A stretch of 64,000 nt of DNA. Origin: Erodium maritimum (Eukaryota > Streptophyta > Magnoliopsida > Geraniales > Geraniaceae). Positions 1-64,000 of this stretch are shown here, piece after piece (within the stretch, counting starts at the first letter, position 1; each line of letters opens with the position of its first letter). The position numbers and the translations under genes were made by a program. The stretch covers positions 1,679,001-1,743,000 of the forward strand of contig OY997596.1 in NCBI GenBank assembly GCA_963921825.1, written 5' to 3'. Below the pieces are notes generated by a model. It had not been told where the DNA came from and did no database searches. It saw nothing but the letters and a program-made list of their open reading frames with translations.

Positions 1-429
1 CGTCCAAGGCATGCCAAGGGTAGGCCAAGGCATGCCATGGTCGTCCAAGGCCTCCTAAGGCTAAGCCAAGGCATGCCAAGGCCGGCCATGATTGTCCAAG
101 GGTCGGCCTAGGCATGCCAAAGTCGTGCAAGGCTCTGCAAAGGCATGCCAAGGCTCGGCCAAGTCATGCCAAGGTAGGCCAAGGGCAGGCCAAGTGTAGG
201 CCAAGGCATGCCATGGTCGTCCAAGGCTTGCCAAGGCTCGGCCAACGCATGCCAAGGACGGCCATGGTTGGCCAAGGGTTCGCCAAGGCATGCCAAGGTC
301 GTGCAAGGCTCGGCCAAGGCCTACCAAGGTTCGGCCAAGGCCGGTCATGGTTGTCCAAGGGTCGGCCAAGGTCGTGCTAGGCTCGGCAAAGGCATGCCAA
401 GGTCGGAAATGGTCGTCCAAGGCATGCCA

Positions 430-970
430 CCACCTATACCGGCATGCTCTTCGGAGTCCTTTCCCTCGGCTCCTTCCTCTGCGAGCATCACCGTCAGCCG
501 CGACCTCTTCAGGCAGTCCATCGCCCTATGCGGCCCGTTACACATGAAGCAACTAAGTATCGGAGTGCGCCCTCGCCCCTCGTTGCTTCGCGCCCTCTTT
601 GGCGTCGTCCATCCCTGACGTGGCGGCCTCGAACCGTTGGCTCCCCCGCATGTTCCGTGGTCACGCCCTTTGCATCCACGCGGTTCGACCTCGACGTCCT
701 CCTCGACGTTTTTCTCGTACTCGGCATGCATGGCTGCCTTCCCCATGTCCCTTGAGCCTTGCTCCTCTAATGACTCGGCAACTGAAGCTTTGTGGATATG
801 TCCCGTACGCTCCGTCGATCTAGCTCCATCCTTGCCCACGATTTTAGTCCCGCCATAAAGTTGAAAATCAAGTCCTCCTCTCCCATGTCCGAGATTTGGA
901 GCATGAGTCCAACGAACTCATGAACATACTCATAGATGGACCGAGTGTGCCTCAACTCTCTCATCCCTGA
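430..970 (-). pseudogene. Ty3/gypsy retrotransposon gag fragment (copy 1 of 5)
   Basis: Reading leftwards, the upstream part (about 964-770) resembles the capsid region of plant Ty3/gypsy Gag: a RELRH...EYV start, an FNFM...L..WAR stretch and an RRSV.D motif. After a frame change, the downstream part holds a CCHC zinc knuckle (C-x2-C-x4-H-x4-C, about 515-553), the RNA-binding motif of the nucleocapsid. No protease, reverse transcriptase or integrase is joined to it, and no LTR is seen. The same fragment recurs at about 1726-2266, 3022-3562, 4318-4858 and 5614-6154. It is a dead fragment amplified with its satellite. Confidence 0.8.
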
Positions 971-1051
971 GCACGAGTATCTCTACAAGCTGAACGAACG
1001 ATCGACGGGCGACGAACATCGGTCGAAATACGTTGCGCTTCGCAGGGTCGT

Positions 1052-1724
1052 ACTATAAGGCTCGGTCAAGGAATGCCAAGGCCATCCATGATTGTTCAAG
1101 GGTCAGCCAAGGTCGTGTAAGGCTCCGCCAAGGCATGCCAAGGTTGGGCATGGTCGTCTAATGCCTGCCAAGGCTCGGCCAAGGTATACCAAGGTCGTGC
1201 AAGGATTGGCAAGGCATGCCAAGGTCGGCCATGGTCGGCCAAGGCATGCCAAGGTCATGCAAGGCTGGGCCAAGGCATGCCAAGGTCGGTCGTGGTCGTC
1301 CAAGGCATGCCAAGGGTAGGCCAAGGCATGCCATGGTCGTCCAAGGCCTCCTAAGGCTAAGCCAAGGCATGCCAAGGCCGGCCATGATTGTCCAAGGGTC
1401 GGCCTAGGCATGCCAAAGTCGTGCAAGGCTCTGCAAAGGCATGCCAAGGCTCGGCCAAGTCATGCCAAGGTAGGCCAAGGGCAGGCCAAGTGTAGGCCAA
1501 GGCATGCCATGGTCGTCCAAGGCTTGCCAAGGCTCGGCCAACGCATGCCAAGGACGGCCATGGTTGGCCAAGGGTTCGCCAAGGCATGCCAAGGTCGTGC
1601 AAGGCTCGGCCAAGGCCTACCAAGGTTCGGCCAAGGCCGGTCATGGTTGTCCAAGGGTCGGCCAAGGTCGTGCTAGGCTCGGCAAAGGCATGCCAAGGTC
1701 GGAAATGGTCGTCCAAGGCATGCC
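1052..1724. repeat. CCAAGG minisatellite, 10/11-bp period (one of five blocks)
   Basis: The block is built from the hexamer CCAAGG, or one-base variants (CCATGG, CTAAGG, GCAAGG), separated by 4 or 5 bases, often CATG, TCGT or TCGG. Repeat spacing is therefore 10 or 11 bp, with a mean near 10.4 by eye. Many units form the palindrome GGCATGCC. Equivalent blocks lie at about 1-428, 2348-3020, 3644-4316, 4940-5612 and 6236-6395. The long open frames on both strands here come from the low stop-codon content of the repeat and are not genes. Confidence 0.9.
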
Positions 1725-4700
1725 ACCACCTATACCGGCATGCTCTTCGGAGTCCTTTCCCTCGGCTCCTTCCTCTGCGAGCATCACCGTCAGCCGCGAC
1801 CTCTTCAGGCAGTCCATCGCCCTATGCGGCCCGTTACACATGAAGCAACTAAGTATCGGAGTGCGCCCTCGCCCCTCGTTGCTTCGCGCCCTCTTTGGCG
1901 TCGTCCATCCCTGACGTGGCGGCCTCGAACCGTTGGCTCCCCCGCATGTTCCGTGGTCACGCCCTTTGCATCCACGCGGTTCGACCTCGACGTCCTCCTC
2001 GACGTTTTTCTCGTACTCGGCATGCATGGCTGCCTTCCCCATGTCCCTTGAGCCTTGCTCCTCTAATGACTCGGCAACTGAAGCTTTGTGGATATGTCCC
2101 GTACGCTCCGTCGATCTAGCTCCATCCTTGCCCACGATTTTAGTCCCGCCATAAAGTTGAAAATCAAGTCCTCCTCTCCCATGTCCGAGATTTGGAGCAT
2201 GAGTCCAACGAACTCATGAACATACTCATAGATGGACCGAGTGTGCCTCAACTCTCTCATCCCTGAGCACGAGTATCTCTACAAGCTGAACGAACGATCG
2301 ACGGGCGACGAACATCGGTCGAAATACGTTGCGCTTCGCAGGGTCGTACTATAAGGCTCGGTCAAGGAATGCCAAGGCCATCCATGATTGTTCAAGGGTC
2401 AGCCAAGGTCGTGTAAGGCTCCGCCAAGGCATGCCAAGGTTGGGCATGGTCGTCTAATGCCTGCCAAGGCTCGGCCAAGGTATACCAAGGTCGTGCAAGG
2501 ATTGGCAAGGCATGCCAAGGTCGGCCATGGTCGGCCAAGGCATGCCAAGGTCATGCAAGGCTGGGCCAAGGCATGCCAAGGTCGGTCGTGGTCGTCCAAG
2601 GCATGCCAAGGGTAGGCCAAGGCATGCCATGGTCGTCCAAGGCCTCCTAAGGCTAAGCCAAGGCATGCCAAGGCCGGCCATGATTGTCCAAGGGTCGGCC
2701 TAGGCATGCCAAAGTCGTGCAAGGCTCTGCAAAGGCATGCCAAGGCTCGGCCAAGTCATGCCAAGGTAGGCCAAGGGCAGGCCAAGTGTAGGCCAAGGCA
2801 TGCCATGGTCGTCCAAGGCTTGCCAAGGCTCGGCCAACGCATGCCAAGGACGGCCATGGTTGGCCAAGGGTTCGCCAAGGCATGCCAAGGTCGTGCAAGG
2901 CTCGGCCAAGGCCTACCAAGGTTCGGCCAAGGCCGGTCATGGTTGTCCAAGGGTCGGCCAAGGTCGTGCTAGGCTCGGCAAAGGCATGCCAAGGTCGGAA
3001 ATGGTCGTCCAAGGCATGCCACCACCTATACCGGCATGCTCTTCGGAGTCCTTTCCCTCGGCTCCTTCCTCTGCGAGCATCACCGTCAGCCGCGACCTCT
3101 TCAGGCAGTCCATCGCCCTATGCGGCCCGTTACACATGAAGCAACTAAGTATCGGAGTGCGCCCTCGCCCCTCGTTGCTTCGCGCCCTCTTTGGCGTCGT
3201 CCATCCCTGACGTGGCGGCCTCGAACCGTTGGCTCCCCCGCATGTTCCGTGGTCACGCCCTTTGCATCCACGCGGTTCGACCTCGACGTCCTCCTCGACG
3301 TTTTTCTCGTACTCGGCATGCATGGCTGCCTTCCCCATGTCCCTTGAGCCTTGCTCCTCTAATGACTCGGCAACTGAAGCTTTGTGGATATGTCCCGTAC
3401 GCTCCGTCGATCTAGCTCCATCCTTGCCCACGATTTTAGTCCCGCCATAAAGTTGAAAATCAAGTCCTCCTCTCCCATGTCCGAGATTTGGAGCATGAGT
3501 CCAACGAACTCATGAACATACTCATAGATGGACCGAGTGTGCCTCAACTCTCTCATCCCTGAGCACGAGTATCTCTACAAGCTGAACGAACGATCGACGG
3601 GCGACGAACATCGGTCGAAATACGTTGCGCTTCGCAGGGTCGTACTATAAGGCTCGGTCAAGGAATGCCAAGGCCATCCATGATTGTTCAAGGGTCAGCC
3701 AAGGTCGTGTAAGGCTCCGCCAAGGCATGCCAAGGTTGGGCATGGTCGTCTAATGCCTGCCAAGGCTCGGCCAAGGTATACCAAGGTCGTGCAAGGATTG
3801 GCAAGGCATGCCAAGGTCGGCCATGGTCGGCCAAGGCATGCCAAGGTCATGCAAGGCTGGGCCAAGGCATGCCAAGGTCGGTCGTGGTCGTCCAAGGCAT
3901 GCCAAGGGTAGGCCAAGGCATGCCATGGTCGTCCAAGGCCTCCTAAGGCTAAGCCAAGGCATGCCAAGGCCGGCCATGATTGTCCAAGGGTCGGCCTAGG
4001 CATGCCAAAGTCGTGCAAGGCTCTGCAAAGGCATGCCAAGGCTCGGCCAAGTCATGCCAAGGTAGGCCAAGGGCAGGCCAAGTGTAGGCCAAGGCATGCC
4101 ATGGTCGTCCAAGGCTTGCCAAGGCTCGGCCAACGCATGCCAAGGACGGCCATGGTTGGCCAAGGGTTCGCCAAGGCATGCCAAGGTCGTGCAAGGCTCG
4201 GCCAAGGCCTACCAAGGTTCGGCCAAGGCCGGTCATGGTTGTCCAAGGGTCGGCCAAGGTCGTGCTAGGCTCGGCAAAGGCATGCCAAGGTCGGAAATGG
4301 TCGTCCAAGGCATGCCACCACCTATACCGGCATGCTCTTCGGAGTCCTTTCCCTCGGCTCCTTCCTCTGCGAGCATCACCGTCAGCCGCGACCTCTTCAG
4401 GCAGTCCATCGCCCTATGCGGCCCGTTACACATGAAGCAACTAAGTATCGGAGTGCGCCCTCGCCCCTCGTTGCTTCGCGCCCTCTTTGGCGTCGTCCAT
4501 CCCTGACGTGGCGGCCTCGAACCGTTGGCTCCCCCGCATGTTCCGTGGTCACGCCCTTTGCATCCACGCGGTTCGACCTCGACGTCCTCCTCGACGTTTT
4601 TCTCGTACTCGGCATGCATGGCTGCCTTCCCCATGTCCCTTGAGCCTTGCTCCTCTAATGACTCGGCAACTGAAGCTTTGTGGATATGTCCCGTACGCTC

Positions 4701-6395
4701 CGTCGATCTAGCTCCATCCTTGCCCACGATTTTAGTCCCGCCATAAAGTTGAAAATCAAGTCCTCCTCTCCCATGTCCGAGATTTGGAGCATGAGTCCAA
4801 CGAACTCATGAACATACTCATAGATGGACCGAGTGTGCCTCAACTCTCTCATCCCTGAGCACGAGTATCTCTACAAGCTGAACGAACGATCGACGGGCGA
4901 CGAACATCGGTCGAAATACGTTGCGCTTCGCAGGGTCGTACTATAAGGCTCGGTCAAGGAATGCCAAGGCCATCCATGATTGTTCAAGGGTCAGCCAAGG
5001 TCGTGTAAGGCTCCGCCAAGGCATGCCAAGGTTGGGCATGGTCGTCTAATGCCTGCCAAGGCTCGGCCAAGGTATACCAAGGTCGTGCAAGGATTGGCAA
5101 GGCATGCCAAGGTCGGCCATGGTCGGCCAAGGCATGCCAAGGTCATGCAAGGCTGGGCCAAGGCATGCCAAGGTCGGTCGTGGTCGTCCAAGGCATGCCA
5201 AGGGTAGGCCAAGGCATGCCATGGTCGTCCAAGGCCTCCTAAGGCTAAGCCAAGGCATGCCAAGGCCGGCCATGATTGTCCAAGGGTCGGCCTAGGCATG
5301 CCAAAGTCGTGCAAGGCTCTGCAAAGGCATGCCAAGGCTCGGCCAAGTCATGCCAAGGTAGGCCAAGGGCAGGCCAAGTGTAGGCCAAGGCATGCCATGG
5401 TCGTCCAAGGCTTGCCAAGGCTCGGCCAACGCATGCCAAGGACGGCCATGGTTGGCCAAGGGTTCGCCAAGGCATGCCAAGGTCGTGCAAGGCTCGGCCA
5501 AGGCCTACCAAGGTTCGGCCAAGGCCGGTCATGGTTGTCCAAGGGTCGGCCAAGGTCGTGCTAGGCTCGGCAAAGGCATGCCAAGGTCGGAAATGGTCGT
5601 CCAAGGCATGCCACCACCTATACCGGCATGCTCTTCGGAGTCCTTTCCCTCGGCTCCTTCCTCTGCGAGCATCACCGTCAGCCGCGACCTCTTCAGGCAG
5701 TCCATCGCCCTATGCGGCCCGTTACACATGAAGCAACTAAGTATCGGAGTGCGCCCTCGCCCCTCGTTGCTTCGCGCCCTCTTTGGCGTCGTCCATCCCT
5801 GACGTGGCGGCCTCGAACCGTTGGCTCCCCCGCATGTTCCGTGGTCACGCCCTTTGCATCCACGCGGTTCGACCTCGACGTCCTCCTCGACGTTTTTCTC
5901 GTACTCGGCATGCATGGCTGCCTTCCCCATGTCCCTTGAGCCTTGCTCCTCTAATGACTCGGCAACTGAAGCTTTGTGGATATGTCCCGTACGCTCCGTC
6001 GATCTAGCTCCATCCTTGCCCACGATTTTAGTCCCGCCATAAAGTTGAAAATCAAGTCCTCCTCTCCCATGTCCGAGATTTGGAGCATGAGTCCAACGAA
6101 CTCATGAACATACTCATAGATGGACCGAGTGTGCCTCAACTCTCTCATCCCTGAGCACGAGTATCTCTACAAGCTGAACGAACGATCGACGGGCGACGAA
6201 CATCGGTCGAAATACGTTGCGCTTCGCAGGGTCGTACTATAAGGCTCGGTCAAGGCATGCCAAGGCCATCCATGATTGTTCAAGGGTCAGCCAAGGTCGT
6301 GTAAGGCTCCGCCAAGGCATGCCAAGGTTGGGCATGGTCGTCTAATGCCTGCCAAGGCTCGGCCAAGGCATGCCAAGGTCGTCCATGGTGGCCCC

Positions 6396-6540
6396 TGACA
6401 AAATAGAACTTTCGAAGGAATTATTTTTATTCAATCATTGCTTTTTCGGCTTGCTTACTTGAATTCTATATTTTGGATACCAAGCAATCGCAAAAGATTC
6501 TCCATTTTTTATCCTTTTTTTTCGATTCAAGAATAGTAAC
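6396..6540. other. AT-rich spacer splitting the minisatellite
   Basis: About 145 bp of AT-rich sequence with no CCAAGG units separates the main array from a second minisatellite block. Its composition differs sharply from both sides. I could not identify it. It reads like organelle-type or random AT-rich DNA, but I found no recognisable gene. Confidence 0.5.
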
Positions 6541-6701
6541 CAAGGGTCTGCCAAGGCATGACAAGGTTGTGCAAGTATCGCCTGAGGCCTGCCAACGCTC
6601 GGCCAAGGCATGCCAAGGACGGCCATGGTTGTCTAAGGGTCGACCAAGGTCGTGCAAGGCTCGGCCAAGGCATGCCAAGGTCGGCCATGGTCGTCCAAGT
6701 G
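6541..6701. repeat. Second CCAAGG minisatellite block
   Basis: About 160 bp of the same 10/11-bp CCAAGG repeat as the main array. It ends abruptly at about 6701, where the coding sequence of a PIF-type ORF1 begins on the minus strand. There is no gag fragment here, so the minisatellite can occur without the 1296-bp unit. Confidence 0.8.
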
Positions 6702-7338
6702 ACTCCTCCCTCGTTGTAGTGGTTCGCCACTATGCACCAGAATGTGTTGCCTAGTTGGAAGTTGCCCCTAATCGGATCTTTTGACGTCTGGAGACATTTC
6801 CTTATGAGGTGCTCCTTCGTCCCGATGGGCCAGTTTTTCCTCGAATTTTTTGCAAGAACCGGTTCTGATTGGAAAGGACCTGTAGAGGATGATTGCGACG
6901 ACATACGGGTGTCGCTGTTGCCGTGCACGTGTTGTTGCCATGATAGGTTATCGGCGTACCCATAGTAGTTCGGTGGCTGGTTGTTTTGAGTGGACCCGGA
7001 TAGCTTTGCGGTTGACTTGGGTATGGGTTGTACGGATGTGGGAACGGGTAGTTTTGCCCGGGGTGGAATTGACTCGTACCGGGGTTGAATGGAATTGGAC
7101 GTGTGTTGAATTGACCTGGACATGTGTTCAAACATAGCATTTATATCGAGTACATATATAAATTGAAAGACTAAATTACACGACTAAATTTAAAAAATAA
7201 ATTATCGAGTTTGATAGTACCTGAGCTAGAACCCGGTGGCATATATTGAGAGAAAGCGGAGTTCTCGGACGGTTGTGTCAACAAGTCGCGAAAGCTGCCT
7301 AGGTCTGCGGGTGACAATCCGAAATCGTTGTTCGTCAT
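6702..7338 (-). pseudogene. PIF/Harbinger ORF1-like (Myb/SANT) pseudogene, 5' part
   Basis: An ATG at 7338 opens a first exon (7338-7221) that ends at a GT donor. A likely second exon starts at 7115 after an AG. It encodes a Pro/Asn/Tyr-rich stretch, a one-base frame break near 6985, an NYYGY motif, MSSQSSSTGP, and the start of a SANT-like domain (SKDPIRGN, FW..VANHYNE). The reading then runs into CCAAGG repeat and the rest of the domain is lost. Related plant ORF1 proteins help the Harbinger transposase bind DNA. A better-preserved relative lies at 24049-25393. Confidence 0.65.
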
Positions 7339-7792
7339 CCGATGAATGTGAACGTTGAGTTTCCGAGCCGCGCATTTTTCGATATGGAAAATGGGATAGT
7401 GAAACAGAGAGGGAGAGTGAAGTTGTAGAAGTGTTGGTGTGAAATGAGAATGAGGTTAGGAGTATTTATAGGATTTGAATTAAGGGTTTTAAGAATTAAA
7501 AAAACGTAAACGGTCGGAATTTTTTTTCTTGCACGTGGTTGGTGGAGCCAACGAACCGCGTGCTACAGTCCGCGAACCGTTGTTACGAGTCACGGTCCGC
7601 AGACCGAACTGCGACTTCGCGGCCCGCGAACCACAAAGTCGTTGCTCGGTTCGCGGTTCACGTTCCGAACCGCGACTTTGCGGTTCACGGGCCGAGAAAA
7701 CCATGCACTACTACGCTGCGACTCGCGACCCGCAAACCGCAAAATCGTTCGGTTCACGGTTCACGTTCCAGTCTGTAGCACTGTGCATGCTC
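6702..7792 (-). mobile_element. PIF/Harbinger-like element, truncated by minisatellite
   Basis: The right end reads ...GTGCATGCTC followed by TAA. Read on the minus strand this is GAGCATGCAC, the usual start of plant PIF/Harbinger inverted repeats, next to a 3-bp TAA/TTA-type target site. Inside lie a subterminal zone (about 7545-7780) full of short CGCGAACC/GCGACT-like words in both orientations, a TATA-like TATAAATA (about 7464-7472, minus) and a broken ORF1. The other terminus is missing because minisatellite replaces it near 6702. No DDE transposase is present. Confidence 0.65.
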
Positions 7793-8207
7793 TAACATCC
7801 TGCTACATTACTTTCTCACGAACTTTATTTTATACCTTTAATTTTGAAAATGACAAAACTAACCATCCTCAAGACCCCCAAGTTTTGTGGGGTAATAGTC
7901 TTTTCCATAAGACTTTTAACGATATTATAGACGGTACAACTAAAAGAAAGTACAAGGTAACAACCGTTACAAAATAAAGATAAAAATAACAATCTACAGA
8001 CAATTTAAGGTACAGTATATTTTTTTCATTATCGCTATAACGAACTATTGCAAGGTGTAATTTGTTGAATCAGAATAAATATAGACCCTCTCAAACATGT
8101 AGATTTAAATAAACTTAAATCCAAGAATCAGAAAAATGTTTGGGGAACCCTATAGAAGTGAAATGTACAAGTTAGCAGGATACATGAAATGTTTACACAA
8201 ACCAGTT
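7793..8207. other. Intergenic / 3' flank of the R3HCC1L-like gene
   Basis: AT-rich sequence with no supported gene. Its right part should include the 3' untranslated region of the minus-strand gene that ends at 8208. No clear polyadenylation signal could be fixed by eye. Confidence 0.4.
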
Positions 8208-11200
8208 TTAATCATCACTGCCCCAAGCATCGTCTTTCAACTTTTGCCTGGAAACTATACGGTTCCTTCTTTCTTCTTCCTGTTTCCTGTATTCTCTGGA
8301 GCCGAAGCCTGCAGTTGGCAACTTCAATCCCATCCCGTGAGCAATCAGCCTCTGGGCGGTTCTTGCCGATGTCTTTGGTCTCTGCCTAGGAGGTTCCAGA
8401 TCTGACAGTGGATATATAGAATTAGTGGAGCATTATGTAACAATTAGGAACCCTATGCCTATTAGTTTGGTTTTTGGTTACTCGTCTCCCTTTCAATTCA
8501 TAACATATAATTCAGTGAGAGAGAGATAGAGACAGAGATGAGACAGACTGCAAAGTAATTTCTCAAATGCATATAAACGTTGTAGTAGACAAATGATCAA
8601 TGCAAATCGTGGGGAGCAGGGTTTTAAAACTCGGCGAGTTAGCGAGTAAGGATCTTTAGACTAATATGGGAGAAATCAGCAAAACTCGTTTTGTATCAAA
8701 TATACATACAGGAATACAATCCGTTGTTAACCCATCCTTATATTGTAAACTGTAAACCAATCTTAGCCATTAGATCCAGTATAATAGATGGTAAAGTTTT
8801 TTAAAAAAATCATTAATGGCATGAATTGTAAATATGTAAAACTTTGAATTTATTTTTATTATAAAAAAGAACACTAAAAGCATGGGCTGTTGGATCCACT
8901 CGATCTAATGATCCAAATGAGTTGACAGATTACAATATAAGGTTGGTTTACAACAGATAGTGGACACTGGACATTATAAAACAAGCCCACAGTTGACCAA
9001 GTTTGACCAATTTTGAACCGACTTCCACTTATCGAACGGGTGGTTAAGTTCCACTGAAGTATCATCTAGGTTTCTGAATTCTTAAAGTTCTCTACTAGCA
9101 TATAACTGAAGTAAGTCTATAACTATGGTTTACCTTTTGTTGTGACTGAGCTCAGAAGAATATCGTCTTCATCAAGTATACGTACAGTAAATGGAAATCG
9201 GATGCTGTTGCGGGCCTCAAGTGCTGCATTACAAGAACAATAACGAAAATCAACTGATATCACAACTTGAAGTGAACAGCATTTTCTAAAAATAACAATA
9301 GCATGATAACATCTAACATGTCTATGTTGCAGAGGCAAAAACAGAATTACCAATTGATGGCGTTTGAAAAACCGCAAGTGCAGTTGTATCATTGACCCAA
9401 CGAATAACAACTACACGATCTCGAAAATCTTCAAAAAGCTTTTCAAGCTCCGTCGTCCTAATGCTTGGTGAAAAATCAGCCAGTACAAGAACATGACGCG
9501 TACCATATCGTGCTGCATTACAAGTAACAAATATCTTACATCTTGTAATTCATTTAACATTGTTAATTACCTTTTTTACCCCAAAGTTTTATAACGTTCA
9601 ATAAGATTCCTTACATTTTGGTAAAACACCTTTAGTACCCCTTATGTATTGGGTACAGATCATTTAGTACCCTTAATGTATTGGTAACAGAACAATTACA
9701 TGCCTTATGAATTGGTCACAGATAATCAAAATGGTGTAAACTTGACCAAAATTTTGTCCAGTGTGTTACCAATACATAAGGGGTACTAAAGGTGTGTTAC
9801 CAATACATAGGGGGTACTAAAAGGTAATTAAGCCTAGTATTTGCAAAGCGTGCATAGTTCACAGCAAACCCTTCATTTAACCCAAATCTCAAGCATATAG
9901 AAACTTGATGTATAATAATCAACTGAAATACCAAGTACCCTATTTATTATACCAGCAAAAATCAAGTTTTTTCAACAGAAATAATTTCTTCTAAATCCTA
10001 GTAGTTTTTTTCTTTCAATGTTTTACTCAGTCAACACCTAAAAATACTCCTTTTATGTGTTTCAATAGTCATGGTAACAACAAAATGTAAACAGAGCTTT
10101 ATGATGCGTATTAAAGTGATGAAAAACACAACTTACAATGTCTTGTTTCTGGGTTTTCTACTGAACGTTGGCCTGGATCTTTACCCTCAGCATCCTCAAT
10201 CACAGACTGGTCATTTTTCTGTTCACTATACAATTCATCCTTCTTATACGAGAACGTCCCCCGCCCACGTCGCTTTGGAGCTTCAACTTTTACAGGAACT
10301 TTTGTATCTTTCAAAGAAAGTTCTGATACTTTAGATACGCATTCTGAAGGTAGTAATTCATCTGGTAGGCGATCTGCAACGGATTCCCAATCTGCAGTAC
10401 ACCATAATTTTTACATCCAAACATATCCTCCAAACACAATAACTTGTCGAACAAAATAAAAGCTGAAGAACTGGTTCTTTTTAGTAATGCGTATAAATCA
10501 ACACCATTGGTACTCTCTCTGATTTAAAATATGGAAAACGTATTTACACCCCCCGGCGACCTTTGGTTTTTAAATACACACCCTATAGGTGACCTTTCGT
10601 TATGCATCAAAAACCCACGGATTCCATTGGGTTTTTTGGAACAAATTAACAGAATCCATGGGTTTTTGATGAATAACGAAAAATGACAGTGTGTTACGAT
10701 AACCCCTCACCTATACAGTGTGTTTGTGAGAATCAAAGGTCGTCAAGGGTCTCTTATTAAAGTTAACCCTTAAAAATAAATGTCCTCAATTTTTGCCAAA
10801 AATCAAGGTTCGATGAAGTGTTCCAATTTTCCACTATGTTCTCATGCTCATCTAATTGCTAATATACTTGAGTGATAATAATTAACTCGTATGAAGGTAT
10901 TATTGGTCATTACACATAATGCACTTTCTCAAAACAAAGTGGACATTTCTTTTGAAACATCCATCGCCAGGGAGAGAGGTTCTTATTTTGGATCAGAGAT
11001 TGATTACATAAACATAAGAATTATTAAAATACAAGCAACAAGAACTTTTCAATCACATAAAGCAAAACAAGCACTCCAAGTCCAATCACATAAAGCAAAA
11101 CAAACACTCCAATATAGGCTTCCGACACAAATTAAACAACAAACTACCTACCAAGGAATTGCATTCATCAAAGAACATACTCTAACACGGCTTATAAGAG

Positions 11201-12643
11201 CATCTGTAGTGGGGGCTATCCCAGGGCTATTGGAGGGACAATTCGGCTGAAAGGGAGGAAAGGTGGGGCGATTCACCCTTGTGTGGGCTATTCCCGGGCG
11301 TTTCGGCGTGGCGAGTGACTTGGGGCGACTGAAGTGTATCCCTTGCCATTTATGAGCATGTGGGGCGATTCGGCATACGGTCATATGACCAGTGGCTCAT
11401 AATCGGCCAAGTTGGACCACCGACGACTCACCACATGTCCACTGTAATATTTATAAAACTACTAAAATCCGAAAGCACCCATTAATTTTGCTATGAATAC
11501 ATCTACCCCCTCTCTTATCACTCATGCCTCCTACTTCTTTACAATTCTCTCTATTTTCTCTATATTTCTTCTACTTGTTTCTAGTTTTCTCATTTCTCGC
11601 AATGGCATACTACGATGATCCATTGATTGACCGCCATCTTGAGAAAGATCCACGTGATTTCGACAACATCCCCGAGTGCCAATATTCTGATGGCCAATCT
11701 GATTCTCAATTTTGGGGAAGATCCATACGAATATTTTACTTTTCATATAATTATGTTTTATGTTCGTTTTATCATAAAATTAATATATGTCCCCAGCAGG
11801 AACTATTAGCCCCAGTGTTTAAGGACAGAGAAACTGATAAGTTGCTGGAGCTAATAGCCCTTGTGGGGCTATTACCACTGTGGATGCTCTAAACTATAGA
11901 GCTGATTAACAGAAATAAAATCCACAGCATGTTAACATACAAATATAGCAATACAAAACATACCATCGTCCGAAGAACCACCACAAGGCAAAGCAGGCTC
12001 CGATGATTTGACGGGTTTCTCAAGATTTCCTACACAACCAAGGCAAAACAGAGAATGTCAGGTTACACAATAACATAAAGGAAATTATATACCCAATCCA
12101 AACCATGTCAAGTAAGAGCATAGCAACAAACCATCATCTGAGACCCGACCTGCCTCCATAGCCCTAACTGTAGCCACTTTATCACTGCAATTCGAATAAA
12201 ATCAGCATAATCGTTCATGAGCCTTCAACAATATCATCTATTGCATTCACTGAAAAATATATCAGAGCTCACAAAAAGATCAAAATCACCAAAAAAAAAT
12301 TAACTTTAACGCACATTCTCAGTAACCAAACAGAAATTAAGAAGAAACAGTATTGAAAGTAGATAGAATACCTGGAAGGAGGAAGAACACTATGGGCGGG
12401 TTGTTTGATGACAGAAGCACGAGCGGTAATCTCATCCGATTTGAGGGAAAATCCGAGTGAAGAGTAGAGAGCGGCCAATTCGGTGAGGGCGGAGGCTAAT
12501 CGGAGATCGGAGCCGGACGAGTCTAGGGTTTCGAGCTTGGAGACGACGGATTGGAGGAGAGATATGGCTTTGTCGGTGTCTCCGGAGGCGACTAGGTCCT
12601 CGACTTCTTCGCTCCAATTTCCTACTCCGTCGCTTCCCTCCAT
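8208..12643 (-). CDS. R3HCC1L-like protein (coiled-coil / RRM-like), seven exons
   Basis: Exons (minus): 12643-12372, 12184-12132, 12029-11964, 10391-10137, 9512-9351, 9223-9134, 8401-8208. All six introns are GT-AG and the joined frame is open for 363 residues, ending in TAA. Residues 1-90 form a helical, TPR-like region (SGDTDKAISLL, LASALTELAALYSSLGF). About 100-215 is charged linker with a KRRGRG patch. About 216-275 is an RRM-like fold (HVLVLADFSPS, LEKLFEDF, VVIRWVNDTTALAVF). The C-terminal tail (LEPPRQRPKTSARTAQRLI, then an Arg/Lys/Glu-rich helix and an acidic end) is typical of the plant proteins annotated R3HCC1L. Their biochemical role is poorly known; an RNA-linked role is inference. 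The start is the first ATG in frame with the conserved N-terminus. Four introns carry MITE-like inserts. The gene looks intact. Confidence 0.88.
8720..8965. mobile_element. MITE-like inverted repeat in last intron of the R3HCC1L-like gene
   Basis: The left side (GTTAACCCATCCTTATATTG) and right side (CAATATAAGGTTGGTTTAC) form an imperfect inverted repeat around an AT-rich core. A diverged copy of the same core occurs at about 58605-59380, so this is a dispersed family. The exact ends and target duplication were not resolved. Confidence 0.55.
9563..9831. mobile_element. MITE-like inverted repeat (TTAATTACC ends) in intron
   Basis: The left TTAATTACCTTTT with GTACCCC words is mirrored at the right by GGGGGTACTAAAAGGTAATTAA. 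Internal GTACCCCTTATGTATTGG words recur inverted. It sits between exons 4 and 5 of the minus-strand gene. It is short and non-coding and its target duplication is unclear. Confidence 0.55.
10542..10753. mobile_element. MITE-like inverted repeat in intron
   Basis: GACGACCTTTGATT-like sequence at the right is mirrored by GGCGACCTTTGGTT at the left, and both flank CACACCCTATAGGTGA-type words. A central ATCCATGGGTTTTTGATG word mirrors CATCAAAAACCCACGGAT. This gives a long imperfect hairpin in intron 3 of the R3HCC1L-like gene. Confidence 0.55.
11198..11889. mobile_element. Non-autonomous PIF/Harbinger element with TAA target duplication
   Basis: The ends are GAGCATCTGTAGTGG at the left and CCACTGTGGATGCTC at the right, flanked by TAA at 11195-11197 and 11890-11892. 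Terminal GAGCATC with a 3-bp TAA/TTA duplication is diagnostic of plant PIF/Harbinger elements. The 692-bp interior is not a simple hairpin. It has a pyrimidine-rich leader and an ATG at about 11602 opening a short acidic reading frame (MAYYDDPLIDRHLEKDPRDF), probably the 5' remnant of an element gene. It lies in intron 3 of the R3HCC1L-like gene. Confidence 0.85.
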
Positions 12644-12870
12644 TGTTGACTCTCAAGCTCTTCTCTTCTCTTGCTTGTTTCTTCTTCGTCGTCGTCTTCG
12701 CAGTCACTGAGTCAAGTTCTCTGGTTCGGAAGCTCTCTTGCTTCTTCAGAAGGACTTGGTGAATGGCGAGTGTTGCCTTTTTGAAGTTGGGCCACGAAAG
12801 CCCATTAAGCCACTGCCGACCCAAAAGAAAGACCGCGAAAAAAGCCCACTTCAAAATAGGATTATAATTA
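12644..12870 (-). promoter_or_regulatory. 5' leader and proximal promoter of the R3HCC1L-like gene
   Basis: This is the sequence immediately upstream of the minus-strand start codon. It is the only non-transposon space before the Mutator-type MITE at 12871, so the core promoter is either here or contributed by the element. No unambiguous TATA box was seen. Confidence 0.4.
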
Positions 12871-12927
12871 GGGATAATTATCTATCTCCATGCTATCTAC
12901 CAAAATCAAATCCTAATTATCATTATC

Positions 12928-15900
12928 AATCTAAAAACTGCTACTCGCTTCTGTCGAGACCTCCCTCATCGTTTTTGTCGAGACATAACCCTAGACTATT
13001 GTTACTACCCGAGAGGAGATGACTTCTACCTTCGGAGTAGTACGGCCTTAGAACGGGAGTGTGTCTCCCGGGAGTGTGTCTCATATCTAAGTAAGTCATT
13101 GATGAAGTAAATAGAAGCAAGAAAGAAGACAGTAGAACACAAAGGTTATGTAAACTATACTTTATTGTGTGTCAATGAAAGATAGAATACAAAGGATGCA
13201 TGTTTGGTGGATGCACCCATGGAGTGATGGTGAATTATGAGAGAATGAAAGGTGACCTATATAATAGAGAGGGTCATCTATATATAGGGTAGAGGTGGAC
13301 GAAATCCTAGCCTAAAGGGGATAGGAGATCGGCTAAACAAGAGGATTAGGGCTTCTAATCCTAGTTGGTCTTGGCTTGGGCCAAGGAATGATCCAAATTC
13401 GCCTTCTCTTGATGACTTGCTGGTTTGGAGTCCAATTTGGACAAGGAGAGGCGTGTGGGTCTTCAATGAAGAAGGGTTTCCTATTCCAAATAGGGAACTT
13501 GGCCTTGAGTTGACCTTGAAGACCTTTCCTAGTTGAATTAGGAAAGCTTGGCTGCGATTGAGGAGCTGGCCGAGTGGAATCGCACGCAAGAGGCCGAGAG
13601 GAAGAGGGACGCGCGCAAGGGCTTGGGCGCGGGCCTGTTTTGGCATGCTTCTGGTTGGGACCGGGCCAGGCTGGTTGCATGGCTCGGCAATGGGCCGGAT
13701 CTGGCTGGCCTTGGGCGCGCATGGGCGCTGGAGACCGAGGAGAGACGCGCGAGGGTCTGGCGCGTTTTGGCTGGGCGTGGACCTGCTCGGGGCCGGGCCT
13801 GGTTGGTGCCTTGGTTTGGCAAGGGCCTTGGCTTCGGGCCGGGCCCGAGAGGGCTCTATTGGTGCGCGCAGATGCTGAGGACCGAGAGGGAACGCGCGGC
13901 TGTGTGTTTGATCCTTCCGGTTCTGGCAGGTTGCCAAAAGTGGCAAGGTGCAAGGGCTTGGGCCCTTGTACGCCCCATAGGGTTCTGGCTCGGTCTTGGG
14001 CCGAGAGAGGAGGGCCAGGTTGGCCTCCTATGCGATCACACTTGGCTGATCGTGATGGAACGCACCAATGGGTTGGTGCGTGTGGCTTGATGTCCCTTTC
14101 CCCTTTTAGGAAGCTTCCATTGTTGGAAGGCTTTGTGGTTGAAACCTTGTAGGGGCTGGACTTGATGAGTGAGAGCCATGGAGGGGCTCGTGGATGTGGG
14201 CTCCAAGTCCTTGATGGACGAGGAGCGGTCCTAGTTGGACTAGGACATGATGGTGCGGACCTTTGGTGAGGAGACGAACCATGTTGGAGTTGCGGGTTTA
14301 AACGGGTGGACTTGGTGTTGGCACGGGTCATGACTGATTGTGGACTCTGGCTCTGAGACGACCAAGGGCCAAAAGTAGGGTCACGGACGAGAAAAAAGTT
14401 GGGCCAATTCTCGGACCGTGACACTATGCCTACTTCTGCGTCCACCGTCGACAACCTGTTGGCACTGTTTGGTTTTGTCTCATCCTTCCCTGTAGCCATG
14501 CACATCTCCTCGGAGACCGGGTCGGGGGCACGGCTTTTTAACCATCACAAGTGCACGAGACCCTCATATTCATCCTTTGCTTCTTCGCCATCCATGGTGT
14601 AGAGCCGTCGCGTGATACGAGTGAAGGACTGCTATCAGGGACAGTCGGGCTCTCCTCAACCGCGACGGGGTTTCGCGAGGGAGCATCCCTGGGATTCCTC
14701 ATCGGGCCGAGGCGCCTTCCCTTGGTTCTCACGGCCACGTCCTCTGACTAGATGGTCGACCCATGACCTTGCTCTGGGTCCGGTGGAGAGTGGAGGGCGC
14801 GGGCAACTGGTTCTGTTTCCTCCTTCGTCCTCTCGGGGTCTGGACCTGGGAAGGCCTAGGGCTTTGGACTGGTGGTCCGGTGGAAAGGGGAGGGCAATGG
14901 GTTTGATTGTCTCCTCCGTCCTTCCGGACCAAGGCTCTCTCGGGGCTCGGACCTGGGACGCCCTAGGGTTTCGGTTTGGCGATCTCCTGATTCGGCTAGG
15001 GCGACGGGGTGGGTCTCCTCGCCCATCATCGTGTATCGGAATGGTCGGGTCCTTCCTGCTGCATGTAAGGCAGGCCCACCGACTCGGACTCAATTTCCGT
15101 ACGAGGACCTTCCGCTGGCCCGTAGAGGTTTGCTTTGGAAGTCGGCGGTGACGGGACCTAGACCTCTTCGTGGCGGAGCGCGGTATCTGGGGCGATCAAG
15201 GGTGGCTAGTATGCACGGCAAGGACCCTATGTCCTTGGATCCATTACTTAAACCTGGGGATATCGGGTGTGGGGTACCTGGGTATCCCTGGATCCATTAC
15301 CTAACCCGGGACTTGGCCCTGGATGGGGGACAGGCCCTCTGGGGATGTTCTATGCTGGTTCGATTGCTGCGGGCCAAGAGAACGAGCTGGGGGGTTTGGT
15401 GGAAGAGGTCAGGAGTCCTTCGACTCTTGGCCTATTGGAATGCCATCGTTCTCTACAGGGGGAGGAGGGAGGGCGGGAGTTCTGGTGCAGGCAGCACCAG
15501 AGGAGAAGAGTGGCCAGCGAGTCACAGTTTGGGCGAGTGCTGGGACTCAGCCCCGCCAGGCTTATGAGTATGCTGGCAGGGCTCAAGGGCAGGAAGGAGT
15601 CCCTGAGGATACTCTGTCAACCCTTCGCAGCTGATGGACACATGTTCGGTTTTACAACATAACAAGAGTGTCGCCCTCGGACGACCCAGCGGAATTCAGG
15701 CCCCACTTTGAGCAGTGTTTCATCAGTCGTCTTTACTTTTATTGTTTTTAGATTTTGGTTGTTAGTTCCCTACAGTTTTATTTTGGTTTACCTTAGTTAT
15801 TTCAATATTGTTCTAGTTTTGGGTCGCCTCTATGACATTTCAACAAAACGTCTTCGACGTTTTTCAGTAGATAGGGTTATTGTGTTTGTCCCGACAGGGC

Positions 15901-15955
15901 TTTCAGGCATGTACTAACTCTCTTAAAGGTAATATATTGCACGTTTACTCAAAAA
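12928..15955 (+). mobile_element. Non-LTR retroelement insertion, no RT visible
   Basis: The insert is flanked by imperfect target copies at about 12909-12927 and 15956-15975, both containing TAATTATCATT. It ends in a short A-rich tail after TTTACTC, as in plant LINE 3' ends. Excluding the solo LTR inside, about 1.6 kb remains. It is GC-rich with long but unrecognisable frames. No endonuclease or reverse transcriptase motif was found, so it is either 5'-truncated within the 3' region or non-autonomous. Confidence 0.6.
13000..14423 (-). mobile_element. Solo LTR, probably Ty3/gypsy
   Basis: On the minus strand the LTR starts TGTCACGG at 14423 and ends GTAACA at 13000, giving TG...CA termini. 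CTAT (or ACTAT) flanks both sides (12996-12999 and 14424-14427). In minus orientation there is a CTATATATAG TATA-like box near 13280 and an AATAAA signal near 13163, the expected U3-R-U5 order. No internal region is present, so it is a solo LTR left by recombination. The long minus-strand open frame across it is not a gene. Confidence 0.65.
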
Positions 15956-16273
15956 AATCATAATTATCATTTATCTTTGGTTCACTTTCTACTCATAATT
16001 ATCCGATTTTTCCAAAAAATAATGGATTCCGTTAAATTTGACAGTTCAGTTGACATGTACTGCTCACATGTTAGGAAAATTAATTGAGTTGTCAAATATA
16101 ACAGAATCTGTTAATAAAAAAACTCGGATAGTCATAGATAGGAAGTGAAACAAAAAATAAGTGATACCTATGATTTGATTTTGGCATGAAATAGGGGGCT
16201 AGGAACGATTATTGTCCCTTACAATTAGTACTCCTAAATACTATTATATGTTGTGGAAATTTAATCAGCACTA

Positions 16274-16525
16274 CTAAAACGACTGACAAAACGAGAATAC
16301 CTTTGTCCTCTCTTTCCCGATATCGTGATACCGAAGATGGAGATGGCGGACCGTAAGTATTATCCATTCTCTCTGTCAAATCTTGAAAGTGTTTTCCATC
16401 CTCTTCGTTCGATCTGAGAGTATTTGGTCAATCCGATTAAAATCGATAACTAACGTCTCTTGTCAATAAACAATCATGAACCACTAGCTAAAAGATAAAG
16501 ACGTGCTTAGAATATTCGACATCCC
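16274..16525. repeat. Flank repeat A (252 bp), left of LTR element 1
   Basis: This block is repeated at 23224-23475 with four substitutions by eye. It starts CTAAAACGACTGAC and ends GACATCCC, nine bases before the left LTR. It contains ATGGAGATGGCGGACC followed by GTAAGT, which looks like a short first exon with a splice donor, but no downstream exon was found. CACTA precedes both copies. Confidence 0.8.
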
Positions 16526-16533
16526 ATAAAACT

Positions 16534-18368
16534 TGACGCCCTGCGGGTTTAAACGCAAACTTGAGCACGGCAAGTGCACCGGCCGTCAAGTAGTAATCGG
16601 ATTTGAAGTTCGGAATATCGAGCCCAAAGGAGCAATAAACAAACACTTACTATTTAAAGCTTGTAGCTAAACTGTTTCAGTAAAAAAATCGAGTTTTTAA
16701 GTTTTGAAAATAAAAACTACAACGACTAAAAAGAAAATACAGAATTTAACAGAGAGTTTTCTTATCCTGAATCAAGTGAAGAGAGATCAAGGGCACGGGT
16801 TCATCGAGTTCATTCCATAAAATTGAACACGTTCGATTGTAGCGATGTCGATTTATTTTAGAGGCAACGAGTTGTCTCGAGTCTAGTCCTAACTTCTTTC
16901 GAACGATTCGGACCCTAATGGAATCTAACCACCGAGTTCTTTCGAATCACGATGTAGGAAGACCCAAAGCGTTAAGCTCTATGACAACTTCTAACTTTCG
17001 ACCAAACAAGTCTATGGCTATTGCAGTTGTTTTAACCCCGCTAGTTCTAGCTAGGATTTAAATCCAACCTATGATCAATTTTTGACTTAATTAGAATCCT
17101 CCTCTTTCGAGCGACGAATCCTAATTCGAAACAATTACCAAGCCTACACGGGAGGTAAAACATTAAGCACAAATCAATCATAGACACTAATACAAATCAA
17201 CAACACCACAATCGAAGCATTCAAAAAATGGAAATCCCTACTCTAATCCCCCATGGCCCTAGAAATTTGGGGGTTTAGGTGTTCATGGTGAGAAAATGCA
17301 AGAATGAAAAGAGACAAACAATTAAACTCATAATGAAGATAAAAGTTGAGATACAATCACCAAATTAGTCGTCTAATGTTGCTCTTCCTCTTCTTCGATC
17401 CCTCTCCTTGAAGCTCTTGAAGATCCACCAAAAGAAATCCACTTGTGTAGCCAACAATGGAGATTGTCTCCAAAAATCAACACTCAAATAAATCTCAAAT
17501 GATTCTCAAACCACCAAATATTTTGATTCTCCACAAATAATCCAAACTAATAAACTCACAATTTAATTCTATTAAAAAAAAATTGTACAAGAACTATTCC
17601 CTCTCGTTCGTGCTCTTGTGTTCTGTCTGCTCTGTTCAAATTAAAATGAAGAAGATCCCTCAATTCTGCTGCGGCGCTACAAATAAATGAGGAGGAGAGG
17701 AGCAGCTGCCCTAGCACGTGTCAGCAGATGAGAGGGGACAGCCGGTACAGGTGTCGCGAAGGGAGAGGCTGAGCTGAGGGACAGGTGGCAGGCTGGTGCT
17801 GGGTGGCGGCTGACGTGGGCCAGGCAGGGACAGGTGGCGCGAGCTGGGAGGATTGTGGCGGGTCCAGCGGAAGTGGCGGCTGGGTAGCGCCACGTGGCAG
17901 CAGGCGGAGGCGCCACGCGCGCGGAGGTGAGGGGCTGCTGGACACGTGTCACGAAGAGATGGAATGGCGGCGCCACGTGTCGCGAGCTGGGGTGAGCGGC
18001 GGCTGTGGTCGGGACACGTGTCAGCTCCTGGTTTGTGGTTCTATTTTTCAACCTTTTTCGCTATTTTGCTCGCTCCGGCTTCGTTTGGACTCCGATCGAT
18101 CTCGTTCTTGCGCCAAAAAATTCCTCTTTTCAATACCTACAAAACAAGACCAATCATGAATATATTTTGAAGCGGACAAAATCGACCCTCTTGACGGTCC
18201 ACAAGCACAAAACACCCAAAATACGCCGGAAATCCATCAAAACACCGAATATATCGATAAAATCAATTATTCATGCTAAACCTACATATATGATAGAGAA
18301 TCGGGACTAAAAGCCTATATATCTCGGTATAAAGTGGCTCTTTTATGTGTTAAAATGCACTCGCATCA
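16534..18368 (-). repeat. 3' LTR of element 1
   Basis: It begins TGATGCG (minus, at 18368) and ends GCGTCA (at 16534). The same terminal pattern, TGATG...GTCA, is seen in LTR element 2. Beyond its outer end lies AGTTTTATGG, which matches the start of the interior next to the primer site. That is unexpected outside a 3' LTR. Confidence 0.85.
17715..18020. promoter_or_regulatory. Cluster of five CACGTG boxes in LTR 1
   Basis: Five CACGTG palindromes lie at 17715, 17891, 17943, 17974 and 18015. Four of them sit in ACGTGTC context, the core of ABA-responsive elements and G-boxes bound by plant bZIP and bHLH factors. ACAGGTGTC/ACAGGTGGC words lie nearby. The same cluster is present in the 5' LTR from 22554. 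Its place within the LTR suits U3 enhancer sequence. Stress or ABA control is inference. Confidence 0.55.
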
Positions 18369-18411
18369 ACAACCCACACTTAGACTTTTCTCGCCCCGAG
18401 AAAACTGAACA
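18369..18411 (-). promoter_or_regulatory. Polypurine tract and upstream hairpin, element 1
   Basis: On the minus strand the sequence before the 3' LTR reads TTTCTCGGGGCGAGAAA, then TAAGTGTGGGTTGT, then the LTR start TGATGCG. The AAGTGTGGG part is the likely plus-strand primer. The TTTCTCG/CGAGAAA arms form a short perfect stem. The same arrangement precedes the 3' LTR of element 2. Confidence 0.6.
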
Positions 18412-20147
18412 TAAATAAATATAAACTAACTATGATAAATGCCAAGATAAACCCCGCGATACTATCTCCGTAGGCGGAGCTTGGCAACTCCGGGTTATTG
18501 AAAGCAGTAAATATGCATATGCTGACTCAACTAGACAAAAATTCCCGTGCAAATACACAAGCAAATTAAAGACCAAAAAATTAAGACTCAAAGAAGGTGT
18601 GTGCTTACACTTGGATTTTATCGGCAATTTAACCTAGAGCATGCATAAGGAATAAGATCTCTCATCATTCTTTTCTACTTTTCACCAACCAATTTTTACA
18701 AGCTGTAGATTAAGAGAGTATGTGTAGTGGTTTACAAGATGAAGTGCAATAACTAGAAAGATTTCAAGCCTAACTATTGTCAGTTAGCCCTTTGCTCTCT
18801 CGATTCTACATAACATAGTACTAATCAAGAGCATAACGTAATCTCATTCAAAAATCTTATGAGTGGGCGTTGTCATGCAATTACGTTGCCTTGGGACTAC
18901 GCGAATGGTAAACCTATTAGTTCCTTTACGAGTCAAGTGGTAGATCAAAGTTTTGCTTGGTTTTTTCGATTACGTGTCGAAACTTTGGATCATTAAGATA
19001 GGCTGGGGGGTTCACCTTTTATTACGCTATGATTAACTCAGGACATGAGGGTCTCACTCTGCATAGCGATCCGCCGCAGCCCCTCAAACCTTTGTTAATA
19101 CACAGATTTTATTGGATCCCCTTTCCCCGGGACCTATACTCAATTCCCCGTGCACAGTGTGTGTGATTTTGAAAAATTGGTACCACAAACGCACAATGAG
19201 ACTAACCACTTGAACTCGACTAGATTTATAATCTACCGAAACGCATAGTTCGATCCCAAGACAACAAGCATGTGGGCTCAACCTCCTATACATGCAACAA
19301 GTGAAATAAGACTAGTATCCCTTAACTAGGGCCACTATATGCAGAAATCAAGATAGAATCAGGTCGGTGACAATAAAAAGAATTGAAACCTAACCACACC
19401 TAACATTTGGTGTGACCGCCTTTTCGTGTTAAAGCATCTAGTATCACAAAATCATCATGAACCCAATAAGCAATATAGCACAAACACAAAATACAGCTCA
19501 TTAATACTACCAACAGTAAATCATCCAAACATTCCTCAAAAAACTTCAATGATGAAAATCTACTCCCGACTTGCTCAAGTTGTCCTAAATTGCACATCCA
19601 AGGTTTACACACAAAATAAAGACCCAAAAAAAAAATTACACCAAAAATGCATGAAGCACAGCATAGAATGCAAACATATAAATGCAAAGCATCCCACCCC
19701 ACACTTTAAACCTAAGCACTGTCCCCAGTGCGACTCTAAACATATACTTACACATACTTACACATGCACCCAATAGATGATAACAATAAACACCCCACAC
19801 TCAGAATCAGGCAACATACAAGTCAAGAAATCCTATATGCATGGTCTATCAGCACAACAATTCGGGTGCTCAGCACCCCCAGATAGCATATAAGAAATAC
19901 AATAGCGGTAAACAATTGAAAATAGGAAGGGAAGAGATACTGCCCCTCGAAGAACCGCTACTCGACTTGTGAGCTGACGTGGGAGTCCTAGTGTGCATGG
20001 ATGGATGGAAAGATCATCGGCCATGAGAACTTCTAAGAAGCTCGGCACCATGGCGTGTGACTAAACCGCTCATACTCTCCATCCATGGTTGGGGTGCCTC
20101 CCAACTAGCGCATTTGTTTAACGTCGTTAGCTCGACAGCTAGGAGGC

Positions 20148-21257
20148 TCAATCAGGAGGCCTCCCAAGAACCTCATACTTCCATCGCGTCCTCTTTTTCA
20201 AATATGGATGTGTATGCGGGAGAAGGAACACAATGTAGCAAATAAACCTCTTCCTTGAGTTCTGCACAAACTCCAAACTCAAGGCCAATCTCATCAAGCT
20301 TGCTTTAACAGAATAATCATGATCAAAATCATCTTTGCATAGCTTGGCAGGGATTTGAATCCCATGAATCGGAAAATGCACATACCCAAAAGGGTTAGTA
20401 GCATCTACCGAAATAGAATAATAACTCACAAACGGGAAATAAGAACTAGCAAATGAATCAAAAACTTTATGCTCAACATTAAATTTATAAATCAACGGTA
20501 TAGGTTGAACATAAAGATTTGATTTGCTAGAATCTAAGAATGAATCTCTCACACTAAATGGAATTTCGACATCATGCTCGATGTCTAGCAAAATAAAATC
20601 AATAGGAGATTCAAACATAACCCCTCTCTTGAGAGCATCTTCCATAGTACCCCTTGGATATCTAATAGATCTGTCAGCCAACTCTATGGATACTATGGGA
20701 AGATTTGGCTCAACAAGAGTTTGTGAACTATTTTCTACAACTGTACACTCATTATTTACATCTATATAATCCAATGCATCAAAACTACATGGAGATTGAT
20801 TTGGCATACTAGAAGAGGGATAAGAACTTGATACCTCACATTCCGCACTTACCTCTAAACTCATGGTTGAATCACGAGTTTCTTGCTCTGTTGTGTCACA
20901 TAAGTGCTCGGAATGATCATCCTCAATGTGGACTACTTGATCATCAAAGTTTGTCTCATTGATCAATTGTATGAGATCTTTCATTTGATTTTGAAGCTCT
21001 TGGACCATAAACGCTTGTTCCTCTTGTTTCCTCATCATCTCGTCCATCTTGCCCATCTCATCATGTCGCTTTTCCTCCTCAAATCGGTTTGGAAAAGCTA
21101 GACAAAAATCCTCTTCACTAGGCAGTTCAAAAGTGGAAGCGTCCCCCCAATTTTGACTATAGTCCCTTGAATGCAAAAGAACCTCGCAATTGTAAAAATA
21201 ATGATCATTAGCTCCACATATATCACAATTCCCATTATTAGGAAACCAATTCTCCAT
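20148..21257 (-). CDS. Retrotransposon ORF: N-terminal CCHC knuckle plus degraded protease-like region
   Basis: A 369-residue intact ORF starts at ATG 21257, about 94 bp after the primer site. An upstream TTG in frame is not a likely start. Residues 11-24 form a CCHC zinc knuckle (C11, C14, H19, C24), as in Gag nucleocapsid, but here at the very N-terminus with no capsid before it. About 80-115 is a helical Met/Glu/Gln-rich segment. Mid-protein, ELADRSIRYPRG followed by FILLDIEHDVEIPF matches the flap and second half of Athila/Tat-type aspartic protease. The catalytic D-S/T-G triad is not present. A homologous ORF lies at 28202-29398 in the other element. It probably acts as an RNA-binding or packaging protein for the element; this is inference. 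Confidence 0.75.
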   Translation of the reverse strand: MENWFPNNGNCDICGANDHYFYNCEVLLHSRDYSQNWGDASTFELPSEEDFCLAFPNRFEEEKRHDEMGKMDEMMRKQEEQAFMVQELQNQMKDLIQLINETNFDDQVVHIEDDHSEHLCDTTEQETRDSTMSLEVSAECEVSSSYPSSSMPNQSPCSFDALDYIDVNNECTVVENSSQTLVEPNLPIVSIELADRSIRYPRGTMEDALKRGVMFESPIDFILLDIEHDVEIPFSVRDSFLDSSKSNLYVQPIPLIYKFNVEHKVFDSFASSYFPFVSYYSISVDATNPFGYVHFPIHGIQIPAKLCKDDFDHDYSVKASLMRLALSLEFVQNSRKRFICYIVFLLPHTHPYLKKRTRWKYEVLGRPPD

Positions 21258-21350
21258 AAAAGCTATGATGCAAAGAATCAACTAAAAATAAATAAATACA
21301 AGAATGAAACAGACGTAGTACAAACTATATAGCAAGGGTCGCCTAATTGC

Positions 21351-21368
21351 TCCCCGGCAACGGCGCCA
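21351..21368 (-). other. Primer binding site (tRNA-Asp type), element 1
   Basis: TGGCGCCGTTGCCGGGGA on the minus strand starts 7 bases after the end of the 5' LTR. It is complementary to the 3' end of plant tRNA-Asp and is the usual primer site of Athila and many Tat-lineage elements. Confidence 0.88.
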
Positions 21369-21375
21369 TAAAACT

Positions 21376-23207
21376 TGACGCCCTGCGGGTTTAAACGCAA
21401 ACTTGAGCACGGCAAGTGCACCGGCCGTCAAGTAGTAATCGGATTTGAAGTTCGGAATATCGAGCCCAAAGGAGCAATAAACAAACACTTACTATTTAAA
21501 GCTTGTAGCTAAACTGTTTCAGTAAAAATCGAGTTTTTAAGTTTTGAAAATAAAAACTACAACGACTAAAAAGAAAATACAGAATTTAACAGAGAGTTTT
21601 CTTATCCTGAATCAAGTGAAGAGAGATCAAGGGCACGGGTTCATCGAGTTCATTCCATAAAATTGAACACGTTCGATTGTAGCGATGTCGATTTATTTTA
21701 GAGGCAACGAGTTGTCTCGAGTCTAGTCCTAACTTCTTTCGAACGATTCGGACCCTAATGGAATCTAACCACCGAGTTCTTTCGAATCACGATGTAGGAA
21801 GACCCAAAGCGTTAAGCTCTATGACAACTTCTAACTTTCGACCAAACAAGTCTATGGCTATTGCAGTTGTTTTAACCCCGCTAGTTCTAGCTAGGATTTA
21901 AATCCAACCTATGATCAATTTTTGACTTAATTAGAATCCTCCTCTTTCGAGCGACGAATCCTAATTCGAAACAATTACCAAGCCTACACGGGAGGTAAAA
22001 CATTAAGCACAAATCAATCATAGACACTAATACAAATCAACAACACCACAATCGAAGCATTCAAAAAATGGAAATCCCTACTCTAATCCCCCATGGCCCT
22101 AGAAATTTGGGGGTTTAGGTGTTCATGGTGAGAAAATGCAAGAATGAAAAGAGACAAACAATTAAACTCATAATGAAGATAAAAGTTGAGATACAATCAC
22201 CAAATTAGTCGTCTAATGTTGCTCTTCCTCTTCTTCGATCCCTCTCCTTGAAGCTCTTGAAGATCCACCAAAAGAAATCCACTTGTGTAGCCAACAATGG
22301 AGATTGTCTCCAAAAATCAACACTCAAATAAATCTCAAATGATTCTCAAACCACCAAATATTTTGATTCTCCACAAATAATCCAAACTAATAAACTCACA
22401 ATTTAATTCTATTAAAAAAAATTGTACAAGAACTATTCCCTCTCGTTCGTGCTCTTGTGTTCTGTCTGCTCTGTTCAAATTAAAATGAAGAAGATCCCTT
22501 AATTCTGCTGCGGCGCTACAAATAAATGAGGAGGAGAGGAGCAGCTGCCCTAGCACGTGTCAGCAGATGAGAGGGGACAGCCGGTACAGGTGTCGCGAAG
22601 GGAGAGGCTGAGCTGAGGGACAGGTGGCAGGCTGGTGCTGGGTGGCGGCTGACGTGGGCCAGGCAGGGACAGGTGGCGCGAGCTGGGAGGATTGTGGCGG
22701 GTCCAGCGGAAGTGGCGGCTGGGTAGCGCCACGTGGCAGCAGGCGGAGGCGCCACGCGCGCGGAGGTGAGGGGCTGCTGGACACGTGTCGCGAAGAGATG
22801 GAATGGCGGCGCCACGTGTCGCGAGCTGGGGTGAGCGGCGGCTGTGGTCGGGACACGTGTCAGCTCCTGGTTTGTGGTTCTATTTTTCAACCTTTTTCGC
22901 TATTTTGCTCGCTCCGGCTTCGTTTGGACTCCGATCGATCTCGTTCTTGCGCCAAAAAATTCCTCTTTTCAATACCTACAAAACAAGACCAATCATGAAT
23001 ATATTTTGAAGCGGACAAAATCGACCCTCTTGACGGTCCACAAGCACAAAACACCCAAAATACGCCGGAAATCCATCAAAACACCGAATATATCGATAAA
23101 ATCAATTATTCATGCTAAACCTACATATATGATAGAGAATCGGGACTAAAAGCCTATATATCTCGGTATAAAGTGGCTCTTTTATGTGTTAAAATGCACT
23201 CGCATCA
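21376..23207 (-). repeat. 5' LTR of element 1
   Basis: 1832 bp, nearly identical to the LTR at 16534-18368. It starts TGATGCG at 23207 (minus). The outer flank is CACTA and then, 11 bp later, flank repeat A'. It carries the same five CACGTG boxes and would drive transcription leftwards. Confidence 0.85.
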
Positions 23208-23223
23208 CACTAACTAAATCATC

Positions 23224-23475
23224 CTAAAACGACTGACAAAACGAGAATACCTTTGTCCTCTCTTTCCCGATATTGTGATACCGAAGATGGAGATGGCGGA
23301 CCGTAAGTATTATCCATTCTCTCTGTCAAATCTTGAAAGTGTTTTCCATCCTCTTCGTTCGATCTGAGAGTATTTGGTCAATCCGATTAAAATCGATAAC
23401 TAACGTCTCTTGTCAATAAACTATCATGAACCACTAGCTAAAAGATAAAGGCGTGCTTAGAATATTTGACATCCC
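23224..23475. repeat. Flank repeat A' (252 bp), right of LTR element 1
   Basis: Second copy of the 16274-16525 block, with four substitutions. It starts 16 bp after the outer end of the 5' LTR and continues into unrelated sequence (TTAAGGTGACC). The two copies therefore bracket the whole LTR element as direct repeats. Confidence 0.8.
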
Positions 23476-24048
23476 TTAAGGTGACCTGATAAGATTTATA
23501 CGAAAATATTGATGTCTTGGTAAAATATTAAAAATATAAATCAATTAACAGACATCTTGGTTCCCTGTCAAGTCTGGTATACACTCGACATCTTGGTTCC
23601 CTCACTCCCTGATGTTCTCCCTGGATGTCCACCTAGCTCTCTAACGCCCTTTATCATTTTGTGTGAGCATCTTCAGGTCGAGTCAGGAAGTGACTCCCAT
23701 GATTTGTTGATAAGTAGCCATCTATGTGGAGACTATCCATCGATAGATTGTCCCTGCATTAACCAGGCATTTATTATAGGGCTAGCGTCTGGCACTTATG
23801 GGTTAGGACTCAATTCTCACCCTTTTGTTTCTCTTATACGAGAGTTCTTCTATTTCAGGTCTTATGGTTTAGCTACGTCTGTACCTTTGATTTCTTATCT
23901 AATAAAACTCCTATATGCTAAAAAAATATGGAAATAAACTTCAACTTTTATTGAACCCCAAATATTACAACCCAAAAAAAATAAAGTTGAAGCATACATC
24001 AGATGTCCTTAAGTATACAAATACGAGTCTTGACCACAACACATAATC
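23476..24048. other. Unassigned sequence, possible LINE remnant
   Basis: A plus-strand frame of 126 residues (23557-23937) ends near CTATATGCTAAAAAAATATGG, which could be a decayed non-LTR 3' tail. No diagnostic motif was found. The right part may be the 3' flank of the ORF1 pseudogene ending at 24049. Confidence 0.3.
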
Positions 24049-25393
24049 TCATAACTCACACAACATTGTTGCGTGTCGTTCCATCTCTAGTTCGATTAAA
24101 TTTGAATCGTCTTGAAGATGCATTTCGTTGTACTGGTTGAAGAGTTCGTGCCATTTTGTGGTGAGCATGATGAATTTTTCTGCCTTCTTGGACTTTGCTC
24201 AGTCCACCTCTGATTCTGCTCGAACCGCATCTGCCTTTACTCGATCCATGGTTTCCACTACTTCAGCTTGCTTTTGGACACTCTTCCCTTTCCTCTTTAT
24301 GGACTTCTTTCCCGATTATTTTTGTTCACGTGGAAGGACACTTCGGTTACTAGTTCCCTTGTTCGGATTGGTGGATACCCCATCCGGTTGGGACTCACCA
24401 CCGAGAGGTGTAGTATCGTCATCATTGGTGGGAGGACAAGTGGGTGGAGTTGAGCTGTAAGCCCTAAGTTTATCCAACTGTTGTCTCCATGCACCGGTCA
24501 TGCCTTCCTCCGCCGTAAACTTCTCCTCGAACTTCAGAATGTTATACCAATGGTCGAGGTTGAACACCTTTGGTTTACCGGGATTCTTTATGTCATAATA
24601 GGTCTTCTTGGCATTCTTGTTGTAGCCTGCTTCGCTGTAACCGCTAGGAAAAATATCCCTCAACTTCGTCAAAATATTGTGGTACCTCCACACCCGAGGG
24701 AAATGTCTGTTCCACTAGTTCTTGATTTTCTTTCAATTGAAACGATGGTGACGATCCCCTTCGTTGTACAGTCTGGAAATTTTCCCCCAAAAGGTTGAAC
24801 TATCTTGTTGGTTTCCCTTCGATGTATCTCTCGCCGCGCTTAGCCAAACGCGGATGAGGTGTATGTCAGCTTCATGGGTCCATTTTCTTATATACCCTTT
24901 GGGTTGTTGGGAAGGGCCAGTAGAGGATGACTGAGACGACATCCTAATACCGCTGTTTTGGCCGACGTTATATTAAGGATCGGGGTACCCGTAATAATTG
25001 GAAACCAGATTATGGGTCATGAAAGGGGGGGGGGGGGGGGGGGGTTGAAAGGGGAGGGGTGAAATTAATAATAAAATAAATTAAAATTGTAACTAAGAAA
25101 ACAAAATAAATTTAGTAAATATAATGAAAGATTATTAATAAAATAAATTAAAAGTTAAAACAACAAAATGAAATGAAAAATAGGCGTTGAAAGCACCTAA
25201 GATGAAACCAGGTTGCATGTAAGGACACAGGAAAAAAAACCGTCTGATTGCATGAAAGGGTTGTTGTTTAGGTTGATGTTCAAGATCTGTTGAAAGCCGT
25301 TGGGCTGATCTAGGTTGAAATCGATTTTCTCAGTACATCCTCGTGTTGATCTTGATCCGGTGGAGACGACGTCCGAGTCTCGTTGTCGGACAT
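24049..25393 (-). pseudogene. PIF/Harbinger ORF1-like (SANT / NAM-associated) pseudogene
   Basis: The minus-strand start MSDNE lies at 25393 and the conserved end (MERHATMLCEL, stop) at 24049. In between, in several frames, come MSSQSSSTGP, a SANT-like domain (KWTHEADIHLIRVWLSAARDT, FWGKISRLYNE), then W..Y.ILTKL, a KPKVFNLDHWYNILKFEEKF block and a charged coiled-coil tail. This order matches plant proteins labelled glutathione S-transferase T3-like or NAM-associated, which are Harbinger ORF1 relatives. Frame breaks at about 24740 and in the N-terminal region, plus a 20-base G run at 25025-25044, show that it is dead. A TATA-like TATAAATA lies near 25495. Confidence 0.7.
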
Positions 25394-25820
25394 TTTTCTT
25401 GATCGAAAACAAACTTTGGGAAAGGTGGAATTTAAGAGAGAAAGTTGATAAATGAGGAGAAAATGTGTGTGGGTTGATGAAAGGGGGGGATGTATTTATA
25501 GATGGGGAAATTAAATTTTGGGGGTTAAAATTCGGATTTTATTTAATTAAAAAAACTAATTATTGCTGACCGTTAGAGCCAACGACCGAATTTTTCCACA
25601 CTAGTACCACGTATCACGCTTCCATTGGCTGGCCGCCGACTTGTAAATCACGACTTATGGTTCATGTTTGTGAGTCGTGAATCGCAACTCGCAGTTATGA
25701 CTCATGGTTTAGTGAGTCGGAACCGCACAAATCGCATGCCACAACGTGCGACTTGCGGTTCACTAAACTATGAGTCGTGAACCGTGAATCGCGTGTCAGG
25801 CTGCGATGATGTGAATGCTC
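25394..25820 (-). mobile_element. Terminal region of a PIF/Harbinger element
   Basis: The end reads GTGAATGCTC at 25820 followed by TTA, that is GAGCATTCAC on the minus strand with a TTA target base triplet. Just inside (about 25620-25800) is a zone of repeated GTGAACCG, GCGACT, GAGTCGTGA and AACCGCA words in both orientations, like that at 7545-7780. The matching left terminus was not found before 24049. Confidence 0.6.
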
Positions 25821-25823
25821 TTA

Positions 25824-26663
25824 CAATACACCCTTAAGAGCCTCAAATAACCTCTTTAAGACTGCATGCACAAAATTTATGTCATTAATTCATGCCCCCA
25901 ATCAATGAACCCTAAATTACATATCACCCTTTTTCCAGTGCCAAGTGCTCCGCTAGATGGGGTAAAATGTTAACCTGGAGTAGACTCGAGTTTTTAATAC
26001 TGACATTTATGATCTTTAATCAACATACTCGAACCCCCACATCCACATTGAGCTTCACCACCATGGGTTGGAACGTTCCACCTAACCACCGGTTCCTATC
26101 CTTTCCTCTTAACCTTCAGCATATCATATCTCAAGAAAGCAACACGGAATTCCTGAATTCACCCCTGACAGTTAGCAACCACCATGTCAAAATGTGTACT
26201 TCTACTCCCTGCAAGAATTTATTTTTCTCCCTTTATATGCAACAAGATAAATCGGTCACTTCAAAGAAACTCAGGGGACAGAGTTTCGTTTATGGTCAAG
26301 ACAATGTCCCAATCGACCAGACCCACGACCTTGACACCCCATGCGGCAATAAGGGTTTCTTCCCACACTACCATGACCATTGGATACCCAAACATAGTGT
26401 TTCCAATAGTCTCTACCCACCGCTACATCTGCAATATATCGGGGTAACCAAAACAAGTCACCTCATCAACCTTGCCTTCGAGGGAAGGATATCATGGAAA
26501 AAAATGTCAAATGAAGACTCTGGAACAGGGAATCACACCTTGACTTCACAAAAACACCTCCTTCAAATCAAACATCCAGACCCGAACTATATTCACCCTC
26601 GTCTTTCCCCTCTTGGTATGGAGAATTGCATGTACTAGTTACCATTAGACATTTCATGAGTGT
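25824..26663. other. Unassigned sequence with a 223-residue open frame
   Basis: A plus-strand frame runs from 25967 to 26638. Its composition is uneven and I recognise no domain. The reverse frames contain broken, vaguely coding-like stretches. It may be the left part of a decayed retroelement interrupted by LTR element 2, whose right flank resumes at 32698, but this is a guess. Confidence 0.25.
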
Positions 26664-28077
26664 TGATGTGGACATAAAATACATCTATTTTAGATGTCAT
26701 TAGCCCACATTTATGCTCTTTTTAGTCCCGAGTTAATATGAAATGATGCATTTTACTCTCGTATTGTGTATTTGGTCTTGTTTCAGGGTTCATCAAGTTT
26801 TCGGAGCAAAAAGGGGCAATTTGGGAGTGAAACGGAGCGAATTTGGAAGTTGGGCAGAAGTGTCAGCAACATGCACCAGTTTGTTGCACGCCATGCAACA
26901 AACTGGTGCACTCAGAACAGAGGAGTCAAGAATCTGCACCATTTTCTTGCACGGCGTGCAAGAAACTGGTGCAACTTAAGTGCACCAGAAACTTGCACGG
27001 CGTGCAAGCGACCGTGCAAGCGTCAAAAACGCGATTTCCAGCTGCGTTTCCTATTTTTTATCAGAGTTAACCCGTCATATAAAAGGGAATTTAGGTCAGA
27101 TTGAAGGGGATCACGAAATTGAAGAGAAAAGGTCACTTTTTGAGAGAACTTGGAGAACTTGGGGAACTTGGAGAAGATCAAAGGAGAACTACTAGAATCA
27201 CATTGAGGTTTTTGTAGTTTGGTTTGTTTCTGAATACTTGTATTGCTATTTTCAGTTAATATGAGTATGATTATTTCAATCCTTCTCTTGTGTTCTTGTC
27301 TCTTTGTTATGAACTAAGTTTATATCGATCTAGGGCTAGGGGGAACGATGTGATGAATTGATTGAGCATATTTAGGTCATATACTTATAAACTAATACTA
27401 GAAAAGTGTTTATCCATTTCCGTTCGTAATGCTACATTGCCTTGATCACGTACATGTATGATTAAATCTTGTTAACCAACAATTGAGAAATGAGGTTAAA
27501 AAGAGGAAAAAAGAATTGGATAGCTCGGGTTTCAATCTAGGCTAGAATATGGCTAGACTGACACGAGTGCAATAGCTATAGGTGTAAAACCCGAAAGTTA
27601 GAGGAATTCATAGATCGTAATGCTTTATACCGCTCTACACCTAGATTAGAGATAATTAGGTGGACCGAGTGTATTAGGGTCCTAATACGATCGAGAGATG
27701 GTTAGGACTACTTAAAGAGAATTCCCGTTGCCCTTAAAATAGTATTAGTTATAAATGTATGCCAAATATCGTTAAGTTGTTCATCTCATTCGACCCCCGT
27801 TAATGTCCTAGATCGTCTTTTATCTCTGATTTACAATCCATTTGTGATTTTGTGCTCTGTTTTCGAATCATTTATATATTCTCAGTACTTGCATGAATTT
27901 ACATTTTACAAACCAAAACCAAACATCGTTATAGGAATAGCTTGACCATCGAATTAATTAACTAAAGTGCTTGTCTAATTGCTCCCTTGGGTACGATATC
28001 TCGGACTTAAACCCGAATACTACTTGACGACCGATACGCTTGCCGTACCATTCTGAGGGTTAAATCTCAGAGTGTCA
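26664..28077 (+). repeat. 5' LTR of element 2
   Basis: It starts TGATGTGG and ends GAGTGTCA. It includes a run of long perfect and near-perfect hairpins (26872-27020), described separately, and a stretch around 27070-27190 of repeated GAGAACTTGG words. Confidence 0.9.
26872..27020. repeat. Tandem hairpins in LTR 2
   Basis: Hairpin 1 (26872-26910) is a perfect 17-bp stem, TGCACCAGTTTGTTGCA and its complement, around the loop CGCCA. Hairpin 2 (26935-26973) has the same design, with stem TGCACCATTTTCTTGCA, one mismatch and loop CGGCG. A third partial stem, CTTGCACG/CGTGCAAG, follows at about 26991-27009. All recur in the 3' LTR from 31491. They would fold in either strand and in RNA. Confidence 0.85.
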
Positions 28078-28083
28078 AGTTAA

Positions 28084-28101
28084 TGGCGCCGTTGCCGGGG
28101 A
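28084..28101 (+). other. Primer binding site (tRNA-Asp type), element 2
   Basis: TGGCGCCGTTGCCGGGGA, identical to the site in element 1, starts 6 bases after the 5' LTR. It marks plus-strand orientation and the Athila/Tat type of priming. Confidence 0.88.
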
Positions 28102-28201
28102 GCAACTAAGGCAACTCTGATACGTTTATAATTCGTGTTAAGACTATTTCAATTTTTATTTGTATATATTTTTATAGTTGATTCATTGCATTATTACTTT
28201 T

Positions 28202-29398
28202 ATGGAGAATTGGTATTGTGATATTGCGTATTGTGATTGTTGCGGAGCTTATGATCATTCTAACTATAATTGTGAGTACTTGAATTCAAATGCATATTGT
28301 CAATATTGGGAGGAGCCTTCCACTTGTGATCAAGGTTATCAAGTTGAACCACAAGAGTCTTCCTCCAAACTGGAGCAGATGATGTTAACCATGATGGCAC
28401 AGATGAAGGAGGATAGAAAAGAGATGATTGAGTTGTATAAGGCATCTGTGCAGGAGCAGCAGACAGTGAACCAGAACAATGATTCCCGGTTCCAGAAGTT
28501 GGAAATTCAATTGGGCCAAATAGCCAATCCAATTAATCAAATAAATCCTCTTATACAAGTGGTGAATGAGAGAGCTCTACACGATCAAGCAATTCACATT
28601 GGGGAAGATCATTCCGAGCACTTAGGTGATACAACAAAACAAGAAACTCATTATCCAACCATGAGTTTAGAGGTAAGTGCGGAATGTGAGGTATCAAGTT
28701 CTTACTCCTCTTGTACTGTATCTATTCCATCTCCATGTAGTTTTGATGCTTTGAATTATGTAGATGTAAATAATAATTGTATAATTGTAGAAAATAGTTC
28801 ACAAACTCTTGCTGAGCCGAATCCTTCCATAGTATCCATAGAGTTGGCTGACAAATCTATAGTATATCCAAGGGGTACTATGGAATATGCTCTCAAGAGA
28901 GGGGTTGTATTTGAATCTTCCATTGATTTTATTTTGGTAGACATCGAGCATGATGTCGAAATTCCCTTTAGTATGGGATATTCATTCTTGGATTCTAGCA
29001 AATCAACTCTTTATGTTCAACCCATCCCATTGATTTTCAAAATTAACATTGAGCATAGAGTGCTTAATATAAAGCATAATTTTTGTGATGTATTTCCTAG
29101 TACTCATTCCCTGTTTGTGAGCTGTTACTCTATTGTGGTAGATGCTCTTGACCCTCGTTGTCATGAGCATCATCCGTTTCTTGGGAATCATGTCGCTATC
29201 AAGTTGTGCCAAGATGAATGTGATCACAATTATTCAGTTAAAGCAAGCTTGATGAAGCTAGCCTTGAGTTTGGAGCTCTTACAAAACTCAAGGAAAGGGT
29301 TCTTATGCTACATTGTGTTCCTTCTCCCGCCTTTCTATCTACACTTGAAGAGGAGGACGCAATGGAAGTATGAGACGTTCGGGAGGCCTCCTGATTGA
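28202..29398 (+). CDS. Retrotransposon ORF: N-terminal CCHC knuckle plus degraded protease-like region
   Basis: A 398-residue intact ORF starts at ATG 28202. The same MENW start and the same knuckle positions (C11, C14, H19, C24) occur in the element 1 ORF. About 55-125 is Met/Gln/Glu-rich and holds FQKLEIQLGQIANPIN, a motif known from Athila-type Gag downstream of the capsid. ELADKSIVYPRG and FILVDIEHDVEIPF mark the protease-like part, again without a catalytic D-S/T-G triad. The C-terminal third (SVKASLMKLALSLELLQNSRKGF, WKYETFGRPPD) is conserved with element 1 and unrecognised. Intact ORFs in two different elements suggest the protein is useful to them; its exact role is unknown. Confidence 0.75.
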   Translation: MENWYCDIAYCDCCGAYDHSNYNCEYLNSNAYCQYWEEPSTCDQGYQVEPQESSSKLEQMMLTMMAQMKEDRKEMIELYKASVQEQQTVNQNNDSRFQKLEIQLGQIANPINQINPLIQVVNERALHDQAIHIGEDHSEHLGDTTKQETHYPTMSLEVSAECEVSSSYSSCTVSIPSPCSFDALNYVDVNNNCIIVENSSQTLAEPNPSIVSIELADKSIVYPRGTMEYALKRGVVFESSIDFILVDIEHDVEIPFSMGYSFLDSSKSTLYVQPIPLIFKINIEHRVLNIKHNFCDVFPSTHSLFVSCYSIVVDALDPRCHEHHPFLGNHVAIKLCQDECDHNYSVKASLMKLALSLELLQNSRKGFLCYIVFLLPPFYLHLKRRTQWKYETFGRPPD

Positions 29399-31240
29399 GC
29401 CTCCTACCCGTCGAGCTAACGACGTTAAACAAATGCGCTTGTTGGGAGGCACCCCAACTATGGATTGGAGAGCGTATGGACATTGATCACATGCAAGGCG
29501 CCGGGCTCACACGAGCTCGATCGGTCGAGGAGTTCTCCATCCATCTATGCATCACAAGATCCCCACGTCAGTGGCATACCACACAGCGGTTCTTCGAGGG
29601 GCAGTTTTCTTACCCTCTTGCTTATTATTGTTTTTTTCGCTGTTTTACTCCTATATGTCATCTGGTGGGTGCCGAGCACCCGAATTGTTGTGCTGATAGT
29701 ATAAACATATAGGACTGTATGGTGGTTGAATCTATGCTAACTAACAAGTGTGGGGTGACATGTTCTGAATATTTGTTGTGGGATGCATCTGGTCAATTAT
29801 GTTAGAGTCGCACTGGGGACAGTGTTGTGTTTTAAAGTGTGGGGTGGGGTGCTTGCATTTCTTGCATTTCATTTCACACTTTTGGTCTGCATATTGTGCT
29901 GCATTGAAAAAAATAAATCAAAATAAATCAAAAAAATATTTTCTGGTGATATGATTGAGTAAGAGAGTGCAGGTTCTTAGGACTTCGATGATTGAACTGT
30001 TACACATGCTAGTTTCTTACACTGTTCAAATAATACATAGATTATCATGAATGAATTAAGTAGAGTAAACACATGCATTAAGATCGCTCTTTTGCTTGCA
30101 CTTTGAGTGTTTACTTGATTAGTCGTTGCTTCCTTTGATTCCTATGCATTGTAAGCTGAGTCTAGAACTACTTGTGTATCCCAGTCGAGGCAAAATAGAA
30201 TGAGGAACATGGTTAAATTGAGAAAATGATTCTAGGCCATCCTTGGAACGTTTGAGCCAAATCTCTAACCTTACATTATTTTCTTAGTCACCCATTTTGA
30301 GCCTATGGCCTTTCGTTTCTAACCATTACATCACAAACCTATGTGCCCATCATTTCTTGTATATCCTCATGTTATTTTTGAACCCATATTTCGTGTCTTA
30401 TGTGCTTCATGAGAGGGGGTGTTGGGGATGTAATTGTGAGTTGAGTGATTACAAGGAAAAGGAAGTCTTGATGATAATATGCCATTTGGTTTGTGGAAAA
30501 AAAAGAGAAAAGAAAAAGAAAATAAGATAGAGACCTCTCTTTTACCCAAGGAATTTAATGGGTAAGAAAAAGGAAAACAAAATCGAGAGAGGAGAAACAA
30601 AAAGGTGAAATAAAAGGGGCAAAAGAAAAAAATATATATATATTAGCCCAACAAGTAGACTCAAAAAGAGTGTCTAAGAAATGGTTTGGTAGAGACTTGA
30701 GGTGAAAGTAAGCGGGATGTGTGAAAAGTGGTTAGGGGGTGAGATGAAGCATGTTTGACACGTTTTATTTTATGAGCTTCGTGTTTTAAATCCTTTCCAT
30801 GCCCTTTGCCTAGCCATACATTACAATCCGAATATAAGTCCTTTTTGATTCTGGATTGCCATGATTCCTCACGATTAGTGGAGATGAGATTAACTAGTAG
30901 CATATGAATCTCTAAGATCCGTGTAGTAGGGAAAAAAGGAAGCGCACTAGTAAAGTGAACGAGGAGGTGTTAGGGAGTCGGTCTTTAATGTGAGTAGCAA
31001 CTTTCTTATATGCATTCATCGGTTCATGTGTTTTCTTGAACTTTGTTCGATCTTGTAGTGTGTAATTCTGAGAAAGCTCTTATGAACCACAAGCACACTT
31101 TAACTCAGTCATCACCAATTTTTCGTAACCTTTTTGCATGCTGCATCTTTATATTACCATGCTTGAATAAAGGAGGCCCGGACTCCTCCTATCGGGGTGA
31201 ACCTCGGGGTTTAACCGGAACATATCTTACTGCTTTGTTA
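29399..31240 (+). other. Non-coding interior of element 2 with blocks shared with element 1
   Basis: Shared blocks include the stretch just after the ORF stop (GAGCTAACGACGTTAAACAA...GGGAGGCACCCCAAC, about 29414-29457), GTGCCGAGCACCCGAATTG (about 29671-29689), and GTCGCACTGGGGACAGTG with GTGTGGGGTGGGGTGC (about 29806-29852). In element 1 they occur in the same order on the minus strand (about 20130, 19870, 19730-19690). Conservation outside the ORF suggests packaging or replication signals. Confidence 0.6.
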
Positions 31241-31247
31241 ATTTAAT

Positions 31248-31282
31248 TTTCTCGGGGCGAGAAAAGCTTAAGTGTGGGGTGT
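31248..31282 (+). promoter_or_regulatory. Hairpin and polypurine tract, element 2
   Basis: TTTTCTCG-GGG-CGAGAAAA forms a perfect 8-bp stem with a 3-base loop. It is followed by GCTTAAGTGTGGGGTGT, then the 3' LTR. Element 1 has the same stem and nearly the same tract at the equivalent place. Confidence 0.65.
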
Positions 31283-32697
31283 TGATGTGGACATAAAATA
31301 CATCTATTTTAGATGTCATTAGCCCACATTTATGCTCTTTTTAGTCCCGAGTTAATATGAAATGATGCATTTTACTCTCGTATTGTGTATTTGGTCTTGT
31401 TTCAGGGTTCATCAAGTTTTCGGAGCAAAAAGGGGCAATTTGGGAGTGAAACGGAGCGAATTTGGAAGTTGGGCAGAAGTGTCAGCAACATGCACCAGTT
31501 TGTTGCACGCCATGCAACAAACTGGTGCACTCAGAACAGAGGAGTCAAGAATCTGCACCATTTTCTTGCACGGCGTGCAAGAAACTGGTGCAACTTAAGT
31601 GCACCAGAAACTTGCACGGCGTGCAAGCGACCGTGCAAGCGTCAAAAACGCGATTTCCAGCTGCGTTTCCTATTTTTTATCAGAGTTAACCCGTCATATA
31701 AAAGGGAATTTAGGTCAGATTGAAGGGGATCACGAAATTGAAGAGAAAAGGTCACTTTTTGAGAGAACTTGGAGAACTTGGGGAACTTGGAGAAGATCAA
31801 AGGAGAACTACTAGAATCACATTGAGGTTTTTGTAGTTTGGTTTGTTTCTGAATACTTGTATTGCTATTTTCAGTTAATATGAGTATGATTATTTCAATC
31901 CTTCTCTTGTGTTCTTGTCTCTTTGTTATGAACTAAGTTTATATCGATCTAGGGCTAGGGGGAACGATGTGATGAATTGATTGAGCATATTTAGGTCATA
32001 TACTTATAAACTAATACTAGAAAAGTGTTTATCCATTTCCGTTCGTAATGCTACATTGCCTTGATCACGTACATGTATGATTAAATCTTGTTAACCAACA
32101 ATTGAGAAATGAGGTTAAAAAGAGGAAAAAAAGAATTGGATAGCTCGGGTTTCAATCTAGGCTAGAATATGGCTAGACTGACACGAGTGCAATAGCTATA
32201 GGTGTAAAACCCGAAAGTTAGAGGAATTCATAGATCGTAATGCTTTATACCGCTCTACACCTAGATTAGAGATAATTAGGTGGACCGAGTGTATTAGGGT
32301 CCTAATACGATCGAGAGATGGTTAGGACTACTTAAAGAGAATTCCCGTTGCCCTTAAAATAGTATTAGTTATAAATGTATGCCAAATATCGTTAAGTTGT
32401 TCATCTCATTCGACCCCCGTTAATGTCCTAGATCGTCTTTTATCTCTGATTTACAATCCATTTGTGATTTTGTGCTCTGTTTTCGAATCATTTATATATT
32501 CTCAGTACTTGCATGAATTTACATTTTACAAACCAAAACCAAACATCGTTATAGGAATAGCTTGACCATCGAATTAATTAACTAAAGTGCTTGTCTAATT
32601 GCTCCCTTGGGTACGATATCTCGGACTTAAACCCGAATACTACTTGACGACCGGTACGCTTGCCGTACCATTCTGAGGGTTAAATCTCAGAGTGTCA
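31283..32697 (+). repeat. 3' LTR of element 2
   Basis: 1415 bp. It matches the 5' LTR except for G instead of A near 32654 and one extra A in the run near 32130. It ends GAGTGTCA followed by AGTATC. Confidence 0.9.
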
Positions 32698-32702
32698 AGT
32701 AT

Positions 32703-33340
32703 CAATATGTATCTCTATCTTATTCTATGGCAGTAGATTGGTTTATTTCAGTTTTGTTTGTGCTTATTGTTTGGGATTCCGGGTTCTGACCTTTTCTTCC
32801 TATTGTGCATCATGGTGGCTATATGCGGGTGTGGGTCTCCTTTTTTAGCCGTCTTTTTCTTTCCCGGGTCTGCGTACCCACTCATTTCAGGGCCTGCGTA
32901 CCCATTCACTTCAGGGTCTGCGTACCCATTCACTTCAGGGTCTGCGTACCCATTCATTTCAGGGTCTGTGTACCCTTCCATTTCAGGGTCTGCGTACCCA
33001 TTCACTTTCACTTCATATGTTTCCCCGGTGTGGGGTTACAGGGTCTGCGTACCCTTTCATTACTTCAATCAGGGTCTGCGTACCCTTTCATTACTTCATT
33101 CAGGGTCTGCGTACCCTTTCATTACTTCATTCAGGGTCTGCGTACCCTTTCATTACTTCATTCAGGGTCTGCGTACCCTTTCATTACTTCATTCAGGGTC
33201 TGCGTACCCATTCATAGCTACTAGGGTGGTAGTCGTTCATGTGATCCTTTTTTGTTGGAGAGTCTGTAGCTAGACTCTCTTCTTGTACTCCTCTTCCTCC
33301 TTGAGAGAGGTTTAATTTAATTATGTCTTGCTGATAAAAA
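32703..33340 (+). mobile_element. Non-LTR element 3' part with VNTR
   Basis: The right end (GTCTGTAGCTAGACTC..., a GAGAGGTTT block, TTGCTGATAAAAAAAAAA) closely resembles the end at about 37200-37285, a LINE-type 3' tail. Upstream is a VNTR. The left boundary coincides with LTR element 2, so the element may be split by it. Confidence 0.5.
32866..33217. repeat. GGGTCTGCGTACCC VNTR, 12 copies in two periods
   Basis: The 14-bp core GGGTCTGCGTACCC (with single-base variants) occurs twelve times. The first six copies are spaced about 24 bp apart with TTCACTTCA-type spacers. The last six are spaced about 31 bp apart with TTTCATTACTTCATTCA spacers. A 40-bp interruption (about 33001-33040) separates the two series. 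It is not a CRISPR: spacers are themselves repeated and the genome is a plant's. Confidence 0.9.
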
Positions 33341-35590
33341 AAAAATCTATGCGATTAAAACACAATGTTAGTGTTGGCTTCTGATTTTATGCTTCGTATC
33401 ACTTCGACAAAATTATTTTTGTTAGATCGCAAGATTTATTATTTTGTTATAATCATACACTCGATAATTCAGAATATAAACATTTCACTCAAACTATTTT
33501 TTATTGAATTAGGCGAAACTACAAAAATCAGGAAATTTTTCTATTTAATTTTAACATGATTAAAAACTCTAAAATTAATCGAGTAATTTATCATATCCAA
33601 GTCATATGGAATATGGATTCATATCCTCAACTTTTTAAAACACTAATTTCGTTTAGCTTATAAGTCGAAACCATTATAGTAGGTAGGATTGAGAGGGTGA
33701 GAGTGGCATACATCAGACAAAACATGTAATTACTACAAGAACATCAATTAGACCACCTACAGTGGAGGTCGATTTCTGAGGTCGAATCTGTAGGTCTAAA
33801 CTAGGTCGGATTCGATAAATTTTACAGTGGAGTGTCGAATCGAATCTGACCAAAATCATACGTATAAGGAGAAGATTCGTTGAGAGATAAGAAAGAAACG
33901 TGAGGGAGGAGAAAGACAGAAAGAAGAGTGAATCAGAGGAGCAGGAATCTGCAGACTCGGAAGACGTCGAATCGCCAAAAGAAAGAAAATCAGAACCTAA
34001 ACGTCAATAATTCTTTTTTTTCGTCATTTTCGATAATTTTTTCAACCTCCACCATAAATAGTCTTATGGCTCTCATAGTCCGCAACCACATTTCATTGAG
34101 CACGTTGCAAATTCACAAAATGTCCCATCAAAATTACTATTTCACCTTTATCTTTTCATTACTGTTCATTCTTGTCCTATTATTTCTTACACTATGATCT
34201 ACGTCTCACAATTAAGTCCCATTTGTACAACATCAATAATCCCAAAATGCAGTTGTCTTTCCTTGTTTGTAATCTTTTAAGAATTTTTGGATCGGATTAG
34301 TCCAACTTAGTATTCAGTTTGATAAAAAAAAATATGTTAATTTAATCGGAATTCGTTTGATTATTAAGTTTTGTTTTTATATTAACAAAAATAAATGATT
34401 TCGTTACAATATTTGAACAAATGAACATTTGTCCTGACGCATTCACGTGAAGAAACATTATCTTTATGTCGAGGAAAGATTTAAACGTCGTTCTATTTAC
34501 TTTAGTAATGCTGACGTTGTCTTTTGTGTAGGGGTGTTATTGGTTCATACCAAAGAAAATTGTTGATCCATTCCGTCTGCAAGTGGTGTTATCCATTTCA
34601 ATCGATAATGTACGATATTTTATGTTACTTGTACGAATATACATGCGTTTTTGTCCAAAACTGTACTTTCCATAACAATTATTTTTATATAATTTTCATA
34701 TGAAAAGAATTACCAGTTATAGGTGTTCGATGGATAAATTATAAAAATAAAAAACATATGATCCTGCATAATTATTCATCATATTATGAAAACAGGACCT
34801 CAATCCCATGATCACAACACACCCTCTTGTTCTTGATGATATTTTTTTCATCTAGAGTTTTATCATTAAGATTTTTTAAAGTGTTGCTATAATAAAATTT
34901 AGGGTTAATTCCACTTCAGTATCCTCAATCTTTCATATTTTATTTTGAGTACCTTAAATCTTTTTTGTGTAATCTCAGTATCCTAAATCTTTCATATTTC
35001 ATTTAGAGTACCCTAAATCTTTTTTGTGTCACCTCAATACCCTAAACTTCTATTAATTTCATTTTAGTACCCTAAACTTTTATTAATTTCATTTTAGTAC
35101 CCACCGTTAACTTTACCTAATTTTGGCTGTTGGTGAGGGGTAATATGGTCATTTTACCTATTTTGGATGGAAAATCATATATAAAGTTAACGGTGGGTAC
35201 TAAAATGGAATTAATGAAAGTTTAGGGTACCGAGGTGACACAAAAAAGATTTAGGGTACTCTAAATGAATTAATAAAAGTTTAGGGTATTGAGGTGACAA
35301 AAAAAAAGATTTAGAGTACTCTAAATGAAATATGAAAGATTTAACGTACTGAGGTGGAATTATCCCTAAAACTTATTATGTATACGTGTGTTAGACTGAA
35401 TTAATATGAAAATACAAGAATTATTAAATACATATTAAACCGAGATTGAAAATGACTGATTAGATGTATATTCACATTCAAATGAAATATCATGGATACA
35501 AAAGTAGTGTGGTTGGTGCACATATTGACTGTGACTTGGGAGGAGACAAGAACCACATAAGGAATTGGGGTCAATAATCTCAAGCACCTT
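33200..35590. repeat. Old segmental duplication, copy D1
   Basis: This segment is collinear with 37200-39330. Shared landmarks in order: the LINE tail with TTGCTGATAAAAAAAA; a GTTGGCTTCTGATTTTAT-like stretch; GTTGCAAATTCACAAAATGT (about 34103); CAACATCAATAATCCCAAAAT (about 34231); and GGGTCAATAATCTCAA (about 35568). Identity is moderate, so the event is old. D1 carries the MITE 34902-35366, which D2 lacks. Confidence 0.65.
34902..35366. mobile_element. Mutator-type MITE with long inverted repeats
   Basis: The ends are GGGTTAATTCCAC and GTGGAATTATCCC. The arms are long and internally repetitive, with several TTTAGGGTACTNNAATGA-like words on each side. Flanks TAAAATTTA (34893-34901) and TAAAACTTA (35367-35375) match at 8 of 9 positions. 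The short core contains no ORF. Confidence 0.85.
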
Positions 35591-36065
35591 TTGTCTCTAT
35601 TCCCTTTTTTTTTCTCTATTATTGTTTTTACCTGTATTTCAAGTCTTATGTCAAGTGTTAACACGTTTAAGGATGTGTATTCGAATAATTATTGACCATT
35701 TGGATGGTCTAATTAAAATATTGATTATATATATACACGTGTGTTAATTTTTGTACAATTTATCAATAATTTTTTTTTTGAAACGAGTAGATGGGATATT
35801 ATATTCCTGTAAAATACAAACCTTACAGGTTAGCCCAACAAAATCTAATAAAATAGTGATGAGACATATTATAATATTTATATTCAACCACTTTATAAAA
35901 TATATTTTTTTTCTCACAAAAAACATATCATACTAGTATTAAGTACTGTAAATTTGTGATTTTCACGTTACTCTCATTCCAATCTTAAACAAGAGTTCGG
36001 TAGTAAGAAGCGGTCCATAATTCTCTCTAACTATCGAGAGCTCTTTGTCTCCGCACGAAAAAAAA

Positions 36066-36453
36066 GGGATAACTTTGTTTCCTAACCTTTATAAACGTTT
36101 CATTATCAGATCCTAACCCAGGCCAACGTTTGGTCTCAATTCCTAACATAATAGGTTTGGAATTTCTCAGAAACTATAAAAAACCGTCTAAACTCACGAT
36201 TCCGTCAACCCATCCAAGCGTTGTTGTTGTTGGCGTACATTACCCATGGTGATTTCCTCGACGTTGAACTTATCCTCATTCTCAAGCAACCGAACCCAAT
36301 GCTCGACGAGTTGACGGAATCATGAGTTTGGACGGCTTTTTATAGTTTTTGAGAAATTTCAAACCTATCATGTTAGGAATTGAGACCAAAAGTTGGTCTG
36401 GGTTAGGATCTAATAATGAAACGTTTGTAAAGGTTAGGAAACAGAGTTTTCCC
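36066..36453. mobile_element. MITE with inverted arms of about 143 bp
   Basis: The arms start GGGATAACTTTGTTTCC and GGGAAAACTCTGTTTCC (minus) and stay about 90% similar to GATTCCGTCAAC. The flanks are poly-A on both sides (36058-36065 and 36454-36463), compatible with a 9-bp duplication of an A run but not proof of it. The loop of about 100 bp has no gene. Confidence 0.85.
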
Positions 36454-36489
36454 AAAAAAAAACCATTACTATAGCTATAGTCATTGTCA

Positions 36490-37285
36490 TGGTTTATGTT
36501 ATGGTTATGCTTCTCATTTCTATACATCTTCTCCCCTACACCTCCCCTATGAGTTCTACGAGAGTTTTTCCTGTTAAGGCTTCTCTCGAGCTGCCTCTAG
36601 CCACCGCGACGTTGGCTCCCTCCGGCCACCAACGAAGCGTCTCCCGATCTTGTATGGTCCCCCCTCTACAACTCTGATGGTTGACATATGGCTTACCTCA
36701 GTGTCAATCGACCACCCGCCTCGGAGCCCCGCGATCTCGAAGTCGCAACTGTCGTCTCTGAAGCCGTCACCAGCGTCTATGATGTTGCATTCGTCGTCTC
36801 TGATGTCACCACCGTCGTCGCTAAAGTTGTCCATGCAACAGCCGCCGTCGCGTCCTTCTCCCTAGCCTCCATCGATGCATGCGAAAACCGTACAGTTTCG
36901 AAGCACCCCCGCTTTATGTACCTTTTTATCTGACTTCGTTTTCGCAGGGTCAAAAACTAGCGAGCAAAGATCTAGGGGCTTCTCTTGGGAGGGAACCTTG
37001 ATTCACATATTTGTCCTTGTCCCACCCTTCAGGATCGAGATAATCGCGTATACCCTAGGTCGGTTTTCGGTTTGTTTTCTAAGCGCCATGTTTGGCAGGC
37101 TTCTGGTTGTGGCTTCTTTTCATTGGACGAGTTGTGTCTCGGTCCGGTTTCTAGTTGGAGGTTGTGCTTTGGATAACAATACTCTTGTTTATACTGTTGG
37201 GTTTCTGTAGCTAGAAACCTTTCTGTCCTCCCTTTACATTCTCTGTAAAGGGAGAGATTTATAATACTGTTTTGCTGATAAAAAA
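36490..37285 (+). mobile_element. Non-LTR element remnant without RT
   Basis: A moderately GC-rich segment ends in GTAGCTAGAAACC, a CTTTACATTCTCTGTAAAG stem, GGGAGAGATTT and TTTGCTGATAAAAAAAAA. This is the same 3' tail type as at 33240-33340. The short plus-strand frames here show no recognisable domain. Confidence 0.5.
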
Positions 37286-39330
37286 AAAGACTATTACACA
37301 TTCCATGAGTATCAATTTCTTATGTTGGCTTTTGATCTTATATTTTGTCGATCATCTCAAAAAAATTGTTTTTGTTACATCATGAGATTTATTATGTTAT
37401 TCGGATAGTCCAATCGATAATTCTAAATACTAATAGTTACTTATACTTTTTTTCATCTAATCAATCGAAATCAAGAAAACAATAAGATTAATTAATTTTA
37501 TCACAATCAAAATTAATCAAGTTTATCTAACCTTTCCAATTCATATGGATTCATGTCTTCAACTTTTGAAAACACAATTTTGGTTTAGCTTACAAGTCGA
37601 AACCATTCTAGTCATATAGATAAGCATTCATTCTCATCATTATTGGACAAATCTTATTAACTCTAAATGCCCTTACATGTAATTACAACAAAAAAACATC
37701 CCTACATAATTTCTCTAATCGTTGGTAGTCACATTTTGTTTTATTGAACACGTTGCAGTTGCAAATCCACAAAATGTAGCATCAAAATTACTATTTCACC
37801 CTTATCTTATTATTACTATTCTTTCTTGTCCTATTATTACCTACCATATCCCTAATTTGTACAACATCAATAATCCCAAAATATAGTTGCCTTTCCTTGT
37901 TTGTAATCTTTTAAGAGTTTTTGGATTGGATTTATCCAACTTAGTATTCGATTCGATCAATCTATTAATCCATTTTGTTAAATAATACGTTAATTTAGTT
38001 TAAATTATTCAGTTTTGTCTTTATATTCGTTTAATTACCGTCATGTATTATCATTGAAAATTTCGGTGTCTCCCCTTCCTGAAAAACCTGGCTCCACCAT
38101 TCACCTATGGTAATGGGACATTATCTTTCGTCCAGGAGTATTATTAGGTGAGACCAAGGAAAATTGTTGATCGAAGTGACATATCTTGAAGTTGTATTGT
38201 CTTTTTCAATCGATAATGTGAAATATTTTATATTACGTACATGTATATATGCATGTTTTTATTGTCTGAAAATATACATCTCATGATAGTTATTTTTGTA
38301 TAATTCTCGTATGAATGAACTATGACTTACAATAGTTCAATGGATTCTAACAGCCGTAGCTACTGTAGAATCGTCTCTGTATACGCCTCCAACTACCAGG
38401 ATATCGATCATGAGTTTTCTTTTCTCTCTATTCCTAGTAGTGCCCTTCTCTGCGCATCCACAATTCGATAGTGTTGTATCGACGACAGATCGTGACTCTT
38501 TGTTGCAGTGGTGTTCTCCTCTACGCATCTGCAATCCGGCGTTGCTGTAATGGAAGGATGGTGCTTTGGCGACGATCCGCGACTCCCTGTTGCGGTGATA
38601 CTCGTACTCTTCGTGTTAGCCTCCCACGTCTCGAGCGAGGACACGACCGGCGATATAGCCGGAAAAAATTAGACGAATCAAACAAGGACTGTTATACAGC
38701 CTCGCCGAATGAATAAGCAAGGATTCAGGAATTTTTACCGGGAGGGATCCCTGAATCATACCGCCACTCCCAACCAGACTGTTAGGTTCAAGTTCGGTAG
38801 CTCATTTAACAAAGCGAGTCCTTGGAGATCAGGGACCAAGCATCGTTTAGGCTTTACCTTGAGCTGTTTCCAACAGTTGGCATACTTTGGCTTTACTTTT
38901 TGTTCTTGTTTTGGATTACTTTTCTGTTTTAGTTTATTTTTCTGTACTAGTTACGAGTGTTATAACCGAGTCCTGTTGAAACGGTTCGTTTCTAAAAGTT
39001 AATGGATCATTATCCTTTTTAAGGGTATTGGTCGCTATAATGACTTTATTCTATAATTAATAAAAGTTATTTTTTATTCTAAAAAGAATAGTTCTATGGA
39101 TTAATTATAAAATCCATAAAAAAAAAACATAAAATCCCACAAAAATATTCAAGCTATTTTTTTTTTAATAAAATCTAAACAAAATCATGGGTACAAAAAT
39201 CTTTTGGTTTGTATACAAGGTAGACACTTCTTGAGTGTGGCATAGGGGGAGACAATAACGATGCAAGTATATTATTGGGTCAATAATCTCAAACATTTTT
39301 GTCTCTATTTAAAGGTAGGGACGAGTATTC
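37200..39330. repeat. Old segmental duplication, copy D2
   Basis: Second copy of the 33200-35590 segment, with the same landmarks (for example CAACATCAATAATCCCAAAAT at about 37863 and GGGTCAATAATCTCAAA at about 39278). It is interrupted by the non-LTR insertion 38347-39086, for which D1 gives the pre-insertion state. Confidence 0.65.
38347..39086 (+). mobile_element. Non-LTR retroelement insertion with 16-bp target duplication
   Basis: Flanks AATAGTTCAATGGATT (38331-38346) and AATAGTTCTATGGATT (39087-39102) match at 15 of 16 positions. The body of 740 bp is GC-rich at its start and AT-rich at its end, where it reads TTTTATTCTAAAAAG. No RT motif was found. The homologous unoccupied site in D1 (about 34718-34740) supports insertion. 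Confidence 0.75.
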
Positions 39331-39366
39331 GATTGATTATTAACGATTTATATAATCTATCAAGAA

Positions 39367-41390
39367 TATCGATGATTAAACTATATTAATCAAATTGATA
39401 TTTTATATTTCATTAACCAAATTGAATTAACCAAAAAAATTCGATTTGATTATGAATCAACCTCTCTCTAGGAACTTTAAACTTTCGTCCTTAAGCCGCC
39501 TCCATCGATTTGTTGTTCCTTCGCCGATGATTCTTCGGGTGTACATGACCTTTGAGATCGCCGACGGTGGTCTACTTTCCACCTCTTTCCTTCCTCCTTC
39601 TCTCTTCTCAACCTTTTATGTGCTCTGGTGTTCCTGAAGGTTAACCATCAGATCCTCCGCTATGTTCAGATATGGTGGTCGGTGGTCGTTTCTTCTGTGC
39701 GTGGAGGGATGAGGTAGTTCGGATCTGATCGTGGGATGACTTCCCCCTTCCGGTAAGGATTGTTGCAGATTAGGGCTACTCTCTCCGCTGTGGTGGCTCT
39801 ATCTTCCTCACGCTTCTCAAAATCGCGACGTCTGGTACATGTTTCAGTCGTGGGACATGCTTCTTCGTCCTCTCTAGTGAAGATCGTTGTGTTGCGGGTC
39901 CGGCTCGTCACTCTCGTTCCCTGCACACGAGAGATTCCAGTTCTGTTTTGGTCTCCCTCGGGGTTGCCCTCTTGTTCTTGCTTCCTTTCCTCTGATTTTT
40001 GATTTTGACGATATTTCTTCTTCGACCACGGTTGTGGCGGAGACTCGATGTCCGTGTGATGGCTGGCGTCGAGAGTTGGACTTCGAGCCTATGTTACAGA
40101 CCTGTCATGGTCGAGGTCGGAGGGTAAATCTACCAATTTATGGTGTTGGCTACCGGTCTGTCGGGGTTTTTGTGACTCCGGTGAGTTTTAGGTTGCTTGA
40201 GTTTGTCGATTGTGCAGTGGCCGGGTTTATCTGTTTGGTACTGTGGAGTTGTTGTCTGCCTTACCCTTTCGAGGTTATTGGTTTGTTGTTTGCCTCTCCG
40301 GTCCCCGTTTGTTTCTATGTTTTGACCGGAGTTTGGATACCTTGGTTTTTTGTTTGTTTTATTGTTGTTTGTTTAGGGTCTGAGACCTTTGTGGTTAGGT
40401 TTGCTCCCCTTGTTAGGACTTTTAGTTTGCTTATTGTTATTTCAGGCTTTTAGGCCGTGTTTGTATTTCATTTTGTTGGGTTGTTTTTGAGTTTGTGCTA
40501 AAAGCATGTACTCACTTGTTTAGGTTTCATACTCTGTTATTTCCTCTAAGAACTCTGTATGAGCTTGTCTTTGTTTGTATGTAACCAGTTTCGGGGGTTT
40601 CTCTTTACCTAGTTCTTCATTTTGAAGTCAAGGTGTTTATAAAAAAAATGAATCGATTTTAGTTTCATCCCTAACCATAATATAATATTTACCGAATTAT
40701 CCAAAAAAAATCGATCCCTATCTAGTTGTTTTTGGATAACCAAATCTTTTGATTTGATGCAAAGATTAAAGCCCCCGATCCAATTAATCGAACCGTGTAC
40801 ACCACTACTTGAGAGCGATGAACCAAAAATAACACACACAAAAGAAACAATAATGGTAACAAATATATACCTAATCTTTTTTATTCATCCATTTCCCTTT
40901 TTGTTTGTATATCTACACTTTGCCACAAGAAAGAGTAAAGTTTGAGAAAAAGTGGGAGTAGCAACAAAAAAACACAAGAATATCTATGGTTGAACTATGT
41001 TAATCTAATTGATATTTTTTTCATTTCATTAACCAAAAATGTTTGATTTGATTAAATCAAATAAACCGACTTTAGTTTCATGACGAATCATAATATAATA
41101 TATTTCGAATCAATAAAAAAAGTTTGATCCTTGCCTAGTTGTTGTTTTTGGATAACGAAATCTTTTGATTCGGTGCAAATAATGAATACCCCGATCCAAT
41201 TAACCGAACCCTGTTGAAAACGATGAACCGTAAATAACACACAAAAGAAACAATAATGGTAACAAATAACTACCTCATCTTTTTATTCATCCATTTCCCT
41301 TTTTTTTTGTATATATACTTTACCACAAGAGAGTGACAAATGAAACTTTGGTAAAAAAAAAAAAGTGGGAGTAGCAACAAAACACAATAA
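39367..41390. repeat. Local tandem duplication of about 410 bp, first copy split by an insertion
   Basis: The sequence from TCGATGATTAAACTATATTAATC to AGTGGGAGTAGCAACAA occurs twice: 39367-40979 (interrupted by 39459-40647) and 40980-41390. Shared words include AACAATAATGGTAACAAAT and TTATTCATCCATTTCCC. Confidence 0.7.
39459..40647 (+). mobile_element. Non-LTR retroelement insertion, 1.2 kb, no RT
   Basis: The insertion lies in one copy of a tandem duplication whose other copy is uninterrupted. ATGAATC occurs at both junctions (39452-39458 and 40648-40654). The 3' end is A-rich. The interior resembles other GC-rich to T-rich RT-less elements in the window. The 188-residue frame at 39887-40453 has no recognisable domain. 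Confidence 0.65.
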
Positions 41391-42028
41391 AGCAAGCTGC
41401 TCCATCTTTTCATGCTCTTCCTCTCCCTTCTTCACACCCATGAGACAACTAGCTCTATACTAAACTAATATCACTCTAGTTTCATCTTTTTCAAACCATG
41501 ATCAGCTTTTTTTACCATATAGGGGACCATATGTCGAATGGCCCAAAACCCACCATGTTCGTTATAGTAGAACTTGATTGTTTTGATTGGATTTGTTGTA
41601 TCGGGTTCACAAGAAAAATAAATCAAATGAAAGTAAACCGATAAATAATAAAATAATAAACACTAATGCGAAGAGTTTTTCTTTTAACATAAGGGTAAGT
41701 TTTCATTCAATCAATTCCGAAACATTACAACCTTAAGGTCAAGGGATAAAACCCTGTTTACTAAAAAAGATGATCCGATACACTAGATTGACAATATCTA
41801 AAACTTCTAAAACAACGTAAAAGAGTTTTAACTTTGTAGTTTCCCAACCATGTGATGGTTACATCCACGCGGACAGAGCGGAAGGATTTTCACTAGAGAG
41901 AAAACACAATATAAGATCTACGTAGAAGTACAACTAGGTTTACAACTGATTTATATTTATGCTTATTTTATCCTAAATCCAAGTATAAAACTCTAGTTTT
42001 AAAAGATCTCTAACTAGGCTTAGAGTAT
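41391..42028. other. Intergenic, no gene seen
   Basis: AT-rich sequence with no supported ORF, RNA gene or complete repeat. A TTTTCATTCAATCAATTCCG stretch near 41700 might be the tail of a minus-strand retroelement, but no target duplication was found. Confidence 0.4.
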
Positions 42029-42037
42029 AAACTAAAA

Positions 42038-42397
42038 GGTTGACTACGCTCACATACCCCGTACTATGTACATTTAATGGATAAATACCCCAAAATTATT
42101 TCGTAACGAATACATATCCCGAACTGACAGTTTGTAACAACACCCCTTCCATTCATTTTCCATTTATTTTTAGGGTTAGATTTAGGTTTGGAGAGAGATT
42201 TAGGGTTCGAGTTGGTTTTATGATTGTAACACTATGGGTAGTTTCATAATTTCTGAAAAAATAAACAGTAAATGAACAGAAATATGGATGGAATGAGGGA
42301 TGTTGTTACAACTGTTAGTTCGGGGTATATATACGTTATTTGGGGTAGGTATCCGTTAAACGTGTGTAGTTCGGGGTAGGTGAATGTAGTGAACTCT
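42038..42397. mobile_element. Mutator-type MITE with perfect 9-bp target duplication
   Basis: AAACTAAAA flanks both sides exactly (42029-42037 and 42398-42406). The arms contain mirrored TACCCCG, ACGTTTAAYGGAT and TAACAACAYCCCT words. The core is T-rich with no ORF. Confidence 0.85.
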
Positions 42398-42766
42398 AAA
42401 CTAAAATTCACAACTTATTCAAGTCGTTTTTAACGATATCTCGAGCTATCTATCTATAAAAATGTTTCTTATTGAGTTAAATGCAAATAGTTGTTCGCTT
42501 AGATTTCTCACAAATAAATAAATAAACATGATAAATAAAACCCGACAATAAGATATTTTATAAAAAAACCAAAGAAAAATAAAATAAAAACACCAACTCT
42601 ATCGATGCATTACCATCACGTGCGTTTTTTACATTTTAAAGACGAATATATTCTCTGTCCACCCGTAGCATGAAATTGTCTTTTACTTTTGCACTGAATA
42701 GTTTCAATACAATTCCGTGTTCAACCTATATCTTCAATTGTTTAGTTCTCCATCGAATTCAGAGAT

Positions 42767-43641
42767 TTTTTTTTTGAAACGGAAAAGAGGTAGTTGTATT
42801 ACGATTTCATATCATGCTTACAAGGAGGGACATAACAGTCCTGGATACCAGCTTTTTGTCCCAACCGGCCGTAGCCCATCGGGCGCACATGGTTCCATAC
42901 ATATAGTCTGCTTTGATTCGCAGATCCAAACTCAAGTGTTCCTCGATTCAACGTTACAAACAAATAACAAACCAAAGTCCTAAACTTATTGAGCCAAAAG
43001 GTTATTCGACCTAAAACAGTGAAACCTACTAGAGAATTAGCCTTTAGTGCAGATTCCCCGAGACCTCCCTGTTGCAAAAGCTTGTTCGGGGTTGAGAGTC
43101 CCGAATTCGGGTGTTGGTGAAATAGGCCCCAGCCTACCGTCCCTCCTCCCGGGTCCCATATCCAACGAGGGAGCTGACCCATGCCGGCGAGGGGTGACCC
43201 TGGGGCGGGAGGTCGTTGCAGATGGAAAACGGCGCGTGGTGCCCGTATTTCGGAGAACGTCAGGGGGGCCACGGTGGCTTCTGGCTCGAGGGCGGGACCG
43301 GTCCGGCGACGCATGATCGGTAGCGCGAGACGATGGAGAGGGCGTGGCACGGATTGAACGATAGGCGGCGACCTGCGGAGGTAGTCCGTCTGCAAAAAAA
43401 GACAAGAAAAAATAAAACCGATTCCGATCAAAAGAACGGCGACGGTAGATCGGACACCGAAGGGTAGAAGAGAGCTTTGGAAACAGGGGCTTCGATGGTG
43501 AAAGTAGGGGGCTTCAATGGTGGAAAACGGGGCTTCAATAATGACTGTCATGGAGGAGGGTGGGGGTGGGGTGAAGGAGGGGCTGCGCGCAGAGAGAATT
43601 AGGTTTCTCTCTGCGCCCAGTTTTCCATATGCGTTACCTTT
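42767..43641 (-). mobile_element. Non-LTR retroelement insertion, minus orientation, 18-bp target duplication
   Basis: TCCATCGAATTCAGAGAT occurs perfectly at 42749-42766 and 43642-43659. A T9 run at the left is the A-tail read on the minus strand. The 875-bp body is GC-rich, with minus-strand frames of up to 250 residues but no RT or endonuclease motif. The perfect duplication implies recent insertion. Confidence 0.85.
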
Positions 43642-43861
43642 TCCATCGAATTCAGAGATGCTGCAACCTTAAAAGTATATAAAATAAACATGAGATCAGG
43701 TGTATTGATGGAATTGAAGTTTTCATTCATTTTGTATCATTTTGATGTGAGTTTATTTGTAATGTACCATATCGTTTTGTTTGATCTATATTTATCATGT
43801 ATTTGTTTTTGTTTGCATATAACTTATATAGTTACCTTTAACCTTTTTATTATTTTTCGAA

Positions 43862-44094
43862 GAGTTAATATCATAAAGCACCACACAGACATACACGTTT
43901 TTCAAATAACACATTAAGTTACGATTTTTTCATGTGGCACACCTATGAACCAACAAATTATCAAAGTTTGTTGATACATAAGTGTGCTACATGAAAAAAT
44001 CGTTGATACATAGTTGTGTCACATGAAAAAATTATAACTTAGTGTGTTATTTGAAAAACGTGTATATTTGTGTGATGCTTTATGATATTAATCC
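43862..44094. mobile_element. MITE, near-perfect long hairpin
   Basis: The arms GAGTTAATATCATAAAGCA and TGCTTTATGATATTAATCC mirror each other and continue through ACGTTTTTCAAATAACACA and GATTTTTTCATGTGGCACA. The element is a 233-bp hairpin with a short loop near 43965-43980. The flanks TTTTTCGAA and TTTTTAAAC give only a partial target match. Confidence 0.8.
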
Positions 44095-44724
44095 TTTTTA
44101 AACTTGTGTTTGAAAAATAACATGATTTTCCCTTTTTTCTCTATTCTATAAAGGCAGCCATGACTAAAATAAAATATGATTTGTATAGTTATTTAAAAAG
44201 GAAATTATATATGGTCAGACAAATTATAGAATTTTGTTTTTGGGAGTGTAAAAAGGGTCAAGACTAGGTTTTTTGTTATGTACACACTTTATTGCACCTT
44301 AGGTGCTCACATGATACTAGTTGAAGTCTATTACCAAATACCAAGTAAAGAAACACTTAAAAACAATAATTTCTTAAATTATCTTATTTTTTTAATTGAT
44401 TTCGTAAAATCGATTTAGATTAAATAAATAAATGATAACATCTTCTATAAAAATGGACCATGACCTTATTACACCTATATCCTTCAAAGAAGTGCTCACC
44501 TGATGAATTTTGGCATGTACAATTTTTCAAAGATAATCACACATTTTGAGGTAATTTTTTTAACTTATACTTTTTATGATTATAAAAAAGGTTTCAATTT
44601 TATTTTGTTTGGTTGTATTGTATAAAAATAATGATTTTATCTTTTAAACCTAAAAAATAAGTAAGAAAATAATAATCTAAATGTCACTTTCTCTTATTTA
44701 TTTTTCTTTGTTTGTACAATGAAC
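44095..44724. other. Intergenic, no gene seen
   Basis: Strongly AT-rich sequence between a MITE and the L1 insertion. I see no ORF, RNA gene or repeat unit that can be supported. Confidence 0.4.
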
Positions 44725-44744
44725 AAAAAATTCAAGCGTTGTGA

Positions 44745-46057
44745 GATCGTGACCGGTGAAATCAGAAGGAGAATTGGATCTGGAGAGGACACACGGATCC
44801 TTGGGTCGGCTTGGTTGTCTTCTGATTCAGGATTGGTTCAGGTAGAGTCGAATGACATTGAAAGCTGGTCAGTTGGTGATTTAATGGTGGGGAGCACAAG
44901 GAAGTGGAATGCGAATCTGGTCACTAGAATTTTTTATCCGATGGACGTGGTTAATATTTTACGGGTCCCTTTGAGTTCGAGTATGTCGGAGGATGGCTGG
45001 TACTGGAAAGGGACCCGAAATGGGCAATATAGTGTAAAGGAAGTGTAACGTGCCTTGCAGGTTGCAGGAGGGAGGTGGAACGATGCAAATAGGGACATCT
45101 TTTGGAAACACATATGGTCGTTGAAAGTTCCACCTAAGATCACACACTTTCTATGGCGGGGGATGCAAGGCTATATCCCTACGAATGAAAATCTGAGAAC
45201 TCGTAGGGTGGAGGTTGAACCGGAGTGTGTGGTTTGCGGAGTCGAGGAATCGTTTGTTCATGTGATGTTTGAGTGTTCGGTGGCGAGGGCGGTTTGGAGT
45301 AGATTTACTGGGATGCAGGGGTTGGTGGCAGTCACATTCCGGGAATGGCTGGAGAAAGGTTGAGGTGGACAGTGGGACTAAGGCATATTTGATTGCGGTG
45401 ACTTGCAAAGAGTTGTGGAAAGCTCGAAACCAACGAGTTTGGGAAGGGAAGAGCCCCACTGTGGAGGGAATTTATCGAGGGGCTCAACACTTATTGGCAG
45501 GATGGGTGGAGGCGTAGATACCGAGGGTGGCAGGCTCATTAGGGAAGAGGTTCGTAGGGATGGGTGGAGGAAGCCGGCCGTGGACAGGTGGAAAGTCAAT
45601 ATCGATGCTACTGTGTTCTCAGGGTTCGGGGGAGGTGGAGGGAGGATATATCGGGATGGGAGGGGTGTACATATGTTTCTCAGGTGTTGGGAATTGAAGG
45701 ACATCGAAGATCCAGAAGTCCTGGAGGCCTTGACGGTGCTGGAGGAGATCCAGACCCGAGCATTGGAGCACGAAGAGATTGAGTCAGATTGCTTGGGAGT
45801 TGTTCAGGCAATTAATAGTACCTTGTCTTTAATTACTCCTCTATGAGCTATCATTGATGATTGTAAGCAGGTTTTACGTGATTTAAATGATGGAAAAGTA
45901 GTCCATGTGAGGAGGATTGCTAACAGAGTAGTTGATGAGCTAGCCAGAAATGCCCGTGTTTGGGTCAGTAGGGTGTGGGATTGCAATGATTTGCCAAAAC
46001 CTATTGCTAGGTTACTGGCAATGGATTTGATTTAATAAAAATCTAGCACTTCCGTAA
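44745..46057 (+). mobile_element. 5'-truncated L1 LINE with perfect target duplication
   Basis: AATTCAAGCGTTGTGA occurs at both ends (the 20-bp repeats are 44725-44744 and 46058-46077, sharing the A run). The insert holds only the 3' part of ORF2. A zf-RVT domain spans about 44980-45360 (W.WKGTRNGQYSVK, IW.LKVPPKITHFLWR, CVVCG..ESFVHVMFEC). An RNase H domain spans about 45590-46035 (NIDATVFSG, IESDCLGVVQAI, VHVRRIANRVVDELAR). Several stops and frame changes break it. It ends in TAATAAAA...AAAAAAA. Confidence 0.88.
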
Positions 46058-46077
46058 AAAAAATTCAAGCGTTGTGA

Positions 46078-48200
46078 AGTTTTTTTAGCACATCAAAACG
46101 AGTTTTTTATTGATAGAAAATGGAAAGATCATAAAGACCATACATGCGTGTAAATAATTTAACCAGGATGAAATGCAACTTTGGTGACGGTCGGAGCACT
46201 GATCCTAAATCTAATAACTCGGATAGATCCAAGAAGAGTGTAGGGTGTCGTTCCCTATTCCAATTGTGCTGAGTACTAATGTCCCTTTCAGCTTTCTCTG
46301 TCTCGACTTGATCGATACTTGCGTGTCATACCAGGTGGTCAATGAGTATTCCAAGGAAAGGAGGAGGTTGGGAATCAGACCGAATCTGATTCATTGGGGT
46401 TGGGGCAAGGCTCCCTTGTGACACCCCGAGGTACCCTGGTCGGCTCATGGCGGCCCATAGGATAGTTGACCATACCTCACTCTTGTCCCCTCGGGACCAT
46501 CTACCATAGAAGTGTATGTGGAATCCATAGTGTTCTGGGTGGGGGTCTTAGAGCCATCCATCTCCGGAGATGAGATGTACCACCGAGGCTCCACCGGTCC
46601 CTAGGCTGGAAGGGGAGACCCCATTTTCCAAGAAGGGGATGGGTACCAATGAGGTTCTTCTCGGCTTGCCCTCGGGATAGGCTCGAGTGGCTACGTATTC
46701 TCTTGGTTCTTTTATCTCCCGATATCGGGGTAGTGATTTCTCCCAAGCTTCGTATGTTGGTAAGGGAGGGTATTTAGCGTCACCCAAAATTGCAGCAACA
46801 TAGTCGCCGTTCGTGATTCCCGATCAGGGTCATGTCCCTTTGATCCGGTTGTGGTCGATTCGAAGAAGGTGCGTTCATAATGTTGGATTGGACACCATTT
46901 GGAAGGGACACCTAAGTAGGACCAGCGATCCTGTGCGGGTTGTGATCTCGGATCGGGCGTCCGTTCTCGCGTGTCGTCGCACCGTACGCTGGCTCGGTCT
47001 TGCCTAGGACGGTACCTGTGAGCAACAAGATGATGGTAAGGATGGGGCAGGATCATAGTCATCGGGCGTGTCCTAATCGGGCCTCGTTTCCTTATCTCCA
47101 CGGCGGTAGTATTGGAGATCCAATGGGGACCAAGATCCTCTTTAGTGTCCACGTTAGTTTGACGACACGACGATAGGGTTCATGATTCTGATCAGTCAGG
47201 GTGGGAAACAAGGTGGTGGTACGTTATTTCATGTGGCAATAAGCGGCGGTCAATGCAGAGGGCATCAGAACCACCCAGTGAGATGATCTAGAAGCCCTAG
47301 TGGGCTGATCGGGACATGGGTTGGTGACAGACCGACATTCGTGACGTTGGAGCAAAGGTTGACGAGCGTGGTGATCAAGCATCCATGGTGGTTGATGGAT
47401 CAGAGAGGAGATAAAACTTGGTGTGGTCGGTGGAGGCAGAAATGATTTAGGAAGAAGAGAACTTTTTGAAAAAATTGAGAGGAACCCTAAGAAGAATAGT
47501 TTAAGCGACGCGAAGTTAGATTTTATTTTTTCACTTATTGTTTTTTAAAATTTGAAGATAATTTTTTTTGAAATAAATTTATACAAAAAATAATATATTC
47601 AATTTTTTACGATTATAGAAAACTATATAAACTATAAAACATAAATACTTGAACAAATCCTTAAATTTCTAGAACAATTTTTACATTGTTTTTTTATTTT
47701 ATAAAAAAGAATTATGTTTTTTTTATCGAAAATAAAGATATTATAACTTTAAAATGTTCGCAAAACTGCCAACACTTGAGTACAAAAATGAAACTACAAT
47801 GGAATTGAAAAAACATGAACTGAACATTAAATTTTCTCTTGAACATAGAAGTTGATTGGACAGGAGAACTGTGGTAGCATCCGTGGACACCGATACAACA
47901 TAAGCCAACCAAAGGGGCACTGATCGAGCAGATCTAGTGTGAATCTTTGTAGAGGTGGACCGATAACTCCCCCAGGATGTCAGCGTGCATCGTCCTCCCT
48001 TGACTGATACTGGTAGGGCTCCTAAACGCGGGAGTGCTGACCCCGAACTGGTAGGGAAGAACCTTGTCGGCTTTTGGTGGAATCGTTGCACCTTACATCC
48101 AGAGAGGCAGTAAAACCTGAAATATTATGAAGATATATATGACATGCATGATAAAAATTAAATTATTAGAGATCCAAAACAAGTAATACTTCGGAGATGG
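46078..48200. other. Unassigned, probably decayed retroelement sequence
   Basis: A G/C-rich stretch at about 46180-47510 with minus-strand frames of up to 146 residues shows no recognised domain. TTTTTTATTGATAGAAAATGG at about 46105 resembles a minus-oriented LINE tail. TGACACCCCG (about 46420) resembles the start of some Ty3/gypsy LTRs, but no matching end was found. A second possible minus tail lies at about 47718. No gene is supported. Confidence 0.3.
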
Positions 48201-48219
48201 AACAAAACTATGCTAGGGT

Positions 48220-51200
48220 TTTAAATGTGTCGCGTCGTTCTCTGCTACAATTTAGTCGTATATCGTCTTCCTAGTTTAATTTTGGTCAAATTTCTCTCCC
48301 GCCATGGAGTTTATCTCAAATCTCTGCCTCATCTACCTCGCCTCACACTAGACTGGAGGAGATTCCCTCACAAAGGAGCACCGAATCTCGAGCCTCTTCT
48401 TTGGTTAATTCTCGCCTTTCCATGAGGGTCTGATTAGCGACTCGCCACCAACCAGAATCCTCGTCCCTATCTCACTCAAGTGAGGACCGAACCCCTCTAG
48501 CACATCTCCCAAATCTCCCGATTCAGGCGACGCCGATACTCCACAGGCATCGCCATTGGGACGCAGGTCCAATGATCCTTCTATCGTCGCCTCGCCCACT
48601 GGAAAAGCTTGACATTCGCGTCTTGGCATGGAACTTACAGGGCATGACATCCCGGCTACATAAGCAGCACATGCGCCACATCCTACGGGATCATCGGCCA
48701 CACACCGCGTTCCATTTAGATACCTTGATCTCCGATCAGAAGTGTGCGTTGCTTTCTCGGTCAATGGGTTTTCATGATTATCTCTATGTTCCGTTCTCGA
48801 ATACCCTAAGGGGACTGACACTATTTTGGGCCTCGAGCATTGATGTGGTGTTCTGGATGTCAGATACGCACTATATTGACGTTGAGGTCTAGGCACCTGG
48901 CCATGAGGATTTGCGATTGACTAGGATCTATGGGGAGGCTCGTCGGGATAATAGGCACCGAATGTGGGATATGATTCGCCGGCTACACACACCAACGCGC
49001 CCAAATTGGATCCTCATTGGGGACTTCAATGGAATCCTAGACCCCGATGAAACAACTAGAGGAGACACCTATCCTCTGAGCCTCATTAAAGACTTCTACT
49101 ACATGGTTGATGATTTGGATTTGGTGGATGTCCCTATGATTGGACACCAATATACATGGTTCAGAAGACGGAACCACGATCGACGAGTACAATCTCGACT
49201 GGACATGGCTATGATTTCTAGCCCATACTACTAATCTCCCCCCGACCTGGACTTCTGTAACACTGGTACAACGAACTTAGATCATTGGCATGTCCTCCTC
49301 TTCTTAGCTCATAAGGTGCCATACCGGGGAGCTCCAAAGTTCAGGTTTCACTCGCAAGGGATACGGGACCCGAGGTGCGGACAGGTAATTCAAGAGAAGT
49401 AGGACAAACTCTCATCGAGGCCTATAACGGAGGTAATCTGTAAGGTAGGGGTAACACTGGATGACTGAGGGCGTCACCACTTCAGGAAGAATGGTAACCA
49501 TATTAAATAGTGGCAACGTCGTATCGCGGAGTTAAATGGGAGGATAGACAGAGATGGGGTACACAGGCACGAAGCCATACGAATTCAATATGAACGGGCC
49601 TTCAGTGAGTAAGAGGCGCTTTGGAGACAACGGGCGAAACAAAACTGTTTGACAAAAGGACATTGGAATATTAAATTATTTCAGGTTGCGTGTTCTTACC
49701 AGCGACGGTTTAACGCGGTAGTTGCCCTGAAGAATGCAACGGGAGAGCTGGTTACTTGGGTTACAGGCTAGAGATGGCAATGGGCTGGGTTTTATGATAC
49801 TCGTACCTGGCCCGATTTCCGTACTTATGACCCTAACCCGCCCGAGACTCAATAGTGGCCAGCTTGCTACCCGGCACCGGGTCGGGTATTACCCTACCCG
49901 CCCAATATAAGAGTTGTATATTTTTTCTTTCCAAGACACTATAATTTTATTTCACTACTCAATTTATATTAACAAATCATGTATATATAATGCGTAAAAG
50001 TTTCATATATTTATATAATCTCGTCATCTCGGACAAGTAAAACAAGTAACATCAAACCAAAACTAATCATTTCCAATTTTTTGTTTAGATGACTAATAAA
50101 CCAAAATCAAATCTAATTATCCATACATAACTAATCAAGTCTCCTCTACTTCTCATTTTCAATCATCAAACTAATCAATTGATTTGTCATTGTATATATA
50201 TATGGTAGAAACGTAAAAATTAACAAATAAATTTAGTTTTTATTTATTTATTTAGTAACCTATCGAGTCGAGTAGTACCAATCCCGATCCCAACCCGGGT
50301 CTGGTTAAAAGCCTAATCAAACTAACCCGTCCTCGGCACGTTTGAACAATGGGCCGGGTCTTGCCTGATTTTTTCGGGTTGGGCAGGTCGGGTCCGGGTA
50401 TTGTTTCCATCCTTAATACATGCATGATGGAACTGATTATGGACTATTTTGATCAGTTATTCTCAAGTATTCAACCGGACCTTGGGGACTTCCCCGTTCA
50501 CCTACCATGCTGGATTACTGCAACCAATAACACAACTCTTATGGCCCTAGGCTCGGCATTCGAAGTAAAAACCGCGATGTTCCAAATGGGTCCCGATAAG
50601 TCCCTAGTGTAAGATGGCCTGCATCCGAGATTTTACCAATATTACTGGTCATTGGTAGTTAAGGAAGTTATCCGATTTTTTCAGGATGTATTGGAGACAA
50701 AGGGGTTTGACCAAGACTTGAACGATACTTTCATCGTTCTCATACCCAAGAAGCCGGAGCCAGATGTGGTCACGGATCTGCGCGCGATCGCTCTCTGTAA
50801 TGTCATCTTTTTCATCCTATCCAAGGTCTTGGCTAATCGGTTACGCCTACTCCTACATAACGTCATATTTGAGACTCAAGGAGCATTTATACCAGGTTGG
50901 TGTATTCAAGATAATGTTCTTATAGCTTTTGAAGTTATTCACTTTCTTCGCAGAAAACGACAAGGTAATCTGGGTTTATGGCACTAAAGCTAGACATGAG
51001 TAAAGCGTATGATCGGGTGGAATGAGATTATCTACCGAGTATCATGACTCGGTTAGGCTTTTCGCCTAAATGGATTGAGTTGGTTTCCTGTTGCATGAAG
51101 TCGGTTTAGTATATAGTATCATCTAGGGGAAGGGAGACCCCCATAAATTTACTCCGTCTCATGGACTCTGCCAAGGGGACCCACTATCCCCGTATACCTT

Positions 51201-53283
51201 TCTCCTATGTATGAAAGGACTGTCCTTCTTATTACAACGAGCACGGGACGAGGGGTGCATTAGGTGTGTTCGAGATGCTAGAGGTGCTTCAAAAATATCC
51301 CATATGTTCTTCGCAGATGACTGCTATATATTTTGTAGAGCTACCGTATAGGACGCCACCCAAATCAGGGATATCCTCGGCATTTTTGGGAAACTCCCAG
51401 GTCAGGTACTTAACATCAAAAAATATTTTGTTCTCTTCAGTACAAACACGACTGAAGCCGTACGGCAGGAATATTGCTAGATCCTAGCTATTACAGAGAC
51501 GTCAACCACGTCCATGTATCTCGGGATCTGAATATGATAGGTCGGAACAGAAATGTTGTTATGGCTTATCTTGGTGACCGCATTGTCCAACGCATCCGCT
51601 CCTTGGATGGAAGCTTCTATCCCCGACAGGCAGAGAAGTCATGATCTGATCAGTTCTCACCTCTCTCCCAATTTATGTAATGTTTGTGTTCCGAGTACCA
51701 TACCAAATTGTATCCCTTATCCACATATCTTTAGCTTGGTTCTGGGGAAAGAGGGGGGGGGGGGGGGGGGGAGGGGGTAAATAAAACCAACCAATTATAT
51801 GGCAGGATTGGGATAAGTTGTGTATGCCTAAGGAGGTCGGTGGGATGATGTTTCGCCAATTGAAAGATGTTAATACGACCCTACTTGGGAAACAGGCGTG
51901 GAGCCTGATTCATCGGCCCCAATCTCTTATGGCCTGAGTTCTGCAAGCTCATTACTCCATTGCAATAGGTTTTCTCCAGGCTAACATAAGAGCCAATCCC
52001 AACTTCACGTGGGCTAGTATTTTCTCCACACAAAGTCTTATCCGGTAGGGTTTAAGGATTTCCATAAGGGACAGTCGGGATACACTAATTAAAGTTACAT
52101 CGTGGCTTTTAGGACCCATTTCAGAGATAACCTCCACCCGTCCGTCTTTGGTAGGTGCCCTGGTGGCAGGCTTAATGAATCCAAGGTCTCGATGCTGGGA
52201 TGAATTTTTAATATCTAGACTATTTGAGGTAGAGGAGAGAGATCATATCCTCCATCTTCCACTTTCTACTTTACGACCCAAAGACACTTGGTACTGGGTC
52301 TCTGAAAGGATAGAGTTGTACACCACGAAAGTCGGCTATATTATATTGACAGGAAAACCACATGTGGCTCGTCATAATACAACACTAGTGGCTTGGTCAG
52401 CTCTGTGGGATATCTCGGTGCCACCACGCCTCCGTGTCTTTTTGTGGAGATGTCTTACAGATATTTTGCAGGTAGCCATAAATCTAAATAAGCGGTACGT
52501 CCCGATTACACCGACTTACGAAATCTGTGGGAGAGCTTCAGAATCTATTGATCATCTTTTCTTGGGACGTGGCTTTACAAAAACATGCTGGACCCAGTTT
52601 GGAGGGATTCCCCCCCCCCCCACATGATCCTACCATGAGGTTTGTGTAGTGGTGGGAGGGCGCTGACACTACAAGACCGCGGAACAGGATTATCGATATT
52701 CTATACGTCCCTAGGGAAATCTGGAAGGCTCGAAATAAGTTGGAATGTGTGTGTGGGGGGGGGGGGGGGACGACCCCGGTAGCCCTAAGGGTGATATCTG
52801 CGACTAAAGCTCATCTCACGACATGGCGTGAGGAAGGTGCCACTATTGAACATACCCAACAACACCCCTTATATGTCCAGTTTGGTAGACTCGACCACCT
52901 CTAGGGGCTGTGACTATAAATATAGATGAAGCAATTTTTCAGGAGACCAACAATCAACCTAGGGCCTAATAGCCCCGGGATGCGGAGGGGTGGTCTGTCT
53001 GGCAGACAATGGTCTCCTGCCTTGTTTTTGGTCGCCGATTATGGTCGAGGCTTGTGCCTTCGTAACAACACTTCGAAATACGCTTAGTCTAGGGACGAGC
53101 CCGTTCATCATTCACTCGGATGCTCAAGGCCTTATAAACATGATCATGAAAAGAGAGCCTCCAGCGTCTTCGGTTGGAACCATCATACGAGATATCCGTC
53201 TTATGCTTTCTCACAACGAGAGGATTACTCTTCAATTTGTAAAAAGAATTGCGAACAGAGCTTTCCACTGACTAATAAAAAAA
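48220..53283 (+). mobile_element. Long decayed L1 LINE (endonuclease, RT, zf-RVT, RNase H)
   Basis: Domains in order: an APE-type endonuclease from about 48607 (VLAWNLQG, GDFNGILDPDE, SRLDMAM, LDHWH); reverse transcriptase from about 50690 (FIVLIPKK, LRAIALCN, KLDMSKAYDRVE, LCQGDPLSPY, and the catalytic FFADD at 51307-51321); zf-RVT at about 52260-52600; and RNase H at about 52910-53270 (INIDEAIF, HSDAQGLI). It ends in ACTAATAAAAAAA. Many stops, frameshifts, a MITE (49769-50415) and three G/C homopolymers make it inactive. No ORF1 gag-like part was recognised. Confidence 0.85.
49769..50415. mobile_element. hAT-like MITE inserted in the L1
   Basis: The left end TAGAGATGGCAATGGG and right end CCATCCTTA form short inverted termini, with CCCGACCCG-type words just inside both ends. 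Flanks TTACAGGC (49761-49768) and ATACATGC (50416-50423) match at 6 of 8 positions, in line with the 8-bp duplication of hAT elements. This end type is widespread in plant genomes. The 647-bp interior is AT-rich and non-coding. Confidence 0.7.
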
Positions 53284-53768
53284 ACTCGTTCAACGCATGT
53301 TCTTCAGTGATTAGGAACACTCCTTGATGCACTACAATGTATTGTTACTTCTGAGATCTAATAATATTCGTAATTTTTAGTCAAAAAATAATTGAAGTAT
53401 TAAAAAGACCTCGACTCGAAATTACAAGTTAAATTAGAATAACATTCTTTCTTATTAATCAGATAATGGCAAAACCGTAATTTAACCGGACAAAAAAGAG
53501 GGGGAGAGAAAGGCCAGACGTGACGTCATCGCGACAGCTACACGCACTAGTACTCTCTCACTGATTCAGTGGCAAAACTCGTAATTTCTCCCAAATCCCA
53601 GCCCCTTACTCTCTTCCGCCTCTGTATAATGTGGCGCACTTTAGCAGTCCGCAACACAAGCTCACAGAGTAGAGAAAAAAAACAGAGCCTCGCGCCACCG
53701 AGTTAGAAACTCGCTCTCCGACTCACCTCCACTCTCTCTCGACCTCGCCGCTTCGATTTCTACCCGAA
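53284..53768 (+). promoter_or_regulatory. Promoter and early 5' leader of the LHW-type gene
   Basis: It contains the palindrome TGACGTCA at 53521-53528 (a bZIP/TGA-type element) and a weak TATA-like TGTATAAT at about 53622. C/T-rich leader sequence follows (CTCACCTCCACTCTCTCTCGACC, about 53723-53745). The transcription start cannot be fixed from sequence alone. The decayed L1 ends immediately upstream, so the promoter is compact. Confidence 0.5.
53521..53528. promoter_or_regulatory. TGACGTCA palindrome
   Basis: A perfect bZIP/CRE-type palindrome about 540 bp upstream of the LHW-type start codon. This is the bZIP recognition core; use in this promoter is untested. Confidence 0.45.
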
Positions 53769-53819
53769 ATGGAGCTAATCGCAGCTATCTACAAGGTCCG
53801 AGCCTCTGGTATAGTGTAG
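53769..53819 (+). CDS. Upstream ORF 1 in the LHW-type leader (16 residues)
   Basis: ATG at 53769 opens a 17-codon frame, stop included (MELIAAIYKVRASGIV), 245 bp before the main start. As I remember it, the Arabidopsis LHW clade is listed as carrying conserved-peptide upstream ORFs (CPuORF6-8 group), which makes this a plausible translational control peptide. I could not compare sequences. An AAGGT inside it could also be a splice donor. Confidence 0.5.
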   Translation: MELIAAIYKVRASGIV

Positions 53820-53874
53820 GTTCCTTCTGGGTCTTTCGTTTTTTCTGTCTCCGATCGCTTCGAGTTCCTTCGAG

Positions 53875-53979
53875 ATGGGTTTCCGGAAAATGGTCGCCGG
53901 AAACTTGGATCCGGAGAGGAAGAGCAGCGGAGGACTGAGGACCAAGCAAGCTGGGAGAGGGTCGTGCCGCGGAAGTTAG
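53875..53979 (+). CDS. Upstream ORF 2 in the LHW-type leader (34 residues)
   Basis: ATG at 53875 opens a 34-residue basic, Gly/Arg/Lys-rich frame ending at TAG 53977-53979, 84 bp before the main ATG. If the leader is unspliced, this ORF would also delay or lower main-ORF translation. There is no recognised peptide family. Confidence 0.35.
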   Translation: MGFRKMVAGNLDPERKSSGGLRTKQAGRGSCRGS

Positions 53980-54063
53980 TCGCCGGAGCTGAGCCGTTGA
54001 TTTAATCTCTCAATCAGGTTTCTACATTCTTGTTGTTTCGAGCTTCCTCTCGCCGCCGCAGCG

Positions 54064-57000
54064 ATGGGGTTTCTGTTGAAAGAGGCGTTGAAGACTCTGT
54101 GCGGCGCGAGCCAGTGGAGTTACGCTGTGTTTTGGAAAATCGGTTGCCAGAATCGCGAGTAAGTTTCTGTTTGGTTCTCGAGAAAGGGAAGAGAAATGGA
54201 GTAGGAATGTGAAATAGTTGATTTTTGTTTTGTTTTGTTTTGATTGCTTTAGTTTGGTGCTCAGTAAATTGATACCCAAGTCAAACGGGCTGAACTGTGT
54301 CTAGCTCAGTGTGGTTTGGTTGAGTATATATCTGTTTGGTTCCTGAGAAACGGAAAGAAAATGGAGAATGCTATGGTGAACATTAGCTCTTGGGTACTTG
54401 TTTGTTTTGGCTTCTCCTTACAGTAAAGCAATAATTGTAAAAACTTGCGGTGAACTATGAACTATGCCAGTTTTGCAAAGGTGAACTTTTTTTTTGTTGC
54501 AAAAAATACCCCCAACTATTTCCCGTCGACAAATCCGTTATCTTTAACGGAATTTAGTCACGGGACTTTTTTTAGATATGACAGTTTTGCCCTTTACATT
54601 GTAAGTGTTTTGCAATTTGGAACCCTTATGTATACACATATTTTCGACTTTTTGTAAAAAAAAGTAACCATGTTAGTGGATTTGCGGACAGAAAATAGAT
54701 GGGGGATGTTTTTTGCAAAAAAAATAGTTCACCGATAGTATTTGCATAACGCACATAGTTCACCGCGGGGTTTTACAATTATTCCTATTGTAAACAATAC
54801 AGTTGAACAACATTTTACAAATCCAGTTGGATTTTCTTGCTCCTTTATCGGAATAGTATTTTTTAGCTTTGTAGGTTGAAATTTTGGTTCTATACTATTA
54901 TTCTGATTTGCTTTTTCCCATGTATTTTCTCAGCAACCAAACAAGGAAGTAGAGTAGTTAACATCAATGCCTATACTATAACCTGTCATGATTACATGTT
55001 AGGAGTTAGTCTCTTTAGGAATGGGCCTTGTGATTGTGATCTCTTGCTGATGTATCTTTATTTCTCTTTTTGGAAGGTAATGTTTTGGTTTGTTGTGTGT
55101 GGTCTTAAAGGATCTCAATGAAAAGCGATTTTGTATTAGATTCAGAATCAGTCCGAGGTGTTTGATTCTAGGGATAATTGCGAAAAAGCACACCTATGTA
55201 TTCATTTTTTGCAACTTGTAGCCCTCTTCTTTGATATTTACAAAAAAGTACCCTCAAGTTGTCTTTTTGTTGTAAATTGTATAAAAATGAAGATTTTACC
55301 ATTGTAATTTAGATTTTAAAAATAATAAGTAAAGAACAAAAAAATTCGTTTTTTCATATCCCTTGATTTTCTTACTCTTTGTACGTACATGAAAATTTGT
55401 ATTTTGTGTTCTTTAATTATTACTTTTTAAATTTTCAAGGGTAAAATCGTCATTTTGAAACAATTGTTCAATGTGCATCAAAAAACAAGTTCACGGCACT
55501 TTTTTTCAATTATCAAAAAAGAGGGCTACAAGTTGCAAAAAGGGATACCTCTTTGACCCCCAGGCTAACCCAAGTGGGCCTTGATTCTATTGTATTAGGT
55601 TGTCTTCTCAGGTGAGTTTATCAGTAATTGGATCGATTAGGCAACATGTGAATACATAAACTTAGAATTCCCGTTAACAAGTTTCATGTGATTGGTTGGT
55701 CCATTTGAGCTAAGTTTTTCTCTTTTCCACTGTTTGTGACCTATATCAGCTAAAGGCTTGACTGTGAAGTCGCTATTTTGTTTTTAGGGATAATTGCAAA
55801 AAAGTACATGGAGGTATTCACTTTTTTGCCACTTGTAGCCATCTTCTTTGAAAATTGCAAAGCGTGTTATGAACTTGTCTTTTTGTTGCACTGTGTATAA
55901 ATTTGTTTCAAAATGACGATTTCACCATTAGAAATTCAAATTTAAACAAAAAGGAAGAAATTGAGGGATATGAAGAGTTGGATTTTTTAAATACAGATTA
56001 TAAGAGTAAAACGTCATTTTTTAAACAATTTGCAACAAAAGGACAAGTTCGGTGTACTTTTTTTACAATTATAAAGAAGAGGGCTACAAGTTGCAAAATA
56101 TGAATACCTCAGGGCACTTTTTTGCAATTATCCATTGTTTTTATTCACTTGTTCATTTTCGTTCTTGTCTTAATGCTGTTGTTTCTTTTGATTGGCAGTT
56201 TGTTAATTTGGGAAGAAAGTCATTATGAGGCAATGACGATTCCTCGATCTGGATTACTCAATCAGTTTGAGATTCTAGCTCGAGACCCGTTCCAGACTCT
56301 GTTTAAGAAAATGATTATGGATAATCAAGTTTATGTAGTGGGCGAAGGGTACGTCTCTTCTTTTTACTTAAACCGTCAATTTTCAAGTGCTTTTCTTCGT
56401 TGTAGCGTGTATAAAGCAACCAGTTTTATTATTTTTCAGCATAGTTGGACGGTCCGCATTTACAGGAGAGCATCAATGGATTTTTTCGAGTAATTTCGTT
56501 AGTCACACCCACTCACATGAGGTATTGTTTTGATTTTTGAATACATTCAAATTGGGGTAAATTGCACATAGCGACCTTTATGAATTCCCCACAAACACGT
56601 GAACTGATTGTAAAGTTTCCAGACACATGACTACCCTTATGAATTTTGAAATGTTACCACTACCAGCCCATAAAACAGATGGAAACCATTGAAATTTTAG
56701 TTTTTCTTTTCTCTTGTGGCTTACATGTGAGTAAATTTTTAAATATCCCGAAACTACCTACTCTCATGATTTACTCTTATTTTAATTTGGGGTTAATTTT
56801 CAAAAACTACAGTAAAGTTTTGTCCACAAACGGAAGCATGCGAAAACTTTTGTCCATGCTTTGTGGGTGCATTATGTATTGCCCACAAATCTATTGAATC
56901 CAGGAAGCACTGCCCAGACCATCATTCTGAAGTTACGTTTAAACTAAAAAAGTCGTGGACAAAACTTCAGTGCACCCACAAAGCGTGGACAAAATGTTAT

Positions 57001-60000
57001 GCATGCTTCCGTTTGTGGACAAAACTTTACTGTAGTTTCTAACGATTAACCCTTTAATTTGATTATGTTCTTGAAATCCTCCATCATATTGGAATTAGAA
57101 GGTTAAAGGATGCAAATGAGCAGTTTTGGGATATTATAAAGGGATAATTGCAAAAAACTACCCTGAGGTATTCAGTTTTTGCAACTTGTAGCCCTTCTGT
57201 TTGGTAACTGCAAAAAAGTACCCTGAACTTGTCTTTTTTTTTTTGCAATTTGGGTGTAAATGATAATTTTACCCTTACTATCTAAATTTAAAAAATAATA
57301 CAAAATTTGTGTCACTTTTTTGTAGTGTATATAAAGCAACCTGTTTTATTAATAATGATTTTTTTTTGTTATACAAAGTGAAGATAAGACACTTTTTTTT
57401 TGCAATTATCAAAGAAGAGGACTACAAATTGTAAGAAGTGACTACCTCAGGGTTTTTTTTTTGCATTATTCCTATTATAAAAACCGAAATGGTTTCCGTC
57501 TATTTTGCACAATTTACAAGGATAGCCATGTCTTTGTAGAAATTTACTATGGGGCCATTGTCTGTGGGCAATTCGTGGGCAATTCATAGGAGTAGTTATG
57601 TGCAATGAACACTTTGAATTGTCTACTACATAACTTTGACCTTCTCTTCACACTTTCAGGTTTCCTATGAGCTGCATAACCAGTTTTTAGCTGGCATGCA
57701 GGTATAGTAGCTTTCAACTTATTCTCATTTCATGTATGAGTTTTGGTCACAAGGATATTAACCGTACTAGAATATTGATTTACAGACTGTTGCGGTTGTT
57801 CCTGTTCTTCCCCATGGTGTTGTACAACTTGGTTCACCCTTTGTTGTAAGTCAACTATTTTCATATACAATGCATAAGAAAATTTGTACCTGTGCATAGT
57901 AAGAACACAAAAAGAGATTATCAGTAGCAGGTTCAACTCACTTTTCAAATATAGTTCTATTTTCTCAGAACATGAATTAAAATGTGTTCAGAGTTATCTT
58001 ATTTTGCCCAACTATGTGTTGAAGTATAAGTCCCACATAGTAAGTGTATGGACAAATTGAACACTTGATAAGCATATTAGTGCCTCCACCCATCAGTTTG
58101 AGCTTTTGGGTTGGATTGGGTTTTAACACTATTACTATTTTTTGTCTTTAATATGTGTATTATATATAATAGGGTTAATAGTCCAAAACTACATCAAAAC
58201 AGACGGATGCATGCATAACGTTTTGTCCACACTTTGTGGGTGCACTGAAGTTTTGTCCACGACTTTTTTAGTTTTGATGTAATAGGGATGTTCAAAATTA
58301 TGGTCTGGGCAGTGCTTCCCGGATTGAATAGAAGCGTGGACAAAATTTCAATGCACCCACAAACCGTGGACAAAACTTCAATGCACCCACAAAAGCGTGG
58401 ACAAAACTTCAACGCACTCACAAAAACGTGTACAAAACTTCAATGCACCATACATTGTGGACAAAACTTTATGCATGCATCCATCTGCGGACAAAACTTT
58501 AATGTAGTTTTTGACAATTAACCCTATATAATAATATATAGAGATAGTTTCAAAAACTTGTGGTGAACTATGCCCGTTCTGTAACCTATATAATATACAT
58601 TTGTAGGCGTACAATTCATTGTAAACCCATCCTTAAAAATGCAAGTGGTATAAACCATTAGGGAAAATTTCAATATAATACCTTGACAAACATTTATTTG
58701 TAATATAATACCCTGGCAAACATTTATTTTCAGTTTAGTACCTAACCGTTACTTTGCTGTTATTTCCATCCAAAGAGTGTAAAAAGTCCAAAATACCCCT
58801 CACTAATAATCAAATTTTCAAAAGCATGTCATTGGTTCTTCAAACCGTACAACTTGCAAAATATCAAAATTATCCTTCATTTATCTTCAAATATTCAAAA
58901 TTTGCCATCAAAATCATATTTTTAAAAAATATAAAAAAATCATAAAAATCAGATTTTATTTTTATAAACCAGTTTTTATAAGGGTATTATTGGTAATTTT
59001 GAAAAATCAAAGGGTAATTGACTATTTTCTAAGGGTATTATTGGTATTTTGGAAAAATTAAGGGTCATGTGCTTTGCACATGACCACTTTCCACCCAAAA
59101 TTGGATGGAAAAGTAACGGTGGGTACTAAACTGAAAATAAATGTTTGCCAGGGTATTATATTGCAAAAAAACCAGTCTCAGGGTATTATATTGTAAATAA
59201 ATGTTTGCTAGGGTATTATGTTAAAATTTTCCCAACTATTATGGGCCATAAGATGGTCCAATTTTTTTTTAATATCATTTATGGCATGAATTCTAAATAT
59301 GCAGAACTTAGAATTTATTTTTATTATTAAAAACTCAATAACGGCCCATATGAGTTTACAGTAGATAGTAGATAGTGCCCCTATATTTATGTCTATCTTC
59401 GTTGCTTCAGATACAAGAGAATATGGGGTTTCTGAATGAAGTGAAGAGTTTAATCCTCCAATTAGGGTGTGTACCTGAAGCTCTTCTATATGATCACTAC
59501 CCTACAAAAGTATCCACCAAGGAGATAAACTCCACTTCTTCAGTGCCTAGCAGTTTGGCTTCCAGGCCAGTGGGCCAACCTTATTATCCTCTAATGCAAC
59601 AGGCCCAAGTGTCCGTCTTGACCTCTGCTTCAACAATCCAAGCCCCTAATCTGGTCCAAATGTCATCCAAAGCCCAAGATAATCATGGCCAATGGTCTTC
59701 TAGTCTCGATCCATGTGTTCAACCTTCACAGGGGGATGACTTGTTCGATATATTGGGCCTGGGTTTCAAAAATAAGATACTCAACAGCAATTCTCATGGT
59801 TTGATTGATAACGAGTTGGTCGCGACCCCACAGAACATGTTCATGGAAGCCTCGTCTTTTATGGATATGCACAATGCTGGTACTGACCATCTTCTCGATG
59901 CTGTGGTTTCGAAGGCTCAAGCTGTTACCAAGCAGAGCTCAGAAGATAATGTCTCTTGCAGCACAACAGTGACAAAGATCAGCAGCTCCTCGGTTCCCAA

Positions 60001-63000
60001 CACTTTTCCAACCTATGGCCGAGGCATTGGGCCAGATCGTGCTTTTGGGCTTTGTAATTCTCTCGTAAGGCCCGGATATGGCAAGGATGATGACCCAGGA
60101 AGCTGTTCTCGAACTAGCTCCATATATGGATCTCAAATCAGTTCTTGGGTTGAGCAGGGTCGTAATGTCAAGCATGACACTAGTGTTTCCACTGTATTTT
60201 CAAAGAAGACTGGTGATACTTGTAAACGGACTCGCAAGAGGCTCAAACCAGGAGAGAATCCTAGACCGAGGCCAAAAGATCGCCAAATGATCCAAGACCG
60301 TGTCAAGGAATTGCGCGAAATCGTGCCCTATGGAGCAAAAGTAATGTCTTAAACCTGATGATTGTAAAAACTTGCGGCATGCTATGTGCATTTTGCAAAT
60401 ATTATAGGTGGTTTAATTTTTGCAAATGACATCCCCAGCTATTTTCCTTCTGCAGATCCGTTATTTTTAACAGAAATTAGTCATGTGACAGCCACGTGAC
60501 TTCAATTTTATTTGGAAATGATACTTTTCCCTTTACTACGTGTTTTTTAATTCATAACCCTCATGTATACGAGTTTTGCAATTTAGAACCCTTATGTATT
60601 GTGCAGGGGTACTTTCGACTTTTTTTGCAAAAAAAAATAACCTGTTAGTTGATTTGCAGACAGAAAATAGTTGGAGGGTGTCATTTGCAAAAAAAAAAAT
60701 CACCTATAGTATTTGCAAAAAGCGCGTAGTTCACCGCACGTTTTTCCAGTTATCCTTGTACTTTTAAGAGCAAGAATAGGGTATTAGTTTATATACTGTC
60801 GAAAATATATTGACACTCCTGTCCATTTATGTGGTTTTACAGTGCAGCATAGATGCACTGCTCGAGCGAACCATCAAGCACATGCTTTTTCTGCAAAGTG
60901 TTACGAAGCATGCAGACAAGCTAAAACAGACAGGAGAGTTTAAGGTATAGACTGGTGATTTTATCAACTTTGTTTCTCTTATTACTCCATCGTGTTAGAG
61001 GTAGATTATGGTCTGGTTTTAGTTGTGGCAAAACATCATCTATCATAGGATTAGTTTCACAAAACTATACTAACCTAGTCATCTTTCTCACTTAAATACA
61101 CTGAATTTCTAAATTTTCTCACGTTACTTCATTTTAGTAACAAATGAAAAAAATGCCCTTCATTAAAGAATATGTCATTGTCTCATTGAATTTTTCCCAC
61201 ACTCCGTGAATTGTTATAGGATATTTTTGTCATTTATAACCAAAATAGAGTAAAGTGAGAAAATTTGGAAGTTTAAGTGTAGTTGAGTGAGAAAAATTAA
61301 AAGTCTGTAGTAAAGTGAGAAATGTGACAAGGTTAATGTAGCTGTGTTAAATTATCCGTTCATCTTATTGCTGAGTTTGAGATGAGAAAGTTTATGTCAA
61401 TATATGAGATCTTATAAGTTAAATACAAGGGAGAACTTAGTACTCCTCGTGTCCTAAAACGAGTGTACGCTTTCTTAGAAACCAAGGATAATTTGATGTT
61501 GGACTTTCTCCCAAATTCCCCTGATATGCTTTTGTAGTAAAAGAATTCATGGGTTCGTATTGACTTGTCATGGGGATATTATTGGTAATTCATCATATCT
61601 AGTTACCTACTACTACAAGGAAAGCAAACACTCGTCCGAGACTGCTTTTCATTGAAAAAAAGGATAATCGCAGAAAAGTACCCTAAGATATTCATTTTTT
61701 TGCAACTATAGCCTTTTTCTATGATAATTGCTACCTTGAGCTTGTCCTTTTGTTGCAATCTGTATGAAAATTTTACCCGTACAATTTAGATTTTTAAAAA
61801 TAATGTGTCAAAAACAAAATTTCCAAAATTTCATATCCCTTAATTGTCTTCCTATGTATTGTATAAAGAGTAGAAATTTAAGAAAATATGAAAATTTTGG
61901 ATTTATTTTGTTATTTAGTTATTATTTTTTAAATTTCCAAGCGTAAAATAGTCATTTAAAAACAAAATTATACCTTTGGTTATTATTGAGGTAGAGGGCC
62001 ACAACTTGCAAAAGGTGAATACCTCAGGATACTTTATTTTTTGCAATTATCATCAAAGAAAACGTGCACTATGGGACAGAAGGAGTAGAATTCTTATGGC
62101 AAAATGAGAGGTCCGGTAAGTTTGTATCTTCGATAAATGCAGATTGCTAGCAAGGAAGGTGGATTACTCTTAAGGGACAACTTTGATGGAGGAGCTACAT
62201 GGGCATTTGAGGTTGGATCGCAATCGATGGTCTGTCCTATCATAGTAGAGGATCTCGTATCTCCCCGCCAAATGCTCGTCAAGGTAGAAACTTCATCTTA
62301 TTCGTTCGCGATTCTTGATCTACAAGCTTTGTAGTACAAAGTGTTGAAATATTTATATCTCCTCTTCTTATAGATGCTTTGTGAAGAACGAGGAGTCTTC
62401 TTGGAGGTCGCTGACATGATCAAAGGATTGGGATTGACCATCTTGAAGGGAGTGATGGAGGCCCGGGATGATAAAATATGGGCACACTTTGCAGTTGAGG
62501 TAACACTATTCGATGCATACGGAATATTTATCTTTATGTATACGTATATGTAGGGATTGATTCAGGTAAAAACCACGCTTATGATGTATAGATAATTACA
62601 AAAAAAGTACCATGAGATATTCTTATTTTGCAACATGTAGGCATTTTCTTTGATAGTTGTAAAAGAGGACCTTGAACTTGTCTTTTTGTTGCAATTTGTA
62701 TGAAAATGATGATTTAACCCTTATAATTTGTATTTAAAAATAATAAGTAAAAAACAGAATAATCCAAATTCACACATTCCTTAACTTTCTACCTCTTTGT
62801 ACTTCACAAAGAGTAAGAAATTTAAGGGGGTTAAAATTTGTTATTTTTTGTTCTTTGATAATTATTTTTTAGATATGGATTGTAAGGGTAAAATTGTCAT
62901 TTTTATACAAAGTGTAGCAAAAAGACAAGTTTTGTAATTATCAAAGAAGAGAGCTACCAGTTACAAAAAGTGAAGACCTCAATACTTTTTTTGCAATTAT

Positions 63001-63399
63001 CCTTGAGAACGAATATGTACGTATATATTGGTTCAGATAGAAACCACGAGCCGAGGCATAACCGGAAACTATGAAATCAGGTTATGAAATCCAAACATTA
63101 AAAATGAAATCTAAGTCATCAGAATATGAAATATAATAAAATGAAGTTGACTTAATTGGAATATGAAATCTACATTGAGATTCAATTTCAGTCCATTATT
63201 TTGATCCAATTTAAATTTTCGTATGCAGGCAGATAGGGACGTGACTCGGATGGAAGTATTCATGTCGTTGATTCGTCTTCTGGAGCAAACCAGGAAGGGC
63301 AATGCGTCCTCGGCCGACTCCATGGATAGCAATAATATGATCGTCCATAACTCTCCCCCTCAAGTTGCATCCATACTCGCAACAGGTCAAACGCATTGA
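54064..63399 (+). CDS. LHW: LONESOME HIGHWAY-type bHLH transcription factor, ten exons
   Basis: Exons: 54064-54158, 56199-56348, 56440-56521, 57660-57701, 57786-57845, 59411-60340, 60843-60944, 62143-62283, 62374-62499, 63229-63399. All introns are GT-AG and the joined frame encodes 632 residues, near the length of Arabidopsis LHW (about 650). Residues 1-170 are the MYC-N-type domain (MGFLLKEALKTLCG, WSYAVFWKIGCQN, VVPHG-like LPHGVVQLGS). TDHLLDAVVSKA and IYGSQISSWVEQG are LHW-clade motifs. About 420-487 is an atypical bHLH (RLKPGENPRPRPKDRQMIQDR, then DALLERTIKHMLFL) lacking the His-Glu-Arg contact set. About 488-590 is ACT-like. LHW dimerises with TMO5-type bHLHs to promote cytokinin synthesis and vascular cell divisions in roots. 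A paralogue of the clade (LHL) cannot be fully excluded. Confidence 0.92.
54428..54785. mobile_element. Mutator-type MITE, family 2, in intron 1 of the LHW-type gene
   Basis: The ends GCAATAATTGTAAAAACTTG and, on the minus strand, GGAATAATTGTAAAACCCCG are inverted. Flanks TACAGTAAA and TATTGTAAA match at 7 of 9. GGTGAACTATG words lie inside both ends. A relative lies at 60357-60755. Confidence 0.75.
55171..55555. mobile_element. Mutator-type MITE, family 1, intron 1 (right end eroded)
   Basis: It starts GGGATAATTGCGAAAAAGCA and shares the TTGCAACTTGTAGCCCTCTTC and ACTTGTCTTTTTGTTGCA-type words of the family. The right arm (GGGCTACAAGTTGCAAAAAG) is present, but the final GCAATTATCC is lost or altered. 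Confidence 0.65.
55787..56134. mobile_element. Mutator-type MITE, family 1, intron 1, perfect 9-bp duplication
   Basis: GGGATAATTGCAAAAAAGTA at the left mirrors CTTTTTTGCAATTATCCA at the right. TTGTTTTTA flanks both sides exactly (55778-55786 and 56135-56143). The element ends only about 65 bp before exon 2. Confidence 0.88.
56790..57052. mobile_element. Mutator-type MITE, family 3, intron 3, perfect 9-bp duplication
   Basis: GGGTTAATTTTCAAAAACTA mirrors TAGTTTCTAACGATTAACCC. TTTAATTTG flanks both sides exactly (56781-56789 and 57053-57061). The arms carry TTTTGTCCAC and GTGGACAAAA words. A relative lies at 58172-58524. Confidence 0.88.
57141..57472. mobile_element. Mutator-type MITE, family 1, intron 3, perfect 9-bp duplication
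   Basis: GGGATAATTGCAAAAAACTA at the left pairs with TTTTTTTGCATTATTCC at the right. TATTATAAA flanks both sides exactly (57132-57140 and 57473-57481). The interior matches the family 1 consensus. Confidence 0.88.
58172..58524. mobile_element. Mutator-type MITE, family 3, intron 5, perfect 9-bp duplication
   Basis: GGGTTAATAGTCCAAAACTA mirrors TAGTTTTTGACAATTAACCC. TATATAATA flanks both sides (58163-58171 and 58525-58533). The interior repeats CGTGGACAAAACTTCAATGC about five times, so copies of a 30-bp word have expanded inside one arm. Confidence 0.88.
58605..59380. mobile_element. Diverged MITE (family of 8720-8965), split by another MITE
   Basis: TTGTAAACCCATCCTTA at the left and TTATGGCATGAATTCTAAATA at the right match the element at 8720-8965. 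The MITE 58661-59233 lies between them. The remaining halves join into one member of that family. Confidence 0.6.
58661..59233. mobile_element. MITE nested in intron 5, GGGAAAATTT ends
   Basis: GGGAAAATTTCAATATAATA pairs with TATTATGTTAAAATTTTCCC. Flanks AACCATTA (58653-58660) and AACTATTA (59234-59241) match at 7 of 8. ACAAACATTTATTT words repeat in both arms. There is no gene inside. Confidence 0.75.
60357..60755. mobile_element. Mutator-type MITE, family 2, intron 6
   Basis: ATTGTAAAAACTTGCGG at the left and CCGCACGTTTTTCCAGTTATCC at the right mirror each other, with the inner GACAGAAAATAGTTGG and CCAGCTATTTTCCTTCTG also paired. It starts about 17 bp after exon 6. The exact left end and target duplication are unclear. 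Confidence 0.65.
61048..61357. mobile_element. MITE-like inverted repeat, intron 7
   Basis: GGATTAGTTTCACAAAACTA pairs with TAGCTGTGTTAAATTATCC. TTCTCACTTAAATACACT and AGTGTAGTTGAGTGAGAA are mirrored inside. No clean 9-bp flank was found. Confidence 0.65.
61659..62050. mobile_element. Mutator-type MITE, family 1, intron 7
   Basis: AAGGATAATCGCAGAAAAGT pairs with ATACTTTATTTTTTGCAATTAT. The interior matches family 1 (TGAGCTTGTCCTTTTGTTGC). The target duplication is not exact. Confidence 0.7.
62590..63002. mobile_element. Mutator-type MITE, family 1, intron 9
   Basis: GATAATTACAAAAAAAGTAC pairs with TACTTTTTTTGCAATTATCC. The interior carries the family words CTTGAACTTGTCTTTTTGTT and AAAATGATGATTTAACCC. 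The 9-bp flank is not clear. Confidence 0.7.
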
Positions 63400-63566
63400 A
63401 CCCACCTCGTAGCTCTCCGTCAACTCGAATCTTCGAATCTACTCACAATAATTATCAGGAAAGATTATGCAAGTATTGAGGAAACCTTCATTTTTAGCGT
63501 TCTTTAATGTCTTACAACGACCCGTCGGGACTTATACCTCATGGGGGACAATTTCATACATGTGAC
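63400..63566 (+). other. 3' flank / 3' UTR of the LHW-type gene
   Basis: Sequence directly after the TGA stop. It should hold the 3' untranslated region. No canonical AATAAA was found; AATAATTATC near 63447 is only a weak candidate. Confidence 0.4.
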
Positions 63567-63720
63567 TGTTAGAATATAATTATAATTGAACCTTCAACTA
63601 TCAGCTTAAGCTTTTAGTTGAGTTGGTTCTCTTACATGGTATCAGAGCTTGTTACCTCACGGATCCGGATTCAAACCCCACTCTTTACAAAAAATTCTAA
63701 TTTCCTGTCTATTTATCAAA
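63567..63720 (+). mobile_element. TRIM-like element: 70-bp LTR plus tRNA-Met primer site
   Basis: TGTTAGAATATAATTATAAT...CTTACA (63567-63636) has TG...CA ends. TGGTATCAGAGC (63637-63648), the primer site for initiator tRNA-Met, follows at once. A very short LTR with this primer site fits a TRIM, a terminal-repeat retrotransposon in miniature. A second LTR is not seen before the window ends. Confidence 0.65.
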
Positions 63721-63751
63721 TTTACCCATAATGGGTCAGCCCTTATCACTG

Positions 63752-63830
63752 TTCTAAAAATCCCGACTGGGCGCCGCCTAGGCGCCCGCCTACGCCTAGC
63801 CGCCTAGGCGATTTCTACAATTTTACGTAG
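63752..63830. repeat. GCGCCTAGGCG-rich palindromic repeat
   Basis: Starting at CACTGTTCTAAAAATCCCGA, the sequence carries GGCGCC, CCTAGG and CGCCTAGGCG words in tandem, then AT-rich DNA. It looks like one end of a dispersed plant repeat cut by the window edge. The class was not determined. Confidence 0.5.
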
Positions 63831-64000
63831 TATACTGACTCAATTAAAATAATAAGATGGTTATGATGTTGGTGATATTAGAGTTTGTGCTTCTGAATTG
63901 TTTGGTGTTATTTTTTAGGTATTTTAGATATTAGTTACCATTTTTAATGTAATGAAATGCATATTTAATTTCTATATATAATAATATATCTATTAAAAAT

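Follow-up and report, generated by a model that had tools for sequence, protein, structure and literature searches.

Two young non-autonomous LTR elements of Erodium maritimum in which one small Gag/protease-cut protein replaces the usual virus-like genes

The window analyzed here, a stretch of 64,000 nucleotides from Erodium maritimum (contig OY997596.1), contains two LTR elements, A and B, whose features are collected in Table 1. Both are young non-autonomous passengers, in which one small protein cut from Gag and protease replaces the usual virus-like genes. The first-pass annotation of this DNA had described near-identical LTR pairs and the lack of reverse transcriptase (RT) and integrase in both elements, and both descriptions hold: the LTR identities are given in the table, the only inter-LTR ORFs of at least 150 aa are the two listed there, and Pfam found neither domain in these. 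No 5-bp target site duplication was seen when elements A and B were inspected by eye. The LTRs of A and B had been called unrelated, which has to be amended, as they are partly related near their 3′ ends (83 nt at 81% and 151 nt at 70%). Beyond the LTRs, the two elements have 32 nt at the PPT side and the primer site in common.

Table 1. Features of elements A and B in the window, and segments of the element A ORF (in residues)
Feature	Position	Strand	Remarks
Element A 3′ LTR	16524–18368	−	99.7% identity to 21366–23207
Element A PPT-like end	18370–18404	−	TTTTCTCGGGGCGAGAAAAG...AAGTGTGGG; 32 nt at 94% to element B
Element A 3′ noncoding region	18369–20136	−	94.25% identity over 1774 bp to family X (L066 633–2395)
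Element A conserved block	20087–20136	−	GTCGAGCTAACGACGTTAAAC...; opens common 3′ region; also past family X long frame
Element A ORF, 369 aa	20148–21257	−	segments below
 Knuckle	aa 1–30
 Gag-spacer coil	aa 31–102
 Acidic linker	aa 103–186
 Protease C-half	aa 187–262		without catalytic motif
 C-terminal part	aa 263–369		without found source
Element A primer binding site	21351–21368	−	TGGCGCCGTTGCCGGGGA; identical in aligned X, Y, Z leaders
Element A 5′ LTR	21366–23207	−	pair of 16524–18368; kindred LTRs elsewhere in genome
Element B 5′ LTR	26660–28080	+	99.86% identity to 31279–32700
Element B primer binding site	28084–28101	+	18-mer identical to that of element A
Element B ORF, 398 aa	28202–29398	+	homologue of element A ORF
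Element B conserved block	29410–29459	+	GTCGAGCTAACGACGTTAAAC...
Element B 3′ noncoding region	29900–31270	+	94–98% identity at ≥39 other places scored
Element B 3′ LTR	31279–32700	+	pair of 26660–28080

The two ORFs are homologous from end to end, as had been proposed, with 225 of 401 aligned positions identical (56%, E 1e-142). Their similarity exceeds chance, since genome searches scored at least 111 copies of ORF A (of 1476 candidates) and at least 104 of ORF B (of 1580 candidates). Both proteins open with a knuckle of the form CX2CX4HX4C whose residues align; in a set of 42 copies picked for intact ORFs, C11, C14 and H19 are invariant and C24 is conserved in all but one. The capsid is indeed absent from the ORFs, where Pfam gave no match to Retrotrans_gag, yet this domain is strong in the Gags of the partner elements L060, L062 and L064. 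What had been read as a protease-like core without a catalytic triad does lack the catalytic motif, and can now be named more exactly as a homologue of the C-terminal half of the partner-family protease (hhalign of the ORF against Gag-PR, probability 99, E 8.7e-18). The strong match starts only past the DLGAS half, so the D-x-G motif of a functional retropepsin is missing. The coil of element B and the family Y Gag spacer are about 70% identical by hand count on the alignment (z 25), while the coil of element A matches family X weakly (z 5.2).

The other parts of the protein are harder to place. The knuckle region (ORF residues 1–45) gave nothing below E 0.5 against 12 partner loci. The C-terminal third, which the earlier reading had called novel, resembles nothing in Pfam, NCBIfam or PDB, nor in the partner pieces read, all of them outside the middle of pol; among 150 scored matches of 600 candidates, no frame containing it exceeds 414 aa. 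The Gag-PR-only elements were considered as its source, but the idea found no support in L068, the single such element read, whose end is unmatched to the ORFs. By eye, this end resembles the post-protease stretch of L063. Sequence searches of Pfam, NCBIfam and PDB with both ORFs returned no convincing family, AlphaFold2 on the two window ORFs gave no usable fold (mean pLDDT 33.8), and six short patterns had no match in viral contigs.

The surroundings of the two ORFs point to their partners. Family X, in which a single 1830-aa frame holds capsid and protease, has the leader and 94% of the 3′ noncoding region in common with element A, and family Y has the leader and the 3′ region in common with element B. 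Because of these matches, we conclude that the ORF occupies the site of the long coding frame in two backbones. X and Y, which also match in LTR ends and primer site, are likely the autonomous relatives that the first-pass annotation had envisaged, and they reside in the same genome. The last 200 aa of the family X frame were empty for RT and integrase in Pfam and PDB, and none of the RT matches scored (150 of 18162 candidates) lies inside this frame. The places matching the 3′ noncoding region of element B include family Y elements and Gag-PR-only elements; the latter form a separate group that also sits on the element B backbone. In one natural mosaic, L057, the capsid of family Y is joined in frame to ORF B, which suggests that ORF elements may be co-packaged with partners bearing a capsid-type Gag. 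The partners have the DLGAS protease motif together with the primer binding site of Table 1, which we take to be of the tRNA-Asp type and a mark of the Athila lineage; both partnerships belong to Ty3/gypsy, probably to Athila/Tat.

Open frames are commoner among the copies than neutral decay would leave them. Among the best 40 matches to the 3′ noncoding region of A, the ORF is present in 28; counting the copy in the window, 20 of the 28 are free of stops, against a neutral expectation of about 3.4% by a star-tree estimate. Here and in the B-type sample below, ORF positions were matched to these regions from the ORF-search hits lying near a match. With so many frames open, these copies are not LARDs in the sense of elements with no coding capacity. 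In the B-type sample, drawn by 3′ noncoding similarity, 9 of 16 ORF copies are stop-free and 7 have stops. Pairs of copies differ by 0 non-triplet gaps in the ORF versus 7.0 in the noncoding part (an ORF-selected alignment of 17 copies; the noncoding alignment had 18 sequences at first). One could view the ORF as a decaying relic, a chance Gag/protease frame left by an old internal deletion and open only since the copies are young, and the broken ORFs in 8 of 28 A-type and 7 of 16 B-type copies of the 3′-noncoding samples would fit this view. However, most of the change is older than insertion, because A copies differ by about 5% but LTR pairs by 0.1–2.1% in seven elements measured (14% in the eighth, L018). 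Lineages evolving neutrally for that time ought therefore to have lost the frame (P open ~0.03), and the persistence of the ORF in two backbones likewise speaks against a relic.

Selection on the amino acids is a different matter. The codon alignment comprised 42 sequences; L001–L006, which duplicate longer loci, were left out of it, as were L007, L008 and L013 (stops) and L046 (N-terminus missing). The idea of a selected ORF, to be judged by dN/dS, stood only in part: the whole ORF is near neutral, with w of 0.80–0.92 once transition bias is included. Plain NG86 values of 0.54–0.83 between groups were rejected as a sign of purifying selection, as transition-biased neutral simulation gives 0.58–0.82. 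Within family A, divergence is equal at codon positions 1–3 and in noncoding DNA, and over the whole ORF there is no difference between inherited changes and singletons (p = 1). For comparison, Gag has w of 0.28–0.52 in all but one of 15 pairs; saturation affects the 9 X–Z pairs. Amino-acid constraint over the whole ORF is weak.

The protease-like segment alone is clearly under purifying selection. In the segment and polymorphism counts, which used 37 of the 42 sequences (20 A, 17 C; two tandem duplicates, L047, L048 and ORF B omitted), its inherited changes have w of about 0.28 and an N/S of 13/17, versus 45/19 for singletons (p = 0.022); they depart from the neutral ratio (p = 6e-4) and from the other inherited changes (p = 0.001). 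With all changes counted, the segment differs from the rest at p = 0.004 in A, 0.15 in C and 0.047 jointly. Constraint on the knuckle falls short of significance (p = 0.08) and is not seen in the C-terminal third (p = 0.45). The near-neutral w of the whole ORF and the flat codon positions agree with the relic view, while the constrained segment does not, and overall we hold a relic to be improbable. A role in cis would need just the open frame, for example because it shields the RNA against nonsense-mediated decay or couples packaging to translation, with the protein doing little. Such a role would explain why the frame stays open though most of the protein changes at a near-neutral rate, but it leaves the constraint on the protease-like segment and the almost invariant knuckle residues unaccounted for, and we consider it unlikely, if the most serious of the alternatives.

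We therefore lean, with some reservation, towards A and B being non-autonomous partners that are packaged by X or Y and encode a selected Gag/pseudoprotease accessory protein, whose role we infer. In this scheme, each element has the backbone of a larger one, X in the case of A and Y in that of B, and where this backbone has its long coding frame the element carries a one-protein cassette of 370–400 aa, whose product combines an N-terminal CCHC knuckle, a post-capsid Gag spacer, a non-catalytic protease half and the extra C-terminal part. X and Y would be autonomous, and their proteins would package and reverse-transcribe the small RNA via the common leader, primer site, PPT and LTR ends. Spacer and folded pseudoprotease might bring the ORF protein into assemblies of partner Gag, so that the knuckle could bind element RNA, which is the weakest step. 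The same domains would also suit interference, where pseudoprotease and spacer compete with the partner and slow Gag-Pol maturation in favour of the non-autonomous RNA, and the loss of the catalytic half while the remainder is constrained is in keeping with it. At a mean pLDDT of 33.8, AlphaFold2 gave no usable model of the dimerisation surfaces, and we find interference very doubtful.

Non-autonomous LTR elements are mostly regarded as coding-free parasites or Gag donors. The present case is a capsid-less Gag/protease-cut protein whose frame stays open on two backbones and whose protease fragment, devoid of the catalytic motif, is under selection, and it makes testable whether passenger-encoded proteins steer their own packaging. 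Du et al. in 2010 reportedly described a soybean autonomous–nonautonomous partnership with LTR swapping, in which one non-autonomous lineage had more than one LTR type, much like A and B. According to the passages of PMC11302176 on the wheat centromeric pair, the non-autonomous RLG_Quinta derives from the autonomous RLG_Cereba, has LTR ends, PBS and PPT in common with it and carries one ORF made of a Gag part and a DUF. The elements described here are like this pair in sharing LTR ends, PBS and the PPT side with a partner, in their single, partly Gag ORF and in the recombination around it; unlike RLG_Quinta, with its Gag domain, their ORF is capsid-less, with the knuckle N-terminal and a protease half retained. 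The TR-GAG elements, for which the relevant part of PMC8704663 cites Chaparro 2015 and reports movement in Arabidopsis ddm1, are likewise non-autonomous LTR elements with a PBS and a single ORF of Gag-derived coding, but they encode Gag, whereas the A/B ORF is without a capsid domain.

A knuckle is absent from all 11 Gag loci read. A split nucleocapsid would go further than the accessory role that we favour: the autonomous Gags of this genome would have lost their zinc knuckle, the passenger would provide it in trans on its spacer/pseudoprotease scaffold, and driver and passenger would depend on each other. We rate this as quite improbable, yet whether the knuckle-less partner Gag depends on passenger proteins can now be tested. 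The contrast is with Diaspora, a soybean Athila relative whose knuckle lies, in the account of it in PMC1142308, within a full Gag-Pol, unlike the 11 loci above. The Diaspora knuckle is otherwise of the same CX2CX4HX4C form and equal spacing as that of the A/B ORFs, and its protease has the same DLGAS motif as the partners here.

The two LTR elements of the window, A on the minus strand and B on the plus strand, each carry one knuckle-first ORF. The positions that the first-pass annotation had given for both ORFs were borne out when the sequence was re-examined, as were its LTR pairs and the end-to-end homology of the ORFs, whose proteins are 56% identical over their full length; primer sites were found as well. 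In the genome searched (763 Mb, 40 contigs, window included), ORF A has at least 111 copies (best 111 of 1476 candidates) and ORF B at least 104 (best 104 of 1580). Neither element shows a visible 5-bp target site duplication, and element A has a direct repeat on both sides (see the table); given both, the insertions may not have been simple.

The ORF is composed in part of Gag and protease sequence. By profile comparison, columns 59-288 align to Gag-PR 408-767 (probability 99, E 8.7e-18), in the order spacer, then the protease portion beyond its DLGAS half. Searched by itself against 12 partner loci, the protease segment has matches in 7; several of the remaining five do not span that part. 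The ORF B spacer matches family Y (z 25), that of ORF A is weakly closest to family X (z 5.2), and the spacer of one C subtype has its best match in family Z (z 8.4). Neither the knuckle segment nor the C-terminal third found a match among the partner-family pieces from these 12 loci.

X, Y and Z are Gag-bearing partner families taken from the best Retrotrans_gag matches (best 150 of 7597 candidates), from which 11 Gag loci were examined: X (L060, L061, L063), Y (L055, L056, L064 and the mosaic L057) and Z (L053, L054, L062, L065). Family X has a single 1830-aa frame with capsid and protease assigned by Pfam; RT and integrase were not found in its last 200 aa (Pfam, PDB) or among the best 150 of 18162 RT matches. 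Its leader closely resembles that of element A, whose 3' region is 94.25% identical to L066 (X, after the long frame) over 1774 bp reaching the LTR, the first 400 bp of which are 83% identical. The element B leader is common to family Y (L056, 92% over 91 nt), and its 3' region recurs at 94-98% identity at 39 further places (best 40 of 1041 candidates). Among these 40, assigned by position and tallied by hand, 17 have the knuckle ORF upstream (one being the mosaic), 6 a Gag-PR stretch ~1.2 kb upstream with frames up to 942 aa, and 10 Gag-PR 3-8 kb upstream (5.7-6.3 kb in 7 cases); 2 sit after a Gag match and 5 have no assigned context. A third type on the B backbone carries Gag-PR only, at a near-fixed ~1.22 kb before the 3' region.

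We lean towards the view that A and B are non-autonomous partners of X and Y encoding a selected Gag/pseudoprotease accessory protein. X and Y would be autonomous, their particles would package the small element RNAs, and the ORF protein would act together with the partner Gag. The nearest described system found is Quinta/Cereba (PMC11302176); among the titles and abstract openings listed by searches of a single open-licence library, none describes a capsid-less knuckle-first ORF, which is not proof of its absence from print.

The frames might instead be decaying Gag/protease scraps, open merely through youth. An A-type sample meant to avoid the choice of intact ORFs was drawn as the 40 best matches (of 542 candidates) to the element A 3' noncoding stretch: 28 lie after an ORF, 8 after a Gag match and 4 are unassigned. 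Nineteen of the 28 ORF copies, the window's included, are full-length and stop-free, one is partial yet free of stops, 5 contain stops and 3 have short frames, against a neutral probability of ~0.034 per copy at this divergence (star tree; indel rates from 17 copies). The excess holds with unassigned copies scored as broken (20/32) and with tandem copies collapsed (17/25), the binomial p values being illustrative since they treat copies as independent. Frames of at least 365 aa also occur in 84 of 150 copies found by the C-terminal third alone (best 150 of 600 candidates). In seven elements (A, B, L013, L014, L016, L023, L025) the two LTRs are 0.1-2.1% apart, against ~5% between copies of A, so youth alone does not explain the open frames, and the earlier proposal that the ORF is kept open stands for A. 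The B-type sample is less clean: apart from the mosaic, 7 of 16 ORF rows are stop-free and full, 2 stop-free but partial, and 7 have stops. The A-type L018 has an open ORF, and its LTR pair differs by 14%; it is either an old copy or the carrier of an exchanged LTR. These stops and this LTR pair slightly weaken the accessory-protein reading and slightly strengthen that of decaying scraps, which we still judge unlikely.

Selection on the amino acids, for which the first-pass annotation had proposed dN/dS (w) as a check, was seen in one segment and not over the whole ORF. Plain NG86 w between groups (0.54-0.83) is no evidence of it and was dismissed, since neutral simulations give 0.58-0.82. Once the site counts allow for transition bias, w over the full ORF comes to 0.88 (A), 0.80 (C) and 0.92 (A-C). 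Of 15 Gag control pairs from X and Z, 14 lie at 0.28-0.52, the nine X-Z pairs being saturated at synonymous sites; the exception is X60-X61 (1.68, from 17 changes). The pseudoprotease segment 187-262 is constrained, an outlier at 0.36-0.40 within A, within C and between the two; the knuckle gives 0.49-0.75, the C-terminal third 0.90-0.95, and the acidic linker 1.3-1.5, not significantly over neutral (p = 0.16). Inherited changes are those present in at least two copies and hence passed on through transposition. In 187-262 their N/S is 13/17, that of singletons 45/19 (p = 0.022); the inherited ratio there is below neutral (p = 6e-4) and below that of the other inherited changes (p = 0.001). Taking all changes, 187-262 differs from the remaining ORF with p = 0.004 (A), 0.15 (C) and 0.047 (combined). 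These segment p values are optimistic, the segments having been defined once the data had already been inspected. Across the ORF as a whole, there is no difference between inherited changes (180/76) and single ones (206/86; p = 1).

A C-x2-C-x3-5-H-x3-5-C search found no knuckle in open frames of the 11 Gag loci, a biased sample drawn from the best-scoring Gags; the single match, in L057, is interrupted by stops. By contrast, the Gag of Diaspora, an Athila relative, contains CX2CX4HX4C (PMC1142308). Partner Gags might lack a knuckle and be supplied with one in trans by the small ORF protein, an idea that rests on absence from those biased loci and stays improbable.

As for the mosaic, L057 has a B-like LTR (86%), a primer site and a Y-type capsid Gag that continues in the same frame into the remainder of ORF B, with the junction in the spacer and two stops breaking the fused frame. 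Template switching between co-packaged RNAs yields joins of this sort (Onsen, PMC5668417), so Y and B RNAs probably once shared a particle. Elsewhere, chains of these ORFs at ~4.8-kb spacing look as if they were LTR-internal-LTR-internal arrays.

Coordinates of the repeats, elements and loci (C1-C6, elsewhere in the same genome)
Feature	Position	Remark
1296-bp unit tandem array	window 1-6023	identical 164-aa ORF present five times on the minus strand, with CCHC-like CFMCNGPHRAMDC motif
Direct repeat around element A	window 16274-16529, 23224-23479	256 bp, 98% identical
24- and 31-bp short tandem arrays	window 32857-33215	GGGTCTGCGTACCC-type unit, directly after element B
LTRs of L018	2700-3446, 7604-8362	86% alike
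Family X frame	C4:2448380	
Gag-PR-only elements on B backbone	C3:64061747, C4:35940191, C4:50969354, C3:25089752, C2:9324124, C6:5022763	two with 941-942 aa frames
Mosaic L057	C1:124875900-124880400	
ORF chains	C1:122993240-123008949, C1:149634194-149644998, C2:81260076-81266005
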